This document shows positions 1 through 64,000 of a stretch of 64,000 bases of DNA, in pieces (within the stretch, counting starts at the first letter, position 1; each line of letters starts with the position of its first letter). The notes under the pieces were generated by a model, which worked only from the letters and a program-made list of their open reading frames with translations, was not told the DNA's origin and did no database searches. The stretch comes from Kutzneria chonburiensis (GTDB lineage Bacteria > Actinomycetota > Actinomycetes > Mycobacteriales > Pseudonocardiaceae): positions 9,001,501-9,065,500 of the forward strand of contig NZ_CP097263.1 in NCBI RefSeq assembly GCF_028622115.1, written 5' to 3'. Both the position numbers and the translations under genes were made by a program.

Positions 1-248
1 AGCAGGTCGTGCGGCAGGGCTTCGAGGGCCAGGCAGATCTCGGCCAGCCGGACCACCGAGCACTGCCTGGTGCCCAGTTCGTAGGTGGCCAGCGTCTGCA
101 GCGAGACCTCGGTCTGCAGCCTGCCCTGCAGCACCTTCCTGGTCCAGCCGCGTTGCTTGCGCAGCTTGCGTAGCTCGTCGCCGAGCACGCGCTGGTATGT
201 CATCGGGTCGATCCGCACGATGGTGAGAGCGCGCACGGAGCGGTTCAT
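1..248 (-). CDS. XRE-family helix-turn-helix regulator, N-terminal part (runs off window)
   Basis: Reading the minus strand from an ATG at 248 gives about 82 residues before the window edge. They form a Cro/C1-type helix-turn-helix: LGDELRKLRKQRGWTRKVL, then LQTLATYELGTRQCSVVRLA, then EICLALEALPHDLL. The order and spacing resemble the DNA-binding half of actinomycete BldD-like proteins, but that is only a fold-level resemblance. A second in-frame ATG at 203 is a possible start, just before TYQRVLGDEL. The C-terminal half lies outside the window, so ligand or dimerisation features cannot be judged. Confidence 0.75.
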   Translation of the reverse strand, partial: MNRSVRALTIVRIDPMTYQRVLGDELRKLRKQRGWTRKVLQGRLQTEVSLQTLATYELGTRQCSVVRLAEICLALEALPHDL

Positions 249-379
249 TACGCGGTTTCCCGAGAACTTTTCAGACAAGGGTGTCACCCGAACGGGGCAA
301 GGGCGGCAAGGGTAGGCCCACCGGACCGGTGGCGCGGGTGGCGTGGCCGGCGGCGGGGCACCGGAGCAGCGGAGCAGCT

Positions 380-525
380 GACCGGCGGACCGGCGGTTCA
401 GGGGAGCAGTTGACCGGCGGACCAGTGGCGTGGCGGACCGGCAGACCCGTGGCGTGGCGGATCGGCGGTGCAGGGGACCGGCCACGTGGCGGACTGGCGG
501 TGCAGGGGACCGGCGGCGTGGCGAC
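380..525. repeat. Degenerate 32-bp tandem repeat array
   Basis: Two adjacent 32-bp units at 454-485 and 486-517 match at 28 of 32 positions; a third begins at 518 and decays. The same 32-bp period links GACCGGCGGACC at 380 with GACCGGCGGACC at 412. The unit is rich in GGCGG and CAGGGGACCGG. It has no flanking target-site duplication and codes for nothing obvious. Confidence 0.7.
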
Positions 526-602
526 GAGCGGCCCGGCGAAGAGCGAGCCGGCGTGGGCATCGGGACGGGGACCCGGCGGACCGGGAACCGGCGCATCAGC
601 CG

Positions 603-636
603 GTGTAAGACCCTAAGCCGGTTTGAGGTCTTACAC
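603..636. repeat. Perfect 10-bp inverted repeat
   Basis: GTGTAAGACC (603-612) pairs exactly with GGTCTTACAC (627-636) across a 14-base loop. It is AT-richer than its surroundings and lies inside the non-coding zone, about 400 bases before tatA. It has no U-tract. It could be an operator or an isolated hairpin; the sequence does not decide. Confidence 0.65.
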
Positions 637-780
637 GGCGGGATGGCGGCAGCAGACGTGGCGGGCGAGCGGCGGCCGGGGCCGGCCGGGCAACCGAGGT
701 GTCGGGCGCCGGGTGTCCCGGGCGTGGCGGGGCGGCAACCCGGCGAGCGGGCGGGTGGCGCTGAGTGCGGGGCGGCGGAG

Positions 781-908
781 GTGGAAGGGCGTGCTGTGTG
801 GCTGGCCGGCTGGCGGGAGGGCGTGCCGTGTGGCGGGTCGGCCGGGTTGGAGGGGCGTGCCGTGCGGCCGGCCGGTGGGAGGGCGTGCCGTGCTGCGGGC
901 GGCCCGGG
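781..908. repeat. Four degenerate ~32-bp tandem repeats
   Basis: Units start at 781, 813, 847 and 876. Each contains a GGAGGGGCGTGCCGTG-like core followed by a GC-rich GGCCGG tail. Spacing varies from 29 to 34 bp. The unit differs from that of the array at 380-525, so this is a second, independent minisatellite-like array. Confidence 0.65.
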
Positions 909-978
909 TGGGCCTGGCCCTTCGCGGTGTCGCGGATGGCCGGATGTGGACAACTTGGGGCACGGCCGGTTGGCGGGC

Positions 979-1006
979 TTGTTCCGGCCCGGGCGTGAGT
1001 TAGGCT
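979..1006 (+). promoter_or_regulatory. Predicted housekeeping-type promoter for tatA
   Basis: TTGTTC (979-984) and TAGGCT (1001-1006) are separated by 16 bases, close to the actinobacterial SigA pattern. The -10 box ends 8 bases before the ATG at 1015, so transcription would begin at or next to that codon and give a leaderless tatA mRNA. Inference from motif spacing only. Confidence 0.5.
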
Positions 1007-1014
1007 GGATGGCG

Positions 1015-1275
1015 ATGCCATTCAACTTGTTCACCCCAACTCACCTGGTCATCATCCTTGTGGTGATCGTGGTGCTGTTCGGCGCGAAGAAACTGCCGTC
1101 CGCGGCTCGCGGGATCGGGCAGTCGTTGCGGATCTTCAAGGCTGAGATGGGCGCGAAGGACGGCAAGGCCGAAGACACGGCCCCGCCGGCTCCGCAGCAG
1201 CAGCTCAACCCGGCTCCGCAGCCGCCAAGCGCCCAGCAGCACAACACGACCCAGCAGGGCAACGTCCAGTCCTGA
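1015..1275 (+). CDS. tatA: Sec-independent twin-arginine translocase subunit TatA
   Basis: This 86-residue protein has the standard TatA plan. A short N-terminus leads into one hydrophobic helix ([14 protein letters not shown]), then the hinge and amphipathic helix [20 protein letters not shown] with the family's FG-KKLP motif, and a polar Gln/Pro-rich tail. TatA multimers form the membrane pore that exports folded proteins. The ATG at 1015 is preferred because it sits 8 bases after a TAGGCT -10 box; the ATG at 1009 is the alternative. No tatB or tatC is adjacent, as is common in actinobacteria. The gene converges with the LCP gene, leaving 9 bases between the stops. Confidence 0.93.
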
Positions 1276-1284
1276 GCCTGCGAG

Positions 1285-2778
1285 TCAGTTCACGCAGGTG
1301 ACGCCGTCCGCCGTGATCGGCGCGTCGGAAGCGGTGGTAGGACCGGCCCGCAGGGCCGAGCCGTTCAGCGCCAGCTGACCAACGCCGGCCCACCCCTGGG
1401 CCCCGGGCCCGCGATAGTCGCTGCCCAGGTAGACCTCGACATGGCCACCGGCCAAGCTGGGCTCCTGGGACACGGCAATGCCGGACCCGAGGTCCGAAGC
1501 GACCTTGCGCGCGTCGGCCTCGCCGTCGGTGCCATAGGTGACCAGGGTGGACGACCGCGTAGCGGTGTTGCCGGTGTCCCCACGCCCGTAGCCCTTGGCC
1601 GCGAGCAGGTCCATGGTCCGCCCGGCCAACCCGGCAACGCCGGCCCCGTTGAGCACGTCCACGGTGATCGCGGGCGGTGCCTTCGTGGTGGTGGTCTCGG
1701 TGAGCCCCCGCACGAAACTGCGCACCTTGAACGGGTCGACCTTGACGGCATCGCCGTCCTGCGGCGTCACGTACGAGATGGCCTCGATCGGAATGGTGCT
1801 GAACTGGGTGGCGCCGCCGGTCAACCCCCGCAGCTGCTGGGCGAAGCCGACAAGGTCCCAGCCCTGGTCCAGCACCACGGACTTCTTGACGGCGTCGGCC
1901 AGCGCGGCCAGCTTGTCGGGATCGGTGAGGGTCCCGGCGGACAGCACCTTCTGGGCCATGCCGGCCATGAACGCCTGCTGCCGGTGAATCCGGTCGAGGT
2001 CGCCCTCGGGCAGCCCATGGCGCTGCCGCACGAACGACAGCGCGGACGCCCCGGACACGGTCTGCTCGCCGGCTCCGAAGTGCGCGCCGGAGAAGTCGTC
2101 GTCGACGGGGTTGCGCAGACACACCTGCACGCCGCCGATGGCCTGGGTGATGTCGTAGAACCCGGCCAGGTTGATCTGGGCGTAGTGGTCGATGGTCACG
2201 CCGGTGAGGTCCTGCACGGTGCGGATGGCGGTCTTGGCGCCCTCCTGGTTGGACCGCACCTCCAGCTGAGCCCCGGAGAAACCCTGCTGCCGCAGGCTGC
2301 CCAGCACGGCGTTCTTGCCCCAGGCGAACGCCGAGTTGATCTTGTGGGTGCCGTGGCCGCCGGCGATGTCGACGTACGAGTCGCGGGGAATGGAGATCGC
2401 GGTGGCCCGGGCGCCGCCGTTGGGGATGTGCACCAAGATCATCGTGTCGGTGTTGGACTCGCCGTCGTCCCCGCCGGCGTGCAGCTGGGCCAGCAGGTCC
2501 GGCGACAGCGGGTTGCCCTGCGCGTCGGTCCGGGAGTCCATGCCGACCAGCAGGATGTCCTCGGAGCCGTCGGCCGGCGACTCGGTGCTGGTGCCGGACT
2601 CGATGACGTCGGCGGTGGTCAGACCGCTGTTGATCTGCTGCAACTGGGTGTAGCCGAACCAGGTCAGGACCAGGGTCAGCGCCGAGGCCATGGTCACTGC
2701 GATCTTGGCGTTGCGCAGGCCGTTGCGGGGGCGTGCCGGGCGGCGGTACGAGCCGCTGTACCGGTACCGGTCGTTCAC
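1285..2778 (-). CDS. LytR-CpsA-Psr (LCP) family cell-wall glycopolymer transferase
   Basis: LCP enzymes move lipid-linked glycopolymers onto peptidoglycan outside the membrane. A basic N-terminus is followed by one membrane helix (IAVTMASALTLVLTWFGY), then the LCP domain. Family signatures are present: DILLVGMDSRTD, SNTDTMILVHIP, AISIPRDSYV, KINSAFAWG and ALSFVRQRHGLPEGDLDRI, which carry the conserved Asp and Arg residues that bind pyrophosphate and metal. A LytR_C domain (VDVLNGAGVAGLAGRTMDLL) ends the protein. The GTG at 2778 is chosen because GGAAGGGG lies just upstream; an in-frame ATG at 2835 has no ribosome site. The large polysaccharide locus 30 kb away could supply a substrate, but that link is inference. 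Confidence 0.9.
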   Translation of the reverse strand: MNDRYRYSGSYRRPARPRNGLRNAKIAVTMASALTLVLTWFGYTQLQQINSGLTTADVIESGTSTESPADGSEDILLVGMDSRTDAQGNPLSPDLLAQLHAGGDDGESNTDTMILVHIPNGGARATAISIPRDSYVDIAGGHGTHKINSAFAWGKNAVLGSLRQQGFSGAQLEVRSNQEGAKTAIRTVQDLTGVTIDHYAQINLAGFYDITQAIGGVQVCLRNPVDDDFSGAHFGAGEQTVSGASALSFVRQRHGLPEGDLDRIHRQQAFMAGMAQKVLSAGTLTDPDKLAALADAVKKSVVLDQGWDLVGFAQQLRGLTGGATQFSTIPIEAISYVTPQDGDAVKVDPFKVRSFVRGLTETTTTKAPPAITVDVLNGAGVAGLAGRTMDLLAAKGYGRGDTGNTATRSSTLVTYGTDGEADARKVASDLGSGIAVSQEPSLAGGHVEVYLGSDYRGPGAQGWAGVGQLALNGSALRAGPTTASDAPITADGVTCVN

Positions 2779-2934
2779 GCCTGCCCCTTCCCACGCCCGG
2801 GGCCACGCCGCGCCCCCGTTGCCAAGACGTGACATAGCGGGGAAGGTTGCCGACCGGCCCGCACCGGTTCTATACCCGGTCGGAAAGATCGGCTACCGGA
2901 CGCGACCGGGTGCCACCCGGATGGGTCGGAGGGG

Positions 2935-3921
2935 CTACTCCCACTCCCACCGCAATCCGTACATCCCGGCCGGAATGTCCACCAGGGCGACGTGCACGCT
3001 GCCGTTGGGCTCGATGCGCTGCTCGGCCTCCTCGCGGCGGTTGCGCCTGCCGGGGGCGGCCGGCTTGGCCTGGGGCTGCCAGACGGGATAGCACCGCACG
3101 GGCACGGCATCGGGGTGGAAGACGACCTGGAGCACGCACTCCCGGGTCGGCTGCCGGAAGCCCAGAGTCAGCTCGGTGGTGCGCACCTTCGGGTTGACGC
3201 CGCTGATCTCGTACTCGGCCAGGTAGGTCTCGCCCAGCGCCAGCTTGCGGTGGAACAGCAGCTCGGCGGCGGTGACGTCCTCCTCGGCGTCGTACACGGT
3301 CCGCCCGAGCACGCAGTTGACGCCGGCGGTGAACACCGGGCTGCCGGCCTCGGGGTCGTCGCCGACGTTCATCACCAGCATCCGGTCGGCCCCGTCGGCC
3401 CGCGCCCGCAGCACCCGCCGCACGGCCATCCGATACCCGCGGCCGTCCTCGTCCAGGTAGAGGTCCTGGTGGTGGCTGAGGGTCTCCAACCGCTGGTTGG
3501 TCTCGGGGTCGATGGTGTCGGACAGCATCTGCATCGTCCGGTCGCTGTGCCCGAGCTCGGCGTAGCCGACGGAGCCGGGCACGTGGTTGGCCCAGCGGCC
3601 ACGGGGCCGGGCCGGCCCGAGCAGGCTCATCAGCGAGCCGGCCGGCAGCCCGAGCACGGTGTCGAGGCTGCGCACGGTCTCCAGCGAGCTGGCCCGTTCG
3701 GGACGGCTGCGGCCCCGCTGCCAGTAGCTGAGGCTGGCCACGCTGACCTCGTGCCCACGGGCCTGCAGCCGGCGCTGGATGGTCTCGAGGCTGAGCCCGC
3801 TGGCGGCGATGGCGGCCTGCAGGGCCAGGTGGAACGGCCCTCTGCGGAGCACCTCGGCCAGCTCTTCCTCGTGCTCCGGGGTGGCGCCGAGGTCCAGTGC
3901 GGTGGCGAAGGTGCGAGTCAC
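2935..3921 (-). CDS. XRE-type regulator with large C-terminal ligand or sensor region
   Basis: The protein is 328 residues. Residues about 35-105 form a helix-turn-helix (ALQAAIAASGLSLETIQRRL, VSVASLSYWQRGRSRP, LDTVLGLPAGSLMSLL). The rest, about 220 residues, is a soluble domain I do not recognise by name, with phrases such as MLVMNVGDDPEAG and LGETYLAEYEISG. It resembles actinomycete-specific transcriptional regulators found singly. The GTG start at 3921 has GGGAGG nine bases upstream. It diverges from the sedolisin gene, with 144 bases between the starts, and might control it; this is inference from position. Confidence 0.75.
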   Translation of the reverse strand: MTRTFATALDLGATPEHEEELAEVLRRGPFHLALQAAIAASGLSLETIQRRLQARGHEVSVASLSYWQRGRSRPERASSLETVRSLDTVLGLPAGSLMSLLGPARPRGRWANHVPGSVGYAELGHSDRTMQMLSDTIDPETNQRLETLSHHQDLYLDEDGRGYRMAVRRVLRARADGADRMLVMNVGDDPEAGSPVFTAGVNCVLGRTVYDAEEDVTAAELLFHRKLALGETYLAEYEISGVNPKVRTTELTLGFRQPTRECVLQVVFHPDAVPVRCYPVWQPQAKPAAPGRRNRREEAEQRIEPNGSVHVALVDIPAGMYGLRWEWE

Positions 3922-4065
3922 GTCGGGGTACCTCCCAAGCGGCGACGGTCCGTACGCGACACCGGGCGTCCCGAACGGGCAATTCCACCCGTTCGCTCAG
4001 TGCCTGCGTCGGACTGGTCTATTTTAGGGGGCGCTGAGTGATCGATACCACTCGAAGGAGTGCAA

Positions 4066-5697
4066 GTGGCCCTGTCCCGCCACACCATGGTCGCGATCCT
4101 CACCGTAGGTCCGTTGTCGCTGGTCAGCGTCGGAGCACCCGCGCTGGCCCAGCCGACCCCGGCGTTCTCGCCGCTGGTCGCGAGCGTCGTGCCCGGACTC
4201 GACAGAGCGGTGAGAACCGGGGCGTTACCCGGGTCGCAGAGCATTTCCGTCGCGGTCAGCCTGAAGCTGCGCAACCAGTCCGAACTGGACCGACTGCTGG
4301 CCGACCAGGCCAAGGGTCAGGCCAAGTACGTTACGCCGCAACAGTTTCGGGACCGTTTCGGACCGAAGCAGTCCGATGTGAACCGCGTCACCGACTACCT
4401 GCGCTCCCGTGGCCTCAAGGTCACGGGTGTCAGCGCCAACCGGCTCACGGTGGACGCCACCGGCACCGCCGACCAGCTGGGCGCCGCCTTCAACACCTCG
4501 CTGGCCCGCTGGCACGATGCCGGCCTCGGCCGCGACTTCGCCGCCGCCGACTCCACGCCCAAGGTGCCGACCTCGCTGGCCTCGCTGGTCAGCGGCGTGA
4601 CCGGCCTCGACGAGCACTACGTGCCGCAGCGGCAGACCGCCGAGGTGTCCGGCCCCAAGGTCGGCAGCGGCCCCGGCGGCGGCTACACGCCGTCCGAGTT
4701 GCGCTCAGCTTACGGATTGTCCGGATTGGACGCCGACGGCAGCGGTCAGACCCTTGCGCTGTTCGAGTACGGCAAGTTCGACCAGGCCAACATCGACACC
4801 TTCGACCACCAGTACAACCTGCCGACCTCGCCGCCGACCGTGAAGAACATCGACGGCGGCAACACCGACGGCGACTCGGCCCAGGCCGAGGTGGAGCTGG
4901 ACATCGAGGTGGCGCACGCCATCGCGCCCAAGGCCAACCTGGTCGTCTACACCGCGCCGAACACCACGGCGGCCGAGGTGGACCTGTGGAACACGCTGGT
5001 CGCCGACAACGTGCCGGTGGTCTCGTCGAGCTGGGGCCTGTGCGAGTACGACCGCAGCCTGGCGTCGATGCAGGCGGTGGACGCGGTGGCCAAGCAGGCC
5101 GCGGCCCAGGGCATGACCTTCTTCGCGGCCGGCGGCGACGCCGGCGCCTACGACTGCGAGCGGGACGCCAACACCCAGCACGCGGCCGACCTGGCGGTGG
5201 ACTTCCCCGGCTCCAACCCGTACGTGACCAGCGTCGGCGGCACGAAGCTGACCCTGAACGCCGACGGCACGCGAGCTTCGGAGACGACCTGGAACCAGGG
5301 TGGCGGCTGGGCCGGCGGCGGCGGGCAGTCGATGGTGTTCGACAAGCCGCTGTGGCAGACCGGCGACGGCAAGCGGCAGGTGCCGGACGTGTCGGCGGCG
5401 GCCTCCGGCGGCGAGTACTCCGTCTACATCCAGGGCGCCTGGGGCCGCAACGGCGGCACCAGCGCGGCGGCCCCGCTGTGGGCCTCATACCTGACGCTGA
5501 TCAACCAGCGCGCCGGCATCCTCGGCAAGCTGCGCATCGGCCAGCTCAACCCGAAGCTGTACGCACTGGCCGGCGCGGCTGTCAACGACGTGACAGTCGG
5601 CGACAACCGCTTCTATCAGGCCGGTGCCGGGTTCGACATGGCGTCCGGCTGGGGCTCCCCCAACGGAGTCACGCTCGGTGATGCCCTGCTGGGCTGA
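4066..5697 (+). CDS. Secreted S53 (sedolisin/kumamolisin) serine-carboxyl endopeptidase
   Basis: This 543-residue exported proprotease belongs to a family that is active in acid. It has a signal peptide ending near GAPALAQ, an activation prodomain (about 40-185), and an S53 catalytic domain. The catalytic Glu and Asp lie in AEVELDIE (about residues 275 and 279), the nucleophile Ser in GGTSAAAPLW (about 466), and a calcium-site-like C-terminus reads GAGFDMASGWGSPNG. All key residues are present, so it should be active. The GTG at 4066 is chosen because GAAGGAG (4054-4060) lies 5 bases upstream; the in-frame GTG at 4060 overlaps that site. A strong hairpin follows the stop. Confidence 0.92.
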   Translation: MALSRHTMVAILTVGPLSLVSVGAPALAQPTPAFSPLVASVVPGLDRAVRTGALPGSQSISVAVSLKLRNQSELDRLLADQAKGQAKYVTPQQFRDRFGPKQSDVNRVTDYLRSRGLKVTGVSANRLTVDATGTADQLGAAFNTSLARWHDAGLGRDFAAADSTPKVPTSLASLVSGVTGLDEHYVPQRQTAEVSGPKVGSGPGGGYTPSELRSAYGLSGLDADGSGQTLALFEYGKFDQANIDTFDHQYNLPTSPPTVKNIDGGNTDGDSAQAEVELDIEVAHAIAPKANLVVYTAPNTTAAEVDLWNTLVADNVPVVSSSWGLCEYDRSLASMQAVDAVAKQAAAQGMTFFAAGGDAGAYDCERDANTQHAADLAVDFPGSNPYVTSVGGTKLTLNADGTRASETTWNQGGGWAGGGGQSMVFDKPLWQTGDGKRQVPDVSAAASGGEYSVYIQGAWGRNGGTSAAAPLWASYLTLINQRAGILGKLRIGQLNPKLYALAGAAVNDVTVGDNRFYQAGAGFDMASGWGSPNGVTLGDALLG

Positions 5698-5716
5698 TCA
5701 AGATCATCGTTATAAC

Positions 5717-5750
5717 TCTGTGGCGCACGGCGAAAGCCGTGCGCCACAGA
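5717..5750. terminator. Bidirectional hairpin terminator
   Basis: A perfect 15-bp stem (5717-5731 with 5736-5750) is closed by a GAAA tetraloop. It lies between the convergent protease and anti-sigma genes. There is no long U-tract, which is normal for actinobacterial terminators. Confidence 0.85.
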
Positions 5751-5770
5751 CGTTTACGCGGGGTGAGAGC

Positions 5771-6676
5771 TCAGACGGTGATGTCGAGGATGTCGGGGCC
5801 GCCCTCGCGGGCGAACTCCAGCCGGCCCAGATCGGACCGGGCGATCGCGACGTTGCCGTCGATGCGCAGCGAGTTGGGGTTCTGGTCGTTGCCGTAGCCC
5901 TTGGCGTCCACGGTCCAGCTGCTCACCGCGCGGCGGGTCTTGCCGTCCTTGGACACGGCGTAGAGCGTGCAGTCCAGCGGACCCTTCACCCCGGTCAGCT
6001 CGAACGACACCTCGGTGCCGTGGTCGTCGCCGGTCAGGCCGACCTTGGCGGTCACCGGACCGCTGCTGGCCTGGATGGTCTCCGCGGGCCCGCCGCCGAA
6101 CGCGCCGGTCACGCCGAGGGCGAGCAGCGGACCGCCGACGATCAGCACGGCCGCGGCGGCCGCGGCCAGCACGAAGGTGCGCCTGCGCTTGCGCCGGGCG
6201 TCGGCGATGTTGACCATCACGCCCTGGAGGACCTTGTCCTCCATCCGCGGCGGCGACGGCAGCTGCGGCGCCGGCCGGAAGTCCGACAGGTCGGGCATGC
6301 CGCCCAGCTGCTGACGGGAGCTGTGCCGGGGCGGCGCGGGCGGGCCGCTGGGGAACGGGTTCGCGTTGCCCGGGAAGGCGCCGCCGGCGGTCGGGAAGGC
6401 CCCACTGTTGCCCAGCATCGGCGGGGGCGTGCTCAGGCCCGTGCCGGGCGCGATGCTGCCCCGCGACGCGCCGGGCATGTCGTCGCCGAGCAGGTCGGCC
6501 AGCAGGCCGCTGCCCCGGACCTGGTCGAGCAGCGACGGCAGGCCGGACAGCTCGTCCAGCTCGGCCTGGCAGCGCGGACAGGTGGCCAGGTGGCGCTCGA
6601 ACAGGGCGTTGTCCGACTCGTCCAGTGCCCCCAGCACGTAGGCCGCGACGTCCACGTGGTCGGTCGGCGATGTCAT
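5771..6676 (-). CDS. Zinc-finger-type transmembrane anti-sigma factor
   Basis: The 301-residue protein begins with an anti-sigma (ZAS) domain carrying HLATCPRCQAEL, the H-x3-C-x2-C zinc motif (residues about 27-34), which would clamp the partner sigma factor in the cytoplasm. A long Pro/Gly-rich linker (about 65-150) leads to one membrane helix (TFVLAAAAAAVLIVGGPLLAL, split across residues about 170-190) and a roughly 110-residue extracytoplasmic domain. Its ATG overlaps the stop of the sigma gene (ATGA), so the two are translationally coupled. The outside domain may sense an envelope or redox signal. No cognate site-1 protease gene is nearby. Confidence 0.88.
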   Translation of the reverse strand: MTSPTDHVDVAAYVLGALDESDNALFERHLATCPRCQAELDELSGLPSLLDQVRGSGLLADLLGDDMPGASRGSIAPGTGLSTPPPMLGNSGAFPTAGGAFPGNANPFPSGPPAPPRHSSRQQLGGMPDLSDFRPAPQLPSPPRMEDKVLQGVMVNIADARRKRRRTFVLAAAAAAVLIVGGPLLALGVTGAFGGGPAETIQASSGPVTAKVGLTGDDHGTEVSFELTGVKGPLDCTLYAVSKDGKTRRAVSSWTVDAKGYGNDQNPNSLRIDGNVAIARSDLGRLEFAREGGPDILDITV

Positions 6677-7242
6677 GTGGTCATCCCCCGATCCTGCAAG
6701 GCTCGCCGCAGGGCCCGCAGTGCGTAGTACACCCGGCTCTTCACCGTGCCCGGCGGCACCCCGAGGACCTCGGCCGCCTCGTTCACGGTCCGGTCCTTGA
6801 GGTATGTCTGCAGGATAGCCTCGCGGTGCTCCGGCGACAGGCTGCGCAGCGCCTCGGCCACCACCATGGCCGACAGCGCCTTGTCCGTGCCGTCGGGCAC
6901 CGCCACCATCTCCAGCGGCCCGGCCTCGGTCTCCGGCGGGCGTGCGCCCTTGCTGCGCCGTCCGTCGATCACGATTCGGCGCGCGACGGTGAACAGCCAC
7001 GCCCGGAGCAGGCCGGGGGCGTCGTCGAGCTTGTCGGCATTGCGCCAGGCCCGGAACAGGGTCTCCTGCACCACGTCCTCGGCCCACTGCTGGTCGCCGC
7101 CCGTCAGCCGGAGCACATGGCCGAACAGCGCGCCGCGGTGTTCCTGGTAGAGGGCGGTGACCAGCGTCGAGTCCCCGCCGGCGGCGTTGGCCGCCACGGG
7201 CTGGTCGCGTCTGGTCATCCGGTACCGCACCACGGGAGACAT
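6673..7242 (-). CDS. ECF-type RNA polymerase sigma factor
   Basis: About 189 residues show both essential ECF regions. Sigma2 covers LVTALYQEHRGALFGHVLRL to VVQETLFRAWRNADKL, and sigma4 covers ALRSLSPEHREAILQTYL with the helix-turn-helix EAAEVLGVPPGTVKSRVYYA. There is no region 3 or extended C-terminus. It is followed by its membrane anti-sigma factor with an ATGA overlap. Two starts are possible: ATG at 7242 and ATG at 7218 (MTRRDQ). The divergent secreted trio starting at 7396 is the most likely target. Known relatives of this layout (SigK- or SigL-like groups) control secreted proteins, but which group this belongs to was not resolved. Confidence 0.9.
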   Translation of the reverse strand: MSPVVRYRMTRRDQPVAANAAGGDSTLVTALYQEHRGALFGHVLRLTGGDQQWAEDVVQETLFRAWRNADKLDDAPGLLRAWLFTVARRIVIDGRRSKGARPPETEAGPLEMVAVPDGTDKALSAMVVAEALRSLSPEHREAILQTYLKDRTVNEAAEVLGVPPGTVKSRVYYALRALRRALQDRGMTT

Positions 7243-7395
7243 CTTGATGCCACGACCGTGTTTGGGGAAGTGCACTCTCGGTAGTTTTCTGTCACGGTCA
7301 ACTGTGAATGTGAGCGGTTGCATCCACGAATGAGCCGAATCCGGCCGCGCAGAGTACTTAGTGGCGACCCTTCTCCCGCACGAAAGGACGCCACC

Positions 7396-7920
7396 GTGCA
7401 GCTGCGCCACCGCCGTGGCCGGATGACGGCCGTCGCCTCGCTGGGTCTGCTGCCGCTGGCACTGCTGTCCGCCTGTTCGGGCGGGTCGCAGGCCGCGACC
7501 GCGGCCGAGGCCACCGTTGCCCCGGCGTACACGACGGACGCCGACACCCCGGTCAACAACGCCGTGCTCAGCGTGGCCAACACCACCCTCGGCAAGGTCG
7601 TGGTGGACGACCAGGGCTTCACCCTCTACATGTTCAGCCACGACTCGGCCTCGCCGCCCAAGGCGACCTGCGACGGCGAGTGCGCGCTGACCTGGGAGCC
7701 GGTGTCGGCCCAGGACGGCTCCGTCGCCGTGCAGGGCGTCGGCCAGGGCCTGGTCGGCGAGGTCACCCGGTCCGACGGCACCAAGCAGATGACGCTCGGC
7801 GGCCAGCCGCTGTACCGGTACGCGCCCGACCAGAAGCCCGGTGACACCACCGGGCAGAACCAGGGCGGGCTGTGGTTCGCCATCGGTCCCGACGGCAAGA
7901 AGGCGGCGACCACGTCATGA
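7396..7920 (+). CDS. COG4315-type secreted-repeat lipoprotein
   Basis: The 174-residue protein starts with a lipoprotein signal whose lipobox is LLSACSGG. The mature part carries two secreted-repeat units (PF03640 type): TTLGKVVVDDQGFTLYMFSH ... CDGECALTWEPV, then TRSDGTKQMTLGGQPLYRYA ... GGLWFAIGPDG. The biochemical role of this family is unknown. The GTG at 7396 follows GAAAGGA with proper spacing; longer upstream reading lacks a ribosome site. It heads a three-gene unit and overlaps the next gene by ATGA. It faces the sigma/anti-sigma pair across 153 bases. Confidence 0.85.
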   Translation: MQLRHRRGRMTAVASLGLLPLALLSACSGGSQAATAAEATVAPAYTTDADTPVNNAVLSVANTTLGKVVVDDQGFTLYMFSHDSASPPKATCDGECALTWEPVSAQDGSVAVQGVGQGLVGEVTRSDGTKQMTLGGQPLYRYAPDQKPGDTTGQNQGGLWFAIGPDGKKAATTS

Positions 7921-8696
7921 TCGCCCGGATCCTCGTGCTGCTCGCGGCCGCCGTGCTCGCCATGATGTCCCCGATCATGGCGGCGGTGGCGCATGCGGCA
8001 GCGCCGGGGGATCAGGGCGACAACTCGAGCGCCAGCCAGAGCGACCAGGACGTGCTCACCATGGTCATGCAGTCGGCCATGTGGGAGATCCAGGCCGGCG
8101 GCATGGCCCGCAACCAGGCGCAGGCCGCGGTGGTCCGCACGGCCGCCGCGACCCTGGTCGCCGACGACACGGCGCTCAACCAGCAGGCGGCCCAGCTCGC
8201 CGGGAGGCTGGGCGTGCAACTGCCCGGCCAGCCCGACGCCGACCAGCAGGGATGGCTCTCGCAGCTGCACGACGAGGCGGGTGCGACCTTCGACCACGAC
8301 TACGTGAACCTGGCTCGCCAGGGGAACGGAAAGGTGTTCACGGCAGTCGCCGCGGCGCGTGCGGGGACCAAGAACGATCTGATCAAGCAGTTCGCTCAGA
8401 GCGCGGTCGGCACGGTCATGAAGCACATGACCGTGCTCGAGGACACCAGGTTGGTGGACTCCGCCTCGCTTCCCGATCCGGCCCTTCCTCAGACGACCGA
8501 TCAGGCCCAGGCCGGCGCAGCCGGCCAGGGCGGCGCCACCCCGACGACGGCGCAGGTGACCCAGCAGGCCAACAGCACGGCGCAGCCAACCGACGATCGG
8601 CCGTCACCGGCCGTCGTTCTCGTCGGTGTGCTGCTCATCGGCGCGTTGGCCTGGGGCACCGTGATGATCATCCGCAGGGTCGTCAACTCCGCATGA
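7917..8696 (+). CDS. DUF4142 secreted/membrane-anchored protein
   Basis: The 259-residue protein has an N-terminal signal (LLAAAVLAMMSPIMAAVAHA), a helical ferritin-like DUF4142 domain (QSAMWEIQAGGMARNQAQ ... LNQQAAQLAGRLGVQLP ... FDHDYVNLARQ ... VMKHMTVLED) and a C-terminal membrane helix (VVLVGVLLIGALAWGTVMII). It should be anchored outside the membrane. The function of DUF4142 is not established. Its start overlaps the upstream stop, indicating coupling with the COG4315 lipoprotein. Confidence 0.85.
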   Translation: MIARILVLLAAAVLAMMSPIMAAVAHAAAPGDQGDNSSASQSDQDVLTMVMQSAMWEIQAGGMARNQAQAAVVRTAAATLVADDTALNQQAAQLAGRLGVQLPGQPDADQQGWLSQLHDEAGATFDHDYVNLARQGNGKVFTAVAAARAGTKNDLIKQFAQSAVGTVMKHMTVLEDTRLVDSASLPDPALPQTTDQAQAGAAGQGGATPTTAQVTQQANSTAQPTDDRPSPAVVLVGVLLIGALAWGTVMIIRRVVNSA

Positions 8697-8710
8697 CGAG
8701 GTGAGAATCA

Positions 8711-10195
8711 GTGTTCGGAAAAACTAGGACGCCCTGGTCCCGCGGGATGCGGCTGACCGCGGTGATCGGCGGCCTCGTGTTGGCCGCCGGATCGGCCGCA
8801 GGCATCGCAGTCGCCGCAGGCGCGGGCGATTCGTTCGCCGCCACCGGCGACTCGCCCGAGATGAAGAGCGTGCAGGCCCTGCTGGCCAAGGCGCCGAAGC
8901 CGGGTTCGGACAAGATCGGCCCGTTCGCCAACGACTTCATCGACATCAAGAAGGTCCAGCCCAACAACAACACCAAGACGGCAGGCGCCAGCGGCACCTT
9001 CACCGAGGACTGCGGCACCAACCAGAACAACCACCACAACTCCGACAACTTCATCGTCACGCCGGGCCTCGACCACGGCGCCCTGCACGTGCACGACTAC
9101 GTCGGCAACCGGACCACCACGGCCCGCTCCAACGACCGCAGCCTCGACGCCGGCGGCACCACCTGCGCCAACGGCGACAAGTCCACCTACTACTGGCCGG
9201 TCATCCGGATCAAGCAAGAGGCCAACGGCAAGCAGAACACCCAGCAGGGCCCGGACAAGGGCAACATCGGCCGGCTGGTCGAGCCGTCATCGGCGACGAT
9301 CAAGTTCACCAGCGGCGGCGCCAGCAAGGTGAGCGCGGCGCCGAAGTTCCTGCGGTCGATCATGGGTGACGCCAAGGAGGTCACCAACGGGCCGACCAAC
9401 GCCAAGGCCACCTGGACCTGCACCGGCTTCGAGAACCGGCTCACCAACAAGTACCCGGTGTGCCCGCAGGGCAGCTCGGTCGAGCGGATCATGAAGTTCG
9501 CGTCCTGCTGGGACGGCAAGAACACCGACTCGGCCAACCACCGCACGCACATCGTGTTCCCCAAGGCCAACGGCCAGTGCCCCAAGGGCACCAAGGCGGT
9601 GCCGGCGCTGGAGTACGACCTGGTGTACCAGGCCATCCCCAACGGCTCGGTGTTCGCGGTCGACGGCTTCGACGGGCAGCTGCACAACCCGGCGACCGAC
9701 CACGCCGACACCGAGCTGCTGATGAACGCGCAGCAGATGGGCGGCGTCGTCAACTGCATCAACAACGGCCAGCAGTGCGTGAACCAGCCCCAGGGCGGTG
9801 GCAACAACGGCGGTGGCAACAACGGCGGTGGCGGCAACAACGGTGGCAACACGGGCGGCGGCAAGAACAACGGCGGCCAGCCGGCGGCCAACCAGAAGGT
9901 GACCTGCCCGGACGTGCGCCAGCAGATGCCGGCCATCCCGGCGTCGGTGAAGTCCTCGGTGACCCAGGACCTCGACCAGATGGACAACTTCCTCAACGAC
10001 GCCAACAACCGGCTGCAGGCGGCCGGCAGCCAGGCGACGCAGGACTTCGTGAACAACTCGATCATGGGTCCGCTGCAGAACAACCGGCAGTTCCTGATCA
10101 ACCAGATCCTCAACCTGTTCAACCAGGCGAGGGCCCCGCAGCCGCAGGGCAACCTGGTCTCGATGGCGGCCTGCTCGCTTGGGGACAACAACTAG
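8711..10195 (+). CDS. Secreted DUF1996 protein with Gly/Asn-rich linker
   Basis: The protein has 494 residues: a signal peptide (VIGGLVLAAGSAAGIAVAAG), then a DUF1996 domain with its His-rich opening (LDHGALHVHDYVGN) and paired cysteines (CTGFENRL, CPQGSSVERIMKFASCWDG, HRTHIVFP). After about residue 355 comes a low-complexity Gly-Asn linker (GGGNNGGGNNGG type) and a roughly 100-residue helical tail. DUF1996 proteins are secreted and occur in actinomycetes and fungi; no reaction is known. The GTG at 8711 has GAGGTGAGA upstream. It is the third gene of the sigma-linked trio and is followed by a strong terminator. Confidence 0.85.
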   Translation: MFGKTRTPWSRGMRLTAVIGGLVLAAGSAAGIAVAAGAGDSFAATGDSPEMKSVQALLAKAPKPGSDKIGPFANDFIDIKKVQPNNNTKTAGASGTFTEDCGTNQNNHHNSDNFIVTPGLDHGALHVHDYVGNRTTTARSNDRSLDAGGTTCANGDKSTYYWPVIRIKQEANGKQNTQQGPDKGNIGRLVEPSSATIKFTSGGASKVSAAPKFLRSIMGDAKEVTNGPTNAKATWTCTGFENRLTNKYPVCPQGSSVERIMKFASCWDGKNTDSANHRTHIVFPKANGQCPKGTKAVPALEYDLVYQAIPNGSVFAVDGFDGQLHNPATDHADTELLMNAQQMGGVVNCINNGQQCVNQPQGGGNNGGGNNGGGGNNGGNTGGGKNNGGQPAANQKVTCPDVRQQMPAIPASVKSSVTQDLDQMDNFLNDANNRLQAAGSQATQDFVNNSIMGPLQNNRQFLINQILNLFNQARAPQPQGNLVSMAACSLGDNN

Positions 10196-10256
10196 CGAGC
10201 CACCTCGGGGCGCCGTGCCGCGTATGCGGCCAGCCAGCACGACGCCCACCCTGCGG

Positions 10257-10289
10257 ACACCCCGCCCGGCAGCCAGCCGGGCGGGGTGT
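10257..10289 (+). terminator. Terminator after the secreted trio
   Basis: A perfect 14-bp stem, ACACCCCGCCCGGC (10257-10270) with its complement (10276-10289), has a 5-base AGCCA loop. A T-rich TTCGCCGTTTTA follows. Confidence 0.85.
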
Positions 10290-10690
10290 TCGCCGTTTTA
10301 CGTCTATTTGTGCCGGCGGTCCGCGATGAACGCGGCGTAAACCGGCTGCCAACATCCGCAAGGGGTTCGGTGAACACGACAGGAAAGCGATAACCCATTA
10401 ACTGAGAGAACGCTGAGATACGCGAAGATCAACTTTCATTCTGAAACCTGATCGTGACCAAAATTGAATGTGATCCGCATCACACTCGATAGTGTGGGAC
10501 GCCACGCGGCCGATCCTGTCGGCCGGCTGTCGGTCGGCCAGTACGGTGCCGCTGACCGGGGATTCGCCGGCCGGGCTTTGCTGTCCGGGGCCTGTCACCT
10601 GCGTCGGGTGGTGTTCGGTCCTGCCGGTTCGGGGGTTTTCCCCACCGTCGAACCAGGGGTGTCCCCCATGGACCCGTGTGTGCGGATGGA
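10290..10690. other. Intergenic regulatory stretch before the DUF998 operon
   Basis: About 400 bases without a convincing gene. It contains a CRP/GlxR-type palindrome (10469-10484) overlapping a second small inverted repeat, CACACT/AGTGTG (10481-10496). No other gene-like feature was seen. Confidence 0.55.
10469..10484. promoter_or_regulatory. CRP/GlxR-type operator
   Basis: TGTGATCCGCATCACA fits the cAMP-receptor-family consensus TGTGA-N6-TCACA exactly. It lies about 205 bases before the DUF998-EamA-GT4 operon. A related site lies before the DUF4232 lipoprotein at 23699. Confidence 0.7.
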
Positions 10691-11446
10691 GTGAGAATCG
10701 ACGCCGTGAGTGACCAGGCGGCCGGGGGCCGAGCCAGGGACGGGCGACGAACGTGGGCGCTGCTCGCGATCGTCAGCTTTGTCGCCGCGTTGCTGCCGAT
10801 GGTCTACCTGCACCTGGCCTCCAGCGGGCAGCTCAATCCGATCAAGCACACCATCAGCGACTATGTATTCGCGAAGCAGGGTTCCCGCTATTTCGACACG
10901 AGCCTGGTCGCGTTAACCATAGGGTCCATCGCGCTCATGGTCGGGCTGGCGAGCGCCGGTATTATTCGGGGTGCGGTGCTCACGGTCCTCGTAACGGTGT
11001 GGTGTGTCGGACTCGCGGTCGCGCTGGTGTTTCCGACGGATCCGACGGACGGCGTCCAGTCCATTTCCGGCGCGGTGCACCGGTGGGCCGCCATCTTCTT
11101 CTTCCCGTGCCTGTCCGCGGCGGGATTCCTGCTGGCCAGGCGGTGTCAGCTGACCCGGGGGTGGGAGCGGTTCGCCCCGGTCGTGCTGCGACTGGCCATG
11201 GCCAGCACAATCGTGCTCGGCACGTTCGCGCTCATCCAGCTGGCCATCAACGAGCCCGAGATGCTGCCATTCCTGGGATTCGTCAAGAATTACCTCGGAT
11301 TGGCCGAGCGTATACTGTTCGGTATCGACATGGCGTTGCTGTTCGTGCTGGGAGCGGCGTTGTGGCGGGGCACGAGCTCGGCGGCTCCGGGCGTGACGGC
11401 GCAGGGTAGGACGGCACGCGGCCTGGTTGAGGGTGGTGCCCGATGA
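10691..11446 (+). CDS. DUF998 multi-pass membrane protein
   Basis: About 250 residues with six predicted membrane helices. DUF998 features are visible: NPIKHTISDYVFAKQG near the first loop, FPTDPTDGVQSISGAVHRWA in the middle, and a final helix before a polar tail. The function of the family is unknown. Starts at 10676, 10691 and 10706 (all GTG) are possible; the ribosome site GGAG at 10688 does not choose clearly. It is first in a tightly coupled operon with an EamA-type transporter and a GT4 (ATGA overlaps), which suggests a role in a membrane glycolipid or in export of a glycosylated product (inference). Confidence 0.8.
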   Translation: MRIDAVSDQAAGGRARDGRRTWALLAIVSFVAALLPMVYLHLASSGQLNPIKHTISDYVFAKQGSRYFDTSLVALTIGSIALMVGLASAGIIRGAVLTVLVTVWCVGLAVALVFPTDPTDGVQSISGAVHRWAAIFFFPCLSAAGFLLARRCQLTRGWERFAPVVLRLAMASTIVLGTFALIQLAINEPEMLPFLGFVKNYLGLAERILFGIDMALLFVLGAALWRGTSSAAPGVTAQGRTARGLVEGGAR

Positions 11447-12366
11447 TCCCGCTGGCGATCACGCTGGCCGTGCTCGGGGCCTGCTGCAACGCCGTGTCGG
11501 CGAGGCTCCAGCACGGCGGCCTCAGCGAGTGCGCCGACGAGCGCGGCCTGCGGCTGGCGGCGCTGCTGCGGCTGGCCCGGCAGCCGATCTGGCTGGCCGG
11601 CATCGCCATCGCCGCCGCCGGGGCCGGCCTGCACGCCACCGCGCTCGGGCTGGCGCCGCTGTCCGTGGTCCAGCCGGTCGGCATCCTGGCGTTCGCGCTG
11701 ACCACCGTGATGTCAGTGCGGATCGAGAACATCCGCCTGGACCGGGTGGCCATCGGTGCCGTGGTCGCCAGCACCGTCGGCACCATCGCGTTCGTGCTGC
11801 TGGCCGCGACCGAGGCCAAGGCCACCGTGGTCGCCGCCGACGTCGAGCTGCGGGCAACCGTGCTGGTGGTCGGCGTGGTCGGCGGGCTGGCGGCGATCGC
11901 CGCGCTCAACACCGGCGCCACCCGCTGCCTGGCCTTCGCCACCGCGTCCGGCGTCAGCTTCGGCTACGTGTCCCTGCTGATGCGGGCGACGCTGCAACAA
12001 CTCGCCAACGGCGGCGTGTTCCCGCTGCCCGAGGTCACCGGCATCGCGGTCGGCATCCTGGTCGGCGGCTGGCTCGTCCAGCACGCCTACGCCAGCGGGC
12101 CGCCCGAGGTCGTCATCGGCTGCATGACCGTGATCGACCCGTTGGTCGCCGTCGGGCTCGGCGTCGTGCTGCTCGGTGAGGCCACCGACACACCACCGAT
12201 CGTGGCCGCCGCCGCCCTGCTCTGCGCCGTTGTCGCCGCCGCCGGCGTGGTCGTGCTCACGCTGCGTCGGCCGGCGCCAACACCCCCAGCTAATACAGTC
12301 GTCGACGGCGACCGGCAGCTTGTCGCGCCCGGGATGACCCAGCACTACGACGGGAGTACGAAATGA
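11443..12366 (+). CDS. EamA/DMT-superfamily membrane transporter
   Basis: The 307-residue protein has about ten hydrophobic helices arranged as two related halves, as in drug/metabolite transporters. Recognisable are the start IPLAITLAVLGACCNAVSAR, the helix-4 region APLSVVQPVGILAFALTT, and the second-half equivalent VIGCMTVIDPLVAVGLGVVL ending LGEA. The substrate is unknown. It overlaps both neighbours by ATGA and therefore belongs to the same operon as the DUF998 protein and the GT4 enzyme. The C-terminal 35 residues are polar and cytoplasmic. Confidence 0.83.
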   Translation: MIPLAITLAVLGACCNAVSARLQHGGLSECADERGLRLAALLRLARQPIWLAGIAIAAAGAGLHATALGLAPLSVVQPVGILAFALTTVMSVRIENIRLDRVAIGAVVASTVGTIAFVLLAATEAKATVVAADVELRATVLVVGVVGGLAAIAALNTGATRCLAFATASGVSFGYVSLLMRATLQQLANGGVFPLPEVTGIAVGILVGGWLVQHAYASGPPEVVIGCMTVIDPLVAVGLGVVLLGEATDTPPIVAAAALLCAVVAAAGVVVLTLRRPAPTPPANTVVDGDRQLVAPGMTQHYDGSTK

Positions 12367-13640
12367 CCTGGTCCCAGGTGCCCGATCGGCACGAGGCGGC
12401 CTCCGGACTGCGTATCGTGATCGGCGCCGAGACCTTCCCGCCGGACGTCAACGGGGCGGCTCGGTTCACCCAGACGTTGGCCGCCGGGCTGGCTTCCCGT
12501 GGCCACGAGGTGCACGTGATGTGCCCGTCGCCGGTGGGCCGGCCGTCCGTCGAGACGGTGGACGGGGTCACGGTGCACCGGCTCAAGGCCTACCGCACGC
12601 CGTTCCACCCGTCTTTCCGGCTGGCCTGGCCGTGGCCGTCGCGCGCGACCATGGAGCCGCTGCTGGCCGAGATCAAGCCGGACGTCATCCACACCCAGTC
12701 GCACTTCCTGCTGACCCGGGCGCTGATCTGGATGGCCGAGCGGGACAACACGCCGCTGGTCATCACCAACCACTTCATGCCGGAGAACATCCTCGGCCAC
12801 GTCGGCGTGCCCGGCTGGCTGCGCAACGCCGTGTCCAAGCTGGCCTGGTGGGACGTCACCCGGGAGTTCGCCAAGGCCGACATCGTCACCGCGCCGACGC
12901 CGCGGGCCGTGCAGCTGCTCATGGACAACGGGCTGTCGTTGCAGGCGCGGGCCATCTCGTGCGGCATCGACATCGACCGCTACCAGAACCGGCCGGTCTC
13001 GCCCGATCCCCAGCACCGCACCGTGCTGTTCGTCGGCCGGCTCGACGAGGAGAAGCGGGTCCACGAGCTGATCAGGGCGCTGCCGCTGATCCCGGCCGAG
13101 CTCAACGTGCGGGCCGAGATCGTCGGCGACGGCAGCAAGCGCGAGGCGTTGGAGCAGCTCGCCGGCCAGCTCGGCATCGCCGACCGGGTGCGGTTCCGCG
13201 GCTTCATCTCCGACGAGGACCTGCTCGACGCCTACGCCGCCAGCGACGCCTTCTGCATGCCCGGCATCGCCGAGCTGCAGAGCATCGCCACCATGGAGGC
13301 CATGGCCGCCGGCAAGCCCGTCGTCGCCGCCGACGCCATGGCCCTGCCGCACCTGGCCCGTCCCGGCCGCAACGGCTGGCTCTTCCCGCCCGGCAACGTG
13401 CCCACCCTGGCCGCCCGCCTCACCCAGCTGTTCTCCGACGACGCCGAGCGGGAGCGTATGGGCAAGGAGAGCCTGGCCATCATCGGCGCCCACGGCATGA
13501 ACACCACCCTGGAGACCTTCGAGGGCGTCTACCGCGAGGCCATCAACGAATCCCGCCGCCTCACCCGGCTCTCGGACCACCCGCGGCTGCCCGAGCAGTC
13601 CCGGCGGAGCTCCCGGGAACGGGCTGAGCGCTCGGCGTAA
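12363..13640 (+). CDS. GT4-family glycosyltransferase (lipid glycosyltransferase-like)
   Basis: The 425-residue GT-B enzyme has an N-terminal acceptor domain opening with ETFPPDVNGAARFTQTLAAG, a common form in diacylglycerol- and mannosyl-glycosyltransferases of the MgtA type. The C-terminal donor domain has VLFVGRLDEEKRVHEL and the E-x7-E-like motif GIAELQSIATMEAMAAGKPV, which binds the NDP-sugar. The last 40 residues are Arg/Ser-rich. Being coupled to DUF998 and a DMT transporter suggests glycolipid synthesis at the membrane. Donor and acceptor cannot be read from the sequence. Confidence 0.88.
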   Translation: MTWSQVPDRHEAASGLRIVIGAETFPPDVNGAARFTQTLAAGLASRGHEVHVMCPSPVGRPSVETVDGVTVHRLKAYRTPFHPSFRLAWPWPSRATMEPLLAEIKPDVIHTQSHFLLTRALIWMAERDNTPLVITNHFMPENILGHVGVPGWLRNAVSKLAWWDVTREFAKADIVTAPTPRAVQLLMDNGLSLQARAISCGIDIDRYQNRPVSPDPQHRTVLFVGRLDEEKRVHELIRALPLIPAELNVRAEIVGDGSKREALEQLAGQLGIADRVRFRGFISDEDLLDAYAASDAFCMPGIAELQSIATMEAMAAGKPVVAADAMALPHLARPGRNGWLFPPGNVPTLAARLTQLFSDDAERERMGKESLAIIGAHGMNTTLETFEGVYREAINESRRLTRLSDHPRLPEQSRRSSRERAERSA

Positions 13641-13684
13641 CCGTCACGTCAAGTAGCCGCACCGCCCGTCGGCTGTGCTTGGAA

Positions 13685-13721
13685 GGGACCTTTCCGCACG
13701 TTCAACGTGCGGAAAGGTCCC
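13685..13721. repeat. 37-bp perfect palindrome (dispersed family copy 1)
   Basis: The two 18-base arms are exact complements around a single central C at 13703. The core is GCACGTTcAACGTGC and the outer part is GGGACCTTTCC. It lies between the GT4 gene and the RHH gene and could terminate the former. Two related elements occur at 41251-41366 and share the ACGTTnAACGT core and the GGGACC/GGTCCC ends. Confidence 0.85.
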
Positions 13722-13764
13722 CTCAGCGCATGTTGGTGGATACGGAGCGTCGCGGGATGTCGAC

Positions 13765-14034
13765 GTGGAATGGGTGCGGCACGAGGTTCCGCCGAAGAAC
13801 CCGAGCGCGGTGTACAGCGTGCGGATCCCGGCGGACCGGATCGAGCAGCTGCGGCGGGTGGCGACCGAGCGTGGGGTGCAGCCGACGGCGCTGATCAGAG
13901 CCTGGGTGCTGGCCCAGCTGGACGCGGCCGACCAGGGTGACGAACGCAAGCGGGAATGGGAGCAGGAGGTCCGGGCGACCGTGGTGCGGCTGAAGGAGCT
14001 GCTGGACGGTGCGCCGCTGGCCGACACCGCTTGA
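13765..14034 (+). CDS. Ribbon-helix-helix (CopG-like) DNA-binding protein
   Basis: About 89 residues from the GTG at 13765. The segment VYSVRIPADRIEQLRRVATE RGVQPTALIRAWVLAQL matches a beta-strand followed by two helices, the ribbon-helix-helix plan seen in antitoxins and small repressors. A charged helical tail follows (ERKREWEQEVRATVVRLKEL). The open frame extends upstream through the palindrome at 13685, but that part has no coding character. No toxin gene is adjacent, so an orphan regulator is more likely than a toxin-antitoxin pair. The start is uncertain (GTG at 13765 or 13774). Confidence 0.65.
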   Translation: MEWVRHEVPPKNPSAVYSVRIPADRIEQLRRVATERGVQPTALIRAWVLAQLDAADQGDERKREWEQEVRATVVRLKELLDGAPLADTA

Positions 14035-14167
14035 CATGGTCGGAAATGCCTCCCGGCCTGGTCGAGCCCGTCGAGAAGGTGACGAAGCGGACTTAACGTC
14101 CCCGACCGGGCGATCTTGGGACGGTCGACGGGCGCGAGGGGGTGTGTCGGGATGGTAAACAGGTGCT

Positions 14168-16516
14168 GTGGCGGGGGAGCGCAAGAAGCGCCTGACGACC
14201 GGGTTCTGGCGGCTGCTACAGGGTCGTGCGGTGGCTCGAGAGACGAGCAAGCTGCACGCGGTGGTGGCTGCTGCTGGCGCGCGCGAAGAAGAGCTGCGTG
14301 AGCTGACGGACGAGCAGCTCACGGCGGCGGCGGGGAAGCTGCGGCGGGACGACCGCGGCGACTACGACGAGAAGGACCTCGCGCAGCTGCTGGCGCTGGG
14401 GCGTGAGGCGGCGCGCCGCACGCTCAAGGAGCGGCCGTTCGACGTGCAGCTGCAGACGGCCGGCTGGATGCTCAAGGGCCGGGTGGTGGAGCTGGCCACC
14501 GGTGAAGGCAAGACGCTGGCGGGCGCGATCACCGCCGCGGGCTACGCGCTCAAGGGCTGGCCGGTGCACGTGGTGTCGGTCAACGACTACCTGGCCCGCC
14601 GCGACGCGGAGTGGATGGGCCCGCTGTACGCCCTGCTCGGCGTGACGGTGAACTGGATCAGCGGCGCCTGCGACCCGGACCGCCGCCGCGAGGCGTACGC
14701 GGCCGAGGTGACGTACGCGTCGGTGAGCGAGATCGGCTTCGACGAACTGCGCGACCACACGGCGACCCGCGTCGAGGACCTGGTGTCCCCGGAGCCGGGC
14801 GTGGCCCTGGTCGACGAGGCGGACTCGGTGCTGGTGGACGAGGCCCGGGTGCCGCTGGTGCTGGCCGGCGCGGCCGCGGCGGGCGAGCCGGACCGTGAGC
14901 TGCCGGACGTGGTGCGCCTGCTGCGCGCGGGCATGCACTACGAGACCGACGACGAGCAGCGCAACGTCTACCTGACCGGCGCGGGCGCGGAGGCGGTGGA
15001 ACGCGCGCTGGGCGGCATCGACCTGTACTCGGCCGAGCACGTGGGCACGACGCTGCCCCGCGTGAACGTGGCCCTGCACGCCGAGGTGCTGCTCCGCCGC
15101 GACGTGGACTACATCGTCCGCGACGGCAAGGTGCAGCTGATCAACCCCTCCCGCGGCCGCGTGGCCCGTCTCCAGCGCTGGCCGGACGGCCTGCAGGCGG
15201 CGGTGGAGGCCAAGGAGGCCCTCGCGGCCAGCGAGACCGGCGAGGTGCTGGACACGATCACCGTCCAGGCCCTGCTCAAGCGCTACCCCAAGGTCTGCGG
15301 CATGACCGGCACCGCGATCGCGGCGGCCGACCAGCTCCGCACCTTCTACGACCTCCAGGTGGCCGAGGTGCCGCCGAACGTGCCGTGCATCCGGATCGAC
15401 GACCCGGACCGCATCTACGACACGGTCGTGGACAAGAACGCGGCGATCGTCGAGGAGATCGTCGAGGCGCACCGGACCGGTCGGCCGGTGCTGATCGGCA
15501 CCCAGGACGTGGCCGAGTCGGAGGCCCTCGCGGCCCGGCTGGCCGAGGTCGACGTGCCGTGCGTGGTGCTCAACGCCAAGAACGACGCGGAGGAGGCGGC
15601 GATCGTGGCCGAGGCCGGCCAGTACGGCACGGTGACGGTCTCCACCCAGATGGCCGGCCGCGGCACCGACATCCGGCTCGGCGGCGCGGACGGCGCCGAC
15701 CACGAGCGGGTGGCCGAGCTGGGCGGCCTGTACGTGATCGGCACGGCCCGCCACCACAGCTCCCGCCTCGACGACCAGCTGCGCGGCCGCGCCGGCCGGC
15801 AGGGCGACCCGGGCCGGTCGGTGTTCTTCGCCAGCTTCGGCGACGACATCGTCACCCAGTTCGCGGCCGAGGAGCCGGGGCCGTCGGACCTCGACGAGCA
15901 CGGCCGCGTCACGGAGAAGGACAAGCTCGCGCCGCACACCATCGCCCACGCCCAGCGCGTGGCCGAGGCCGAGCAGCTGGAGGTGCACGCCAACACCTGG
16001 CGCTACAACCAGCTGTCCGCGCAGCACCGAAAGATGCTCGGCGAGCGCCGTGACCAGCTGCTGCGTACGGACAAGGCGGCCGAGGAGCTCAAGAAGGACA
16101 GCCCCGACCGGTACCAGGAGGTGCTGGACAAGGTCGGCGAGGAGGTCCTGGTCGACGCGGCCCGCCAGATCGCGCTGCTGCACCTCGACCGCGGCTGGGC
16201 CGAGCACCTGGCCATGCTGGCCGACCTGCGCGAGGGCATCCACCTGTGGGCGCTGTCCCGGGAAAGCCCGATCGCCGAGTACCACCGGGCGGCCATCCCG
16301 GCGTTCAAGGCGCTGTTCCGCACCTCCTGGGAGCGGACCATCGAGACCTTCGAGACGGCCAAGATCAGCGAGGACGGCGTGGACCTGGCCGGCGAGGGCC
16401 TGGCCCGGCCGACCGCGACCTGGACGTACCTGGTGCACGAGAACCCGTTCGGCTCCGACCTCGAGCGTAGCGTGCGCGGCCTGGGCAAGGTGCTGGGCAA
16501 GGGGCCGCGGCGGTAG
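14168..16516 (+). CDS. secA2: Accessory preprotein translocase ATPase SecA2
   Basis: The 782-residue protein is a full DEAD-type SecA: Walker A ATGEGKT (about 114-120), [12 protein letters not shown] as Walker B, the MTGTA motif (about 380), [13 protein letters not shown] and [12 protein letters not shown] in the second helicase domain, and a helical scaffold/wing region. It lacks the C-terminal zinc finger of housekeeping SecA and has the shorter length typical of actinobacterial SecA2 (about 780). It powers export of a subset of proteins through SecYEG. No SecY2 or accessory Sec proteins are adjacent. The GTG at 14168 is the start. The stop codon overlaps the promoter of the next gene. Confidence 0.9.
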
Positions 16517-16525
16517 CGTCTGCTC

Positions 16526-17194
16526 GTGGACCTTGCCGCCGCTGCTGACCTGTACCGGAAGTACGCCGACGACCTCGCCGCCGTGCGCGACGAGCAGCGC
16601 CGTCGGCTGCCCGGAATTCGAGCGCAGCTCGACGATGTCGAGGCCGAGCTGACGTATCTGCGGCTGCGTGAACTGCGGCCGTCGACGGTCGTGGAGATCG
16701 GCACGTTCCACGGGTGGTCGACGACGTGGCTGCTGAGTGCGTTGCGGGACAACGGGGTCGGCCGGCTGCTGTCGTACGACGTCGTGGATCACGTAGTGCG
16801 GTCGGTGCCGGAAGACCTTGCCGGGCAACGGTGGACGTTCACCCGCGGCGACGTGAGGAAGGCTCAGCTGCCGGTGGAGATCGACTACCTGTTCCTCGAC
16901 GCGGCGCACAGCGCGAGTTTCGCCCGCTGGTACATCGGCGCCCTTTTCGGGCGGTTGGCCGGGATTCCGGTGAGTGTGCACGACGTGTTCCACGGTCGAC
17001 GCCCGCTGCCGTTCAGCGAGGGCGCGGTGTTGGTTCGTTGGCTGACCGAACGAAAGATCGACTACTTCACGCCGTCGTTCCGGCGGGCGCCGGAAACGTT
17101 TGCGGCTTTGCTTGCGGTGAAACGGGAACTCGGCCTGGACGAGCCGATCCGGACCGGCCGGGACAATCCGATGGTGTTCTTCGACCTGCCGTAA
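16526..17194 (+). CDS. Class I SAM-dependent methyltransferase (Methyltransf_24 type)
   Basis: The 222-residue protein has a helical lead (about 1-45) followed by the Rossmann SAM-binding core VVEIGTFHGWSTTWLLSAL, where EIG-x-x-x-G binds SAM, then YLFLDAAHSASFARWY, the acidic loop typical of the family, and VSVHDVFHG. The substrate is unknown; relatives modify sugars or cell-surface molecules. TAGCGT at 16514-16519 overlaps the secA2 stop and ends 6 bases before the GTG, fitting a leaderless transcript. It converges with the NB-ARC gene. Confidence 0.8.
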   Translation: MDLAAAADLYRKYADDLAAVRDEQRRRLPGIRAQLDDVEAELTYLRLRELRPSTVVEIGTFHGWSTTWLLSALRDNGVGRLLSYDVVDHVVRSVPEDLAGQRWTFTRGDVRKAQLPVEIDYLFLDAAHSASFARWYIGALFGRLAGIPVSVHDVFHGRRPLPFSEGAVLVRWLTERKIDYFTPSFRRAPETFAALLAVKRELGLDEPIRTGRDNPMVFFDLP

Positions 17195-17216
17195 GGCGAT
17201 CGGCGCTGAGACATAC

Positions 17217-17259
17217 CGTCGACGGGCAGGGCCACCCCCAGTGGACCCGCCCGTCGACG
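17217..17259. terminator. Possible terminator hairpin between convergent genes
   Basis: CGTCGACGGGC (17217-17227) pairs exactly with GCCCGTCGACG (17249-17259) across a 21-base loop. The loop is long and there is no U-tract, so the role is uncertain. Confidence 0.45.
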
Positions 17260-17391
17260 ACGGCACCGTGCCACTCAACTATGTCGAATGCGGCGGCGCG
17301 GCAACAGTGTTGACGAGTTGAGCAAAAGTGGAAACACCCGAACGTCGGCCGGCCGGTGTCATGTTTGTCACCTGACGAGCCGTGCTCGTGT

Positions 17392-19617
17392 TCACGGCGC
17401 GAGGGCGTCCAGCTCAGCCCGCACGTCGCCGGCGCGGTGATCGTCGACCTCCTCGTACAGCGCGAGCGCCGCGGCCAGCGACTCCCGGGCCTCGTCGGCC
17501 CGATCCAGCTCGCGCAGCACCACGCCGCGCCGGAACAGCGCACCCGCCTCCTGCATGCGGTTCCGCACGTCACGCGTCGCGACCAGCGCCTGGTCCAGGC
17601 TGTCCAGCGCGCGGCTCGGCTGCCCGTCAGCCAGGTAGACGGCGGCGATCTTCAGCAGCGTCTCGGCCTGGTCCGAGGCGTCGTCACTGTCCTGCGCAAC
17701 CCAGAGCGCTTCGTGCAACGTGACGAGGGCGCCGTGGTTGTCGCCGCGCAGCTGCCGAACCTCGCCGAGCGTGGCCATGGTCGTCACCTCGCCGTGCCGG
17801 TCGCCGAGGTCGCGGAACAGCGCCAGCGCCTGTTCGGCCTGCGGCTGCGCGCCGTCGGGCTCGCGCTGCTCGGCGGCGAGCAGCCCCAGGCCGGCCAACG
17901 TCCACGCCTCGCCGTGCCGGTCGCCGATCTCACGGCGTGTCGCCAGCGCCTCCTCGTAGAGACTGTGCGCGGCGTCGAAGTCGTGCAGCCGGTGCTTGGC
18001 CACGGCCAGGTTGGTCTGCACCCACGCCTCGGCGAAGCGGTCGCCCTCGGCGCGGGCGGCCTGCGCGGCCAGCTCGTGCGTGGCGACCCAGACGCCCATG
18101 GGCATGCGCAGCCGGAAGTAGTCCCAGGACGCGATGCACAGCCGCCACGCGGTGCCGGCGAGCCCGTACGCGAGGGCGGTCTGCATCACCGGCAGCAGGT
18201 TGGCGACCTCACCGTCACACCAGCGCAGCGCCTCGACCGGCGAGCCGAAGTCCAGCGGCGTGACGCTCGGGCCGGACGCCGGCACCTCCAGCATGTGCAC
18301 GCGGAACGGCGCCAGCGCCTCGTTCGCGCGCTCGGCGGTCCGCAGGTACCAGTCGGTGAGCCGGACGGCGGCCTCGCGCCGCGACTGCTCCGTCTCCTCG
18401 GACTGCACGAGCTCGGCCGCGTAGACGTGCAGCAGGTCGTGCATGCGGTAGCGGTCGCGCTCGACGCTCTCCACGAGGTGCACGCTGGCCAGCCGCTCCA
18501 GCAAGCGGCGGCCCTGCACCGGGGACACGCCGGCCAGCGCGGCGGCGGCGGGCGTGCTGAGCTGGCCGCGGCGGAACACGCCGAGCAGCCGGAACATGCG
18601 GGCCGACTCGCTCGACAGGTCCCGGTACGACCAGGAGAACACCGACCGCACGGCGAGCGAGTCGTCGGTGGCCAGGCCGTCAAGGCGGTGCTCGTCGGAG
18701 TCCAGTTCCTCCAGTAGCTCGTCCACCGGGTGGTGCGGGTGCGTGGCCACGCGCTCGGCGGCGATCCGCAGCGCCAGCGGCAGATGCGCACAGTGCCGGG
18801 CCAGCGCGGTGATCGCCGCCGGCTCGGCGTCCACGCGGTCGTCGCCGATCACGTTGCGCAGCAGCAGCTGCGACTCCGCGCCGGTCATCGGGCCAAGCGT
18901 GACCTGGCGGGCGTTGGTGCGCATGGCCATGCCGGACAGGCGCCGCCGGCTCGTGACGATCACGGCGCAGTAGCCCGAGCCCGGCAGCAGCGGCTCGACC
19001 TGCACGGAGTCGGCCGCGTTGTCCAGCACGATCAGCAGCCGGCGCTGGCTGACCAGCGACCGGAACAGCTTGGCCCGCTGCTCCTGGTCGGCCGGCATGG
19101 AGTCGGTGGCAACGCCCAGCGCGGCCAGGAAGTCGCCGAGCACGTCGGCCGGCCGCGCCGGGCCGCCGTCGGGGGAGTAGCCGCGCAGATCCACGTACAG
19201 ATGGCCGTCGACGAACTGTGTGGCCACGTCGTGCGCCAGCTTCAGGGCCAGCGCGGTCTTGCCGACGCCGGGCGAGCCGTCCACCGCCATCACGGCCGGC
19301 GTGCCGAGCTGGCGGTCGTCCACCAGGGCTTCGTGCAGCTGGCCCAGCTCCCGCTCGCGGCCGACGAAGCGGGCGGCGGCGGCCGGCAGCTGTGCCGGCC
19401 GGCTGGGCGCGGCCTCGGTGGCCAGCGCCATCAGCCGGCCGCCCGCGTCCAGCACCTGGTCGCAGCGCCGGGCCAGCTCGGCCGACGGCGGCGTGCCGTT
19501 CTTGACCTTGCTCAGCCAGCTCGGCGTGTAGCCGACCTGGTCGGCCAGGCCGCGCCAGGACAGGCCGCGGGCGGTGAGCAGCCGTTCGAGCTCGGTGCCG
19601 AACGCCGAATTCGGCAT
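17392..19617 (-). CDS. XRE-NB-ARC-TPR signal-transduction regulator
   Basis: The 741-residue STAND-type regulator has an N-terminal XRE helix-turn-helix (about 1-60; LSWRGLADQVGYTPSWLSKV). The NB-ARC ATPase has Walker A DGSPGVGKTALALK and Walker B RLLIVLDNA, followed by LPLALRIAAE and a winged-helix part MFRLLGVFRRG. At least six TPR-like repeats occupy the last 300 residues. Such proteins act as ATP-driven switches controlling secondary metabolism or differentiation. The ATG at 19617 overlaps the stop of the FAD oxidoreductase (TGATG), so both are in one operon. Confidence 0.88.
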   Translation of the reverse strand: MPNSAFGTELERLLTARGLSWRGLADQVGYTPSWLSKVKNGTPPSAELARRCDQVLDAGGRLMALATEAAPSRPAQLPAAAARFVGRERELGQLHEALVDDRQLGTPAVMAVDGSPGVGKTALALKLAHDVATQFVDGHLYVDLRGYSPDGGPARPADVLGDFLAALGVATDSMPADQEQRAKLFRSLVSQRRLLIVLDNAADSVQVEPLLPGSGYCAVIVTSRRRLSGMAMRTNARQVTLGPMTGAESQLLLRNVIGDDRVDAEPAAITALARHCAHLPLALRIAAERVATHPHHPVDELLEELDSDEHRLDGLATDDSLAVRSVFSWSYRDLSSESARMFRLLGVFRRGQLSTPAAAALAGVSPVQGRRLLERLASVHLVESVERDRYRMHDLLHVYAAELVQSEETEQSRREAAVRLTDWYLRTAERANEALAPFRVHMLEVPASGPSVTPLDFGSPVEALRWCDGEVANLLPVMQTALAYGLAGTAWRLCIASWDYFRLRMPMGVWVATHELAAQAARAEGDRFAEAWVQTNLAVAKHRLHDFDAAHSLYEEALATRREIGDRHGEAWTLAGLGLLAAEQREPDGAQPQAEQALALFRDLGDRHGEVTTMATLGEVRQLRGDNHGALVTLHEALWVAQDSDDASDQAETLLKIAAVYLADGQPSRALDSLDQALVATRDVRNRMQEAGALFRRGVVLRELDRADEARESLAAALALYEEVDDHRAGDVRAELDALAP

Positions 19618-20780
19618 CACGGCATGGGCGCGCGGTCGACCACCGACTGGCGCAGCTTGCGGATCTCCCGCGGCAGGTTCCAGCCGATGCCGCCGGTGAC
19701 GACGCCGTCGCGGCCGTAGAGGGCGGCGAACTTGCGCTCGTCCGGGTCGCCGGCCACGACCTTGTACTCGAGGCCCTCGCCGACCAGGCCGTACGCCTGC
19801 ACCTTGGCGTCGTACTGGTCGGTCCAGAAGTACGGGACCGGGGCGAAGTCCTGGTCGGCGCCGAGCAGGTTGCGGGCGGCGGCCATGCCCTGCTCGGTGG
19901 CGTTCATCCGGTGCTCGAGGCGGATCCGGCCGTACTGCGGGTGCTCCCAGTTGGCCACGTCGCCGGCGGCGTAGACGTCGGGCGCGGCCTGGCAGCGGCT
20001 GTCGCAGACGACGCCGTTGTCGATCGTCAGGCCGGAGCCCTTGAGCCAGTCGGTGACCGGGGCCGCGCCGATCGCCACCAGCACGCACGTCGCGTCGAGC
20101 ACGCTGCCGTCGGTCAGCTGCACGCCGGTGACATGGCCGTTCTCGCTGCGGAAATCGGCGACACCGGTGTCCATGAGCACGCGCACGCCGTTGTCGCGGT
20201 GCAGCTGCTCGAGCAGCTTGCCCACGGTCTCTCCGAGCTGGCGCGCCATCGGCACCGGCAGCGGGTCGACCAGCGTGACGTCCAGGCCCAGCGTGCGGGC
20301 GGTGGCGGCGACCTCCGCGCCGAGGAAGCCGGCGCCGATCACCACGGTCTTGGGCTGCTTGAGCAGCTCGGCCCGGAGCGTGCCGGCATGCTCCAGGGTA
20401 CGCAGCACGTGCACGCCATCGAGCTCGTGGCCGAAGGGCAGCCGCCGCGGGGCGACGCCGGTCGCGATCACCAGGCCGTCGTAGCCGACGCGGCTGTCGT
20501 CGGCCAGCACCACCTCGCGGGCGTCCAGGTCGAGGCCGGTGGCCGGCGAACCCAGCCGGAAGTCGGCGTTCAGGTCCGCGATCTGCTCGTCCTTGCGCAG
20601 CTGCGTCTTGCCCGGCTCCCACTGGCCGGCCAGCACCTGCTTGGACAGCGGCGGGCGGTCGTATGGCCCGTGCGCCTCGTCGCCGACCAGCGTCAGCCGT
20701 CCCTGGTAGCCCTCGCGGCGCAGCGTCTCGGCCGCCGTCAGGCCGGCCGCCGACGCGCCGACGATCGCGATGTGATCCAT
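19617..20780 (-). CDS. FAD/NAD(P)-dependent ferredoxin-reductase-type oxidoreductase
   Basis: The 387-residue protein has two dinucleotide folds: FAD-binding IVGASAAGLTAAETLRREG at the N-terminus, NAD(P)-binding VVIGAGFLGAEVAATA near residue 145, and the second FAD contact VYAAGDVANW near 275. RPPLSKQVLAG is typical of ferredoxin/rubredoxin reductases of oxygenase systems. No ferredoxin or P450 gene lies beside it, so its electron acceptor is unknown. It is translationally coupled to the downstream NB-ARC regulator. It diverges from the FGGY kinase with only 18 bases between starts. Confidence 0.88.
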   Translation of the reverse strand: MDHIAIVGASAAGLTAAETLRREGYQGRLTLVGDEAHGPYDRPPLSKQVLAGQWEPGKTQLRKDEQIADLNADFRLGSPATGLDLDAREVVLADDSRVGYDGLVIATGVAPRRLPFGHELDGVHVLRTLEHAGTLRAELLKQPKTVVIGAGFLGAEVAATARTLGLDVTLVDPLPVPMARQLGETVGKLLEQLHRDNGVRVLMDTGVADFRSENGHVTGVQLTDGSVLDATCVLVAIGAAPVTDWLKGSGLTIDNGVVCDSRCQAAPDVYAAGDVANWEHPQYGRIRLEHRMNATEQGMAAARNLLGADQDFAPVPYFWTDQYDAKVQAYGLVGEGLEYKVVAGDPDERKFAALYGRDGVVTGGIGWNLPREIRKLRQSVVDRAPMP

Positions 20781-20798
20781 GTCGTCGAGGATAGGTGG

Positions 20799-22283
20799 AT
20801 GTATGTGGGGATCGACATCGGAACATCGGCATCCAAGGGAGTTCTGGTCAGGTCGGACGGCACAGTTCGGCACCGGGCCGGCCGTCCGCACGCCGTGTCG
20901 ACGCCCGCGCCCGGGTGGTTCGAGCACGACGCCGAGGCGGTGTGGTGGCGTGACTTCGTCTCCATCGCCCAGGAGCTGGTTCTTGCCGCCGGCGGTGAGC
21001 CGTTGGACGGGTTGGCGGTGAGCGGGATCGGGCCTTGTCTGCTGCCCGCGTCTTCGGACGGGACTCCGCTGCGGCCGGCGATCCTGTACGGGGTCGACAC
21101 GCGAGCCACCGCCGAGATCGCCGAGCTGACGGACCTGTTCGGCGGTGACGAGATTCTGCGGCGGGGTGGTTCGCCGCTGACAAGTCAGGCGGTGGGGCCG
21201 AAGCTGCGGTGGTTGGCCGTGAACGAGCCTCATGTCTGGGCTCGGACCCGGATGCTGCTGATGGCGTCGTCCTTCCTGGTGCACCGGCTGACCGGGCAGT
21301 ACGTGCTCGACCACCATTCGGCCAGCCAGTGCTCGCCCTTGTACGACCTGGGTCGACGCGAGTGGGCTTCGGATTGGGCGGCCGTGGTCGCGCCGGGGTT
21401 GGAGTTGCCGTCGTTGGTGTGGCCGACGGAGGTGGTTGGGCAGGTGGGCGCGGCGGCGTCTGCTGCGACTGGGCTTCCGGTCGGGTTGCCGGTGACCGCC
21501 GGGACCATCGACGCCTGGGCCGAGTCGGTCAGCGTCGGCGTGCGCGCTCCCGGCGACGTAATGGTCATGTACGGAACGACCATGTTCCTGGTCCAGGTGG
21601 TCGACCAACCTCGACCGCATCCGGGTCTGTGGACCACTTCCGGCGTGTTTCCCGGCAGCAGCACGTTGGCCGCCGGCATGGCGACCTCCGGCGCTGTCAC
21701 CGATTGGGTGCGGGGTTTGGTCGGCGGTTCGTTCGCCGATCTCGTTGCCCAGGCGGCAGATGTTCCCGCCGGCAGCCGTGGATTGCTTGTGCTGCCGTAC
21801 TTCGCCGGCGAGCGGACGCCCCTCTTCGATCCCTCCGCTCGCGGCATGATTGCCGGCCTGACCCTCTCCCATGGCGCACCTGAACTGTACCGTGCAGTAC
21901 TGGAGGGCATCGCTTACGGCGTTCGCCACAACCTGGAAACCATGACCTCCGCCGGCGGCTCCGCCCAGCGGCTCGTCGCCGTCGGCGGCGGCACCCAGGG
22001 CGGTCTCTGGACACAGATCGTCTCCGACGTCACCGGGCTACCCCAGCAGCTGACCCGCGAGTCCATCGGCGCTTGCCTCGGCAACGCCATGCTCGCCGCC
22101 GCTGCAGACGGGGTGGATGTCGCCGGCTGGAATCCGGTCGTACAGACCGTGGAGCCTTCGCCGGACGGTCCGTACGAGGAGTTCTACGCGCACTACACGT
22201 CGCTCTATCCGGCCACCTTGGACACCGCGCATTTCCTTGCGGGACAGCAACATCGAGCGGCGAGACAAGAACGGGCCGAGTGA
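20799..22283 (+). CDS. FGGY-family carbohydrate kinase (xylulokinase-like)
   Basis: The 494-residue kinase has the two actin-like FGGY halves: the ATP-binding start VGIDIGTSASKGVLVRSDG and the C-terminal signature GGGTQGGLWTQIVSDVTGLP. In between are SGIGPCLLP, PAILYGVDTRA (substrate-binding Asp) and YGTTMFLVQ. The substrate is probably a ketose or polyol, but family members differ and no dedicated pathway gene is adjacent. The ATG at 20799 or the GTG at 20805 may be the start. The gene starts 18 bases from the divergent FAD oxidoreductase, so the promoters must overlap coding sequence. Confidence 0.87.
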   Translation: MYVGIDIGTSASKGVLVRSDGTVRHRAGRPHAVSTPAPGWFEHDAEAVWWRDFVSIAQELVLAAGGEPLDGLAVSGIGPCLLPASSDGTPLRPAILYGVDTRATAEIAELTDLFGGDEILRRGGSPLTSQAVGPKLRWLAVNEPHVWARTRMLLMASSFLVHRLTGQYVLDHHSASQCSPLYDLGRREWASDWAAVVAPGLELPSLVWPTEVVGQVGAAASAATGLPVGLPVTAGTIDAWAESVSVGVRAPGDVMVMYGTTMFLVQVVDQPRPHPGLWTTSGVFPGSSTLAAGMATSGAVTDWVRGLVGGSFADLVAQAADVPAGSRGLLVLPYFAGERTPLFDPSARGMIAGLTLSHGAPELYRAVLEGIAYGVRHNLETMTSAGGSAQRLVAVGGGTQGGLWTQIVSDVTGLPQQLTRESIGACLGNAMLAAAADGVDVAGWNPVVQTVEPSPDGPYEEFYAHYTSLYPATLDTAHFLAGQQHRAARQERAE

Positions 22284-22380
22284 AGGCCGGTCGGCTGTGG
22301 AGCGGGGGAGGGGTTGGCGGCTGCGCGCAGTGGGGAAGGTTGGCGGCTGCGGGGGTGGGTGGGGCGGCGTGGTTGGAGAG

Positions 22381-22508
22381 GCATTGGGGGCGCTGCTCCG
22401 GAGGGTGGGCAGCCGGGCTGGGGAAGCATGGGGGAGTTGGTTCGGCGGGTGGGTCGCCTGGCTAGGAGGGCATGGGGGAGCTGGTCCGGAGAGTGAGTCG
22501 GCCTGGGC
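22381..22508. repeat. Three degenerate 44-45-bp G-rich tandem repeats
   Basis: Units begin at 22381, 22426 and 22470, each opening with GCATKGGGGG followed by a CTGGTCCGGAGGGTGGGT-like stretch. The roughly 290 bases between the FGGY kinase and the membrane protein have no gene. The plus strand carries many GGG runs and could form G-quadruplexes. Confidence 0.65.
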
Positions 22509-22577
22509 CGTGTGTGGCGGCGGGCGGGGTTGCGCAATCGGACCGCGCCGGTCCGGCTTGTCCGGAATGATTCGCTC

Positions 22578-23645
22578 ATGCTCGCACTGGTGCTCGTGAC
22601 GATCGCGCTGTGGATCGGTGCGCTGGACAAGCTGTACCAGCTGTTCCTCGCGCCGGACGACCTGCCGCTGCGGGCGGTCGCGGGGTGTCTGGCGTGCCTG
22701 GCGGTGGTGCCGGTGCTGAACCTGCCGCCGGTGGTGGCGGTGATCGACACAGCCGGTGGTGGCCTGGCGAGGCTGCTGGTGAACCTGATGACGATGTCGG
22801 CCTCGTACTGGCTGCTGGCCTTCTTCCAGTACTCGGTGCGGGCGTCGCGGCGGTTCCAGACGGTGGCCTACGTCGCGGCGCTGGCCATTGTGGTTGGGGC
22901 GTGGTTGCTGGCGCCGGCGGCGGTTCGGTTGCAGCCGGCGGCGTTGTCCAGCGGGAATGACTGGCACTCGACGGTGTTCGTGGTTGTCGCTGTTGGATAT
23001 ATGGCATACGCGCTGGGACTGGCCATGCGGTGGGCGGTGATCTACGCGCGCGTCGCCCAGCGGGTGCAGCTCCGACGGGGGCTGCGGACCATGGCGGTCG
23101 GCCTGGCGTTCCTCATCGCGGGGTGTGCCTGCAAATGCGTGGTCGCCCTGCTGCAAGCGTTTGCGGGGGTTGACTGGGCGGTCGGCAACCTGGTGTACGT
23201 GAGCTGCGTGCTGGTCGGCAGCGTCCTGCTGGTCATCGGCGTTATGTATCCGGCTGTCACCGGCATGCTGGCCGCTGTGCCGGTCTGGCGGTGGCATCGC
23301 ACGGCGTATCGGGAAATGGAGCCCCTGTGGCAGGCGCTGCACGAGGCGTTTCCCGATTTGGCGCTGCGTAGCGAAACCCTGCCTTGGTGGCGTGACCCGC
23401 TGCGCATTCGGCGTACTCACCGCGACTATTACCGCCGGGCCGTCGAAATTCGTGACGGCCTCGTGCAGCTCGGCCCCTACTATCCGCCGGCCGACGCCGA
23501 CGACGCGGACGCGGTCAAGGCCGCGTTGCAGGCCAAGGCATCCGGTGCCCCCGCCGGTCCGCCGCGTCCCGCGCCCGCGGCCGGTGGCGACGACCTCGAC
23601 TCAGACGTTCGGTGGCTGGTCAAGTTGTCCCGCGGACTCGGGTGA
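22578..23645 (+). CDS. MAB_1171c-family polytopic membrane protein
   Basis: About 355 residues. The first two thirds form seven predicted membrane helices (start LALVLVTIALWIGALDKLYQ) and the last 130 residues are soluble, with RTAYREMEPLWQALHEAFPD and RRAVEIRDGLVQLGPYY. This plan matches the MAB_1171c 'putative transporter' family of actinomycetes, which usually sits beside a small XRE regulator. No such partner is present here. Its transport activity has not been shown. The open frame extends to 22512, but the ATG at 22578 matches the hydrophobic start better; neither has a good ribosome site. Confidence 0.72.
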   Translation: MLALVLVTIALWIGALDKLYQLFLAPDDLPLRAVAGCLACLAVVPVLNLPPVVAVIDTAGGGLARLLVNLMTMSASYWLLAFFQYSVRASRRFQTVAYVAALAIVVGAWLLAPAAVRLQPAALSSGNDWHSTVFVVVAVGYMAYALGLAMRWAVIYARVAQRVQLRRGLRTMAVGLAFLIAGCACKCVVALLQAFAGVDWAVGNLVYVSCVLVGSVLLVIGVMYPAVTGMLAAVPVWRWHRTAYREMEPLWQALHEAFPDLALRSETLPWWRDPLRIRRTHRDYYRRAVEIRDGLVQLGPYYPPADADDADAVKAALQAKASGAPAGPPRPAPAAGGDDLDSDVRWLVKLSRGLG

Positions 23646-23698
23646 CGTTCGGGAAATAAGATTGCCCTCGACGTTCCTGATCGCGACGTTGCTTCATG

Positions 23699-23712
23699 GT
23701 GATCCAGATCAC
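23699..23712. promoter_or_regulatory. CRP/GlxR-like operator before the DUF4232 lipoprotein
   Basis: GTGATCCAGATCAC is a near-perfect dyad of the CRP class, 82 bases before the ATG at 23794. It shares the GTGATCC...ATCAC frame with the site at 10469-10484. Confidence 0.6.
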
Positions 23713-23793
23713 GTCGAATGCACCCTTGGTGTTCTCGCGCATCTTTCTTTGTGAGACCGACAAATTCGCGAACACCATTTCGAGGGGCTGAGA

Positions 23794-24462
23794 ATGAACA
23801 TCACCGTGCAGGCGATCCGGCGGAGCGCGATGGCCGTTGCCGCGGTGGCGGCGGTGGGCGCGCTGGGTGCGTGCTCCGCTGGCGCTTCGGGCAGCGCGAC
23901 CCCGCAGGCGGGTCCCGGCGGCAGCACCGTGGCCGCGAACAGCGGCGTCGGTCAGGGGTCTGACGGCGGGGCCCGCCAAAACGCCAGCACCCCCGGCACC
24001 GTGAGCACCAACGGCGGCGGTGCTGCCAACGGCGGCCACCCGAGTTGCACCGCGCTCAAGGTGTCGCAGACGTCTCCCGACGTGGTCAAGGGCAGCACCA
24101 GCCAGTGGCAGCTGCCGATCACCATGACCAACCAGGGCGGCACCGCCTGCACCGTGCAGGGCTTCCCCGGCGTCCGCCTCGACGGTTCCGACGGCACCAG
24201 CTGGGACCTCATCCGCACCAACGGAGCCGTCTCGCCGGTGCTGCTCAAGCCGGGTGAGCACGTCACCGCCGAGATTACCTACCTGACCGCCACTTCCCTC
24301 GGCTCGAGCGAGCCCGACACCGGCTGGCACGTCACCGGCTATGCGGTGACGCCGCCCAACACCACCAACACCCAGACCCTGCCTTGGCCCGACGCCCTCG
24401 GGCTGGTCAAGCAGGACGCCGCCACCCACCCCGGCACCTACGTCGGCCCCGTCCACAGCTGA
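23794..24462 (+). CDS. DUF4232 lipoprotein
   Basis: The 222-residue protein has a lipobox GALGACSAG at about residues 22-30, a Gly/Ser/Asn-rich linker, and a DUF4232 beta domain opening with CTALKVSQTSPDVVKGS and continuing with ITMTNQGGTACTVQGFPGV and LKPGEHVTAEITY. DUF4232 proteins are actinobacterial cell-surface lipoproteins of unknown function. GAGGGGCTGAGA upstream is a plausible ribosome site. It converges with the aldehyde dehydrogenase operon. Confidence 0.87.
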   Translation: MNITVQAIRRSAMAVAAVAAVGALGACSAGASGSATPQAGPGGSTVAANSGVGQGSDGGARQNASTPGTVSTNGGGAANGGHPSCTALKVSQTSPDVVKGSTSQWQLPITMTNQGGTACTVQGFPGVRLDGSDGTSWDLIRTNGAVSPVLLKPGEHVTAEITYLTATSLGSSEPDTGWHVTGYAVTPPNTTNTQTLPWPDALGLVKQDAATHPGTYVGPVHS

Positions 24463-24542
24463 CGGTTCCCGCTACTCAACGTCGATCGCCAGCAGCGATC
24501 CCTTGGCAATCACCCTGGCCGGCGCAGCGGGATTGGCCGAGG

Positions 24543-25979
24543 TCAGAAGGGGTAGGCGGGTGGGGTGTCGCGGACGGTGACCCACTGCCACTGGGTGAAC
24601 TCCTCCCAGTTGGCCTGGCCGCCGTAACGGCCGCCGTTGCCGGAAGCGCCGACGCCGCCGAAGGGGACGGCAGGGTCGTCGTTGATGGTGGAGTCGTTGA
24701 CGTGCACCATGCCGGCCCGGAGGCGCTCGGCGAGTTTCCAACCGCGGAAAGGATCAGCGGTGATGACAGAAGCGGTGAGGCCGTAGCTGGTGGAGTTGGC
24801 CAGAGCGATGGCCTCCTCCTCGGTGTCGAAGATCGTCACGGGGGCGACGGGGCCGAAGATCTCGTCGGTGAAGGCGGGCATGGACGGCGTGACGCCGGCG
24901 AGAACGGTTGGGGCGTAGAACAAATCCTGGTAGGTGCCGCCGGTGCGGATGGAAGCGCCGGCGTCGGCCGATGCCCGCACGATGCGGTCGACGGTGGCCA
25001 ACTGGGTGGCGTTGATGATCGGGCCGATCTGGGTGTCGGCCTCGGCCGGATCGCCGACCCTGAGGGCGGCGGCGCGGGCGGTCAGCCGGTCGAGATAGGC
25101 GTCGGCGATCCTGCGGTGCACGAGATGCCGGCCGGTGGTGAGGCAGATCTGGCCCTGGTGCAGGAAAGAACCCCAAGCGCCGACCGAACTGGCCTGGTCG
25201 GGATCGGCATCGGCGAGCACGATGGTGGCGTTGTTGCCGCCCAACTCCAACGACACCTTCTTGACGTGCCCGGCCGCGGTGGCGGCGACGATCTTGCCGG
25301 CGCGGGTGGAGCCGGTGAAGGAGATCATCGGCACGCGCGGGTCGGCGACCAGCGCCTGGCCGGCGTCGGCCTTGCCGGGCAACACTTCCAGCAGGCCCGG
25401 TGGCAGACCGGCCTCCTCGAACAGCCGGGCGATCAACGCACCGCCGTAGACCGAGGTCTGGTGATCAGGCTTGAGCAGCACGGAATTGCCGAGCGCCAAC
25501 GCGGGGGCGACGGCCCGCATGGCCAGCACCAAAGGGAAGTTCCACGGGGTGATCACGCCGACCGCGCCGAACGGGATCCGCCGGCCGTAGCTCATCCGAC
25601 CGGCGGCCGGCAGCAACTGGCCGTACGGCTCGGTGGCCAGGCCGGCGGCGGCAAGCAGCTCGCCGCGGCTGGAGTGCACCTCGTGCGTGGTCTTGCCGGC
25701 GATGCCGCCGCACTCCCGGATGCCCCAACGGACGAACTCGTCCTCGTGGTCGTGGATGAGCTGGGCCGCGCGCAGCAACACCTCGGCCCGTTCGGCTGGC
25801 GCCGTGTCGGCCCACTTCGGTTGTGCCACAACGCTTCGCGTCACGGCCTCGGCCACGTCGTCGGGGCTGGCCAGCCGGGTGCTGCCGAGCACCGCGCCGG
25901 TCGCCGGCTCGACGATGTCGATCTGTTCCCCGGTCAGCTCGCCGAACACGGACTTGTCGGACACGAGCAGATCGGCCAT
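24543..25979 (-). CDS. NAD(P)-dependent aldehyde dehydrogenase
   Basis: The 478-residue member of the aldehyde dehydrogenase superfamily has cofactor motif GVITPWNFPLVLAMR, FTGSTRAGKIV, general-base Glu in SLELGGNNATIV (about 255) and nucleophile Cys in HQGQICLTTGRHLV (about 289); DEIFGPVAPV and PFGGVGASGNGGRYGG complete the fold. The sequence resembles benzaldehyde/vanillin dehydrogenases. Its ATG overlaps the stop of the small upstream subunit gene (TGATG), making it the last gene of a GMC oxidoreductase operon. It would oxidise an aldehyde made by that oxidoreductase (inference). Confidence 0.92.
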   Translation of the reverse strand: MADLLVSDKSVFGELTGEQIDIVEPATGAVLGSTRLASPDDVAEAVTRSVVAQPKWADTAPAERAEVLLRAAQLIHDHEDEFVRWGIRECGGIAGKTTHEVHSSRGELLAAAGLATEPYGQLLPAAGRMSYGRRIPFGAVGVITPWNFPLVLAMRAVAPALALGNSVLLKPDHQTSVYGGALIARLFEEAGLPPGLLEVLPGKADAGQALVADPRVPMISFTGSTRAGKIVAATAAGHVKKVSLELGGNNATIVLADADPDQASSVGAWGSFLHQGQICLTTGRHLVHRRIADAYLDRLTARAAALRVGDPAEADTQIGPIINATQLATVDRIVRASADAGASIRTGGTYQDLFYAPTVLAGVTPSMPAFTDEIFGPVAPVTIFDTEEEAIALANSTSYGLTASVITADPFRGWKLAERLRAGMVHVNDSTINDDPAVPFGGVGASGNGGRYGGQANWEEFTQWQWVTVRDTPPAYPF

Positions 25980-26410
25980 CACTGCCTCCGTGACAGGGAG
26001 TCGGGGTCTCGGTGCACCGGGCCGCGCTCGACCACCCGGTCCAGCAGTCCCTCGGCCAGGTAGGCCGGATGGTCCTCGGGACGTACGGGAACCGGCTGCT
26101 GCCCGGTGTAATTCAGCAAACGCCTGACCAAGCTGCTGGTGTAGTAGCCGCCGGAGACGATCTCCAGCAGCGCCTGGTGGGCGCGCGGGTCGAGGTCGGC
26201 CAACAGTCGCAGCGCCGGCGCGGGCTCGTGCTCGCCGGCCAGCGCCCAGGCCCGGTTCAGCGCGCGGGCCAGGTCCGGCCGTACGGCCAGCACCAGGTCC
26301 AACTGGCCGCCGGCGACACCGGCCTCGGTCGCCGCCGGCATGCCGTCACCCGCCGGGATCAACTCGTCGGCGACCCCGCCGAGCCAGCGCCGGAGGTTGT
26401 CGTCGGTCAT
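25979..26410 (-). CDS. Small subunit-like protein (gluconate 2-dehydrogenase subunit 3 type)
   Basis: The 143-residue acidic helical protein includes LGGVADELIPAGDGMPAATE, a typical opening of the gluconate 2-dehydrogenase subunit-3 group. ALLEIVSGGYYTSSLVRRLL and NYTGQQPVPVRP follow. In the family the small subunit assists a flavoprotein GMC dehydrogenase. There is no Tat signal at the N-terminus, which most relatives carry. It overlaps both neighbours (ATGA with the GMC gene, TGATG with the dehydrogenase gene), so the three proteins are made together. Confidence 0.8.
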   Translation of the reverse strand: MTDDNLRRWLGGVADELIPAGDGMPAATEAGVAGGQLDLVLAVRPDLARALNRAWALAGEHEPAPALRLLADLDPRAHQALLEIVSGGYYTSSLVRRLLNYTGQQPVPVRPEDHPAYLAEGLLDRVVERGPVHRDPDSLSRRQ

Positions 26411-28008
26411 CCGGGAATCCTTTGCTCGCGCCGGTTCTCGATCAGGTGCTCGGTGTTGCGCAGGGCGAGCGAGACGATCGTGCTCGTCGGGTTCACCGCG
26501 CCGGAGGTGACGAACACGCTGCCGTCGGCAATGTACAGGTTGGGCACGTCGTGCGCGCGACCCCAACCGTCCACAACGGACGTTGCCGGGTCGTCGCCCA
26601 TCCGGGCCGTGCCCAGCAGATGCCAGCCGGAGAAGCGCATCAGCGACTCGACGGCCGTGCGCCGTGCGCCGGCCTCGGCGAAGGACTGCTGGGCCCGTTC
26701 GATGTTGAAGTCCAGCAGCCGCCGGGAGTTCTCGCCGACGCGGTAGGTCACCTTCGGTGCCGGGATGCCCGACGAGTCGGTCAGGCTGTCGTCGATCTCC
26801 ACCCGGTTGGCCTCGTCCGGCAGGTCCTCGCCGAAGATGCACCAGCTCAGCGAGTGCCCGAGATGTCCGCGCACGTGAGCGTGATGATCCTTGCCCCACA
26901 CGGAGTTTCCCGCGCGGGAGGGCAGTGCCGCGTTGAGCGGACCGCCGGTCGGGGCCAGGCTCCACTTGGCGCCGCGCACGAAATCCCGGTCGGGATCGGT
27001 CTCGTAGTACTCGTAGCTGACGATCTTCGCGCCGACGTGGCCGCCGGCGTCGACCGGCTCGTCGAAGTAGCCGGTGACGTTGGCGAACGGGTGCACCATC
27101 AGGCGTTTGCCGACCAGACCGCTGGAATTGGCCAGCCCGTCGGGGAAACGCGGCGACGCGGAGTTGAGCAGGATCCGCGCCGTGCCGACGGAATTCGCCG
27201 CCAGGACAACGACATCGGCCTTGATGACGTGCCAGCGTCCTTCGGTGTCAACGTATTCGGCACCGATGGCCAGGCCCCTGGCGTCGGTCAGGATGCGGGA
27301 GACGCGAGCGCCGGTGATCAGCCGCGCGCCGGCCTTGATCGCGTTCGGCCAGTGCGTGACGTCCGTCGACGCCTTCGCGCCCTCCGGGCAGCCCTGCATG
27401 CAGGAACCGTAGTGCGCACAGGCGTTTCGGCCCTGATAGGGGCGGGACAGCACGGCGTTGGGGGCCGGCCACCAGTGCCACTTGAGCCGGTCGTGCGCGC
27501 GGGCCATGCGCAGCGCCCCGTCGCCGATCGGCAGCGGTGGCAACGGAAACTCCGCGCCCGGCGGCAGCGCGGTGTCGCCGGCCAGGCCCGAGACGCCGAA
27601 GGCGCGATCGGTGCGTTCGTAGAACGGCTGGAGGTCGCGATAGCTGAGCGGCCAGTCGTCGCCGACGCCGTCCAGTGAGCGGGTGCGGAAGTCCGAGGGC
27701 AGCAGGCGCGGCCAGTCCGCCGCGTAGAGCACCATGCTGCCGCCGACGCCGTTGTACATCAGGGTGGCGATGTCCGAGCCGGTCTCGTTGACCGGGTAGT
27801 CCTCGGGCTTGCCGCGCAGCGTCGGGTTGCCGCCCCAGCCGCCGCGCGCCTCCAGTTCGTAGGTCGGCCGCAGCGCCGGGAAGTCGGTTCGATCGGGCCA
27901 GTGTCCCTGCTCCAGACAGACCACGTCGAAGCCGGCATCGGCCAGCGCGCCGGTGACCACGCCGCCGGACGCCCCGGCCCCCACCACAAGCACATCCGCG
28001 TGTTCCAC
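26407..28008 (-). CDS. GMC-family FAD-dependent oxidoreductase (sugar/alcohol dehydrogenase type)
   Basis: The 533-residue flavoprotein has FAD-binding VVGAGASGGVVTGALADAG at the N-terminus, the Cys-rich NACAHYGSCMQGCPEGAKAS typical of the sorbitol/gluconate dehydrogenase branch, VVVLAANSVGTARILLNS, and the C-terminal GMC signature with catalytic His in SGWHLLGTARMGDDP and Asn in SGAVNPTSTI. The GTG at 28008 has GGTGGGGGG upstream. It leads the operon with the small subunit and aldehyde dehydrogenase. A perfect LacI-type operator lies 18 bases before the start, indicating repression by a sugar-responsive regulator not in this window. Confidence 0.9.
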   Translation of the reverse strand: MEHADVLVVGAGASGGVVTGALADAGFDVVCLEQGHWPDRTDFPALRPTYELEARGGWGGNPTLRGKPEDYPVNETGSDIATLMYNGVGGSMVLYAADWPRLLPSDFRTRSLDGVGDDWPLSYRDLQPFYERTDRAFGVSGLAGDTALPPGAEFPLPPLPIGDGALRMARAHDRLKWHWWPAPNAVLSRPYQGRNACAHYGSCMQGCPEGAKASTDVTHWPNAIKAGARLITGARVSRILTDARGLAIGAEYVDTEGRWHVIKADVVVLAANSVGTARILLNSASPRFPDGLANSSGLVGKRLMVHPFANVTGYFDEPVDAGGHVGAKIVSYEYYETDPDRDFVRGAKWSLAPTGGPLNAALPSRAGNSVWGKDHHAHVRGHLGHSLSWCIFGEDLPDEANRVEIDDSLTDSSGIPAPKVTYRVGENSRRLLDFNIERAQQSFAEAGARRTAVESLMRFSGWHLLGTARMGDDPATSVVDGWGRAHDVPNLYIADGSVFVTSGAVNPTSTIVSLALRNTEHLIENRREQRIPG

Positions 28009-28025
28009 GATCCCCCCACCTGCAT

Positions 28026-28041
28026 GGGAAAGCGCTTTCCC
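28026..28041. promoter_or_regulatory. LacI-family operator of the GMC/ALDH operon
   Basis: GGGAAAGCGCTTTCCC is a perfect 16-bp palindrome with the central CG of LacI/GalR operators. It starts 18 bases upstream of the GMC start. Confidence 0.82.
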
Positions 28042-28125
28042 TGCAACCTATCCCGCCGTCGGAGCGACGGCAAGGTGTGCACCCCAGGCTATCGCCGACC
28101 AAGGTTCCCGAACGCGCAGTCTTCA

Positions 28126-28243
28126 CCCCCGCGAGTCCCGCTCTCCGACAGGGTGAGTTGCGGTTTCGGGCAGAACCGAGCTCGGAGTCTCGGTTCTGCC
28201 CGAAACCGTATTTCGGTGTGCCGGAGAGCGGGACTCGCGGGGG
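28126..28243. repeat. 118-bp nested perfect palindrome
   Basis: Outer arms of 22 bp (28126-28147 and 28222-28243) are exact complements. Inner arms of 20 bp (28161-28180 and 28189-28208) are also exact, with an 8-base loop. A symmetric 13/13-base internal gap separates the two stems. It lies between divergent genes, where a terminator is not expected. Confidence 0.92.
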
Positions 28244-28287
28244 TTGACGTGGGTGGGGTGCGCTCCTACGCTGGCGAAGCCGCCGCG

Positions 28288-28303
28288 ATGTAAACGTTTA
28301 CAT
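28288..28303. promoter_or_regulatory. Second LacI-family operator, before the GH28-like gene
   Basis: ATGTAAACGTTTACAT is a perfect 16-bp palindrome with a central CG, 22 bases before the GTG at 28326. Its half-site differs from that at 28026, so a different LacI-type repressor is likely. Confidence 0.82.
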
Positions 28304-28325
28304 TCCTCGTCCCTGGGAGGACAGC

Positions 28326-29816
28326 GTGCGCTACGCAGCGTTGCGGAGGTCGGCCCTGCTGCCGATGGTCGCGGTGGCCGGCATCGTCGTGTTCTGCGCC
28401 GGAGGCGCCGCGGCGGCCACGGTCCAGCCGCACGCGAGCACCTACAACGTCAAGGACTACGGCGCGAAGGCGGACGGCAGGAGCAATGCCGCGCCGGCGA
28501 TCGACAAGGCGATCAGCGCGGCCAACGCGGCCGGCGGTGGCACGGTGGAGTTCCCGGCCGGCGGCTACCTGTCGGCGGGCACGGTGCACCTGAAGAGCAA
28601 CGTGACCATCCAGCTGGACGCGGGCTCGACGATCACGGGCTCGGCCGACGGCTACGACAAGCCGGAGTCCAACCCCAACGACAAGTACCAGGACTACGGC
28701 CACAGCCACTTCCACAACGCGATGTTCTACGGCGACGGCGTCGACCACGTGAGCTTCACCGGCTCCGGCACCATCGACGGCGGCGGCCACCTGATCACCG
28801 GCAACCCGAAGTCGGGCCAGGCGGACAAGATCCTCTCGATCACCCGCTGCACCAACCTCACCCTCTCGGGCATCACCCTCAAGCGCGGCGGGCACTTCGC
28901 GGCGCTGATCAACGGGTGCGACCACGTGGTGTCGGACCACCTGACGATCTCCACGGCGGGCGACCGCGACGGCTGGAACATCATCAGCACCACCAACGTG
29001 ACGATCACCAACATCAACGACGCGGCCAATGACGACGCGCTGGTGTTCAAGAGCGACTGGGCGCTGGGCAAGACGCTGCCCAACGGGCACGTCACGGTCA
29101 CCAACGCCAACCTGTCGGCCGGCTGCTGCAACGCGCTGATGTTCGGTTCCGAGACGTGCGGCGACTTCACCGACTACCAGTTCTCGCACATCAAGATCAC
29201 CGGCGCCGGCAAGTCGGGGCTGGGCCTGGTGTCCATGGACGGCGCGCACATCAGCAACGTGCACTACGACGACATCACCATGTCCAACACCCAGTCGCCG
29301 ATCATGCAGAAGATCGGCACCCGCAAGCGCTGCGGCGGCAGCCCCGGCGTCGGCAGCATCAGCGACATCCACTACAGCAACATCACCGGCACCAAGGCCG
29401 GCAAGTTCAGCCCGACGCTGTGGGGCGAGTCCGGGCACGCGATCAGCAACATCACCTTCGACAACGTGCACCTGGACCTGCCCGGCGGCAGCGGCGCGGT
29501 GTCGAGCGGGGTGCCGAGCAACAGCGGCACCGACTACAACCCCAACAGCATCGGCACCCGGCCGGCGTACGGCTTCTACCTGCACAACGTCGCCGGCATC
29601 ACCTTCCACAACAGCGGCTTCACGCTCGACAAGTCCGACGCGCGGCCGGCGATCATTGCCAACGCCGCCAGCGGACTGACCCTGGACAACGTGACGGCCG
29701 AGGCCGGCAAGGCGAGCTACGACCTCGGACTCCAGCAGGTGTCCGGCTACTGCCTGTCGGGCGGCACCAAGCTCCGCGTCAACAACTCGGGTTCTACCGA
29801 AAAGTGCGCCAGCTGA
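28326..29816 (+). CDS. Secreted GH28-like (polygalacturonase-type) beta-helix enzyme
   Basis: The 496-residue protein has a signal peptide (MVAVAGIVVFCAGGAAAA) and a right-handed beta-helix starting with YNVKDYGAKADGRSNAAPAI, the Pectate_lyase_3/GH28 opening. GH28-type elements include GDRDGWNIIS, NDDALVFKSDW in place of the usual GDDAIAIKS, and ALMFGSETCGDF in place of a GHG motif. The fold is clear, but two canonical acid residues are altered or shifted, so pectin hydrolysis is not assured. The GTG at 28326 follows GGGAGGA. Its LacI operator suggests induction by a plant polysaccharide breakdown product. Confidence 0.85.
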   Translation: MRYAALRRSALLPMVAVAGIVVFCAGGAAAATVQPHASTYNVKDYGAKADGRSNAAPAIDKAISAANAAGGGTVEFPAGGYLSAGTVHLKSNVTIQLDAGSTITGSADGYDKPESNPNDKYQDYGHSHFHNAMFYGDGVDHVSFTGSGTIDGGGHLITGNPKSGQADKILSITRCTNLTLSGITLKRGGHFAALINGCDHVVSDHLTISTAGDRDGWNIISTTNVTITNINDAANDDALVFKSDWALGKTLPNGHVTVTNANLSAGCCNALMFGSETCGDFTDYQFSHIKITGAGKSGLGLVSMDGAHISNVHYDDITMSNTQSPIMQKIGTRKRCGGSPGVGSISDIHYSNITGTKAGKFSPTLWGESGHAISNITFDNVHLDLPGGSGAVSSGVPSNSGTDYNPNSIGTRPAYGFYLHNVAGITFHNSGFTLDKSDARPAIIANAASGLTLDNVTAEAGKASYDLGLQQVSGYCLSGGTKLRVNNSGSTEKCAS

Positions 29817-29832
29817 TCCATTTATTGCACGC

Positions 29833-29879
29833 GGCAAGGCGGCGTTGCGCGCATTCGATGCGGGCAACGCCGCCTTGCC
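29833..29879. terminator. Long hairpin terminator between convergent genes
   Basis: A perfect 16-bp stem (29833-29848 with 29864-29879) is capped by a second CGCAT/ATGCG stem with a TCG loop. It follows the GH28-like gene and precedes the convergent F420 enzyme gene. Confidence 0.82.
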
Positions 29880-29971
29880 GGCTATTCACGGCCAAACGGT
29901 TTAGATATGTGAACAATGGTGAAGATGAACGCAAGGCGAACTGCGGTTGAAGCGTGGGGTATTGGCGCTGG

Positions 29972-30412
29972 TCAGAGGCGGAAGACCGGGAAACCGGGGG
30001 CGATGGCCAGCAGCTCCTCGTCGGTCGAGGTGTGGTCGATGTTCTCGAAGAAGGCGCCGACCTCGAACTTCCAGCGCTTGATGTAGGCGCGCAGCACGGG
30101 CGGCTTGTCGGCGTCGGCCAGCTCGGTGGGCGTGATGGTCTCGACGCGACGGCCGAGGCGCAGCTCGCCGGCGCCGGCGGCCCGCATGTTGCGGACCCAC
30201 TGGGTGTGGCCGCGCGGGGCGACCAGGTAGCGGACGCCGTCGACGGTCAGCAGGTTGACCGGGTTGGTCCGCCACTCCCCGGACTTGCGGCCACGCACGG
30301 CCAGCACCCGGCTGCCCCACACCGAGAAGCCCATGCGGGTGAGGAGGGAGACGACCTCGTTGAACGCGTTGGTCGAGCGCTTGGGCTTGATGTAGCGGGT
30401 CATGGTGGTCAT
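29972..30412 (-). CDS. F420-dependent nitroreductase-like (DDN family) oxidoreductase
   Basis: The 146-residue protein shows the deazaflavin-dependent nitroreductase pattern: SRVLAVRGRKSGEWRTNPVN, where the GRKSG-x-x-R-x-x-P motif contacts F420, followed by LVAPRGHTQWVRNMRAAG and LRLGRRVETITPTEL. The fold is a split beta-barrel. Substrates in the family are quinones or xenobiotics; the natural one here is unknown. It diverges from the TetR gene with two inverted-repeat operators between, and is probably repressed by it. Confidence 0.9.
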   Translation of the reverse strand: MTTMTRYIKPKRSTNAFNEVVSLLTRMGFSVWGSRVLAVRGRKSGEWRTNPVNLLTVDGVRYLVAPRGHTQWVRNMRAAGAGELRLGRRVETITPTELADADKPPVLRAYIKRWKFEVGAFFENIDHTSTDEELLAIAPGFPVFRL

Positions 30413-30429
30413 CTGCCTTCTCCGATTCG

Positions 30430-30442
30430 AGAGCGGTGCTCT
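30430..30442. promoter_or_regulatory. TetR operator, proximal to the F420 enzyme
   Basis: AGAGCGGTGCTCT is a 13-bp dyad with one mismatch to the perfect copy at 30482, 18 bases upstream of the DDN-type start. Confidence 0.7.
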
Positions 30443-30481
30443 GTGTTGAGAACAGTGAACACGGAGCGGGCGTCCAAGTCA

Positions 30482-30494
30482 AGAGCAGTGCTCT
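30482..30494. promoter_or_regulatory. TetR operator, proximal to the regulator gene
   Basis: AGAGCAGTGCTCT is a perfect 13-bp dyad 35 bases before the tetR start. A half-site CACTGCTCT follows at 30504, next to the predicted -10 box. Confidence 0.75.
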
Positions 30495-30528
30495 CACATG
30501 GGGTCACTGCTCTGGTAAGCTGCGCAGC

Positions 30529-31230
30529 GTGAACGCAGCGAAGACGGCGCGTGATCGCGCGAGGGCGGAGCTGACGGCGGAGATCAAGGACGAGGCCCGC
30601 CGGCAGCTGGTGACGGCCGGGGCGGACAGCCTGTCGCTGCGGGCGGTGGCCCGCGAGCTCGGCATGGTCAGTTCGGCCATCTACCGCTACTTCCCGAGCC
30701 GGGAAGAGCTGCTCACCGCCTTGATAATCGACGCATATCGAGCGCTCGGCGAAGCGGCGACCGCGGCTGACCAGCGGCTTCCCGACAAGGACCTGCGCGG
30801 GCGGTGGCAGGCGGTGTGCCATTCGGTGCGTGACTGGGCCCGGGCCAACCGGCACGAATACGCCCTGATCTACGGATCGCCGGTGCCGGGCTACAAGGCC
30901 CCGGAGGCGACGATCGTCGAGGCCCAGAAGGTGCCGCTGATCATGGTGCGGGTGCTCAGGGCGGCCTGGGCCGAAGGCACGCTGCGCCCGACCCGCGACT
31001 CCGGCGTGCTCTCCGACGGCCTGGCCGAGCAGTGCCGGGCGCTGGCCGAGGTGATCGCGCCGGAACTGCCGCCGGAGGTGCTGGCCCGGGCCATCGTGGC
31101 CTGGACACAGCTGTTCGGGATGATCAGTTTCGAGCTGTTCGGCCAGCTCGTGGGCAGTGTCGACCCCTCGGACGAGTTCTTCGCGTACGCCGTGGACGTG
31201 CTGGCCGACCTGGTCGGCATGCCGTCATGA
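30529..31230 (+). CDS. TetR-family repressor with WHG-type C-terminal domain
   Basis: The 233-residue protein has the TetR helix-turn-helix at residues about 10-60: ADSLSLRAVARELGMVSSAI YRYFPSREELL. The C-terminal ligand domain resembles the WHG group (WARANRHEYALIYGSPVPGY). TAAGCT at 30516-30521 ends 7 bases before the GTG, so the mRNA is probably leaderless. Frames extending upstream to 30436 cross both operators and are not coding. It overlaps the PPOX-type gene by ATGA. It most likely represses itself, that gene and the divergent F420 enzyme. Confidence 0.9.
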   Translation: MNAAKTARDRARAELTAEIKDEARRQLVTAGADSLSLRAVARELGMVSSAIYRYFPSREELLTALIIDAYRALGEAATAADQRLPDKDLRGRWQAVCHSVRDWARANRHEYALIYGSPVPGYKAPEATIVEAQKVPLIMVRVLRAAWAEGTLRPTRDSGVLSDGLAEQCRALAEVIAPELPPEVLARAIVAWTQLFGMISFELFGQLVGSVDPSDEFFAYAVDVLADLVGMPS

Positions 31231-31619
31231 GCCTGGCCCGCTTCGCGCAGGCCCGGGTCGCGCGCCTGGCCACGGCCGACCGGGAAGGCCGGCCGCACCT
31301 GGTGCCGGTGACCTTCGCCGTGCACGAGGACGTGGTGGTGATAGCGGTCGACCACAAGCCCAAGACCACCACCAACCTGCGGCGGCTCCGCAATATCGCG
31401 GAGAACGAGCAGGTCAGCCTGCTTGTCGATCATTACGACGAGGACTGGCGGCAGCTGTGGTGGGTCCGCGTCGACGGCATCGCGCGAATCCTGTCCGGCG
31501 ATGGGCAAATCGAGCCGATCGGGTGGCTGCGGGCGAAGTACGAGCAGTACCGCGACCGCCCGCCGCAGGGCCCGGTGATCGAGATCAGGGTGCGCAAGGT
31601 CGTGGACTGGCACGGCTGA
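31227..31619 (+). CDS. PPOX-class F420-dependent oxidoreductase (TIGR03668-like)
   Basis: The 130-residue protein is a pyridoxamine-5'-phosphate-oxidase-like split barrel. It begins RFAQARVARLATADREGRPH LVPVTFAV, then AVDHKPKTTTNLRRLRNIAE, which binds the F420 phosphate, then VSLLVDHYDEDWRQLWWVRV. The family reduces substrates with F420H2. It is translationally coupled to the TetR gene upstream, making two F420-type enzymes under one regulator. Confidence 0.9.
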   Translation: MSLARFAQARVARLATADREGRPHLVPVTFAVHEDVVVIAVDHKPKTTTNLRRLRNIAENEQVSLLVDHYDEDWRQLWWVRVDGIARILSGDGQIEPIGWLRAKYEQYRDRPPQGPVIEIRVRKVVDWHG

Positions 31620-31735
31620 AGCCCATTCCCGGCCTATTTGTGACAAGCGCCACTGACGTCGGGGATATGTGACGCGGTACCCGCCGAACGGCGGTTATCG
31701 GGGCTGTCGCGCATTGCGAAACGCGTTGCGTGTAC

Positions 31736-31752
31736 GTCGAACGGCGTTCGAC
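31736..31752. promoter_or_regulatory. Inverted repeat in the LuxR leader
   Basis: GTCGAAC and GTTCGAC flank GGC exactly (7+3+7), 230 bases before the LuxR start. Candidate operator; no binding protein is known. Confidence 0.5.
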
Positions 31753-31894
31753 AAGTGGACCCACGGGGCCGCCACCAGCGCCCATGCTTCGGTGAAGATC
31801 ATCAAGGGTGTCCGGGAATGCGTGCCGATGTGGCACTGGACCGGCGGATTCGGTCGAAGTCGCCGGGTCTGGCCCGATCCCGCTCCAGCCGTCT

Positions 31895-31914
31895 CGACGT
31901 CTCTATAGACGTCG
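31895..31914. promoter_or_regulatory. Inverted repeat close to the LuxR start
   Basis: An 8-bp arm CGACGTCT pairs with AGACGTCG across CTAT, 70 bases before the start codon. It could be an operator or an mRNA hairpin. Confidence 0.5.
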
Positions 31915-31984
31915 CTGTGAACAACTTCTGGAGACGGGGGAGTTACCTCTTTCATACCGTGAAGCAAGTCGGTCGGGAGGACCC

Positions 31985-32581
31985 ATGGCGCGGGTGAGGG
32001 TGTTCGTTCAAGCGGGGGATCCGATCTCCGCGGTCGGTCTGGCCAGTTACATCAGGGCGCAGCCGGGCATGTTGGTGGTGCCGAGCCGATTGCCGGCCGA
32101 CGCCGATGTGGCGCTCACGGTCACCGACCGGGTCAACGCCGATTTCATCGGCGCGCTGACCAAGGCCGCGCAGGCGGCGCCGCTGCCCACGGTGGTGGCG
32201 ACCGACAACGTCGACCCCGAGCAGGCGCCGTCGCTGCACCGGTGTCGCGTCGTCGCGCTGCTGCCGCGCTCGGCGGCGACCAGCAGCCGGCTGGCCAGCG
32301 CGGTGCTCGAGGCGGCCGGTGGCGGCGCGGTGCCGAGCCTGGCCGAGCAGGCCGAGAACCTGCGCCGGGAGATCGCCGGGCCGGACGGCGCGATGCTGGC
32401 CCCGCGTGAGCTGACCGTGTTGCAGCTGATGGCCGACGGGCACGACACGCCCGAGATCGCCGACATCATGGCCTGCTCGGACCGGATGGTGAAGAGCATC
32501 ATCCTGAGTGCGACCAAGCGCTTCAACGTGCACAACCGGGTGCACGCCGTGGCCTGCGCGCTGCGCGCCGGCCTCATCTAG
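31985..32581 (+). CDS. LuxR/NarL-type regulator with degenerate receiver domain
   Basis: The 198-residue protein has a C-terminal LuxR helix-turn-helix (LAPRELTVLQLMADGHDTPE IADIMACSDRMVKSIILSATKRF in the NarL arrangement). The N-terminal 110 residues follow a receiver-like alternation (VFVQAGDPISAVGLASYIRA) but lack the acidic pocket and the phospho-acceptor Asp at the expected place; a Thr-rich stretch sits there instead. It is therefore probably not controlled by phosphorylation. GGAGG at 31976-31980 fixes the ATG at 31985. It stands directly before the sugar operon and may control the polysaccharide locus (inference). Confidence 0.83.
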   Translation: MARVRVFVQAGDPISAVGLASYIRAQPGMLVVPSRLPADADVALTVTDRVNADFIGALTKAAQAAPLPTVVATDNVDPEQAPSLHRCRVVALLPRSAATSSRLASAVLEAAGGGAVPSLAEQAENLRREIAGPDGAMLAPRELTVLQLMADGHDTPEIADIMACSDRMVKSIILSATKRFNVHNRVHAVACALRAGLI

Positions 32582-32586
32582 AACAC

Positions 32587-32597
32587 GAGCACTGCTC
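32587..32597. promoter_or_regulatory. Isolated dyad matching the TetR operator core
   Basis: GAGCACTGCTC has the same GAGCA-N-TGCTC core as the two sites around the TetR gene. It lies just after the LuxR stop and 270 bases before the sugar operon. Confidence 0.45.
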
Positions 32598-32868
32598 GAC
32601 TCTCGCGGCGGACGTCGCGCGCGGTCTCCACTCGGTCCCGCCACGCCGAGTGGGGTCCCCGTGTGACGTCCGTTTCGCGTATCCGGACCCCGCACGGGCT
32701 CGTTGGTTCAAACGAAGGTGTCGAAGGGCTACGCCGAACGGGCTAGTGGTTGGCGTGGCGGGATGTTCCCCACTCCCGTGCCCCGGTAACACCGGGTGTG
32801 CGAGCAGCGAATCAGGGTACGGCGACGCCGTCGGCGTCGCGCTCGATTTCTCGCGGGGAGCGTGGCGG

Positions 32869-34095
32869 ATGACGGTCTGTCGGCTGTGTGGCTCGACCAG
32901 CCTGGAGGGCGTGGTCGATCTCGGCGCCACCCCGCCGTGCGAGCGGTTCCTCACCGCGGAGCAGCTCGACGAGCCGGAAGTGACCTACCCGCTGCACCTG
33001 CGGGTGTGCACCCAGTGCTGGCTGGCCCAGATCCCGCCGCTGATCACTCCCGAGGACACCTTCACCGAGTACGCGTACTTCTCGTCCTACTCGACGTCCT
33101 GGGTGGAGCACGCCAGGACCTTCGTGGACGGCGCGGTCGAGCGGCTGGGGCTCAACGCCGACTCCTTCGTGGTCGAGGTGGCCAGCAACGACGGGTATCT
33201 GCTGCAACACGTGGTGTCGCGCTGGATCCGGTGTCTCGGCGTGGAACCCTCGGTGAACGTCGGCCAGGCGGCGCGGGACAAGGGCGTGCCGACGCTGACC
33301 GCCTTCCTCACCCCGGAGTCCGGTGCTCAGGTCCGTGATGAACACGGGCCGGCGAACCTGGTCGTGGCCAACAACGTCTACGCCCACATCCCGGACGTCA
33401 TCGGCTTCACCAAGGGACTGCGCAACCTGGTCGCCGACGACGGCTGGGTGTCCATCGAGGTGCAGCACCTGCTGACCCTGATGGAGCTCAACCAGTACGA
33501 CACCATCTACCACGAGCACTTCCAGTACTACACGGTGGCCTCCGCGCAGCGCGCGCTGGCCAGCGGCGGACTGTCCGTTGTGGACGTCGAGCTGGTGCCG
33601 ACGCACGGCGGCTCGATCCGGCTGTGGGCCCGGCCGACCGAGGTCGCCGGCGAGCCCAGCGCCCGTGTGCACGACGTGCTGGCCCGGGAGAAGGCGGCCG
33701 GTCTGCACGAGTTGTCCGGCTACACCGAATTCGCCGCCCGCGTGGCGAAGGTGCGCCGCGACCTGTTGGCCTTCCTGACCAAGGCCGCCGCCGAGGGCAA
33801 GACGGTCGTCGGCTACGGCGCGCCGGGCAAGGGCAACACGCTGCTCAACCACTGCGGCATCCGGCCCGACCTGCTGGCGTACACGGTGGACCGCAACCCG
33901 TACAAGCACGGGCGGTTCACGCCCGGCACCCGGATCCCGATCCTGCCGCCCGAGCGGATCGCCGAGGACCGCCCGGACTACGTGCTGGTGCTGCCCTGGA
34001 ACCTGCGCGACGAGCTGATCGAGCAGTTGGCCTACGTCCGCGAATGGGGCGGCAGCCTGGTCTTCCCCATCCCCGAACTCGAGGTGAAGTCGTGA
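32869..34095 (+). CDS. NDP-hexose C-methyltransferase (TylCIII/NovU-like)
   Basis: The 408-residue protein has the three parts of sugar C-methyltransferases. An N-terminal zinc domain has two Cys pairs (CRLCGS and CTQCWLAQIPP). The SAM domain has VVEVASNDGYLLQHV and NNVYAHIPDV. The C-terminal part has HYEHF-type YHEHFQYYTV, VPTHGGSIRLWA and VVGYGAPGKGNTLLNHCGI. Such enzymes add a methyl group to C3 of a 4-keto-6-deoxy sugar bound to a nucleotide. It opens the sugar operon and overlaps the next gene by GTGA. No 4,6-dehydratase lies in the window, so the precursor must come from elsewhere. Confidence 0.9.
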   Translation: MTVCRLCGSTSLEGVVDLGATPPCERFLTAEQLDEPEVTYPLHLRVCTQCWLAQIPPLITPEDTFTEYAYFSSYSTSWVEHARTFVDGAVERLGLNADSFVVEVASNDGYLLQHVVSRWIRCLGVEPSVNVGQAARDKGVPTLTAFLTPESGAQVRDEHGPANLVVANNVYAHIPDVIGFTKGLRNLVADDGWVSIEVQHLLTLMELNQYDTIYHEHFQYYTVASAQRALASGGLSVVDVELVPTHGGSIRLWARPTEVAGEPSARVHDVLAREKAAGLHELSGYTEFAARVAKVRRDLLAFLTKAAAEGKTVVGYGAPGKGNTLLNHCGIRPDLLAYTVDRNPYKHGRFTPGTRIPILPPERIAEDRPDYVLVLPWNLRDELIEQLAYVREWGGSLVFPIPELEVKS

Positions 34096-34868
34096 AGGTC
34101 GTCCTGTTCTGCGGCGGGCACGGGATGCGGATGCGCACCGGCACCGCGGCGGACGTGCCCAAGCCGATGCAGCTGGTCGGGCCGAGACCGCTGATCTGGC
34201 ACGTGATGCGCTACTACGCGCACTTCGGGCACACCGAGTTCGTCCTCTGCCTCGGCTACGGCGCCCACCACATCAAGGACTTCTTCCTCAACTACGAGGA
34301 GACCACGTCCAACGACTTCGTGCTCTCCCGCGGCAAGGTCGAGCTGCTGTCCACCGACATCTCCGACTGGAAGATCTCGTTCGTGCAGACCGGGATCGAG
34401 TCGCCGATCGGCGAGCGGCTGCGCCGGGTGCGGGATTTCCTCGACGGTGACGAGATGTTCCTGGCCAACTACGCCGACGTGCTGACCGACGCGCCGCTGC
34501 CGGAGATCGTCAGCCGGTTCGAGCAGTCCGACGCGGGCGCGTCGATGATGGTCGTGCCGCCGCCCGGCAGCTTCCACTGCGTCGAGCTCGGCGCGTCCGG
34601 CATGGTCTCGGGAATCACCCCGGTCAACGACATGCCGCTGTGGTCCAACGGCGGTTATTTCGTGCTGCGCCAGGAGGTTTTCGACCACATCCCGGAGGGC
34701 GGCGACCTGGTCGCCGACGGCTGTGTCGCGCTGGCCAAGCAGGGCCGGCTGATGGCCTACCCGCATCGCGGCTACTGGAAGCCGACCGACACCGTCAAGG
34801 AGCGGGTGGCGTTGGACGAGGCGTACTCGCGCGGCGAGCGGCCCTGGGCGTTGTGGGAAAGGGAATGA
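34092..34868 (+). CDS. RfbF-like sugar-1-phosphate nucleotidyltransferase
   Basis: The 258-residue protein resembles glucose-1-phosphate cytidylyltransferases: an altered nucleotide loop VVLFCGGHGMRMR (G-G-x-G-x-R-M), KPMQLVGPRPLIWHVMRYYA, FVLCLGYGAHHIKDFFLNY, and metal-binding Asp in FLANYADVLTD. It would activate a sugar phosphate with CTP (or another NTP) for the sugar pathway of this operon. The GTG start overlaps the previous stop. It lacks an acyltransferase or other extra domain. Confidence 0.85.
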   Translation: MKVVLFCGGHGMRMRTGTAADVPKPMQLVGPRPLIWHVMRYYAHFGHTEFVLCLGYGAHHIKDFFLNYEETTSNDFVLSRGKVELLSTDISDWKISFVQTGIESPIGERLRRVRDFLDGDEMFLANYADVLTDAPLPEIVSRFEQSDAGASMMVVPPPGSFHCVELGASGMVSGITPVNDMPLWSNGGYFVLRQEVFDHIPEGGDLVADGCVALAKQGRLMAYPHRGYWKPTDTVKERVALDEAYSRGERPWALWERE

Positions 34869-35515
34869 TCGCACTCTCGACCGGACGCCCGCGCCGGATC
34901 GCCCTGCTCGCCGCCCACTGTGACGACATCGCGATCGGCGCGGGCGGCAGTCTGCTGACGTTGTGCCGGGCCGATCCCGGCGTGCGGGTCGAGGCGTTGA
35001 TCCTGACCGGCGGCGGCACGCATCGTGAGGACGAGGAGCACGCGGCACTGGCGGCCTTCTGCCCGGACGCGGATCTCCGTGTGACGGTGGGAAAGCTGCC
35101 CGACGGCCGGCTGCCGGCGCACTGGGAAGAGGCCAAGACCGCGGTCGAGGAGCTGCGGTCGCGGATCGACCCGGAGCTGATCTTCGCGCCGAATCCCGGT
35201 GACGCGCACCAGGATCACCGTGGGCTGGCCGAGCTGGTGCCGCAGGTGTTCCGCGATCCGCTGATCCTGGGCTACGAGATCGTCAAGTGGGACGGGGACA
35301 TGGGCCGGCCGTCGGTGTACCAGCCGCTGGCCGATTCCGTCGCCGAGGACAAGGTCCGGCTGCTGCACGAGCACTACGCGTCGCAGCGGGACAAGCCCTG
35401 GTACGACCGGGAGGCCTTTCTCGGCCTCGCCCGGATCCGGGGCATCGAGTGCAAGGCCCGGTACGCGGAAGCGTTCCACTGCAACAAGTTGACTCTCGAC
35501 CTGGCTGGAGGATGA
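34865..35515 (+). CDS. PIG-L (GlcNAc deacetylase-like) family hydrolase
   Basis: The 216-residue protein has the zinc-binding motif [13 protein letters not shown], where the usual AHPDDE appears as AHCDDI with His and Asp-Asp kept. The second metal/catalytic motif is [11 protein letters not shown]. This family removes N-acetyl groups from sugars. The change of E to I and P to C is unusual but recurs in related operons, so activity is possible. It overlaps both neighbours by ATGA, placing it in the sugar pathway. Substrate unknown. Confidence 0.85.
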
Positions 35516-36546
35516 CCCGGATGCGCGTGCTGCTGACCGGACACCAGGGTTACCTGGGCACCGTGATGGCCCCGGTGCTGGCCGAGGCCGGGCACGAGGT
35601 GATCGGCCTCGACTCCGGCCTGTTCGCGGACTGCGTGCTCGGCCCGACGCCGGCCGATCCGACCGGTATCGCGGTCGACCTCCGTGACGTCACGGCCGAA
35701 CACCTGTCCACTGTGGACGCCGTGGTGCACATGGCGGCGCTGTCCAACGACCCGCTGGGGTCGTTGGCGCCGCAGCTGACGTACGACATCAACCACCACG
35801 CCTCGGTGCACCTGGCGCGGCTGGCCAAGGACGCCGGCGTCAAGCGTTACCTCTACGCCTCAACGTGTTCGGTGTACGGCGCATCCGGAGGTGACGGTCT
35901 CGTCGACGAGGACGCGCCGCTGCGACCGGTGACGCCGTACGCGGAGTCCAAGGTGCGCGTCGAGGACGACGTCGCCGAGCTGGCCGACGACGACTTCACG
36001 CCGGTGTACATGCGCAATGCCACCGCTTTCGGCTTCTCGCCGCGGCTGCGGGCCGACATCGTGCTGAACAACCTGGTCGGGCACGCGCACCTGACCGGCC
36101 AGGTCCGGGTGCTGTCCGACGGCACGCCGTGGCGGCCGCTCGTGCACGCCAAGGACATCGCGGCGGCCTTCGCCTGTGCGCTGGTCGCGCCCAAGGAAGC
36201 CGTGCACAACAAGGCGTTCAACGTCGGCACCGAGCTGAACAACCTGACCGTGGCCGAGATCGCCGGCGAGGTGATCGAGGCGGTGCCCGGCTCCAAGCTG
36301 GTGATCACCGGCGAGGCCGGCGCCGACCCGCGCTCCTACCGGGTCGACTTCGCCCGGATCCGGGCGGCCATGCCGGACTTCCACGCCGCGTGGTCGGTCA
36401 AGGACGGCGCGGTCGAGCTGTACGAGGCGTACCAGAAGTTCGGGCTGACCGAGCCCGACTTCAAGCAGCGCTTCACCCGGCTGGCCCGGCTGTCCGACCG
36501 CTCGGCCGAGGGCAGCCTCGGCCCGGACATGCGGCCGGTGCGATGA
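35512..36546 (+). CDS. NAD-dependent sugar epimerase/dehydratase (extended SDR)
   Basis: The 344-residue protein has NAD-binding [43 protein letters not shown] and the catalytic YAESK (about 150-154), so it should be active. The fold is that of nucleotide-sugar 4-epimerases and dehydratases, but the exact reaction cannot be read from the sequence. It overlaps PIG-L and DUF4910 genes. Within this operon it is the only candidate for the 4-keto or epimerising step. Confidence 0.88.
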
Positions 36547-37796
36547 AGGAGCTGGTCGAACGGCTGTACCCGGTGTGCCGCAGCATCACCGGGAACGGCC
36601 TGCGGCGGACCTTGGAGATCATCGGCGAGCAGGTGGAGCTGGCCGTCTCCGAGGTGCCGACCGGTACCCAGGTGCTGGACTGGACCGTGCCGCGGGAGTG
36701 GAACATCCGGGACGCCTGGGTGAAGGACGCCGGCGGGCGCAAGGTGATCGACTTCGCCGAGCACAACCTGCACATCGTCGGCTACAGCACGCCCGTGCAC
36801 GCCACGATGTCGTTGGCCGAGCTGCGCGAGCACCTGCACACGCTGCCCGAGCAGCCCGACCTGATCCCGTACCGGACCAGCTACTACAGCGAGACGTGGG
36901 GCTTCTGCCTGCGGCACGACGTGCTGGAGTCGTTGCCGGACGGGGACTACGAGGTCTTCATCGACTCCACTTTGGACGATGGCAGCCTGAGCTACGGCGA
37001 GCACGTGGTGCCGGGCGAGCTGACCGACGAGTTCATCGTGTCCTGCCACATCTGCCATCCCTCGCTGGCCAACGACAACATGGCCGGCGTCGCGGTGGCC
37101 GTCGAGCTGGCCACACGGCTGGCTGAGACGAAACCTCGGTATACCTACAGGTTCATCTTCGCGCCGGGCACGATCGGCGCGATCACCTGGCTGGCCCGCA
37201 ACTTCGATCGCGTCGACCGGGTGCGCGGCGGATTCACGCTGGCCTGCGCCGGCGACCGCGGTTCGCTGACGTACAAGCGAAGCCGGCGCGGCGACGCGCC
37301 CGTGGACCGGGCCATGGAGCACGTGCTGCGGGAGTCGGGCCGCGAGCACAAGGTGATCGACTTCTCGCCCTACGGCTACGACGAGCGGCAGTACTGCTCG
37401 CCCGGCTTCAACCTCGGCGTCGGCAGCCTGACCAGGACGCCGTACGCCGGCTACCCCGAGTACCACACCTCCGGCGACAACCCCGACTTCGTCACCGAGG
37501 AGTCGATGACCGACACGCTGGACACGCTGTGGGCGGCGGTGGGCGTGCTGGAGCGCGACCGCCGCTACGTGAACCTCAGCCCGTACGGCGAGCCGCAACT
37601 CGGCCGCCGCGGGCTGTACGAGTCGCTCGGCGGACGCAGTGACACGAAACAGGCCCAGATGGCGATGTTGTGGGTGCTCAACCTGTCCGACGGCGAGCAC
37701 AGCCTGCTGGACATCGCCCACCGAGCCGGAATTCCGTTCGCCACGGTCGCGGACGCCGCCGACGCCCTGCGGGGCGCCGGCCTGGTGAAGGAGTGA
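36543..37796 (+). CDS. DUF4910 aminopeptidase-like protein
   Basis: The 417-residue protein starts [20 protein letters not shown], the opening of DUF4910 proteins. It keeps an M28-like core with possible zinc ligands: [20 protein letters not shown], then [22 protein letters not shown]-terminal winged-helix-like tail ([18 protein letters not shown] ... [14 protein letters not shown]) ends the protein. Members recur in polysaccharide clusters, where a role in amide or ester chemistry on sugars has been supposed, not proved. It overlaps the epimerase gene by ATGA. Confidence 0.82.
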
Positions 37797-37804
37797 CACC
37801 GAAG

Positions 37805-38800
37805 ATGACCCAGTCCGTGACCACCGCCCCCACCCTCGGCTTACGCGTCGGCGACCTGGTCGAGGTGCGTGGCATCGAGGAGATCCTGGCCACCCTGGAC
37901 AGCCGGGGCGAGCTGGACAACCTGCCGTTCATGCCGGAGATGGTCCGGTTCTGCGGCCAGCGCATGACCGTGCACAAGGTGGCGCACAAGCTGTGCGACA
38001 CCATCAGCCGCAGCGGCATCCGTAAGATGGAGAACTCCGTCCACCTGGCCGGCGCCCGCTGCGACGGCTCCGCCCACGGCGGCTGCCAGACCGCGTGTTC
38101 CATGTACTGGAAGGAAGCCTGGCTCAAGAAGGTCGAGCCGGGGACTCCGCTGCCGGTGGCGGACAAGCCGTCCGGCCGGATCGACCTGCCGCTGCTGGTG
38201 GAGAACACCCACAAGGCCCCGGCGGCTGACGGCGGTGAGCGCTTCTCCTGCCAGGCCACCGAGTTGCTTCGGGCCGCGCCGACCTGCCTGCCGTTCCGCG
38301 ACCTCGGCCAGTACGTGGACGACGTGAAGTCCGGCAACGTCACCGCCTGGGCGTCGTTCAAGGCGTTCGGGGTGTCGCTGTTCAACCGCGTGCAGGACGT
38401 CAGCCGGCAGAAGCTGCCGCGCAAGCTGTGGTTCAAGGAAGGCCTGCGCTGGGGCTTCATCAAGGGCCAGCCCGGCAAGAAGACGCCGACCGCGCACCTG
38501 GACCTGCAACCCGGCGAACTGGTGCGGGTCAAGAGCAAGGAAGCCATCCTGGCCACGCTCAACGAGGACATGCTCAACCGGGGCATGGGCTTCGAGATCG
38601 AGATGGCCCGCTACTGCGGCCAGACCGCCCGGGTGCAGGCGCGCGTCGACAAGTGCATCGACGAGAAGACCGGCGAGCTGCTGACCATGAAGAGCCCGTG
38701 CATCGTGCTCGAGGACATCGTCTGCGCCGGGGTCTACAACTCGAGCTGCCCGCGCGAGTTCGTGCCGTTCTGGCGGGAGATCTGGCTTGAGCGAGTCTGA
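37805..38800 (+). CDS. Conserved protein of unknown function with two Cys/His-rich repeats
   Basis: The 331-residue soluble protein contains two versions of one repeat. Both begin GDLVEVRGIEEILATLD / GELVRVKSKEAILATLN and contain EM-x-RFCGQ / EMARYCGQ, ending in YWKEAWL / FWREIWLERV. Repeat 1 also has RCDGSAHGGCQTACSMYW, repeat 2 has CAGVYNSSCPREFVPFW; the Cys and His suggest a metal site. I recognise it as a type found in polysaccharide operons but know no function. It starts 8 bases after DUF4910 and overlaps the flippase gene by 14 bases, so it belongs to the operon. Confidence 0.8.
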   Translation: MTQSVTTAPTLGLRVGDLVEVRGIEEILATLDSRGELDNLPFMPEMVRFCGQRMTVHKVAHKLCDTISRSGIRKMENSVHLAGARCDGSAHGGCQTACSMYWKEAWLKKVEPGTPLPVADKPSGRIDLPLLVENTHKAPAADGGERFSCQATELLRAAPTCLPFRDLGQYVDDVKSGNVTAWASFKAFGVSLFNRVQDVSRQKLPRKLWFKEGLRWGFIKGQPGKKTPTAHLDLQPGELVRVKSKEAILATLNEDMLNRGMGFEIEMARYCGQTARVQARVDKCIDEKTGELLTMKSPCIVLEDIVCAGVYNSSCPREFVPFWREIWLERV

Positions 38801-40253
38801 GTCACCACCGGAGGCCGTCGGCACGATCGGTCGCAAGGCCGGTCGGGGCCTGCGCTGGAGCCTGGTCGGCAACCTGGGCACCAAGCTCGGCTCGTTCACC
38901 ATCGGGCTGATCCTGGCCCGGCTGCTGGTGCCGGCCGACTTCGGCATCTTCGCCGTCGCCGCGGCGGCGACCGCCTTCGTCATGCACGTCAACGACATCG
39001 GCGTGATCGCCGCCGGCGTGCAGTGGCGCGGCAAGCTGGAGGACATGGCCCCGACGGGCACGTCGATCGCCATTGCCTTCAGCAGCCTGGTGTACGCGGC
39101 GTTCTTCTTCGGCGCGCCGGCCTTCGCCACGCTGTCCGGCACGCCCGACGCAGCGCCGGTGGTGCGGCTGCTGACGCTCGTGATCATCGTGGACGGCATC
39201 ACCTCCTGCCGCGCCGCCGCGTTGATGCGGCGGTTCGAGCAGGACCGGCTGACCAAGGCGACGATGATCGGCACGGCGGTCAACTTCGTGGTCGCGGTGC
39301 CGCTGGCGTTCGCCGGGGCCGGTGCGTACAGCTTCGCCGGAGGGCAGGTGGCCAGCTCGATCGTCACCGGGATCCTGGTGTGGCGCATGGGCGCGTTGCC
39401 GTTCAAGCTGGCGTTCGACCGCGAGATCGCGGTGAAGCTGTTCAAGTTCGGCATTCCGCTGGCGGCCAGCCTCGGCGTGGAGTCGGTGCTGCTCAACGCC
39501 GACTACGTGATCGTCGGCAACGTGCTCGGCGCGACCGCGCTGGGCTGGTATCTGTTGGCGTTCAACGTCTCCAACTGGGTGCCGGGCCTGGTCGGCACGG
39601 CCGTGCGTTATGTCTCCATCCCGAGTTTCTCCCGGCTGGCCGAGCAGGAACCCGAGGCGTTGGCCGCCGGCGTGCGCCGATCGGTGCCGGTGCTGGTGTC
39701 GGCGATCCTGCCGGTGGCCGTGCTGATGGCGATCCTGGCCCCGTACATGGTGGTCTTCCTGTACGGCGATCAGTGGGGTCCGTCGGCCGCGGTGCTGCGG
39801 TTCCTGACCGTGCTGATGGTGGTGCGGATGCTGACGTCGCTGGCGTTCGACATCCTGACCTCGTTGGGCGCCACCAGGTCCACGGTGTGGCTGAACGCCG
39901 GCTGGGCCGTCGTGCTGATCCCGGCGCTGTGGTTCGGCACCCACCTGGACAACATCCGTGGCGCCGCCATCGCCCACAGCATCGTCGCCGTCGCGGTGGC
40001 GCTGCCACTGGCGATCATCGCTCTGCACCGGGCCGGCGTTCCGTTGTTGCCGGTGCTGCCCGCGCTGATCCGGCCGGCCGTCGGGGCCGCGCTGTGCGCC
40101 GCCGTGACGTTCGTGGTGGTGCGGTTGGTCAGCGGCGGCGCGTTCCTGCACCTGTTCGTGCCCGGTGTGGTCGGGATGCTGGTGTTCGTGCTGACGGTCG
40201 TGCCGGTCGAGCAGTTCCGGCAGTTACGGACGCGGCTGGTCCGCGCGCGCTGA
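38787..40253 (+). CDS. Wzx-type polysaccharide flippase (PST/MOP family)
   Basis: The 488-residue protein has about 14 predicted membrane helices and the MOP flippase opening GRGLRWSLVGNLGTKLGSFT IGLILARLLVPADFGIFAVA (residues about 18-58). It should carry the undecaprenyl-linked repeat unit across the membrane. The start is a TTG at 38787 inside the end of the previous gene (14-base overlap), indicating translational coupling. The charged tail ends in QLRTRLVRAR. Confidence 0.9.
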   Translation: MSESESPPEAVGTIGRKAGRGLRWSLVGNLGTKLGSFTIGLILARLLVPADFGIFAVAAAATAFVMHVNDIGVIAAGVQWRGKLEDMAPTGTSIAIAFSSLVYAAFFFGAPAFATLSGTPDAAPVVRLLTLVIIVDGITSCRAAALMRRFEQDRLTKATMIGTAVNFVVAVPLAFAGAGAYSFAGGQVASSIVTGILVWRMGALPFKLAFDREIAVKLFKFGIPLAASLGVESVLLNADYVIVGNVLGATALGWYLLAFNVSNWVPGLVGTAVRYVSIPSFSRLAEQEPEALAAGVRRSVPVLVSAILPVAVLMAILAPYMVVFLYGDQWGPSAAVLRFLTVLMVVRMLTSLAFDILTSLGATRSTVWLNAGWAVVLIPALWFGTHLDNIRGAAIAHSIVAVAVALPLAIIALHRAGVPLLPVLPALIRPAVGAALCAAVTFVVVRLVSGGAFLHLFVPGVVGMLVFVLTVVPVEQFRQLRTRLVRAR

Positions 40254-40266
40254 GTGAGGAGTGGTC

Positions 40267-41145
40267 ATGCCGCTGGTGTCCGTGGGGCTGCCGGTCTACA
40301 ACGGGGTCGAACGCATCGAGGCCGTCGTGCGATCGGTGCTCGGCCAGGACCACGCCGACCTGGAGTTGGTGATCAGCGACAACGCGTCCACCGACGGCAC
40401 CGAGGAGCTGTGCCGGTCGCTGGCCGCCGAGGACTCGCGTGTGGTCTACCACCGCAATCCGCTGAACGTGGGGCTGCTCAACAACTTCGTCGGGGCACTA
40501 CGGCTGGCCCGCGGCGAGTTCTTCCGCTGGGTCGGCGACGACGACTGGCTGGCGCCCAACTGCGTGTCCCGCGGCCTTGACGCGTTCTATGACGACCCGC
40601 GGCTGATCCTGGTCACCAGCCAGGTCGACTACACCGGGCCCGACGGCGTCACCTCGACGATGCCCTATACCAGTACGGCGTTCCGGTCTTCGGACCCTGT
40701 TGTCCGGCTGACCGAGATGCTGCGGCTGCTCAACACCAGCCACCTGATGATCGACCCGCTGTACGGCATGGTGCGGCGGGAGCCGGTGGTGGCCATCGAG
40801 CGGCGGAACATGCTGCGCGAGGACGAGGTCTACGCGACCAAGCTGGCGCTGGCCGGGCCGTGGGGGCATGTGCCCGAGGTGTTGGCCAAGCGGCACTGGA
40901 AGCACGAGACGCCGGCCATCCTGGCCCGGCGGCTGGACGTGCCGTCCTGGCAGGCCCACTTCGCGACCACCTTGCAGTGCCGGGAAATGGTCCGCTGGGT
41001 GCAGGCTTCCGCCGAGCTGTCCGAGGAGCAGCGCCGCCGGGCCGTGCTGGAGATCGGCAAGATGTACGCCCGCCGCCAGCGAATCGTCGCCACCCGCCGC
41101 GCCCGCAAACTCGTCCGCATCGCCCGCGACCTGGTACCCCGTTAA
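40267..41145 (+). CDS. Family 2 glycosyltransferase
   Basis: The 292-residue GT-A enzyme has LVSVGLPVYNGVERIEAVVR, the nucleotide-binding ISDNASTDGTEEL, and the metal-binding acidic motif FFRWVGDDDWLAPNCV. The C-terminal helices are Arg-rich and may bind the membrane surface. AGGAG at 40257-40261 selects the ATG at 40267 over a GTG at 40261. It is last in the sugar operon and followed by a strong terminator. It probably adds the unusual sugar to the repeat unit (inference). Confidence 0.87.
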   Translation: MPLVSVGLPVYNGVERIEAVVRSVLGQDHADLELVISDNASTDGTEELCRSLAAEDSRVVYHRNPLNVGLLNNFVGALRLARGEFFRWVGDDDWLAPNCVSRGLDAFYDDPRLILVTSQVDYTGPDGVTSTMPYTSTAFRSSDPVVRLTEMLRLLNTSHLMIDPLYGMVRREPVVAIERRNMLREDEVYATKLALAGPWGHVPEVLAKRHWKHETPAILARRLDVPSWQAHFATTLQCREMVRWVQASAELSEEQRRRAVLEIGKMYARRQRIVATRRARKLVRIARDLVPR

Positions 41146-41180
41146 CCCTCCACGCTAACCCGCCTCCCCCACCCCGGCCA

Positions 41181-41203
41181 GCCCCCTTCCTTGGGAAGGG
41201 GGC
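41181..41203 (+). terminator. Terminator of the sugar operon
   Basis: GCCCCCTTCC (41181-41190) pairs with GGAAGGGGGC (41194-41203) over a 3-base loop, followed by TTT. Confidence 0.85.
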
Positions 41204-41250
41204 TTTCCCACACTCGGAGTGGAGTAATTCCGCGTTGATCATGGGGGGAT

Positions 41251-41366
41251 GTCAGGAAGGGCCCCTTACTGACGTTGAACGTCAGGATCGGTCCCTTGAT
41301 CTTGGTGGGGTGTCAGGAAGGGGTCCTTCCTGACGTTCAACGCGAGGATCGGTCCCTTGATCTTGG
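41251..41366. repeat. Two 61-bp direct repeats containing palindromes (dispersed family copies 2 and 3)
   Basis: Units start at 41251 and 41312. Both run from GTCAGGAAGGG through TGACGTTnAACG to GGATCGGTCCCTTGATCTTG. The first contains an exact 8+1+8 dyad around G41277; the second is partly decayed. They share the ACGTTnAACGT core and GGGACC-like ends with the palindrome at 13685. They lie between convergent genes and reach the acyltransferase stop. Confidence 0.85.
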
Positions 41367-42500
41367 CTAGTCGGCGGCCGGGACCGGTTCCGGGGTCTTG
41401 GGGGCCATGGCCGCCTTGAGGGCGGCCCAGCTGCGGTGCTTGACGAACGGGATCTCGAAGATGGCCGCGAAGCCCCGGGCGAAGGCGACCGTCACCGGCA
41501 CGCAGATGAGCAGCATCACGCCGAACGCGCCGAGCCCGGTGCCGAACAGTGGGCCGACGACGAAGGTGTAGGCCACCACGACGATCGGCGCGTGGGTCAG
41601 ATACAGGCTGTAGGAGAACGACCCCAGACTGCGCACGGGCCGGGTGTCGAGCAGACGCACCAACGGCTTCGGCTGACGGGTGGCCACGGCGACGAGCAAC
41701 AGCGCGACCGCCGGGCCGGCGGCGAGGTCGACCCAGATGAAGTTCTTGGTCGTCCAGACGGGGCCGGCGATGGCTATCAACGCGATCACCGGCACCATGG
41801 CGGCGAACGACCACCACTGCCAGTGCACGCGCTGCCACTTTGCGCTTGCCTGAACGATTCCGGCGGCCGCCACACCCGCCGCGAACAGGGCGGCGAACTG
41901 CGGCGTGAACCGCATCAGAGCGTCCACAACGGACACGTGCGGCGCCAGCAGGCCGATCAGCACCACGATTCCCGTTGTCACGCCCAGCATCACCGTCGCG
42001 CCGGCCCGGCGCAGGGCCAGCAGCATGAGCGGGAACACGAAGTACAGCTGGGCCTCGACGGCAATGGACCAGAAAGCGCCGTTCGGGCTGGGTGAGCCGA
42101 ACACGTCCTGCAACAGGAATCCGTACAGCAGAACGGACTTTCCGGTCGGCACGCCCTCGCCGGGCTGCGGCGCCAGCGTCCAGGCGACGAGGAGGCTGAA
42201 CAACAGCGCCGGCCAGTACGGCGGCAGGATGCGCCAGGCCCGTCGGCGGGCGAACTTGGCCAGGCTGTCCAGCCGCCAGCCGTTGCGGGCCGGCGACACG
42301 GCCAGCGAGAAACCGGACAGCACGATGAACACCACCACGGCAAAGTGCCCGTACAGCAGGAAACCCGTCCAAGCGGGCGCGTGCGTCTCGGGGAAGCCGG
42401 GAAACGCCATCAGGTAGCTGTGGTGCAGCACCACGAACAGCGCCGCCAGTCCCCGGATGCCGTCCAGCCCGATCAGCCGCGGGCGGGCAGGTGTGTCCAT
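41367..42500 (-). CDS. Membrane acyltransferase (acyltransferase-3 family)
   Basis: The 377-residue protein has about ten membrane helices. It opens RLIGLDGIRGLAALFVVLHH, whose H-H after the helix is the catalytic signature of acyltransferase-3 proteins. VFIVLSGF and FWSIAVEAQLYFVFPLMLLA (containing the conserved W-S-x-x-V-E) follow. These enzymes O-acetylate or otherwise acylate surface glycans using a cytoplasmic donor. The ATG at 42500 is chosen; the open frame continues to 42551 without a good start. It diverges from the chain-length genes. Confidence 0.88.
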   Translation of the reverse strand: MDTPARPRLIGLDGIRGLAALFVVLHHSYLMAFPGFPETHAPAWTGFLLYGHFAVVVFIVLSGFSLAVSPARNGWRLDSLAKFARRRAWRILPPYWPALLFSLLVAWTLAPQPGEGVPTGKSVLLYGFLLQDVFGSPSPNGAFWSIAVEAQLYFVFPLMLLALRRAGATVMLGVTTGIVVLIGLLAPHVSVVDALMRFTPQFAALFAAGVAAAGIVQASAKWQRVHWQWWSFAAMVPVIALIAIAGPVWTTKNFIWVDLAAGPAVALLLVAVATRQPKPLVRLLDTRPVRSLGSFSYSLYLTHAPIVVVAYTFVVGPLFGTGLGAFGVMLLICVPVTVAFARGFAAIFEIPFVKHRSWAALKAAMAPKTPEPVPAAD

Positions 42501-42659
42501 GCCCCACACATCGCGTCCGCGCCCGCCCGCGTAACCACACCCTGGGAGCAACCGCCGTTAGGCCGAACGGCCCAGTCTGTAACGACAAATCCCAGGTCGT
42601 CGATTGTTCGGATGCTGGCGGTCGCCGTGACCGGCGCTCACGGAACGGGGCATGGGCCT

Positions 42660-43466
42660 ATGGAATTCTGGAAGTCCATGTGGGTTCTGATGCGCCGTCG
42701 CTACGTCGGCCCGCCGGTCGTGCTACTGGCGGTGCTGGCCGCCGCCGTCACGTTCATCCTGGTGCCGACCCACTACGTGTCACGGTCCTTCATGGTGCTG
42801 GCCACCCCGGCCGGCGGTGGCACGCTCTCGCTGGACCCGAGCAAGCCCACCGGCCTGACCAACCCGCTGCTGAACTTCAACGACGGCCTCAAGACCACCA
42901 CCGGCATCCTGATCCAGGCCATGAACACGCCTCAGGAACTGGCCGACCTCGGCGCCGGGCCGCACAGCTCGACCACGGTCGTGATCAACGACGGCACCAG
43001 CAGTCCCGATCTGCTCAGCAGCAGCCAGAACGGCCCGTTCGTGTACGTGGAGGGCGAAAGCACCACGCCCGAGGCGGCCAGCGAGGTCGTGAAGAAGGCT
43101 CAGGACAAGCTCCGCTCCGAGCTCATCGACCGGCAGAAGGCGCTGAACGCGCCGCCCATCACCTACCTGTCGATGGTCGACGTGATCTCGCCGACCACGC
43201 CCGTCACCAAGATGACGCTGAAACTTCAGCTCACCGGTGTGGCCCTGCTCGCGGTGCTCCTGCTCGGTCTCGGCGGCGCGTACGCCCGTGACCGGATGCG
43301 GGAGTCGCGCAAGATGCGGGCGCCGGACACGGTGGCCGAGCTCACTCGCTCTCCCGGCGAGCTCGACCCGCCGACCGTGCGGATCGCCCGGGCCAAGGAC
43401 AAAGCGGTGCTGACCGTGCGCGGCACGCTGACCGACGGTCCCGACGTTCCACATGAGACGGTGTAG
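42660..43466 (+). CDS. Wzz/chain-length-determinant-like membrane protein, copy 1
   Basis: The 268-residue protein has an N-terminal membrane helix (GPPVVLLAVLAAAVTFILVP), an external domain and a second helix (LTGVALLAVLLLGLGGAYA), the Wzz topology. It ends in a short basic cytoplasmic tail with no Walker motif or Tyr cluster, so there is no kinase domain. It is a clear paralogue of the next gene: NPLLNFNDGLKTTTGILIQA and RQKALNAPPITY are shared nearly word for word. It should set the chain length of the surface polymer together with the polymerase. Confidence 0.82.
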   Translation: MEFWKSMWVLMRRRYVGPPVVLLAVLAAAVTFILVPTHYVSRSFMVLATPAGGGTLSLDPSKPTGLTNPLLNFNDGLKTTTGILIQAMNTPQELADLGAGPHSSTTVVINDGTSSPDLLSSSQNGPFVYVEGESTTPEAASEVVKKAQDKLRSELIDRQKALNAPPITYLSMVDVISPTTPVTKMTLKLQLTGVALLAVLLLGLGGAYARDRMRESRKMRAPDTVAELTRSPGELDPPTVRIARAKDKAVLTVRGTLTDGPDVPHETV

Positions 43467-43472
43467 CCGCAC

Positions 43473-44177
43473 ATGGACTTCTGGCAGACGCTGCTCGTCC
43501 TGTTCCGGCGCTGGTACGTGGCCGTGCCGGCGTTCCTGGTCGCGGTCGGCGCCGCGGCCGGGATATACATGACGATCCCCGTCACGTACACCTCCACCGC
43601 CGTGCTGGTGCTCGACCAGCCGCTGGCCGGCGGCAGCCTGCCGGCGCTGCCGACCGACAAGGGCACCGTCACCAATCCTTTGCTCAACTTCGACCAGGGC
43701 CTGAACAACGCCGCCGCCATCGTCATCCAGGCGTTGAACACGCCGGAGGTCGCGCTGGCTCTCGGTGCGTCGCCGACCGGTGACCCGTCGTACAAGGTGA
43801 CCAACGGCAGCACCAACCAGCAGGAGCAGATCGTCGCCGGGCCGTTCGTGTTCGTGGAGGGCGACAGCCGCAATGCCCAGGCGGCGCAGGACATCGCCAA
43901 GCGCTGCGTCGAGCGGGTCAAGCAGGAGCTGGCCAGCCGGCAGAAGGCGCTGAACGCGCCGGAGCAGACGTACATCACCGTCGACGTCGCCGTGCAGCCG
44001 ACGACCCCGGTTGCCCAGCGCGGCAACAAGACCCGGGCCGCTGCCGTGGCCGTCGTGATGGGGGTCGTGGCCGCTCTGTGGGCCGCGTATTCGTTCGAGA
44101 GCTACTACCAGGCACGGCGGCGCAAGGGCGGTTCCGCGCTCGAGCAGTCGCTCGTGCCCGCGTCGAGCGGCGCCTGA
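43473..44177 (+). CDS. Wzz/chain-length-determinant-like membrane protein, copy 2
   Basis: The 234-residue protein has the same two-helix topology as its neighbour: VPAFLVAVGAAAGIYMTIPV near the start and AAAVAVVMGVVAALWAAYSF near the end. Paralogous blocks are NPLLNFDQGLNNAAAIVIQA and RQKALNAPEQTY. It also lacks a kinase domain. Only six bases separate it from copy 1, and one base from the polymerase gene, so the three are one operon. The pair may form a mixed oligomer. Confidence 0.82.
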   Translation: MDFWQTLLVLFRRWYVAVPAFLVAVGAAAGIYMTIPVTYTSTAVLVLDQPLAGGSLPALPTDKGTVTNPLLNFDQGLNNAAAIVIQALNTPEVALALGASPTGDPSYKVTNGSTNQQEQIVAGPFVFVEGDSRNAQAAQDIAKRCVERVKQELASRQKALNAPEQTYITVDVAVQPTTPVAQRGNKTRAAAVAVVMGVVAALWAAYSFESYYQARRRKGGSALEQSLVPASSGA

Positions 44178-44178
44178 C

Positions 44179-45591
44179 ATGTCCACGGATTTCCTGCCCG
44201 GGAAGAAGACGCGGACGATGGCCGACGGGGCCACGCTCGTCTGCATCTTCGTCACCGTGCTGATGCTCATTCCCGCTCGGGCCGTCTTCAAAGGCATTCC
44301 GCTGTCGTTGACGCCGGGCAATGTCGCCGCGCTGTTCGCCGGCATCTGCTGGGTCTGCGCCCAGCTCACGTTGACCCTCGGCATGGCCAAAGGGCGAACT
44401 CCGGTCCGTACCGGTATTTTCGTCTATGCCATCGCCGTGTTCTTCTCCTACGGCTACGCCAATTTCGGTCCGCTGCCCCAGGACGAGGTCAAGCTGTCCG
44501 ACCACGCCATCGTGTTGGTCGCCGGCAACTGCGCCGTGGCCTTGATGATGAACGACGGCGTGCGCAGCCTGCTCCGCCTCGACCGGGTGCTGAAGGCCGC
44601 TGTCGTCTGCGGCACCGGTGTGGCTCTCGTCGGCTGTTGTCAGTTCATTCTCAAACTCGACCTCACCCAGTACATGGTGTTGCCCGGTTTGCGTTTCACC
44701 TCCGACGACGGTTTCGTCGAGACCCGGGAGGCCTTGGCCCGGGTTGCCGGCACCACCGGCCATCCCATCGAGTTCGGCGTGCTGTGCGCCATGTTGCTGC
44801 CGCTCGCCGCCCATTTCGCCTTTCAGGCCAAGGGGCGTGGCGAGCCCGTGCTGCGGTGGTGGGTCTGCTGCGGCATCATCGCCGCCGGTCTGATGTTCTC
44901 CATCTCCCGCTCCGCCGTGCTCGGCATCGGCGCCGCCGGTCTCGTGCTTTTCCTCGGCTGGCCCGCGAAGCGCCGTTGGTACACCCTGCTCGTCGGCCTC
45001 GTTTTCCTCGGCATCATGAAGGTGACCGTGCCGAGCCTGTTGGGCGCGTTGTACAACCTGTTCGCCAACATCGGCAACGACAGCAGCATTTCCCACCGTA
45101 CCTACGCTTCCGCCGTCGCCGCCAAGCAGATCAGCCTGCATCCCCTGTTCGGGCACGGCCCCGGCACCTGGTACGCCGGCAAGCACGAGGTTTTCGACAA
45201 CCAGTACATCCTGTCCACCGTCGAGACCGGTTTCGTCGGCGTGGCCGCTTTCGCCAGCATCTTCTTGTGCGCCTTCTATTCCGCGCTACGGGCCCGCTAT
45301 CTGAGCAAGGACCCCGGCGCCCGCGATCTGGCCTTGACCTTGTGCGCCAGCCTGATCGCACCGTTGATCGGGTCCGCCACCTTCGACCTGACCGCCTTCG
45401 CCACCGTCACCGGGTTGACCTTCATCCTCATCGGCGCCACCGGATCACTGCTGCGGACCGCCAAGCAGCTCGCGCCGCACGAGGACCAGTTCGGTGTCCT
45501 GTACTGGCTCCGGTACCGCTGGGCGTGGCTGCGTGATGTGCTGGTGCGCCGGCGACGGCACGAGGCAGTGGAAGAGCCCAGCCTCAGTTAG
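44179..45591 (+). CDS. O-antigen ligase/polymerase (Wzy-like) membrane protein
   Basis: The 470-residue protein has about 11 membrane helices and one long external loop with HRTYASAVAAKQISLHPLFG HGPGTWYAGKHEVFDNQYIL (residues about 300-340), the Wzy_C-type signature with conserved Arg, His and Gly. It should polymerise or ligate lipid-linked repeat units outside the membrane. It is coupled to the two chain-length proteins. A 23-bp hairpin follows the stop. Confidence 0.87.
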   Translation: MSTDFLPGKKTRTMADGATLVCIFVTVLMLIPARAVFKGIPLSLTPGNVAALFAGICWVCAQLTLTLGMAKGRTPVRTGIFVYAIAVFFSYGYANFGPLPQDEVKLSDHAIVLVAGNCAVALMMNDGVRSLLRLDRVLKAAVVCGTGVALVGCCQFILKLDLTQYMVLPGLRFTSDDGFVETREALARVAGTTGHPIEFGVLCAMLLPLAAHFAFQAKGRGEPVLRWWVCCGIIAAGLMFSISRSAVLGIGAAGLVLFLGWPAKRRWYTLLVGLVFLGIMKVTVPSLLGALYNLFANIGNDSSISHRTYASAVAAKQISLHPLFGHGPGTWYAGKHEVFDNQYILSTVETGFVGVAAFASIFLCAFYSALRARYLSKDPGARDLALTLCASLIAPLIGSATFDLTAFATVTGLTFILIGATGSLLRTAKQLAPHEDQFGVLYWLRYRWAWLRDVLVRRRRHEAVEEPSLS

Positions 45592-45615
45592 AACGGCGGC
45601 GACCAGCCCACCTGA

Positions 45616-45669
45616 TGAGCCGGTGAGTAGCCGGGCGGGGATCTCACCGCCCGGCTACTCACCGGCTCA
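45616..45669. terminator. Very stable bidirectional terminator
   Basis: A perfect 23-bp stem (45616-45638 with 45647-45669) has an 8-base loop GGATCTCA. It separates the convergent polymerase and beta-helix lipoprotein genes, with 87 bases between the stops. Confidence 0.9.
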
Positions 45670-45678
45670 GATCGGGCC

Positions 45679-46680
45679 TCAGCCGTGGCAGGCCAGGGGG
45701 CCGACCGTGGACGTGACGTTGTAGTTGCCGTCGATGGTGACCAAGCTGTTGTCGGACCACTGGATGGTGCCGCAGTCGGACTCGACCGGCCCGTAGATCC
45801 AGGACTTGTCGACCATGCGGTTGCCGCGCACGACAACGGTTCCGCCGGCGCCCTTGACCTGGATCGAGTAGGTGCCGCCGGCGACCAGGTTGTTGGTGAC
45901 CGAGACGGTGTTGGTCAGGTCGGTGAGGAAGATGGGGGCGGTGATGTCCTTGGCGTCGCGCTGATCCAGGGTGTTGTGGTCGAGCACGAGATTGTGCCCG
46001 CCCTGGTAGCTCTGGATGCCGTCGGAATGGTCCCCGGGATTGGAGCACAGGTGCACGTACGAGTCATGGATCTCGATGTCGTTGCCGGAATCCCGGAAAC
46101 CGTCGCCATGGTTGCGGATGAGCACCCCACGGGCGTAGAAGCTGCCCTCGCCGACACCGGGCTGGGAGTCGCAGCCGGAGGCGGGGCCGACGGTGGAATC
46201 GAGAATGGTGTACGAGTAGTCGACATTCTCGTACTCGTCGGTGACGAAACCGTCGATCTGGCTGTTGCGCACGGTCACGTTGTGCGCGGTGATGAGCAGG
46301 TTGCCGGGAATGTGCATGCCGTCGAGCACGGCCCCGTCCTGGCTCACGCGATAGGCGTCGCCGGAATTCATGGTGACGGAGGAAAGCTTGGTGCCGGGCG
46401 GAACTCCGGTGCACGCGGGCGTGGGGAAGGCGGCGCAGCGGCCGCCGCCGGAACGGCCGGGCGGTGGGGGAGCGGGCTTGGACGAGCTCGCCGGCTTCGA
46501 CGAAGAAGTGGCGGAGGTCGAGGAACTGGACGACGTCGTGCTGGAAGCAGCCGTGGTGCTGCTGACGGTCGTGTCGCTCGGGGTGGTGCTCACCGGATCG
46601 GCCACGGGTGTCGACCCGGTGCAGGCTGTCAGCAACATCGCCGCCACCCCGACAACGGCGATGGGTAAGGCATGTCTCAT
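45679..46680 (-). CDS. Right-handed beta-helix lipoprotein
   Basis: The 333-residue protein has a lipobox AMLLTACTGS near residue 20, a Ser/Thr/Pro-rich linker (about 30-80), and a parallel beta-helix of short Asn- and Asp-capped turns (LITAHNVTVRNSQIDGFVTD, HDSYVHLCSNPGDHSDGIQS, LVLDHNTLDQRDAKDITAPI). The fold is common in polysaccharide lyases, hydrolases and epimerases. Its ATG overlaps the stop of the RmlC-like gene, so it is made with the polysaccharide enzymes and may trim or bind the polymer at the cell surface (inference). Confidence 0.82.
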   Translation of the reverse strand: MRHALPIAVVGVAAMLLTACTGSTPVADPVSTTPSDTTVSSTTAASSTTSSSSSTSATSSSKPASSSKPAPPPPGRSGGGRCAAFPTPACTGVPPGTKLSSVTMNSGDAYRVSQDGAVLDGMHIPGNLLITAHNVTVRNSQIDGFVTDEYENVDYSYTILDSTVGPASGCDSQPGVGEGSFYARGVLIRNHGDGFRDSGNDIEIHDSYVHLCSNPGDHSDGIQSYQGGHNLVLDHNTLDQRDAKDITAPIFLTDLTNTVSVTNNLVAGGTYSIQVKGAGGTVVVRGNRMVDKSWIYGPVESDCGTIQWSDNSLVTIDGNYNVTSTVGPLACHG

Positions 46681-47225
46681 GGTGATCGCTCCAAAGTGGT
46701 CAGCAGCTGCGCCCACGAACCGGCGCCGGCATCGCGCGGGCTGACGACCGAAACCGGTTGCGGCCAGTCGATGGCCAGGTCGGTGTCGTCGTAGCGGACG
46801 GCGATGTCCTCGGCGGGGTCGTGCTCGCGGTCGATCCGATAGCAGACGTCGGCCAGGTCGGTCAGCGCCTGGAAGCCGTGCAGCAGGCCCGGCGGAACAT
46901 ATAGCGTCGCGAAGGTCTCGTCGTCGAGCCGGAACGACTCGATTCGCCCGAACGTGGGCGAGGAAGGCCGGGCGTCGACGAGCACGTCGTGCACGGCCCC
47001 ACGGGCGCAGCGCACGAGCTTGGCCTCACCACGGCCACCGCGGCCGTGCAGGCCGCGAACGGTGCCCTGACGAGACCGGGACTGGCTGTCCTGAAGGAAA
47101 TCGCCGACACCGTGCTTCTCGCCGATGGCCAGGTCGTAGGTCCGGGTGAACAGGCCCCGGTCGTCCCGGTGCGGCGTGGGCACGAACAGCAGCACGCCCG
47201 CGATACCGGCCTCTTCCACACGCAT
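46677..47225 (-). CDS. dTDP-4-dehydrorhamnose 3,5-epimerase-like (RmlC family) protein
   Basis: The 182-residue cupin follows RmlC closely: DDRGLFTRTYD, RQGTVRGLHGRGGRGEAKLV (with the catalytic His of the GLH motif), GAVHDVLVDARPSSPTFGRI, LYVPPGLLHGFQALTDLADV, and the YRIDREHDPAEDIAVRYDD region that in RmlC carries the catalytic Tyr. The usual F-Q after GLH is G-R, so the substrate may differ from rhamnose precursors. A TTG at 47240 overlapping the upstream stop is the alternative start. No rmlA, rmlB or rmlD is in the window. Confidence 0.85.
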   Translation of the reverse strand: MRVEEAGIAGVLLFVPTPHRDDRGLFTRTYDLAIGEKHGVGDFLQDSQSRSRQGTVRGLHGRGGRGEAKLVRCARGAVHDVLVDARPSSPTFGRIESFRLDDETFATLYVPPGLLHGFQALTDLADVCYRIDREHDPAEDIAVRYDDTDLAIDWPQPVSVVSPRDAGAGSWAQLLTTLERSP

Positions 47226-47236
47226 TCCAGGTCCCG

Positions 47237-48052
47237 TCAACGGGTGCTCGCGTCGGCCGCCCAGTCCACCTCGGCCTTACGGCGCGCGAGGAACTTGTCG
47301 ACCACGAGCACGGTGAGATAGCACGCGGCGTCCACAAGGGACACCGAACGCCGGGTGATGAGCGAACCGAGGGAGCTCAACCGGAGCCGCCCCTCCGTCG
47401 GAGGCCGGCCAAGGGCGGCCAGCTCCCGGTTGCCCTGCCGGACCCGCTTGCGGCGGCGCAGATGGGCCCGCACGGTCCGGGCCGGCCGCACCACGGACTC
47501 GGCCGACGGCACGACGACCCGCTCCAGCGGCGTGAACGACCGGTGCACCCAGCCGTCGTCGGAGATGACGTCGGGCAGCGGGAACGCCTTGGCGTGACCG
47601 TCCTTGGACAGCACGTACACGCCGACGCCGGCCAGCACGCGGCTCGGCGCAATCAACCGATCGTGTACCCGGTGCACCCGCCGAGCGATGCGGCTGGCGC
47701 CGGAAAGGTCCCACCGCGGCACCGGGGCGCAGGCCAGCACGCCGGGCCGTTGCAGGGCGGACACGAGCTCCCGCACGGACTGCGTGCTCAGCTCGATGTC
47801 GGCGTCCAGGTACACCCGCGGGAAGTCACGGCAGGTGTCGTCGCCGAGACGCAGGGCATGCGCCTTGCCGCCATAAGGGGTCTCCACCACGCGCACGCCG
47901 TACTGCCGGGCCACGGCGGCGGTGTCGTCCGTGCAGGCGTTGGGCACGACGACAACGTCGAACTCGTCCTCGTCGGCGTCCGCGAGAAGCGTGCTCAGGC
48001 AGCGCCCGAGCACGGCCTCCTCGTTGTGGGCGGGGATGACAACACTGGTCAT
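47237..48052 (-). CDS. Family 2 glycosyltransferase
   Basis: The 271-residue GT-A enzyme has SVVIPAHNEEAVLGRCLSTL, VVVPNACTDDTAAVA and the metal-binding motif VYLDADIELS. A later SDDGWVHRSF is the acidic acceptor motif. The tail carries a hydrophobic helix (VDAACYLTVLVVDKFLA). It is part of the minus-strand polysaccharide operon, 51 bases after the GT4 gene. Confidence 0.87.
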   Translation of the reverse strand: MTSVVIPAHNEEAVLGRCLSTLLADADEDEFDVVVVPNACTDDTAAVARQYGVRVVETPYGGKAHALRLGDDTCRDFPRVYLDADIELSTQSVRELVSALQRPGVLACAPVPRWDLSGASRIARRVHRVHDRLIAPSRVLAGVGVYVLSKDGHAKAFPLPDVISDDGWVHRSFTPLERVVVPSAESVVRPARTVRAHLRRRKRVRQGNRELAALGRPPTEGRLRLSSLGSLITRRSVSLVDAACYLTVLVVDKFLARRKAEVDWAADASTR

Positions 48053-48103
48053 GGTGGTTCCACGGTGGTCACCGAAGCGGCGTCAGTCAAGCCGGGGGTC
48101 GGC

Positions 48104-49282
48104 TCAGGTCAGTGCCGCAGCGTACGCCGCCAGCAGCGCCTTGCGGGAGTTCTCCCACGACAGTGGACCGGCCACCCTGGCCCGCCCCAGCTCGCCCATG
48201 CGCTTGCGCTCGGCCGGGTCGTCGAGCAGCTTGACCACGAGCCGGGCGAACTCGGACTCGTCGTTGGCCGCGGCGTACACGGCCGCCTCGTCGGCCGACA
48301 CCCGCGCCTCGACCAGGTCGAAGGACACGATCGGCTTGGCCATCGCCATGTACTCCATGATCTTGTTCATGGTGGACACGTCGTTGAGCGGGTTGAGCGG
48401 GTCCGGCGCGAGGCAGACGTCCGCGGCCGACAGGTAGCGCAGCAGGTCGGCGTCGCTGACCCGGCCGGTGAACTCGACGAGGTCGTCGAGGCCGAGCTCG
48501 TGGGACAGCGCGACCATCTGGTCGAAGGTGTCGCCGCCGCCCATGAACACCGCATGCCAGTCGGTGCGGCCGAGCTCGTCACGCATGCGGGCCAGCGAGC
48601 GCAGCGCATAGTCCACGCCGTCCTGCGGGCCCATCACACCCAAGTAGCACAACAGGTGTGGCTTGCCCTTCTTGAGCTCGTCCTCGGCCGGCACCTCGTG
48701 GAAACGCTCGACGGCCGGCGCGCTGCGGACCACGAAAACCTTGTCCGGGCTCATGCCGCCGCGCTTGAGGGCCACCTGCCGGTAGCTCTCGTTGGTCGAG
48801 ATGACCACGTCGGCCGCGCGGTACGTGGACTGCTCCAGCCGAACCACGCCGCGGTACAGGAAGTCCTCGCCGCGGTCGAACCGCGACAGGTACAGCTCCG
48901 GCACCAGGTCGTGCTGGTCGAAGACGAACTTGGCGCCGCCGCGCTTGAGCCAGCGCGCCACCAGGAACAGCAGGTCCGGCGGGTTGCAGGCGTGCACGAC
49001 GTCGACCGGCCCGATCTTGCGGGCTAATCGGAAGGTGTGCCACACCGCCGCCGAGTACTCGAACAGGTAGCCCTTGGGGCCGCCGGTCGCCGCCTTGAGC
49101 GGATACCGGTGGATCTTGACCCCGTCGATCTCGGCGTACGGTTCCCGGTCCTGTTTCGTCCCCTGTGGACAGATGACGTGCACGTCCCAGCCGGCGTCGC
49201 GCAGGGCCTTGCTCTCCTGCCACACGCGTCGGTCGAACGGGACGGACAGGTTCTCCACCAGGATGAGTGCTTTACCAGCCAA
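48104..49282 (-). CDS. Family 4 glycosyltransferase
   Basis: The 392-residue GT-B enzyme opens ALILVENLSVPFDRRVWQES and continues with VHACNPPDLLFLVARWLKRG and FVFDQHDLVPELYLSRF, a form typical of polysaccharide GT4 enzymes. The donor site includes PLNDVSTMNKIMEYMAMAKP, equivalent to the E-x7-E motif. The start is a TTG at 49282 that overlaps the end of the dehydrogenase gene by 11 bases. It would add a sugar to the lipid-linked repeat. Confidence 0.87.
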   Translation of the reverse strand: MAGKALILVENLSVPFDRRVWQESKALRDAGWDVHVICPQGTKQDREPYAEIDGVKIHRYPLKAATGGPKGYLFEYSAAVWHTFRLARKIGPVDVVHACNPPDLLFLVARWLKRGGAKFVFDQHDLVPELYLSRFDRGEDFLYRGVVRLEQSTYRAADVVISTNESYRQVALKRGGMSPDKVFVVRSAPAVERFHEVPAEDELKKGKPHLLCYLGVMGPQDGVDYALRSLARMRDELGRTDWHAVFMGGGDTFDQMVALSHELGLDDLVEFTGRVSDADLLRYLSAADVCLAPDPLNPLNDVSTMNKIMEYMAMAKPIVSFDLVEARVSADEAAVYAAANDESEFARLVVKLLDDPAERKRMGELGRARVAGPLSWENSRKALLAAYAAALT

Positions 49283-50603
49283 GGCCCACGTATCCAGGTC
49301 GGTCCCGGCGCTGCTCGGCGTCGGGAAGGCGGACGAGATCGACGATCACACGCTCGCCCACAGTGTTGAATTCCTCGGGGTCGAGCGCGGCCAGGACGGC
49401 GTCGTCCCGGCACCCGATGACACAGACTTCGGCGTGCGCCATGACATCGGAGACGGAGTTGGACAGCAGCTCGCCCAGATGCGGCAGCCGGCCCTCGATG
49501 TACTCGCGGTTGGCCCCCATCAGCCGCGACAGCGTCACGTTCGCGTCGTAGATGCGGAGGTCGTACCCCTTGCCCAGCAGCCGTTCGGCCAGCTCGACCA
49601 GCGGGCTCTCCCGCAGGTCGTCGGTGCCCGGCTTGAACGAGAGGCCGAAGAGGCCGATTCGTCTTCGCCCGGTCGCGGCGATGAACTCGAAGGCCCGCTT
49701 GAGGTGTTCCTCGTTGGACGGCAGCACGTGCGACAGCAGCGGCACCGAGACATCGGCCCGCCGGGCCGCGTAGACCAGGCCGCGCAGGTCCTTGGGCAGG
49801 CACGAGCCGCCGAAGGCGAAGCCGGGGCGCAGATAGGCCGGGCTGACGTTGAGCTTTCGGTCGGCCAGGAACACGTCCATCACCTGGTGCGAGTCCACGT
49901 TGAGGGCGCGGGCCACCGAGCCGAGCTCATTGGCGAAGGCGATCTTGAGGCCGTGGAAGGCGTTGTCCGCGTACTTGGTCATCTCGGCCACCGGCACCGG
50001 CACCCGGAACACCTCGCCCGGCAGGCCCTCGTACAGCGCGGCCACCACGTCGCCGCTGGCCGGGTCGAACTCGCCGATCACGGTCTTGGGCGGGTCGAAG
50101 AAGTCGCGGACACTGGTGCCCTCGCGCAGGAACTCCGGGTTCACCGCGACGCCGAAGTCGACGCCGGCGGTCAGGCCGGAGGACTTCTCCAGTATCGGCA
50201 GCAACAGGTCGAGGCAGGTGCCCGGCAGCATGGTGCTGCGGAAGACGATGGTGTGCCGGGTGTTCTTCAGGGCCAGCGCGGCGCCGATCTCCTCGGACAC
50301 CCGCTCCAGGTAGGTGGTGGCCAGACTGCCGTTGGGCGCCGATGGGGTTCCCACACAGATGAGGGACACGTCGCTGTCGGCGATCGCGTCGGCCACGTCG
50401 GTGGTCGCCCGCAACGCGCCGCTGGCAACGACTTCCGCCGTCAGCTCGCCGATACGCTCCTCGACCACCGGGGCCTTGCCCGAGGCGATCAGGTCCACCT
50501 TGACCTGGTTGACGTCCACGCCGACCACGCGGTGCCCCTGTCCGGCAAGACATGCCGCCGAGACACACCCCACATAGCCGAGCCCGAACACGCTGATCTT
50601 CAT
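49272..50603 (-). CDS. UDP-glucose/GDP-mannose 6-dehydrogenase family enzyme
   Basis: The 443-residue protein has the N-terminal NAD site KISVFGLGYVGCVSAACLAG, STMLPGTCLDLLLP, and the catalytic Cys in FGGSCLPKDLRGLVYA (about residue 263), followed by FGLSFKPGTDDLRESPLVEL. All key residues are present. It makes a uronic acid nucleotide (UDP-GlcA or GDP-ManA type), so the polymer is probably acidic. Sequence style is nearer to the GDP-mannose branch (AlgD), but this is not decisive. GGAGG upstream selects the ATG at 50603. Confidence 0.9.
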   Translation of the reverse strand: MKISVFGLGYVGCVSAACLAGQGHRVVGVDVNQVKVDLIASGKAPVVEERIGELTAEVVASGALRATTDVADAIADSDVSLICVGTPSAPNGSLATTYLERVSEEIGAALALKNTRHTIVFRSTMLPGTCLDLLLPILEKSSGLTAGVDFGVAVNPEFLREGTSVRDFFDPPKTVIGEFDPASGDVVAALYEGLPGEVFRVPVPVAEMTKYADNAFHGLKIAFANELGSVARALNVDSHQVMDVFLADRKLNVSPAYLRPGFAFGGSCLPKDLRGLVYAARRADVSVPLLSHVLPSNEEHLKRAFEFIAATGRRRIGLFGLSFKPGTDDLRESPLVELAERLLGKGYDLRIYDANVTLSRLMGANREYIEGRLPHLGELLSNSVSDVMAHAEVCVIGCRDDAVLAALDPEEFNTVGERVIVDLVRLPDAEQRRDRPGYVGLGW

Positions 50604-50668
50604 CTGCGATGCCTCCATCGCGCTCGAACGTGCGCGCGCCCCTTTGATCGGGGGAGGCTGCCGACCCG

Positions 50669-51718
50669 TTACCTGTTCAGCTTGCGTAACCCTCGCACCA
50701 CTCGGCGCAATCCCGGTGCCAGGGCTGAGTTCTTGGCCGTCGCTACCATGTGCTCGCCCAGTTTGCGCAGGGCCAGCCGGCTGGAACTACGGGTGACGAT
50801 TCCTTGACACACGGTGGATTCGCCGGTCTTGGCCCGGCGCTTGTACTCGTCGTCGCCCCGGCCCAGATCGATCCGCTCGATGCCCAGCGCCGGCGCGGCG
50901 ATGATGAGTTCGCGCAGCAGCATCCAGCCAGGGGCCAGTTTTCCGTGCTCGGGGGCGTAGACCGGAAACCACCAGTGCAGCACGGAATCCGCGCGGATGC
51001 CGAAGTGAGCCGCGATCAGCTGGTCGCCGGCGTGCAGTGTGGACAGTATGCCGCCGAAGGAGCGCTCACGGGTGTGCAGCAGGCGGCGCACCAGATCGAG
51101 CCGATCCGGCTCGGCGAAGAAGTCCCTTGCGCCGGTTGCCCGATACTGGTCGCGTTTGAGTTCGACCAGTTGGCCCAACAGGTTCTCGTCGACCACGTCG
51201 ACCTGGAACTTGACCGGCCCCAGCTCGCGTTCGGCCTTCGAGGTCCGCCGCCGGGCCTGGGACATGTTGTCCCGCCCCGATTTCGTCGCCCGACCGAGGT
51301 ATCCGTCCAAGCCGCCGCTGACGTCCACGTACGGCGACACCCGCCGTGACCGGATCCACGGCTCGAACTCGCCGAGCCCGTCCACGAGATGGTCGAACTC
51401 GAAGGCCTTCACGCCGCCGGAGAGCAAACCCAATGGCGAGAAGGACTCTCCGGCCGGCCCGATCGGCCCCTGGAAGTCGGCGCCGGGCCACCCGACCGGC
51501 CGCAGCGTCGATCCCTCAAGGTGACCGGGCAGCAACGCTCGGATCTCGCCGGCCTTGTCCTCGTCCACCGCGACGTGCACGGTGCGTCCGCTCGCGTGCA
51601 CGGCGGCGGCGAAACCCGGGTGGAAGTACGGACTGTCCAACGCCGGGTTGCCGGCCCGGAACCGGTGCCAGGCCTCAAGTTCGCGCTGCCCCAGCGCGTC
51701 GAACGTCAACCAGCGCAT
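50669..51718 (-). CDS. GNAT-fold (BcsL/CelD-like) acyltransferase
   Basis: The 349-residue protein has the double-GNAT arrangement of proteins tied to polysaccharide synthesis. Visible are WHRFRAGNPALDSPYFHPGF at the start, SGRDNMSQARRRTSKAEREL in the centre, LIAAHFGIRADSVLHWWFPV, and LGIERIDLGRGDDEYKRRAK near the C-terminus, the characteristic 'D-x-G-x-G-x-x-x-Y-K' end. It probably acylates a sugar amine or hydroxyl. Its ATG overlaps the stop of the upstream GT2 gene (TGATG). Confidence 0.83.
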   Translation of the reverse strand: MRWLTFDALGQRELEAWHRFRAGNPALDSPYFHPGFAAAVHASGRTVHVAVDEDKAGEIRALLPGHLEGSTLRPVGWPGADFQGPIGPAGESFSPLGLLSGGVKAFEFDHLVDGLGEFEPWIRSRRVSPYVDVSGGLDGYLGRATKSGRDNMSQARRRTSKAERELGPVKFQVDVVDENLLGQLVELKRDQYRATGARDFFAEPDRLDLVRRLLHTRERSFGGILSTLHAGDQLIAAHFGIRADSVLHWWFPVYAPEHGKLAPGWMLLRELIIAAPALGIERIDLGRGDDEYKRRAKTGESTVCQGIVTRSSSRLALRKLGEHMVATAKNSALAPGLRRVVRGLRKLNR

Positions 51719-52632
51719 CAGCTGGCCAGGGTCTGGATGCGGCGGGACGGCCGGAGCAACGCGGCGACAGAGGCCTTCGCGGTCGGCCGGCCGGCCAATG
51801 CCCGAGCGGATTCGCCCAGCACCACGGCCATGTAGTAGGCCAGCGCCGGCATGAAACCGCGGCGGCGGCGGAACAGCCGGACCCGGTTGACCGTCAACAG
51901 CGCGGCCAGCATGGGATTCGTGTCGGCGTCGCCGCCGATGTGCTCGACCACCGCGCTCGGCTCGTACCACAGCGACCAGCCGCGATCGGCCGCCCGGAGC
52001 GCGAACTCCGTCTCCTCGCTGTAAAGGAGGAAAGACTCGTCCCATGGTCCGGTCTGCAACAGGGCGTTCACGGAGATGAGCATCGCCGCCCCGGTGGCCC
52101 ACGCCGCCGGCGCCGCCCGCTCGTACTCACGGGGATCGGTGACCAGCTCACCGAGAGTGCCGATACGGCCGGCGCGGGTGCCGCCGATCACCGCTTCGGC
52201 CAGCGCTCTACCCACAGTGGGCTTGCGCCGCAAGGAAGGCTGCAGAGTTCCATCCGGATTGACCAACCGCGGCACCGCAATGCCGCGCCCAGGCACTGTG
52301 AGTACTTCTTGCAGGGTGGCCAACCCGCCGCGCGACAACCGGCAGTCAGGATTGATGACCAGTACGGAGTCGAGCGTGGCCAGGTCCAGCTCGTTGACGC
52401 CGGCGTTGATGCCGGCGGCGTAGCCGGCGTTGCGACCGATTTGGACGGTGCGCACCGGTAGCTCGGTGAACGAGGCGGCCAGCTCGAGGGTGCCGTCGCG
52501 GGAGGCGTTGTCGACCACGACAACGTCGGTGAGCTCGACCCCCTCGGCGCCGGCCGGCAGCGAGCGCAGGCAGTCGCCCAGCACGGGCGCGCTGTTGTAC
52601 GTCACGACCACGATCGCGGTCCGAGCCTTCAT
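51718..52632 (-). CDS. Family 2 glycosyltransferase (rhamnosyltransferase-like)
   Basis: The 304-residue protein has IVVVTYNSAPVLGDCLRSLP, VVVDNASRDGTLELA, and RNAGYAAGINAGVN, the N-x-G-x-x-x-G-x-N motif of rhamnosyltransferase-type GT2 enzymes. VLVINPDC is the metal site. FLLYSEETEFALRAADRGWS carries the acceptor-side acidic motif. A GTG at 52638 is an alternative start. It is coupled to the GNAT gene. Confidence 0.88.
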   Translation of the reverse strand: MKARTAIVVVTYNSAPVLGDCLRSLPAGAEGVELTDVVVVDNASRDGTLELAASFTELPVRTVQIGRNAGYAAGINAGVNELDLATLDSVLVINPDCRLSRGGLATLQEVLTVPGRGIAVPRLVNPDGTLQPSLRRKPTVGRALAEAVIGGTRAGRIGTLGELVTDPREYERAAPAAWATGAAMLISVNALLQTGPWDESFLLYSEETEFALRAADRGWSLWYEPSAVVEHIGGDADTNPMLAALLTVNRVRLFRRRRGFMPALAYYMAVVLGESARALAGRPTAKASVAALLRPSRRIQTLAS

Positions 52633-52684
52633 GTGCACGTCATCGTGCCCAGCTCAGCCCGTGTTACCGTTGCGGCCCAACGGG

Positions 52685-53353
52685 TCAACCCCGTAGTCGC
52701 TTCACCACACGGGCGGCCTGCCGACGGACGCGCAGGGGCAGCGTCGGCTTCCCGGTGAGCACCTCGTGGGCCCAGGCCGCCTGGACGTCGTGGTGCAGGC
52801 TGTTGCGGGCCTGGAGCCAGGAGTCGCCACTGGCGCGGCCACCGTCGCTGGTGTAGACGCGGTGCACGCCGGCCAATCGCAGGCGCCGCAGCACATGCCG
52901 GTCGTAGGAGCCGAACGGGATGGCCACCTCGGTGATCGGATCCCCGGTCAGCTTGCCCAGCACCCGGCTGGCGTGGGCGATCTCCTCGACGGCCTGCTCG
53001 TCGGTCAGCCGCCGCCAGTCGCGGTGAGCCCAGCCGTGCGAGCCGATCCGCATGCCGGACCCTTGCAACTCGCGGACGTCGGAGCGGTCGAGCCGGCCGG
53101 GTTCGCCCAGAAGCCCGGCCAGCACGAAGAAATCCGCCGTCAGTCCGCGTTCCACCAGTCGGGGCAGCGCGATCTCCACATCGGAGGCGTTGCCGTCGTC
53201 GAAGGTGATCCGGACGTCGGGCCGGCCCATGGCCGCGTCGAGCACCTGCTCGAACTGCTCGACGCTGACCCAGGTCTTGTCCTCGTCCGGCTCCATCGCC
53301 CGTTCCGTCGGCCCGATCCCGTGCACGGTGAGGTTGACCACCGACTGAGACAT
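52685..53353 (-). CDS. Polysaccharide deacetylase (NodB/CE4 family)
   Basis: The 222-residue protein has the catalytic TFDDGNAS (motif 1, Asp-Asp), the zinc motif SHGWAHRDW (motif 2, H-x3-H), and VAIPFGSYDRHVLRRL (motif 3). There is no signal peptide, so it would act in the cytoplasm on a precursor. GGAGGTGGGG precedes the ATG at 53353; upstream in-frame Met at 53503 is less likely. With PIG-L at 34865 it is the second candidate deacetylase in the locus. Confidence 0.88.
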   Translation of the reverse strand: MSQSVVNLTVHGIGPTERAMEPDEDKTWVSVEQFEQVLDAAMGRPDVRITFDDGNASDVEIALPRLVERGLTADFFVLAGLLGEPGRLDRSDVRELQGSGMRIGSHGWAHRDWRRLTDEQAVEEIAHASRVLGKLTGDPITEVAIPFGSYDRHVLRRLRLAGVHRVYTSDGGRASGDSWLQARNSLHHDVQAAWAHEVLTGKPTLPLRVRRQAARVVKRLRG

Positions 53354-53420
53354 GACCGTCCCCACCTCCAGCGCGACTGTCCTGGTTCGAGGGGAATATC
53401 GGACGTAACGCCTGAATTCG

Positions 53421-54332
53421 TTACAGGATAGAGGAATACCAGTCGGCTGTCCGGCGTAGCCCCGTCTCCAACGAGGTACGCGGATGCCAGCCCAGCAGTT
53501 CACCGGCCGGCCCGATATCGGCCACTTGCGGACGGTCCAGCGGACGGTCCGCGACGGCGCCGTAGCGTGGCTGCTGGTGCGCCCCGATGATCTTCGCCAA
53601 CAGTTCTATGGTGTCCCTGATGGACAACTGGGTGCCGGACGCGATGTCGAACTCCCGGCCCGGCGCCTGCTCGGACAGCGCGGCGGCCAGGAAGGCGTCG
53701 ACCACGTCGTCGACGTAGACCCAGTCCACCAGACGGGTGCCGCTGGTCAGCTCCGGCGACTCCCCGCGGAGCAATGCCGTTGTCACATACGGGATCAGCT
53801 TGCGCAGATCCTTCTGCCCCGGCCCGTACACCATGCCTATACGCAGCGTCGTCACCGGCACGTCCCACAGTTCGTGGAACATCCGGGCGTAACCGGAGAC
53901 GGCCCATTTCGCCACGGCGTAGGGGGAACACGCCACCGCGGCCCCGTCTTCCGGCCTCGGCTCCTCCACGGATCCGGCCAGCACCACCCGGCCGGCCGGC
54001 GCCGCCGAGGCGACGGCGGTCAGCAGGTTCACCGCGCTGTCCAGATTGCTGGCCAGCGTCGGGCGCACCAGCCGCACCTCGCGGGCGCCGGTGACCTCGC
54101 TGGCCAGATGGAACACGACTTCCGGTTCCGCGGCCTCGACCACGGAGCTCACCTTGTCCGCGTCGCACAGATCGGCCACGTGCCAGGTCTCCCCGGCCGA
54201 CACGTGCTCCTGGACCTGCCGGCTCACCGCGTGCACCACCGCGCCGAGTCCGGTCAGCCGTTTCACCAGATGGGAACCGATGAACCCGGTCGCCCCGGTC
54301 ACCAGTGCCCTGACCCCCAGCCAGCCGGCCAC
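53421..54332 (-). CDS. NAD-dependent nucleotide-sugar epimerase (extended SDR)
   Basis: The 303-residue protein has NAD-binding RALVTGATGFIGSHLVKRL, VFHLASEVTGAREV, and the catalytic YAVAK (about 148-152). VDWVYVDDVVDAFLAAAL and LGWHPRTSLETGLRRTADWY are typical of UDP-sugar 4-epimerases and GDP-sugar reductases. The GTG at 54332 lies one base after the stop of the priming transferase gene, so the two are coupled. Confidence 0.87.
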   Translation of the reverse strand: MAGWLGVRALVTGATGFIGSHLVKRLTGLGAVVHAVSRQVQEHVSAGETWHVADLCDADKVSSVVEAAEPEVVFHLASEVTGAREVRLVRPTLASNLDSAVNLLTAVASAAPAGRVVLAGSVEEPRPEDGAAVACSPYAVAKWAVSGYARMFHELWDVPVTTLRIGMVYGPGQKDLRKLIPYVTTALLRGESPELTSGTRLVDWVYVDDVVDAFLAAALSEQAPGREFDIASGTQLSIRDTIELLAKIIGAHQQPRYGAVADRPLDRPQVADIGPAGELLGWHPRTSLETGLRRTADWYSSIL

Positions 54333-54333
54333 C

Positions 54334-55827
54334 TCAGTACGCCCCCTGACCGCTGAAGACCGCACGCACGGTCTTCCACAGGATGATCGCGTCCAGGGCC
54401 AGTGACCAGTCCTCGACGTAGCGAAGGTCCAGCCGCAGCGCCTCTTCCCACGGCAGGTCGCTGCGGCCGCTGATCTGCCACAGCCCGGTCAGGCCCGGCT
54501 TGACCAGCAGCCGTCGTCCCGCGTCGGAGCCGTACTGCTCGACCTCGTGCGGCAGCGGCGGCCGCGGCCCGACCAGCGACATCGCGCCGGTGAACACGTT
54601 GATCAGCTGCGGCAGCTCGTCCAGCGAGTACCGGCGCAGCAGTCGGCCCGGCCCGGTGACGCGCGGGTCCTGGCGCATCTTGAACAGCGGCCCGGCGCCC
54701 TGATTGCTGGCCCGCAGCTCGTTGAGCATCGTGTCGGCGTTGACCACCATGGTGCGGAACTTCCACATGGTGAACGGTTTTCCGCCCTGGCCGACCCGCT
54801 TCTGCTTGAACAGCACCGGACCGCCGTCGTCGGTCTTGACGATCACCGCGATGGCCAGCAGCACCGGCGCCAGCAGGGTCAGCAGGATCAGCGCGCCCAG
54901 CCGGTCGACGCAGTTCTTGATCACCCGCTTGGCGCGGCCGAAAGTGGGCGCCTGCACCCGCAGCAGCGGCAGGCCGACCACGCCGGACACGTGCAGCCGC
55001 GGCCCGGCCAGCTCCATCAGCACCGGCGCGACGACCAGCTCCGACTCGGTGTCCTCCAGCTCCCAGGCCAGCCGTTGCAGCTGGCGCGGCGTCCAATATG
55101 GATCCGCGGACACCGCGACGACCCGATAGCCACCCGGTTGTGCCCGTTCGGTCAGGTCCCCGAGTGCGCCCACCACCGGCACACCGGCGACCTCCTGCGT
55201 GCCGTCGGTGCCGAAGCCGTCCGGCGTGCACACGGCCTCGACCCGCCAGCCGTTGTGCGGTTCCTTGCGGGTACGGGCGATCAGGTCGGCCGCCCACTCC
55301 ACACTGCCCGCCGCCATCACCGGCAGCAGGCACTCGCCCTTGCCCCGCCGGCTGTGCAGCAGCCGGCGCAGCAGATAGCGGCCGGGGAACGCGATTGCCC
55401 CGACCGCCGGTACCACGAAGAACACCCATAACCGCAGATGTGTCAGCTCGAACGCGACGCCGGCCACCGACAGTGTCACCGCGGTCGCGACGAGCGCCTT
55501 GCCGAGTCTTCGGAACTCCTCGGCGCCCTGGCCCAGGATCTTGGGGTCCCAGGCCCGGTTGGCCGGCAGCGCGGCAACCACTATGAGTAGAGCGGCCACG
55601 CTGACCAGCCGCGGCAGCTGGCCGAGATAGTCGGGCAGCTCGCGTCCGATCAGGACGGTCGCCAGCAGGGTGGCCAGCGCGGTGGCCAGCACGTCGGACA
55701 TGATCACGGCGGTGCGGTAGCGGCTCTCCCAGACCGCCAGCGGCGACCGGTGGTTGCGGTGCCGGCCATGGAAACGGGTGGACGTGACAGCCAGCAGGTG
55801 CGGTTGCTCGTGCGGCAGCAGTGCCAT
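54334..55827 (-). CDS. Polyprenyl-phosphate sugar-1-phosphate transferase (WbaP/CpsE type)
   Basis: The 497-residue protein has a four-helix N-terminal membrane region, a cytoplasmic nucleotide-fold segment (VVAVSADPYWTPRQLQRLAW), a fifth helix (LGALILLTLLAPVLLAIAVI), and the catalytic bacterial sugar-transferase domain: GKPFTMWKFRTMVVNAD, RRYSLDELPQLINVFTGAMS, LVGPRPPLPHEV and KPGLTGLWQISGRSDLPWEE. It begins each repeat unit by placing a sugar-1-phosphate on undecaprenyl phosphate. GAGGGGG upstream favours the ATG at 55827; the open frame also has ATGs at 55857 and 55863. First gene of the minus operon. Confidence 0.92.
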   Translation of the reverse strand: MALLPHEQPHLLAVTSTRFHGRHRNHRSPLAVWESRYRTAVIMSDVLATALATLLATVLIGRELPDYLGQLPRLVSVAALLIVVAALPANRAWDPKILGQGAEEFRRLGKALVATAVTLSVAGVAFELTHLRLWVFFVVPAVGAIAFPGRYLLRRLLHSRRGKGECLLPVMAAGSVEWAADLIARTRKEPHNGWRVEAVCTPDGFGTDGTQEVAGVPVVGALGDLTERAQPGGYRVVAVSADPYWTPRQLQRLAWELEDTESELVVAPVLMELAGPRLHVSGVVGLPLLRVQAPTFGRAKRVIKNCVDRLGALILLTLLAPVLLAIAVIVKTDDGGPVLFKQKRVGQGGKPFTMWKFRTMVVNADTMLNELRASNQGAGPLFKMRQDPRVTGPGRLLRRYSLDELPQLINVFTGAMSLVGPRPPLPHEVEQYGSDAGRRLLVKPGLTGLWQISGRSDLPWEEALRLDLRYVEDWSLALDAIILWKTVRAVFSGQGAY

Positions 55828-55863
55828 CCTCGGGGTCCCCCTCGGTTGCCCTCTCATCGACAT

Positions 55864-56277
55864 TCCCTTGTGCAGGACCGACTGCGACGACCTCGCGCCG
55901 CCTTCGGCGCTACGTCAACTGTGGATGGATCTGGAGAACGAGGTGGACGTCCACGATCCTTCTCGGCTTTGGTGGCTGCCTCGTTACAGCGCCTGTTTCG
56001 CTTTGCTGGCAACACATCCCCGAGTGATCACTCACACGAGGGAACGGTTGGGCCGCCCGGCTCAGCGACATTGCTGCGTTTGCCGTAACAACCCTCGGGT
56101 CGATTACCGGCCGTGACAACAGGTCTGCCGGTGTGGTCGCGGATTGGGCTGAACGGCGGCATAACCCGGGCAGGGGCGGCGCAGTTGAACCGGGTGCGGC
56201 CCCACGGGGTCGTAACGTCGGGGCCCCGCGCTCGATGTGCGGGGCATCTGACGTCTCTAGTGGAGTGGAGTGCCGGT
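55864..56277. other. Divergent promoter region of the polysaccharide operons
   Basis: 414 bases between the priming transferase and a divergent GT4 gene. No convincing gene. It contains a perfect 12-bp dyad GAGTGATCACTC (56022-56033), GCTGAACGGC (56148-56157) and a 7-bp GCCCCGC/GCGGGGC hairpin close to the GT4 start. Confidence 0.55.
56022..56033. promoter_or_regulatory. Candidate operator dyad
   Basis: GAGTGATCACTC is a perfect 12-bp palindrome in the divergent promoter region. No cognate regulator is known. Confidence 0.4.
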
Positions 56278-57270
56278 ATGCGCGTCACCTTTGTGTGTCC
56301 GACACCGGTTGTCGGTGCGCAGGTGATCCAGGGATATGCCGACGAGTTGGCGGCCCGTGGCCACGAGATCAGTGTGGTCCGGCTGCGCGAGCGGGCGGGG
56401 CTGCGGGTGCCCGGCTGGTCGCGCAGGGGACGCGGACAGTCCTCGGTGCGGGTCGTGACGACCGCACGGCTGTCCCCGGACGTCGTGCCGGACGGGGATG
56501 TCGTGCTGGCGACCGATGCCAGCACGTCGAAGCTGCTGCCCGCGCTGTCCGGCCGCCATGGTCGGGCAGGGCAGCTGGTTCAGTCCCGTGAGCAGTGGGG
56601 GGCGGACCCTGAGCTACGGCTGGCCGTGCCCAAGATCGCCACGTCCGAGCGGCTCGCCGGCGTCCTGAGTGGACTCGGTGTGCCCAGCTCGGCCGTGACA
56701 GTCGTGTCCCAGGGGCTCAACCTCGCGGTCTTCCGGCCGCCACATCCGGCGCTACCGCGCGGGCACCGGGTGAGCGTGCCGGTCGGACCGGACTCCGGGG
56801 CGGCGACCGCGTTGGAGGCGTTGGAACGGACCAGGGCGCTGTTGCCCACCATGGAGGTCACCGCCTTCGGCGCCGGTCGCCGCCCGGAGCAGCTCCCCAG
56901 CTGGATCCGCTACCTCAGGTCGCTGCCCACCCACGAGCTGGTGCGCCAGGTGTACCAGCGCGACGCCGTCCACCTGGGCACCGCGGCCAGCGCCGCCCGG
57001 GCGATGGCGTGCGGCTCGGCGGTGGTCGGCGTCCGGGGCAGCGCGCTGTCGGACTTCGCCGAGCACGACCGGGACAGCCTGCTGGTCGAGCCGGGCGACG
57101 TGAACGGCACGGCCGAGGCGCTGGTCCGGCTGATGCTGGACCGCGAGCTGCGGACCCGGTTGGTGGCCGGTGGTTTCCGCACGGCGGCGACCATGGACAG
57201 CGCGGATTCGGCCGTGGCGCTGGAGAAGGCGCTGCACGGCTGGACCGAGGCCGTCGCGCCTCAGCTCTGA
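56278..57270 (+). CDS. Family 4 glycosyltransferase, compact
   Basis: The 330-residue protein begins RVTFVCPTPVVGAQVIQGYA DELAARG, an N-terminal GT-B opening. The donor half includes VSQGLNLAVFRPP and LGTAASAARAMACGSAVVGV, an E-less version of the usual donor motif (the Glu is replaced by Ala-Ser). The missing acidic residue is odd for an active GT4. The ATG at 56278 follows GGAGTGGAG. Its last 10 bases overlap the thioesterase remnant on the opposite strand. Confidence 0.8.
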   Translation: MRVTFVCPTPVVGAQVIQGYADELAARGHEISVVRLRERAGLRVPGWSRRGRGQSSVRVVTTARLSPDVVPDGDVVLATDASTSKLLPALSGRHGRAGQLVQSREQWGADPELRLAVPKIATSERLAGVLSGLGVPSSAVTVVSQGLNLAVFRPPHPALPRGHRVSVPVGPDSGAATALEALERTRALLPTMEVTAFGAGRRPEQLPSWIRYLRSLPTHELVRQVYQRDAVHLGTAASAARAMACGSAVVGVRGSALSDFAEHDRDSLLVEPGDVNGTAEALVRLMLDRELRTRLVAGGFRTAATMDSADSAVALEKALHGWTEAVAPQL

Positions 57271-57446
57271 GCCTGGCGGCTCTGGCCCCGGAACTCCGCG
57301 ATGACAACACCATCCGTTCTGGTGACTGTCACGTCGTAGATGCCGTTTCGGCCGAAGCGACCGCGTTCCGTTGCCCTTGCGACCAGTTCGTCGCCCAGCA
57401 CGGCCGGCCGCAGGAACGTCACCTGACCCGACCGGGCGACGCTCAC
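57261..57446 (-). pseudogene. C-terminal remnant of a PaaI-like thioesterase
   Basis: A 61-residue frame (GTG at 57446) matches only the C-terminal half of PaaI hotdog thioesterases: VTFLRPAVLGDELVARATER, GRNGIYDVTVTRTDGVVIAE and FRGQSR. Intact PaaI proteins are about 140 residues; the part with the central helix and catalytic residues is missing. The frame begins 4 bases after the PucR-type stop, so the break coincides with that gene. It may still be translated, but should not be enzymatically active. Confidence 0.72.
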
Positions 57447-57452
57447 ACTCCG

Positions 57453-58577
57453 TCAACCTTGCCGCAGGGCGATCTCCAGTTCCAGCCGGCGGGCCGGGTC
57501 GTGGATGCGGTCGCCGACCAGCTGGTCGATCTGGTGCATGCGATAGCGGACCGTCTGCGGGTGCACCTCCAGCCGGGCCGCGATCTCGTTGATGCCACCG
57601 CGCGTGTCCAGCCAGGCGAGCAGCGTGGCCTTCAGCCGCTCGCGCTGCTTGGGCGTGAGGTCGTCGAACGGGGCGAGGCTGCGCCGGCTCAGCTCGTCGA
57701 GCAGGAACTCGTCGGCGTGGAACAGCAGTGTGAGCAGATGGTCGTCACAGCGGACGATCGGGCCGTCGATGACGCCGCGTCGCGCGAGGACGACGGCGCG
57801 TCGCGCGAGCGTGAGGGACTGTCGGGCCTGGGCCAGCGGGACGGTCGGGCCGACGGCCAGGGGGCGAGCAAGGAGTCTGACCGCGCGGTCGGGGTCGGCG
57901 GTGAGCACGCAGCCGCCGTCGGAGAGGCAGCCCGGGAGGTGTGGCGCCTCGTCGACGAGCGCGATGGCCGCGGCCTGGCTCGGCAGCGGCCAGTCGGCGG
58001 CGATTGCTTGCGCCTCAATCGATTCCGTAGGGGCCGGCGGGTCGGCGAGGATGAGTCGTAGCAACTGGGCCCGTTGGCGCTCACCGCCCGCTGCGGCCTG
58101 ACGCTGGGCCTCGGCGTAGCCCTCGACGGCCACTCGGCACAACTCGTCCACGTAGGCGAAGATCGCCTCGGCGGTCAGCAGCAGCACGTCCGGTGGGATG
58201 CCGAGCTCGCGGCCGGCCTTGGACAGGTTGCGCCAGGCGACGCGGGCCCCGACCCGGACCGCGGTCTGCATCGAATCGGTGGTGCGGCCCTCGGTGAACT
58301 CCACCCGGCCGACGTAGCGGAACCAGGCCGTCCACTCCGTGGACGACGCCTGCGGATTGCCGACGGATTCGAAGCAGTGCACGATCGCCCGCTCGACCCC
58401 GCCGACGAGCACCTGGCCGAACTTGCCGCGCAACGGCCGCGCGTAGGCGGGAACGGAGCGCTGGATCTCGTGCACCACCTCGCGGGCGAGCCGGCCGGCG
58501 TACGGGCGAAAACGCGCGCCGAGATGACCGGGCAGGCGGGCCCACAGCTGGCTCGCGTCATTGCGGACAGCCGTCAT
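57453..58577 (-). CDS. PucR/CdaR-family transcriptional regulator
   Basis: The protein is about 374 residues. A PucR-type N-terminal sensor region (about 1-160) is followed by a GGDEF-like remnant segment and a C-terminal PucR helix-turn-helix: LKATLLAWLDTRGGINEIAA RLEVHPQTVRYRMHQIDQLV. The helix-turn-helix at the very end is the family hallmark. The frame extends to a GTG at 58610, which sits in a GTGTcaaaaACAC dyad (58598-58610) that could be an autoregulatory site. Its target is unknown; the neighbouring PaaI remnant suggests an aromatic or CoA-ester catabolic locus was once here. Confidence 0.85.
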   Translation of the reverse strand: MTAVRNDASQLWARLPGHLGARFRPYAGRLAREVVHEIQRSVPAYARPLRGKFGQVLVGGVERAIVHCFESVGNPQASSTEWTAWFRYVGRVEFTEGRTTDSMQTAVRVGARVAWRNLSKAGRELGIPPDVLLLTAEAIFAYVDELCRVAVEGYAEAQRQAAAGGERQRAQLLRLILADPPAPTESIEAQAIAADWPLPSQAAAIALVDEAPHLPGCLSDGGCVLTADPDRAVRLLARPLAVGPTVPLAQARQSLTLARRAVVLARRGVIDGPIVRCDDHLLTLLFHADEFLLDELSRRSLAPFDDLTPKQRERLKATLLAWLDTRGGINEIAARLEVHPQTVRYRMHQIDQLVGDRIHDPARRLELEIALRQG

Positions 58578-58667
58578 GGCCTCGACGATACGGTTACGTG
58601 TCAAAAACACTCCGAATTCTTGTCAGTTCTGGAGCAGTTTCTGCCGGCCTTCTATGGGTCGCTGACA

Positions 58668-58697
58668 AAGGGCCGCCTCTGGTGCGAGGCGGCCCTT
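58668..58697 (-). terminator. Terminator of the beta-domain secreted protein gene
   Basis: AAGGGCCGCCTC (58668-58679) pairs exactly with GAGGCGGCCCTT (58686-58697) over a 6-base loop. Read on the minus strand it is followed by TTTGTC. Confidence 0.82.
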
Positions 58698-58704
58698 CGC
58701 GTGA

Positions 58705-59937
58705 TCAACTCGCTTTCAGCGTGAGATCGATCGTGTTGCCGGGGCCGGTGGCCAGCGCACTGATGAACGGCGTGAACAGGCCGCAGCCGCGCAGCGGCGC
58801 CAGCGCGTAGCTGCCGGACAGCGTGCCGCCCTTGAGCACGTCGAAACCGGGGCCGGAGGTCATCGTGACGACCGACGGCTTGCTGGTGCCGCAGGCCGCG
58901 GACCGGCTGATCGGCAGGCCGAACACGCTGATCAGCGGCATCTTCACGGCCAGCTCGGACCGCGCGTCCAGGGCCCCGTTGGCCACCGCGCCGGTGGTCT
59001 GGCCCTGCGGCTCGAAGGCGATCTTCGTGGTGACCGGGATGAAGCCGAAGATCGCGAACCGGGCGCTGGTCGGGTTGAGCGTGAGGTCAGCGGTGTAGCG
59101 GCTGGTGCCGAGGTCGAGCTTGGCCGTGATGCCGCCGCGGATCGCCACGTCCGTGTGCAGGCGCTTGATCTCCGAGCTGCCCTTGATCGAGTAGCTGTAC
59201 GTGATGGTGCCGGGCGGCGCGGTCGTCGTGGTCGTCGGCTTGGTCGTGGTTGTCGTGGTGGTTGTCGTCGTTGTCGTTGTGGGTGGGGGAGTTGTGGTTG
59301 TGGTTGTTGTCGTCGGGGGAGTGGTGGTCGGCGGTGGGCCGTCCTTCGTCTGGAAGCTGATCAACTGGGCGTCCTGGCCCGGGTTGAGCGTGCAGTCCGA
59401 GGTGAACGTGCCGAGGCCGGTCGGCGTGCCGTCGGCCTTCTTCGGCGTCAGCGTGGTCGAGAAACCGCCGACCGACACGGTCGTGGTGCCGGCCTTGGTG
59501 ATCGTCGCCGTCGGCACCGGGCCGGAGGCCACCGTGTCGAAGGCGCCGGAGTCCGGCACCGGGGTCGACGGGATCACCAGGCCCGGAATGGTGATGTCCA
59601 GCGGCGTGCCGGCCTCGTTCAACGTCACGCCGGCCTGCGCGGTGCCCTCGATCGTCTTGGCCCCGACCAACGCCAACCCCTGCGTGGCGGTGGGCGGAAC
59701 CGTTGCCGTGGCCGAGAAGTCGGTCGTCACGAGGTCGCCGCCGACAGTGTCCGGAGTGGACATGGTCGCCCTGATCCGTACCTGGAGCGTCTGGTTGCCG
59801 ATCAGCGGGAAGGGACAGGTGAACGCCAGTGTCTTGTCCACCGGGGTGCCTGCGGCCGCCGACACGCCCGCGCCGACGGCCAGGCCCGTCAGCACGAGCG
59901 CGGCCGCCGTGGCCACCCCCAATGTTCGATGATGCAC
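58705..59937 (-). CDS. Secreted two-domain protein with Thr-rich linker (DUF6801-like N-domain)
   Basis: The 410-residue protein has a signal peptide (AAALVLTGLAVGAGVSAAA), an N-terminal beta domain (about 35-195; FTCPFPLIGNQTLQVRIRAT, reminiscent of DUF6801), a linker of Thr and Pro runs (about 205-240), and a C-terminal domain (about 245-410). The latter is a paralogue of the protein at 62748: FGFIPVTTKI vs FGFMPATATI, SRSAACGTSKPSVVTMTSGP vs VGPNCRTDEVSIVQSGP, and TGPGNTIDLTL vs SGPGNTLRTVL. It is exported to the cell envelope. Function unknown. Confidence 0.83.
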   Translation of the reverse strand: MHHRTLGVATAAALVLTGLAVGAGVSAAAGTPVDKTLAFTCPFPLIGNQTLQVRIRATMSTPDTVGGDLVTTDFSATATVPPTATQGLALVGAKTIEGTAQAGVTLNEAGTPLDITIPGLVIPSTPVPDSGAFDTVASGPVPTATITKAGTTTVSVGGFSTTLTPKKADGTPTGLGTFTSDCTLNPGQDAQLISFQTKDGPPPTTTPPTTTTTTTTPPPTTTTTTTTTTTTTKPTTTTTAPPGTITYSYSIKGSSEIKRLHTDVAIRGGITAKLDLGTSRYTADLTLNPTSARFAIFGFIPVTTKIAFEPQGQTTGAVANGALDARSELAVKMPLISVFGLPISRSAACGTSKPSVVTMTSGPGFDVLKGGTLSGSYALAPLRGCGLFTPFISALATGPGNTIDLTLKAS

Positions 59938-60078
59938 AGCCGTCCTTCTTTCGTGTGGTCAACCGCGATGGGAGAACGCGTTTACCGGCGCGTGATCCGA
60001 AGCTAATGACGGCGGTTGTCGGCGGGCAAGGACAACCGGGAAAGTTGCGGTTAGCTGACATATTCGGTCAGGTGTGAA

Positions 60079-60107
60079 TTGCTCATGCCGTGACAAGAAC
60101 CTAGGCT
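60079..60107 (+). promoter_or_regulatory. Predicted housekeeping-type promoter for the DUF427 gene
   Basis: TTGCTC (60079-60084) and TAGGCT (60102-60107) are 17 bases apart. The -10 ends 7 bases before the GTG at 60115, so the mRNA would be leaderless. Confidence 0.65.
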
Positions 60108-60114
60108 CGGTCGC

Positions 60115-60861
60115 GTGACGCGCGACTACCCCTCAGCGCCCGTGCAGGCCGGCCACAGCGAGCCGGCGCCGCGCCGGGTGCGGGCTGTGCTGGCCGGCCG
60201 GACCGTCTTCGACACGCAGAATGCCCAGTACGTCTGGGAATGGCCGTTCTATCCGCAGTACTACATCCCCGTCGCCGACATCGATCCCGAGGTGCTGGTC
60301 GACGAGGACCACGTGCAGAAGCTGCGCCACGGCACCGCCCGGCGGCACGGCTTGCGCGTGGGTGACGTGAGCAAACCCAGCAGTGTCAGGGTGTTCGAGG
60401 ACGGCCTGGTCAAGTTCGACTGGGACGCCCTTGATTCCTGGTTCGAGGAGGACGAGGAGATCTTCGTCCACCCGCGCAACCCGTACACGCGGGTCGACGC
60501 CCTGCGCTCCACCCGGACCGTCCGGGTCGAGCTGGACGGCGTGGTGCTGGCCGAATCCTCCTCGCCGGTCATGGTGTTCGAGACCGGGCTGCCCACCCGC
60601 TACTACCTCAACCGTACCGAGGTCGACTTCTCCCACCTGGAGCCGTCGGCCACCGAGACCGCCTGCCCGTACAAGGGGCGGACCACCGGCTACTGGTCGG
60701 TGCGGGTCGGGGACGCCGTGCACCCGGATCTGGCCTGGTGCTACGACTTCCCGACCCGGCAGCTGCTGCCCATCGCCGGTCTGGTCGCCTTCTACAACGA
60801 GAAGGTCGACATCTTCGTCGACGGCGTCGAGTTGGAGCGGCCGTCAACGCACTTCTCGTAG
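60115..60861 (+). CDS. DUF427 protein (two tandem domains)
   Basis: The 248-residue protein has two DUF427 beta-domain copies: RAVLAGRTVFDTQNAQYVWE WPFYPQYYIPVADI, then RVELDGVVLAESSSPVMVFE TGLPTRYYLNRTEVDFSHLE, followed by ACPYKGRTTGYWSVRVGD and DLAWCYDFPTRQLLPIAGLV AFYNEKVDIFVDG. Single-domain relatives are about 100 residues; this is the double form common in actinomycetes. Biochemistry unknown. The GTG start is leaderless. Confidence 0.85.
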   Translation: MTRDYPSAPVQAGHSEPAPRRVRAVLAGRTVFDTQNAQYVWEWPFYPQYYIPVADIDPEVLVDEDHVQKLRHGTARRHGLRVGDVSKPSSVRVFEDGLVKFDWDALDSWFEEDEEIFVHPRNPYTRVDALRSTRTVRVELDGVVLAESSSPVMVFETGLPTRYYLNRTEVDFSHLEPSATETACPYKGRTTGYWSVRVGDAVHPDLAWCYDFPTRQLLPIAGLVAFYNEKVDIFVDGVELERPSTHFS

Positions 60862-60908
60862 TGGTTCCGTAAGGGTTTGCGCGGCCGTTCCGCGGCTAGG
60901 GTTCAGTG

Positions 60909-62039
60909 GTGCGGAACGTGCTGCTGGCCATGGTTTTGCTGCTCGTCGGCGGCTGTGCGACTGCGCTCCCCTCGCAGTCGCCCGGCGCCGCGACGTGGTC
61001 GGCCTGGCCGGCGGCGCTGCACGACGCCCGGCACAGCGGTTCGTCCACAACGGACGGACCGGTGCGCGGGGTCGTTCGGTGGCAACGGCAGCTGGAAGGG
61101 CCCGTCACGCCGGGGCCGGTGATCGGTCCCGACGGGGTGGTCTACGCCTCCTCAACCGCCGGCATCCTGCACGCCGTGGATCCGGTGAGCGGCAAGGACC
61201 GCTGGACGTACGACTCGCACTACACCGGCGGCGGAGACCTCTCCGTGTCGCCGTTGGTGTTGCCCGGCGGCGACATCGTGTGGCCGACGCCGGGCAATCG
61301 GCTGCTGGTGTTGTCACCGGCCGGGGCATTGCTGTGGTCGGTCGTGCTGCCAGGGACGCCGACGTCGCCGGCCTCGGTCGACGGCAAGCGGGTGTACATC
61401 GGCGATCTTTCCGGCCACGTCAGTGCCATCGACGCCGACGCTCATCGTCTACTGTGGACTGCCACAGTGGGTCGGGTGTCGTATGGGTCCGTCGTCACCG
61501 ACGGGTCCTTTGTCTACACGACCGCGGACGCCGGCGTCACCGCCGTCGACGCCGGCGGCGCGGTCCTATGGCAGCGGGATCCCGGCGACGACATCACCGA
61601 GGTGTCCGCCGGGCTGGCCGCCGACGGCACGGTGTTGTTGGGCACCAACGGATCCCGTGAGTGGGCCTATCATCCGGACGGGACGCCGGCGTGGAGCGTG
61701 CCCCGCTACATCACGTACTCGTCGCCGGTCGTGACGGGCAGCGGCCTGGCCTACGTCGGTGATCACGGCGGCACCGTGACCGCCTTCGACGTGCGGACCG
61801 GGGGCGTGGTGCGGTCGTATCGGCTCAACGGGGCCGAGATCTGGAGCTCCACCATCCTCGACTCCCGCTATCGCCTGTACTACGCCACCCAGGCCGGGCA
61901 TGTCTACGGCCTGAACCCGGACGGCGGCCCGCTGTTCGACGTGAACGTCGGGGCGCCGGTCGACTCCTATCCTGCCCTGTCCGCCGACCATGCGCTGATC
62001 ATCGGCTCCCGCAACGGGCTTCTCACCTCGATCGGCTAG
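60909..62039 (+). CDS. PQQ-like beta-propeller lipoprotein
   Basis: The 376-residue protein has a lipobox LLLVGGCATA and seven or so propeller repeats, each with a Trp-containing blade end (GVVRWQRQLEGPVTPGPV, GALLWSVVLPG, HRLLWTATVG, GAVLWQRDPGDD). The family includes BamB-like and PQQ-enzyme-like repeats; no cofactor ligands can be identified, so a scaffold or sensing role is more likely than an enzyme. TAGGGT at 60897-60902 ends 6 bases before the GTG at 60909, consistent with a leaderless start. Confidence 0.83.
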   Translation: MRNVLLAMVLLLVGGCATALPSQSPGAATWSAWPAALHDARHSGSSTTDGPVRGVVRWQRQLEGPVTPGPVIGPDGVVYASSTAGILHAVDPVSGKDRWTYDSHYTGGGDLSVSPLVLPGGDIVWPTPGNRLLVLSPAGALLWSVVLPGTPTSPASVDGKRVYIGDLSGHVSAIDADAHRLLWTATVGRVSYGSVVTDGSFVYTTADAGVTAVDAGGAVLWQRDPGDDITEVSAGLAADGTVLLGTNGSREWAYHPDGTPAWSVPRYITYSSPVVTGSGLAYVGDHGGTVTAFDVRTGGVVRSYRLNGAEIWSSTILDSRYRLYYATQAGHVYGLNPDGGPLFDVNVGAPVDSYPALSADHALIIGSRNGLLTSIG

Positions 62040-62123
62040 GAATTCGCCGCTGCGGTTGTCCGTGGATGACAAATTCCGCCGCGCGCCTTGTCCGGTGGTT
62101 CGGGGCGGTCCGAAGCTGCCGGT

Positions 62124-62603
62124 ATGCCACGCCTCGCGCCGCTGCTGAGTCTGTTGCTGATCGCCGCCTGTGCCGCGCCGCCACCGGCGCCCGACCCTGA
62201 TGCCCCGGCGATCGCCTGGGCGGCAAAGGTGTGCGCCGGGATTCCGCAGATCACCGTGGCGCCGCAGGAGAACGCGGCTGACCTCGGGGCCTTCGTGCAC
62301 ACGTTGTCCGTGGCCCTCACGCAGGAGGCCGACGCGATCAGGGCCGCCGGGCCGCCGCCGGTCAGCGACGCCAAGACCATGGTCGACAAGGCGTTGGGCA
62401 CGATCAACGCGGCGCAGGATTCCTTGCGCCAGGCCGGTTCCCGCCTGGCCCAGGTCCAGCCGGGTGACGCCGCCGGCCTGCAACAGGCGGTCGTCGACGT
62501 CAACGCGGGCATGACCGGGCTGGCCGACGCCGGCGACCCCAAGGCCACCCTCCGGCAGAACGCGACCCTCGACCGGGCGTTCGACAAGGCGGCCGGCTGC
62601 TGA
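62124..62603 (+). CDS. Small actinobacterial lipoprotein
   Basis: The 159-residue protein has lipobox LLLIAACAAP and a helical mature part (KVCAGIPQITVAPQENAADL, FVHTLSVALTQEADAIRAAG, FDKAAGC). The paired Cys in the mature part may form a disulphide. No named family recognised. The ATG at 62124 fits the signal; the frame starts at 62088 without a ribosome site. It lies 84 bases after the propeller lipoprotein on the same strand. Confidence 0.75.
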   Translation: MPRLAPLLSLLLIAACAAPPPAPDPDAPAIAWAAKVCAGIPQITVAPQENAADLGAFVHTLSVALTQEADAIRAAGPPPVSDAKTMVDKALGTINAAQDSLRQAGSRLAQVQPGDAAGLQQAVVDVNAGMTGLADAGDPKATLRQNATLDRAFDKAAGC

Positions 62604-62747
62604 CTTTGTCGGTCCGACGCAATCGCCTTGGCCGGAAAATTGTGCGGCGTTGATAATTTCGCCCGGCCGGAGGGGAATTCCTTGTCGCGGCCCGTACCCG
62701 TGAGTAACGTCCGGCGGCAGTCAATTCTCATCGTCGATGGGGAATTC

Positions 62748-63416
62748 ATGGCAAAGCGGTGGCTGGCGCTGGCCGTCCTGATCGGCTGCGCGATCGGCAC
62801 GGGCTCGTCGGCGAACGCGGTGCCGGCCGCGCCGCCGGCGCAGCCGGCCGACAACCCGCCGATGCCGGTGCACTACCGTGTGGACACCACGACCAGGGTG
62901 GCCAAGCTCGGCTCGGACCTGGTCGTCGGGCCGGGTCGGCTGGACGGCCAGTTCGTGATCGTGCCGGGCAGCAACCCGCTGCGGGTGGAGATCACCGGCG
63001 ACCTGAAGCTGCCACCGGCCGACAGCTACTTCGTGACGTTCGGCTTCATGCCGGCCACCGCGACGATCACCGTCACCTCCACCGCCCCGGTGCAGTCGGT
63101 GCTGCAGAACGGAACCCTCACCGCGACCACCCGGCTGACGTTCGCGCTGAGCAACTCCAAGGTGCACGGGGTGCCGCTGGACGTCGGCCCGAACTGCCGC
63201 ACCGACGAGGTGTCGATCGTCCAGAGTGGACCGTTCATCAGCCCGCTGTCCACCGGCACCGTCGCCGGCACGTTCACGATCCCGCCCTTCCGCCACTGCG
63301 GTGTGACGGAGAACCTCGATCCGCTGTTCACCGGCCTGGTCTCGGGCCCCGGCAACACGTTGCGCACGGTGCTGACCTTCCTCTGCGGCGGCACCGCGAC
63401 CTGCGAGGAGCGCTGA
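62748..63416 (+). CDS. Secreted single-domain paralogue of the protein at 58705
   Basis: The 222-residue protein has a signal peptide (LALAVLIGCAIGTGSSANA), a short Pro/Ala linker, and one beta-rich domain homologous to the C-terminal domain of 58705-59937. The order of blocks is the same: FGFMPATATI, TTRLTFALSNSKVHGVPLDV, NCRTDEVSIVQSGPFISPLS, FTIPPFRHCGV, LFTGLVSGPGNTL. It is coupled to an MceG-type ATPase (TGATG), which suggests a link with lipid or steroid import. GATGGGGA precedes the ATG at 62748. Confidence 0.83.
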   Translation: MAKRWLALAVLIGCAIGTGSSANAVPAAPPAQPADNPPMPVHYRVDTTTRVAKLGSDLVVGPGRLDGQFVIVPGSNPLRVEITGDLKLPPADSYFVTFGFMPATATITVTSTAPVQSVLQNGTLTATTRLTFALSNSKVHGVPLDVGPNCRTDEVSIVQSGPFISPLSTGTVAGTFTIPPFRHCGVTENLDPLFTGLVSGPGNTLRTVLTFLCGGTATCEER

Positions 63417-64000
63417 TGGGTGTGCAGATCGAGGTGGAGGGGCTGGCCAAGTCCTTCGGCCGGCAGACCATCTGGCAGGACGTGTCGCTGACCGTGCCGG
63501 CCGGTGAGCTCAGTGTCCTGTTGGGACCGTCGGGCACCGGGAAGTCCGTGTTCCTCAAGTGCCTTGTCGGCCTGCTGCGGCCGGAGCGGGGTCGGATCAT
63601 CGTCAACGGCGTCGACCTGTGCCGCTGCACCGAGGCCGAGCGCTACCGGCTGCGCAAGCTGTTCGGCGTGCTGTTCCAGGACGGCGCGCTGTTCGGTTCG
63701 ATGACCGTGTACGACAACATCGCTTTCCCGCTGCGGGAGCACACCCGCAAGACCGAGGCCGAGATCCGTCGCATCGTCGCCGACAAGACCGAGCTCGTCG
63801 GCCTGGCCGGGGCCGAGCACAAGCTGCCCGGCGAGATCTCCGGCGGCATGCGCAAGCGGGCCGGTCTGGCCCGGGCCCTCGTGCTCGACCCGGAGATCAT
63901 CCTGTGCGACGAACCCGACTCCGGCCTCGACCCCGTCCGCACCGCCTACCTGAGCCAGCTGCTCGTCGACCTGAACGCTCAGGTGGACGCGACCATCCTG
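63416..64000 (+). CDS. MceG-type ABC transporter ATPase, N-terminal part (runs off window)
   Basis: The 195 visible residues form an ABC ATPase: Walker A LLGPSGTGKSVFLKCLVGLL, Q-loop GVLFQDGALFGSMTVYDNIA, signature SGGMRKRAGLARALVLDPEI, Walker B ILCDEPDSGLDPV. FQDGALF and the E-I-S-G-G-M-R-K-R form are characteristic of MlaF/MceG, which power Mce lipid importers. The His-switch and C-terminus lie beyond the window. The start overlaps the previous stop, so both are one operon. Confidence 0.88.
   Translation, partial: MGVQIEVEGLAKSFGRQTIWQDVSLTVPAGELSVLLGPSGTGKSVFLKCLVGLLRPERGRIIVNGVDLCRCTEAERYRLRKLFGVLFQDGALFGSMTVYDNIAFPLREHTRKTEAEIRRIVADKTELVGLAGAEHKLPGEISGGMRKRAGLARALVLDPEIILCDEPDSGLDPVRTAYLSQLLVDLNAQVDATIL

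Follow-up and report, generated by a model that had tools for sequence, protein, structure and literature searches.

A recurrent gene cassette for a proposed dehydratase-free route to a C-methylated surface sugar in Kutzneria chonburiensis

The 3-C-methyltransferases TylC3 and TcaB9 act on dTDP-deoxysugars of antibiotics, and the RfbF–RfbG pathways make CDP-sugars. A different way of handling a sugar is found in the capsule heptose pathway of C. jejuni (Cj1427–Cj1430–Cj1428), where C4 is oxidized without dehydration before a C3/C5 epimerase acts. In the available part of the source, Cj1427 is a biochemically characterized C4-dehydrogenase; its bound NADH is recycled with alpha-ketoglutarate, and the free 4-keto product passes to the epimerase and then to a reductase (PMC10680097). 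A further point of comparison is the DUF4910 family, which was linked in 2014 with a nucleotidyltransferase, a methylase and an epimerase, with a modified surface carbohydrate proposed; in its solved member 3k9t (CA_C2195), Ser191 and Pro225 stand in place of the catalytic residues of M28 peptidases (PMC4000134, as far as available). A relative, Cj1295, is needed for the N-linked di-O-methylglyceroyl group on pseudaminic acid, for which the accessible text proposes amide cleavage (PMC3068675), and DUF4910 appears in a table row of PMC10832277, also available in part.

Here, we describe a locus of Kutzneria chonburiensis in which relatives of these proteins are encoded together. The window is the whole 64,000-nucleotide stretch of contig NZ_CP097263.1 that was analysed. 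Our main reading, to which we give a probability of about 0.55, is that five genes of an operon and a nearby RmlC-like gene form a six-enzyme cassette for one C-methylated nucleotide sugar, made by a dehydratase-free SDR route and joined to an assembly module.

Layout and recurrence of the gene set

The operon was initially annotated as eight consecutive, mostly overlapping genes, and all eight frames are indeed open and in that order (table 1). The junctions measure, in order, -4, -4, -4, -4, +8, -14 and +13 nt, so that five of the seven overlap; a promoter and terminator scan gave no signal above chance. The family labels hold, with Pfam matches for seven proteins and none for the 37805 protein. 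The extent of 32869–41145 does contain these genes, but the set goes further and takes in an RmlC-like epimerase, an acyltransferase, two Wzz-like proteins and a Wzy protein.

Table 1. Cassette, assembly and neighbouring genes in the window.
Feature	Position	Strand	Remarks
CMT, TylC3-type sugar C-methyltransferase (P0001)	32869–34095	+	ATG start
NT, RfbF-like sugar-1-phosphate nucleotidyltransferase (P0002)	34092–34868	+	GTG start
PIG-L, GlcNAc-PI de-N-acetylase-like hydrolase with AHCDD	34865–35515	+	ATG start
SDR, extended (P0004), proposed NDP-hexose C4 oxidase/oxidoreductase	35512–36546	+	ATG start
DUF4910/DUF2172/HTH_47 protein (P0005), cassette subtype FAPGTIG	36543–37796	+	ATG start
37805 protein (P0006), predicted tandem SH3-like, Cys-rich	37805–38800	+	ATG start
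Wzx-type flippase (P0007)	38787–40253	+	TTG start; Polysacc_synt_3; PF13440, 190 bits
GT2 glycosyltransferase (P0008)	40267–41145	+	ATG start; Glycos_transf_2; PF00535, 88.5 bits
Membrane acyltransferase, Acyl_transf_3, recurrent neighbour	41367–42509	-	homologue above 150 bits in 17 loci
Wzz-like protein, recurrent neighbour	42612–43466	+	labelled by inspection, without Pfam match; 23 loci
Second Wzz-like protein, recurrent neighbour	43473–44177	+	labelled by inspection; 22 loci
Wzy/O-antigen ligase family protein, recurrent neighbour	44179–45591	+	PF04932, 49 bits; 22 loci
RmlC-like 4-keto-sugar epimerase, sixth cassette member	46677–47225	-	PF00908, 170 bits

The initial annotation looked to recurrent synteny as support for a single pathway, and this was found: all eight genes, in the same order and on the same strand, occur in 25 of the 47 loci collected via the 37805 protein, and a C-methylated surface sugar stays the best reading. 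The core of CMT, NT, PIG-L, SDR and DUF4910 is also found together in Streptomyces, rhizobia and Acidobacteria, and the same cassette was read in records of Streptomyces, Mesorhizobium, Roseateles, Shinella and Agrobacterium. By fixed score thresholds, applied to stretches of limited length and in some cases ended by contig ends, CMT and SDR are over threshold in 54 of 97 DUF4910 loci; NT accompanies them in 50 of these 54 and PIG-L in 48, and none of the 39 DUF4910 loci that lack CMT has NT, PIG-L or SDR over threshold. Eight weak matches below 80 bits were left out of the DUF4910 sample. A further locus search set aside a 19-bit match and sought stretches for the other 30, another took the 14 matches remaining after those below 60 bits were removed, and the annotated records examined were 17 of 42, with a second record list covering 60 of 170. 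Cassette membership varies, because two loci keep NT and PIG-L with CMT undetected (L037, L045) and two others have CMT, NT, PIG-L and SDR without DUF4910 (L014, L047); this variability weighs against the main reading.

The RmlC-like epimerase, overlooked in the initial list of enzymes, is the sixth member of the cassette. Its clade is represented in at least 42 of the 54 CMT+SDR loci, against 0 of the 39 loci without CMT. The former count is a lower bound, having missed L026 (296 bits in another comparison). The 12 loci without a counted cassette-clade RmlC weigh against the main reading, though in some of them the stretch ends too early. The same clade is found in 24 of 27 cassette loci not collected via the 37805 protein, and in six annotated proteobacterial records RmlC lies between DUF4910 and CMT. 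The window protein reaches 138.6 bits with TIGR01221, short of the cut-off of 155.75, which the other RmlC of the genome also misses (151.8 bits). On the tree the window protein groups with the cassette clade (48 tips, support 0.88), apart from rhamnose RmlC (21 tips, support 1.0), and it resembles RmlC and NovW more closely than it does the heptose epimerases.

Origin of the 4-keto sugar

CMT matches Methyltransf_13 (Zn-binding, 80.8 bits), Methyltransf_23 (SAM, 59.7 bits) and Methyltransf_14 (C-terminal, 222.6 bits), all over cut-off. The likeness to TylC3 and TcaB9 is full length and spans all three domains, the best solved relatives being D-mycarose 3-C-methyltransferase 4rv9 (E 3e-84) and TcaB9, but the gene belongs to a polysaccharide locus in which no dehydratase is encoded. 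NT carries the Pfam NTP_transferase domain and its nearest solved structure is RfbF (1tzf, E 4e-46). RfbF-type genes are paired with RfbG-type genes in L045 and L202, whereas NT scores 192.5 bits with TIGR02623, 108 below the RfbF cut-off of 300.25, and the K. chonburiensis genome has no CDP-glucose 4,6-dehydratase (RfbG) over cut-off. That NT falls below the cytidylyltransferase cut-off weighs against the main reading.

The absence of a 4,6-dehydratase from the window, remarked on at the outset, is borne out, as neither the CDP-glucose nor the dTDP-glucose 4,6-dehydratase models match there over cut-off. The SDR has the Pfam label Epimerase. Its nearest solved structure by sequence is Cj1427 (6vo6, E 1.6e-28; next best 3.8e-18), and Cj1427 is also nearest by fold (6vo6/6vo8 at ranks 1–4, TM 0.74–0.75, 25–28% identity). 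In NDP-sugar 4,6-dehydratases, the catalytic Thr is followed by Asp-Glu (the STDEVYG type); of the 23 proteins in the 4,6-dehydratase cluster, 14 carry STDEVY. In the aligned cassette SDRs, STCSVYG takes the place of STDEVYG in 29 of 31 rows (SSCSTYG and SSCSLYG in one each); dehydratase residues are missing and YxxxK is present in 31 of 31. A separate alignment with P0004 covered 28 SDRs, all from loci collected via the 37805 protein. A disguised 4,6-dehydratase is rejected on this motif. The earlier suspicion that the SDR may do more than epimerize fits the Cj1427 relationship and the missing motif best, and the best reading is that it would produce a 4-keto NDP-hexose with no dehydration step. 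Several points weigh against the main reading: the SDR shares no more than about 27% identity with Cj1427, in the fold comparison the scores of GalE-type epimerases and of DesIV come close to that of Cj1427, and, on incidental inspection, no separate C4-reductase was noticed in the cassette. The C. jejuni pathway differs in using GDP-heptose and a separate C4-reductase, with no C-methylation described in the available part of the source (PMC10680097).

Alternatively, the SDR could be an ordinary C4-epimerase, with CMT using dTDP-4-keto-6-deoxyglucose from RmlA/RmlB encoded elsewhere to give a 6-deoxy-3-C-methyl sugar of the mycarose or evalose kind. The SDR has GalE-type epimerases among its close matches in fold, and the characterized CMT relatives are antibiotic-sugar 3-C-methyltransferases. 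The genome has a true RmlB as its single match over that cut-off (445 bits against 365), about 2.6 Mb distant, and Streptosporangiales loci have rml-like genes upstream (RmlC by tree; RmlA, RmlB and RmlD by inspection); a 4-keto-6-deoxy precursor could therefore come from elsewhere, and this too weighs against the main reading. The distance of the RmlB gene and the lack of an RfbG over cut-off, on the other hand, speak for the main reading. We consider the 6-deoxy product rather unlikely, however, given that the cassette has its own RfbF-like NT and not RmlA, that its RmlC paralogue is separate on the tree from the RmlC of those upstream genes, and that the four Streptomyces-type stretches (L072–L074, L077) and the three Kutzneria stretches encode no protein of the 4,6-dehydratase cluster. 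The maker of the 4-keto sugar seems exchangeable, because a CDP-glucose 4,6-dehydratase keeps similar gene company in L045 (436 bits, cut-off 278) and, as a partial frame below that cut-off (145.6 bits), in L202.

PIG-L and DUF4910 proteins

PIG-L matches PF02585 at 52.9 bits (cut-off 28.2) and has both metal motifs, HxDD and HxxH. The AHCDDI motif that had been called altered is present, but it is not a sign of decay. In loci collected via the 37805 protein, AHCDD is kept in 32 of 33 rows and HQDH in 33 of 33, so a decayed active site is rejected; many other cassettes have Ser or Ala as the third letter (AHSDD, AHADD), which makes it a variable place of the PIG-L subfamily with the metal residues kept.

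P0005 matches DUF4910 (PF16254, 364.6 bits, over cut-off) as well as DUF2172 and HTH_47, and belongs to the same family as 3k9t (E 8e-147, 493 bits). It lacks the catalytic Asp/Glu of M28 peptidases; at the positions of Ser191 and Pro225 in 3k9t it likewise has Ser and Pro. The available text on CA_C2195 neighbourhoods shares with this locus DUF4910, a nucleotidyltransferase, an epimerase/dehydratase and a SAM methylase (PMC4000134). The neighbours of CA_C2195 itself include genes for a NeuB-type synthase, an ATP-grasp protein and acyl carriers, and its motif is FAPETIG, whereas the window has CMT, NT, PIG-L and RmlC, no NeuB/PseI match, and FAPGTIG with Gly at residue 209. DUF4910 is thus split into two context-defined subtypes: the residue is Gly, Ala or Ser in 54 of 54 CMT+SDR loci, none of which has Glu or a synthase gene, and Glu (FxPETIG) in all eight synthase (NeuB/PseI) loci. 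On a tree of 98 tips built with the Glu/Gly columns masked, the residue changes just once (node support 0.175), which makes it a subtype marker and not independent replication; its use as repeated evidence was rejected on this single split. Seven DUF4910 proteins outside any cassette (L232–L238) also have Gly, which counts against a strict residue-context rule.

These two proteins suggest an amino sugar, a reading compatible with the main one and quite possible, if short of even odds. The route would start from NDP-GlcNAc, PIG-L would deacetylate it, and DUF4910 would swap or remove the acyl group to give a C-methylated amino sugar. NT adjoins PIG-L in the cassettes read and in L037 and L045, Cj1295 offers the precedent described above, and a class-III aminotransferase accompanies 13 of the 54 CMT+SDR cassettes. 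Set against this, the NT–PIG-L pair also adjoins the CDP-glucose 4,6-dehydratase of L045, an enzyme whose usual substrate has no nitrogen, and the cassette DUF4910 lacks the Glu of the nonulosonate-linked proteins. A GSA-type aminotransferase is absent from the window, which also weighs against the main reading.

Assembly genes and the proposed route

The 37805 protein has no match over Pfam or NCBIfam cut-offs and at best a 0.042 match in PHROGs; the PDB, searched by sequence and by profile, gave nothing with an E-value of 1 or below. Its halves align with each other at 99.9% probability, and its AlphaFold2 model has a pLDDT of 90. It is predicted to represent a new Cys-rich tandem SH3-like family. 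The family alignment covers 43 of the 47 loci. Of 44 family members, 18 match the Mind bomb SH3 repeat (PF18346) with an E-value of 1 or below (7.2e-5 for the best), P0006 not among them. Descent from the nitrile hydratase beta subunit was rejected (Foldseek E 6.6e-4, but TM about 0.2–0.3 and hhalign probability 0.6).

The claim that the proteins of no assigned function act in one pathway is not supported for the 37805 protein, which is not tied to the sugar pathway. This protein occurs with GT2 and/or Wzx but no DUF4910 in nine loci of Rhodococcus, Nocardia, Aldersonia and Mycolicibacterium (seven without CMT, NT, PIG-L or SDR in the stretch; L014 with all four; L020 with PIG-L), and in Bosea it stands beside a flippase with the cassette absent. 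Conversely, 24 of 27 cassette loci not collected via this protein lack it. A role as a sugar-pathway enzyme is disfavoured because each is found without the other, and the protein is probably an assembly accessory. The seven actinobacterial loci and Bosea, together with the Streptomyces cassette that lacks the protein, would also suit two independent systems, one for the sugar and one for polysaccharide assembly, sharing only transcription. We hold this to be improbable, as the genes overlap in the window and the cassette and the 37805 protein (with Wzx or GT2) meet again in L200, in L231 and on a plasmid of Mesorhizobium.

Returning to the single cassette, its genes with their family membership, recurrence, clades and motifs are observed, and from them we infer the reactions, nucleotide, methyl position and product as follows. 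NT would activate the 1-phosphate of a hexose or hexosamine, with CTP as the likeliest co-substrate. The SDR would oxidize C4 in the manner of Cj1427, leaving the 6-OH in place, and the RmlC-like enzyme would epimerize the centres adjoining the ketone. CMT would then methylate as TylC3 and TcaB9 do, probably at C3. Reduction of the ketone would follow, a step for which the SDR itself might use its retained NADH, or else amination in loci with the class-III aminotransferase, and PIG-L and DUF4910 may adjust N-acyl groups. Finally, GT2 and Wzx would bring the sugar into the surface polysaccharide. The assembly module would comprise the 37805 protein, Wzx and GT2, then Wzz/Wzy, with the 37805 protein a cytosolic, probably metal-binding, helper of the GT2/Wzx step.

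The DUF4910–surface-sugar link was already published in 2014 (PMC4000134); the main text of that paper nowhere uses the terms PIG-L, LmbE, deacetylase, cupin or dTDP. Apart from it and PMC3068675, no report of the rest of the gene group, or of PIG-L combined with a cytidylyltransferase and a C-methyltransferase, was found in the open-licence literature. If our reading is true, annotations would need correcting, since in annotated cassettes the RmlC-like gene is labelled rfbC, dTDP-4-dehydrorhamnose 3,5-epimerase, and several NTs are labelled glucose-1-phosphate cytidylyltransferase.

More tentatively, the cassette may represent a branched-chain surface-sugar route, present in several phyla and never passing via a 4,6-dehydratase, that combines a Cj1427-like SDR, an RmlC paralogue, a TylC3-type CMT, PIG-L, a non-peptidase single-zinc DUF4910 protein and flipping aided by the 37805 protein. 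The gene set suggests a way to a methyl-branched surface sugar that bypasses the usual dehydration step. If true, this would provide a general, testable pathway to the non-deoxy C-methyl sugars of bacterial surface polysaccharides; the orphan DUF4910 family would gain two context-defined subtypes, making its chemistry testable on a defined substrate, and polysaccharide assembly would have a new protein family associated with it in Actinomycetota, Pseudomonadota and Acidobacteria.

Recurrence of the operon

The Kutzneria chonburiensis genome is a single contig of 10.41 Mb, of which the window is part. The eight-gene sugar operon described in the initial annotation is borne out by its open frames, by junctions of -4, -4, -4, -4, +8, -14 and +13 nt, and by Pfam labels that read, in gene order, C-methyltransferase (CMT), nucleotidyltransferase (NT), PIG-L, SDR, DUF4910, no family (the protein starting at 37805), Wzx flippase and GT2. 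A single genome-collection scan with the 37805 protein as query yielded 47 loci, in which gene presence was called at fixed score thresholds; the nearest relatives (91–94% identical) are from Kutzneria. The synteny search suggested earlier for this protein did return a recurrent arrangement, with all eight genes in 25 of the 47 loci and order and strand identical in all 25, which belong to Kutzneria, Lentzea and Streptosporangiales genera. In nine of the other 22 loci (Rhodococcus, Aldersonia, Mycolicibacterium, Nocardia), the 37805 protein occurs with GT2 and/or Wzx and without DUF4910; of the four genes CMT, NT, PIG-L and SDR, seven of these loci show none, PIG-L is present in L020, and L014 holds the full set together with an RmlC-like gene. 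GT2 is the sole gene missing from L035, and L044 is truncated by the end of its contig. In the remaining 11 loci, several on short contigs, the 37805 protein stands alone in seven and is otherwise accompanied by GT2 (L030), by NT, PIG-L and SDR (L037), by NT and PIG-L (L045), or by CMT, NT, PIG-L and SDR (L047). The family is present in only 3 of 396 sampled genomes of the phylum, its own genome included. The operon finding is real, and broader than first described. Directly upstream of CMT in locus L023 lies a gene for a 299-aa protein, whose cluster comprises 10 loci and is absent from all three Kutzneria loci.

Coordinates of features in the window and in loci from other genomes (L-numbers)
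Feature	Location	Strand	Remarks
Eight-gene operon	window 32869-41145	+	
RmlC-like protein	window 46677-47225	-	PF00908, 170 bits
Second polysaccharide region	window 46677-57270		
Initiating sugar transferase	window 54334-55863	-	in second polysaccharide region
299-aa protein	L023 4157-5053	+	no Pfam match
DRL_cat oxidoreductase	L037 4647-5969	+	PF21135, ~150 bits
DRL_cat oxidoreductase	L045 4434-6137	+	PF21135, ~150 bits
Class-III aminotransferase	L121 14248-15570	+	NCBIfam name glutamate-1-semialdehyde aminomutase, 714 bits over 486

The core cassette and its RmlC-like epimerase

The core cassette has a wider distribution than the Kutzneria operon. Streptomyces-type stretches keep CMT-NT-PIG-L-SDR-DUF4910 in unchanged order without the 37805 protein, while SDR-DUF4910-RmlC(opposite strand)-CMT-NT-PIG-L is found on plasmids of Mesorhizobium, Shinella, Agrobacterium, Neorhizobium and Qingshengfaniella, and in one Roseateles record. 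DUF4910 was matched in 29 of 398 genomes from the phylum of a Burkholderiales genome, and in 43 of 199 (14 of them strongly) from the phylum of an Acidobacterium genome. The 97 DUF4910 loci divide into 54 with CMT and SDR, four with CMT and no SDR, and 39 without CMT. NT (50/54), PIG-L (48/54) and a class-III aminotransferase (13/54) accompany the first group, in which a NeuB/PseI synthase is found in 0/54; the 39 loci without CMT have NT, PIG-L and SDR in 0/39 and the synthase in eight. Half of the CMT+SDR loci (27/54) were retrieved with the 37805 protein as query and cannot count as independent of that protein; among the other 27, NT is present in 23 loci, PIG-L in 21, an RmlC of the cassette clade in 24, the aminotransferase in 13 and the 37805 protein itself in three. 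The aminotransferase, exemplified by that of L121 (see table), may aminate a keto sugar.

The eight operon genes of the earlier gene set stand, but it left out the cassette's RmlC-like epimerase, which in Kutzneria is encoded 5.5 kb downstream. This protein scores 138.6 bits, below the rhamnose RmlC cut-off of 155.75, as does the second RmlC-like gene of the genome (151.8); the score by itself thus decides little. Two or more RmlC-like genes are present in 14 of the 55 loci holding any. In a tree the window protein groups with cassette RmlC (48 tips, support 0.88), the actinobacterial part of that clade having 25 tips and support of 0.99, and this placement marks it as a cassette member. The Streptosporangiales RmlC genes upstream of the operon form a separate clade (21 tips, support 1.0). 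An acyltransferase, two Wzz-like proteins, Wzy and a beta-helix-like protein (labelled by inspection) also recur between operon and RmlC-like gene. The second polysaccharide region of the window contains GT2, GT4, polysaccharide deacetylase, SDR and UDP-glucose/GDP-mannose dehydrogenase family proteins.

A proposed route to a keto sugar without a 4,6-dehydratase

The SDR has YxxxK in 31/31 aligned rows and STCSVYG in 29/31, the remaining two also being without Asp-Glu; dehydratase-cluster members from the same loci have STDEVY in 14/23. By sequence, the closest solved structure is that of the C4-dehydrogenase Cj1427 (E 1.6e-28; next 3.8e-18), which also takes ranks 1–4 in a structure search with the AlphaFold2 model (mean pLDDT 85), GalE-type epimerases, TunA and DesIV following close behind. 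Cj1427 acts on a GDP-heptose, which it oxidizes at C4 without dehydrating it; a C3/C5-epimerase and a C4-reductase take up the product (PMC10680097). The cassette likewise pairs a proposed C4-oxidizing SDR with an RmlC-fold epimerase; the SDR would act as a Cj1427-like C4 oxidase with the epimerase alongside, a parallel under which the cassette would do without a 4,6-dehydratase. No CDP-glucose 4,6-dehydratase scores over cut-off in the Kutzneria genome, whose sole match exceeding the RmlB cut-off lies at 6.43 Mb. Two other loci place a CDP-glucose 4,6-dehydratase in similar surroundings: L045 has it in the arrangement NT-PIG-L-dehydratase-RmlC (436 bits, cut-off 278), and L202 has a partial frame for it (145.6 bits) together with DUF4910, CMT and a true RfbF (459 bits). 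Although short of proof, C4 oxidation is the better reading of the SDR on this analysis; all reactions of the cassette are inferred. L037 and L045 each encode a DRL_cat oxidoreductase (DRL is a DXR-like reductoisomerase) with NT, PIG-L and RmlC, and no CMT was detected there; this enzyme could provide an alternative route to a methyl branch.

DUF4910 subtypes and the 37805 family

The window DUF4910 protein matches 3k9t, the structure of its relative CA_C2195, with 493 bits. Cassette-subtype proteins have the His, Asp and His zinc residues of 3k9t in 66/66 rows, with Pro in 66/66 and Ser in 58/66 where, according to PMC4000134, Ser and Pro stand in place of peptidase residues in 3k9t. The residue after this Pro is Glu in 3k9t; it is Gly, Ala or Ser in 54/54 CMT+SDR and 4/4 CMT-only loci, Glu in 8/8 synthase loci, and Glu (24) or Gly (7) in the remaining 31. 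This Glu would correspond to a zinc ligand of the second site in M28 enzymes; in Glu-type proteins the zinc-binding Asp is often Asn (NNE in 24/32). One Glu change suffices on the DUF4910 tree, at a weakly supported node, so the pattern is a subtype split and not repeated evidence. Seven DUF4910 proteins (L232–L238) have PGGIG or PGAIG and lack cassette and synthase genes in the stretch examined; of these, L232 was inspected and has a neighbour resembling adenylosuccinate synthetase. The relative Cj1295 has been linked to an amide-bound di-O-methylglyceroyl group on pseudaminic acid, the authors of that work proposing amide cleavage (PMC3068675); acyl transfer or amide hydrolysis was suggested in the 2014 paper on the DUF4910 structure (PMC4000134). 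N-acyl chemistry is the likeliest role for DUF4910, a tentative assignment.

The 37805 protein is a tandem repeat whose halves align with 99.9% probability. Its confident structure model (pLDDT 90, pTM 0.86) gives weak, local Foldseek matches, headed by nitrile hydratase beta and Mind bomb, and we read the part common to them as a probable SH3-like barrel. Among 44 family members, 18 match the Pfam Mind bomb SH3 repeat with E up to 1, the best of them at 7.2e-5. Nine cysteines (50, 64, 86, 94, 98, 149, 271, 307 and 315), each conserved in 52–54 of 55 aligned proteins, point to metal binding. Relatives in L081, L082 and L128 lie in stretches that also contain heavy-metal P-type ATPase genes (labelled from annotation in L128, by inspection in the others), which fits a metal-binding role. 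In the window and in Mesorhizobium, Bosea and L200, a flippase adjoins the 37805 protein; GT2 does so in rhodococci and L231. The chances are about even that the 37805 protein is a cytosolic accessory of polysaccharide assembly.

A general link between DUF4910 and surface-sugar pathways was already known. As far as literature searches show, the novelty lies in the RmlC member of the cassette, in reading the SDR as dehydration-free, in the context-based subtypes of DUF4910 and in the 37805 family.
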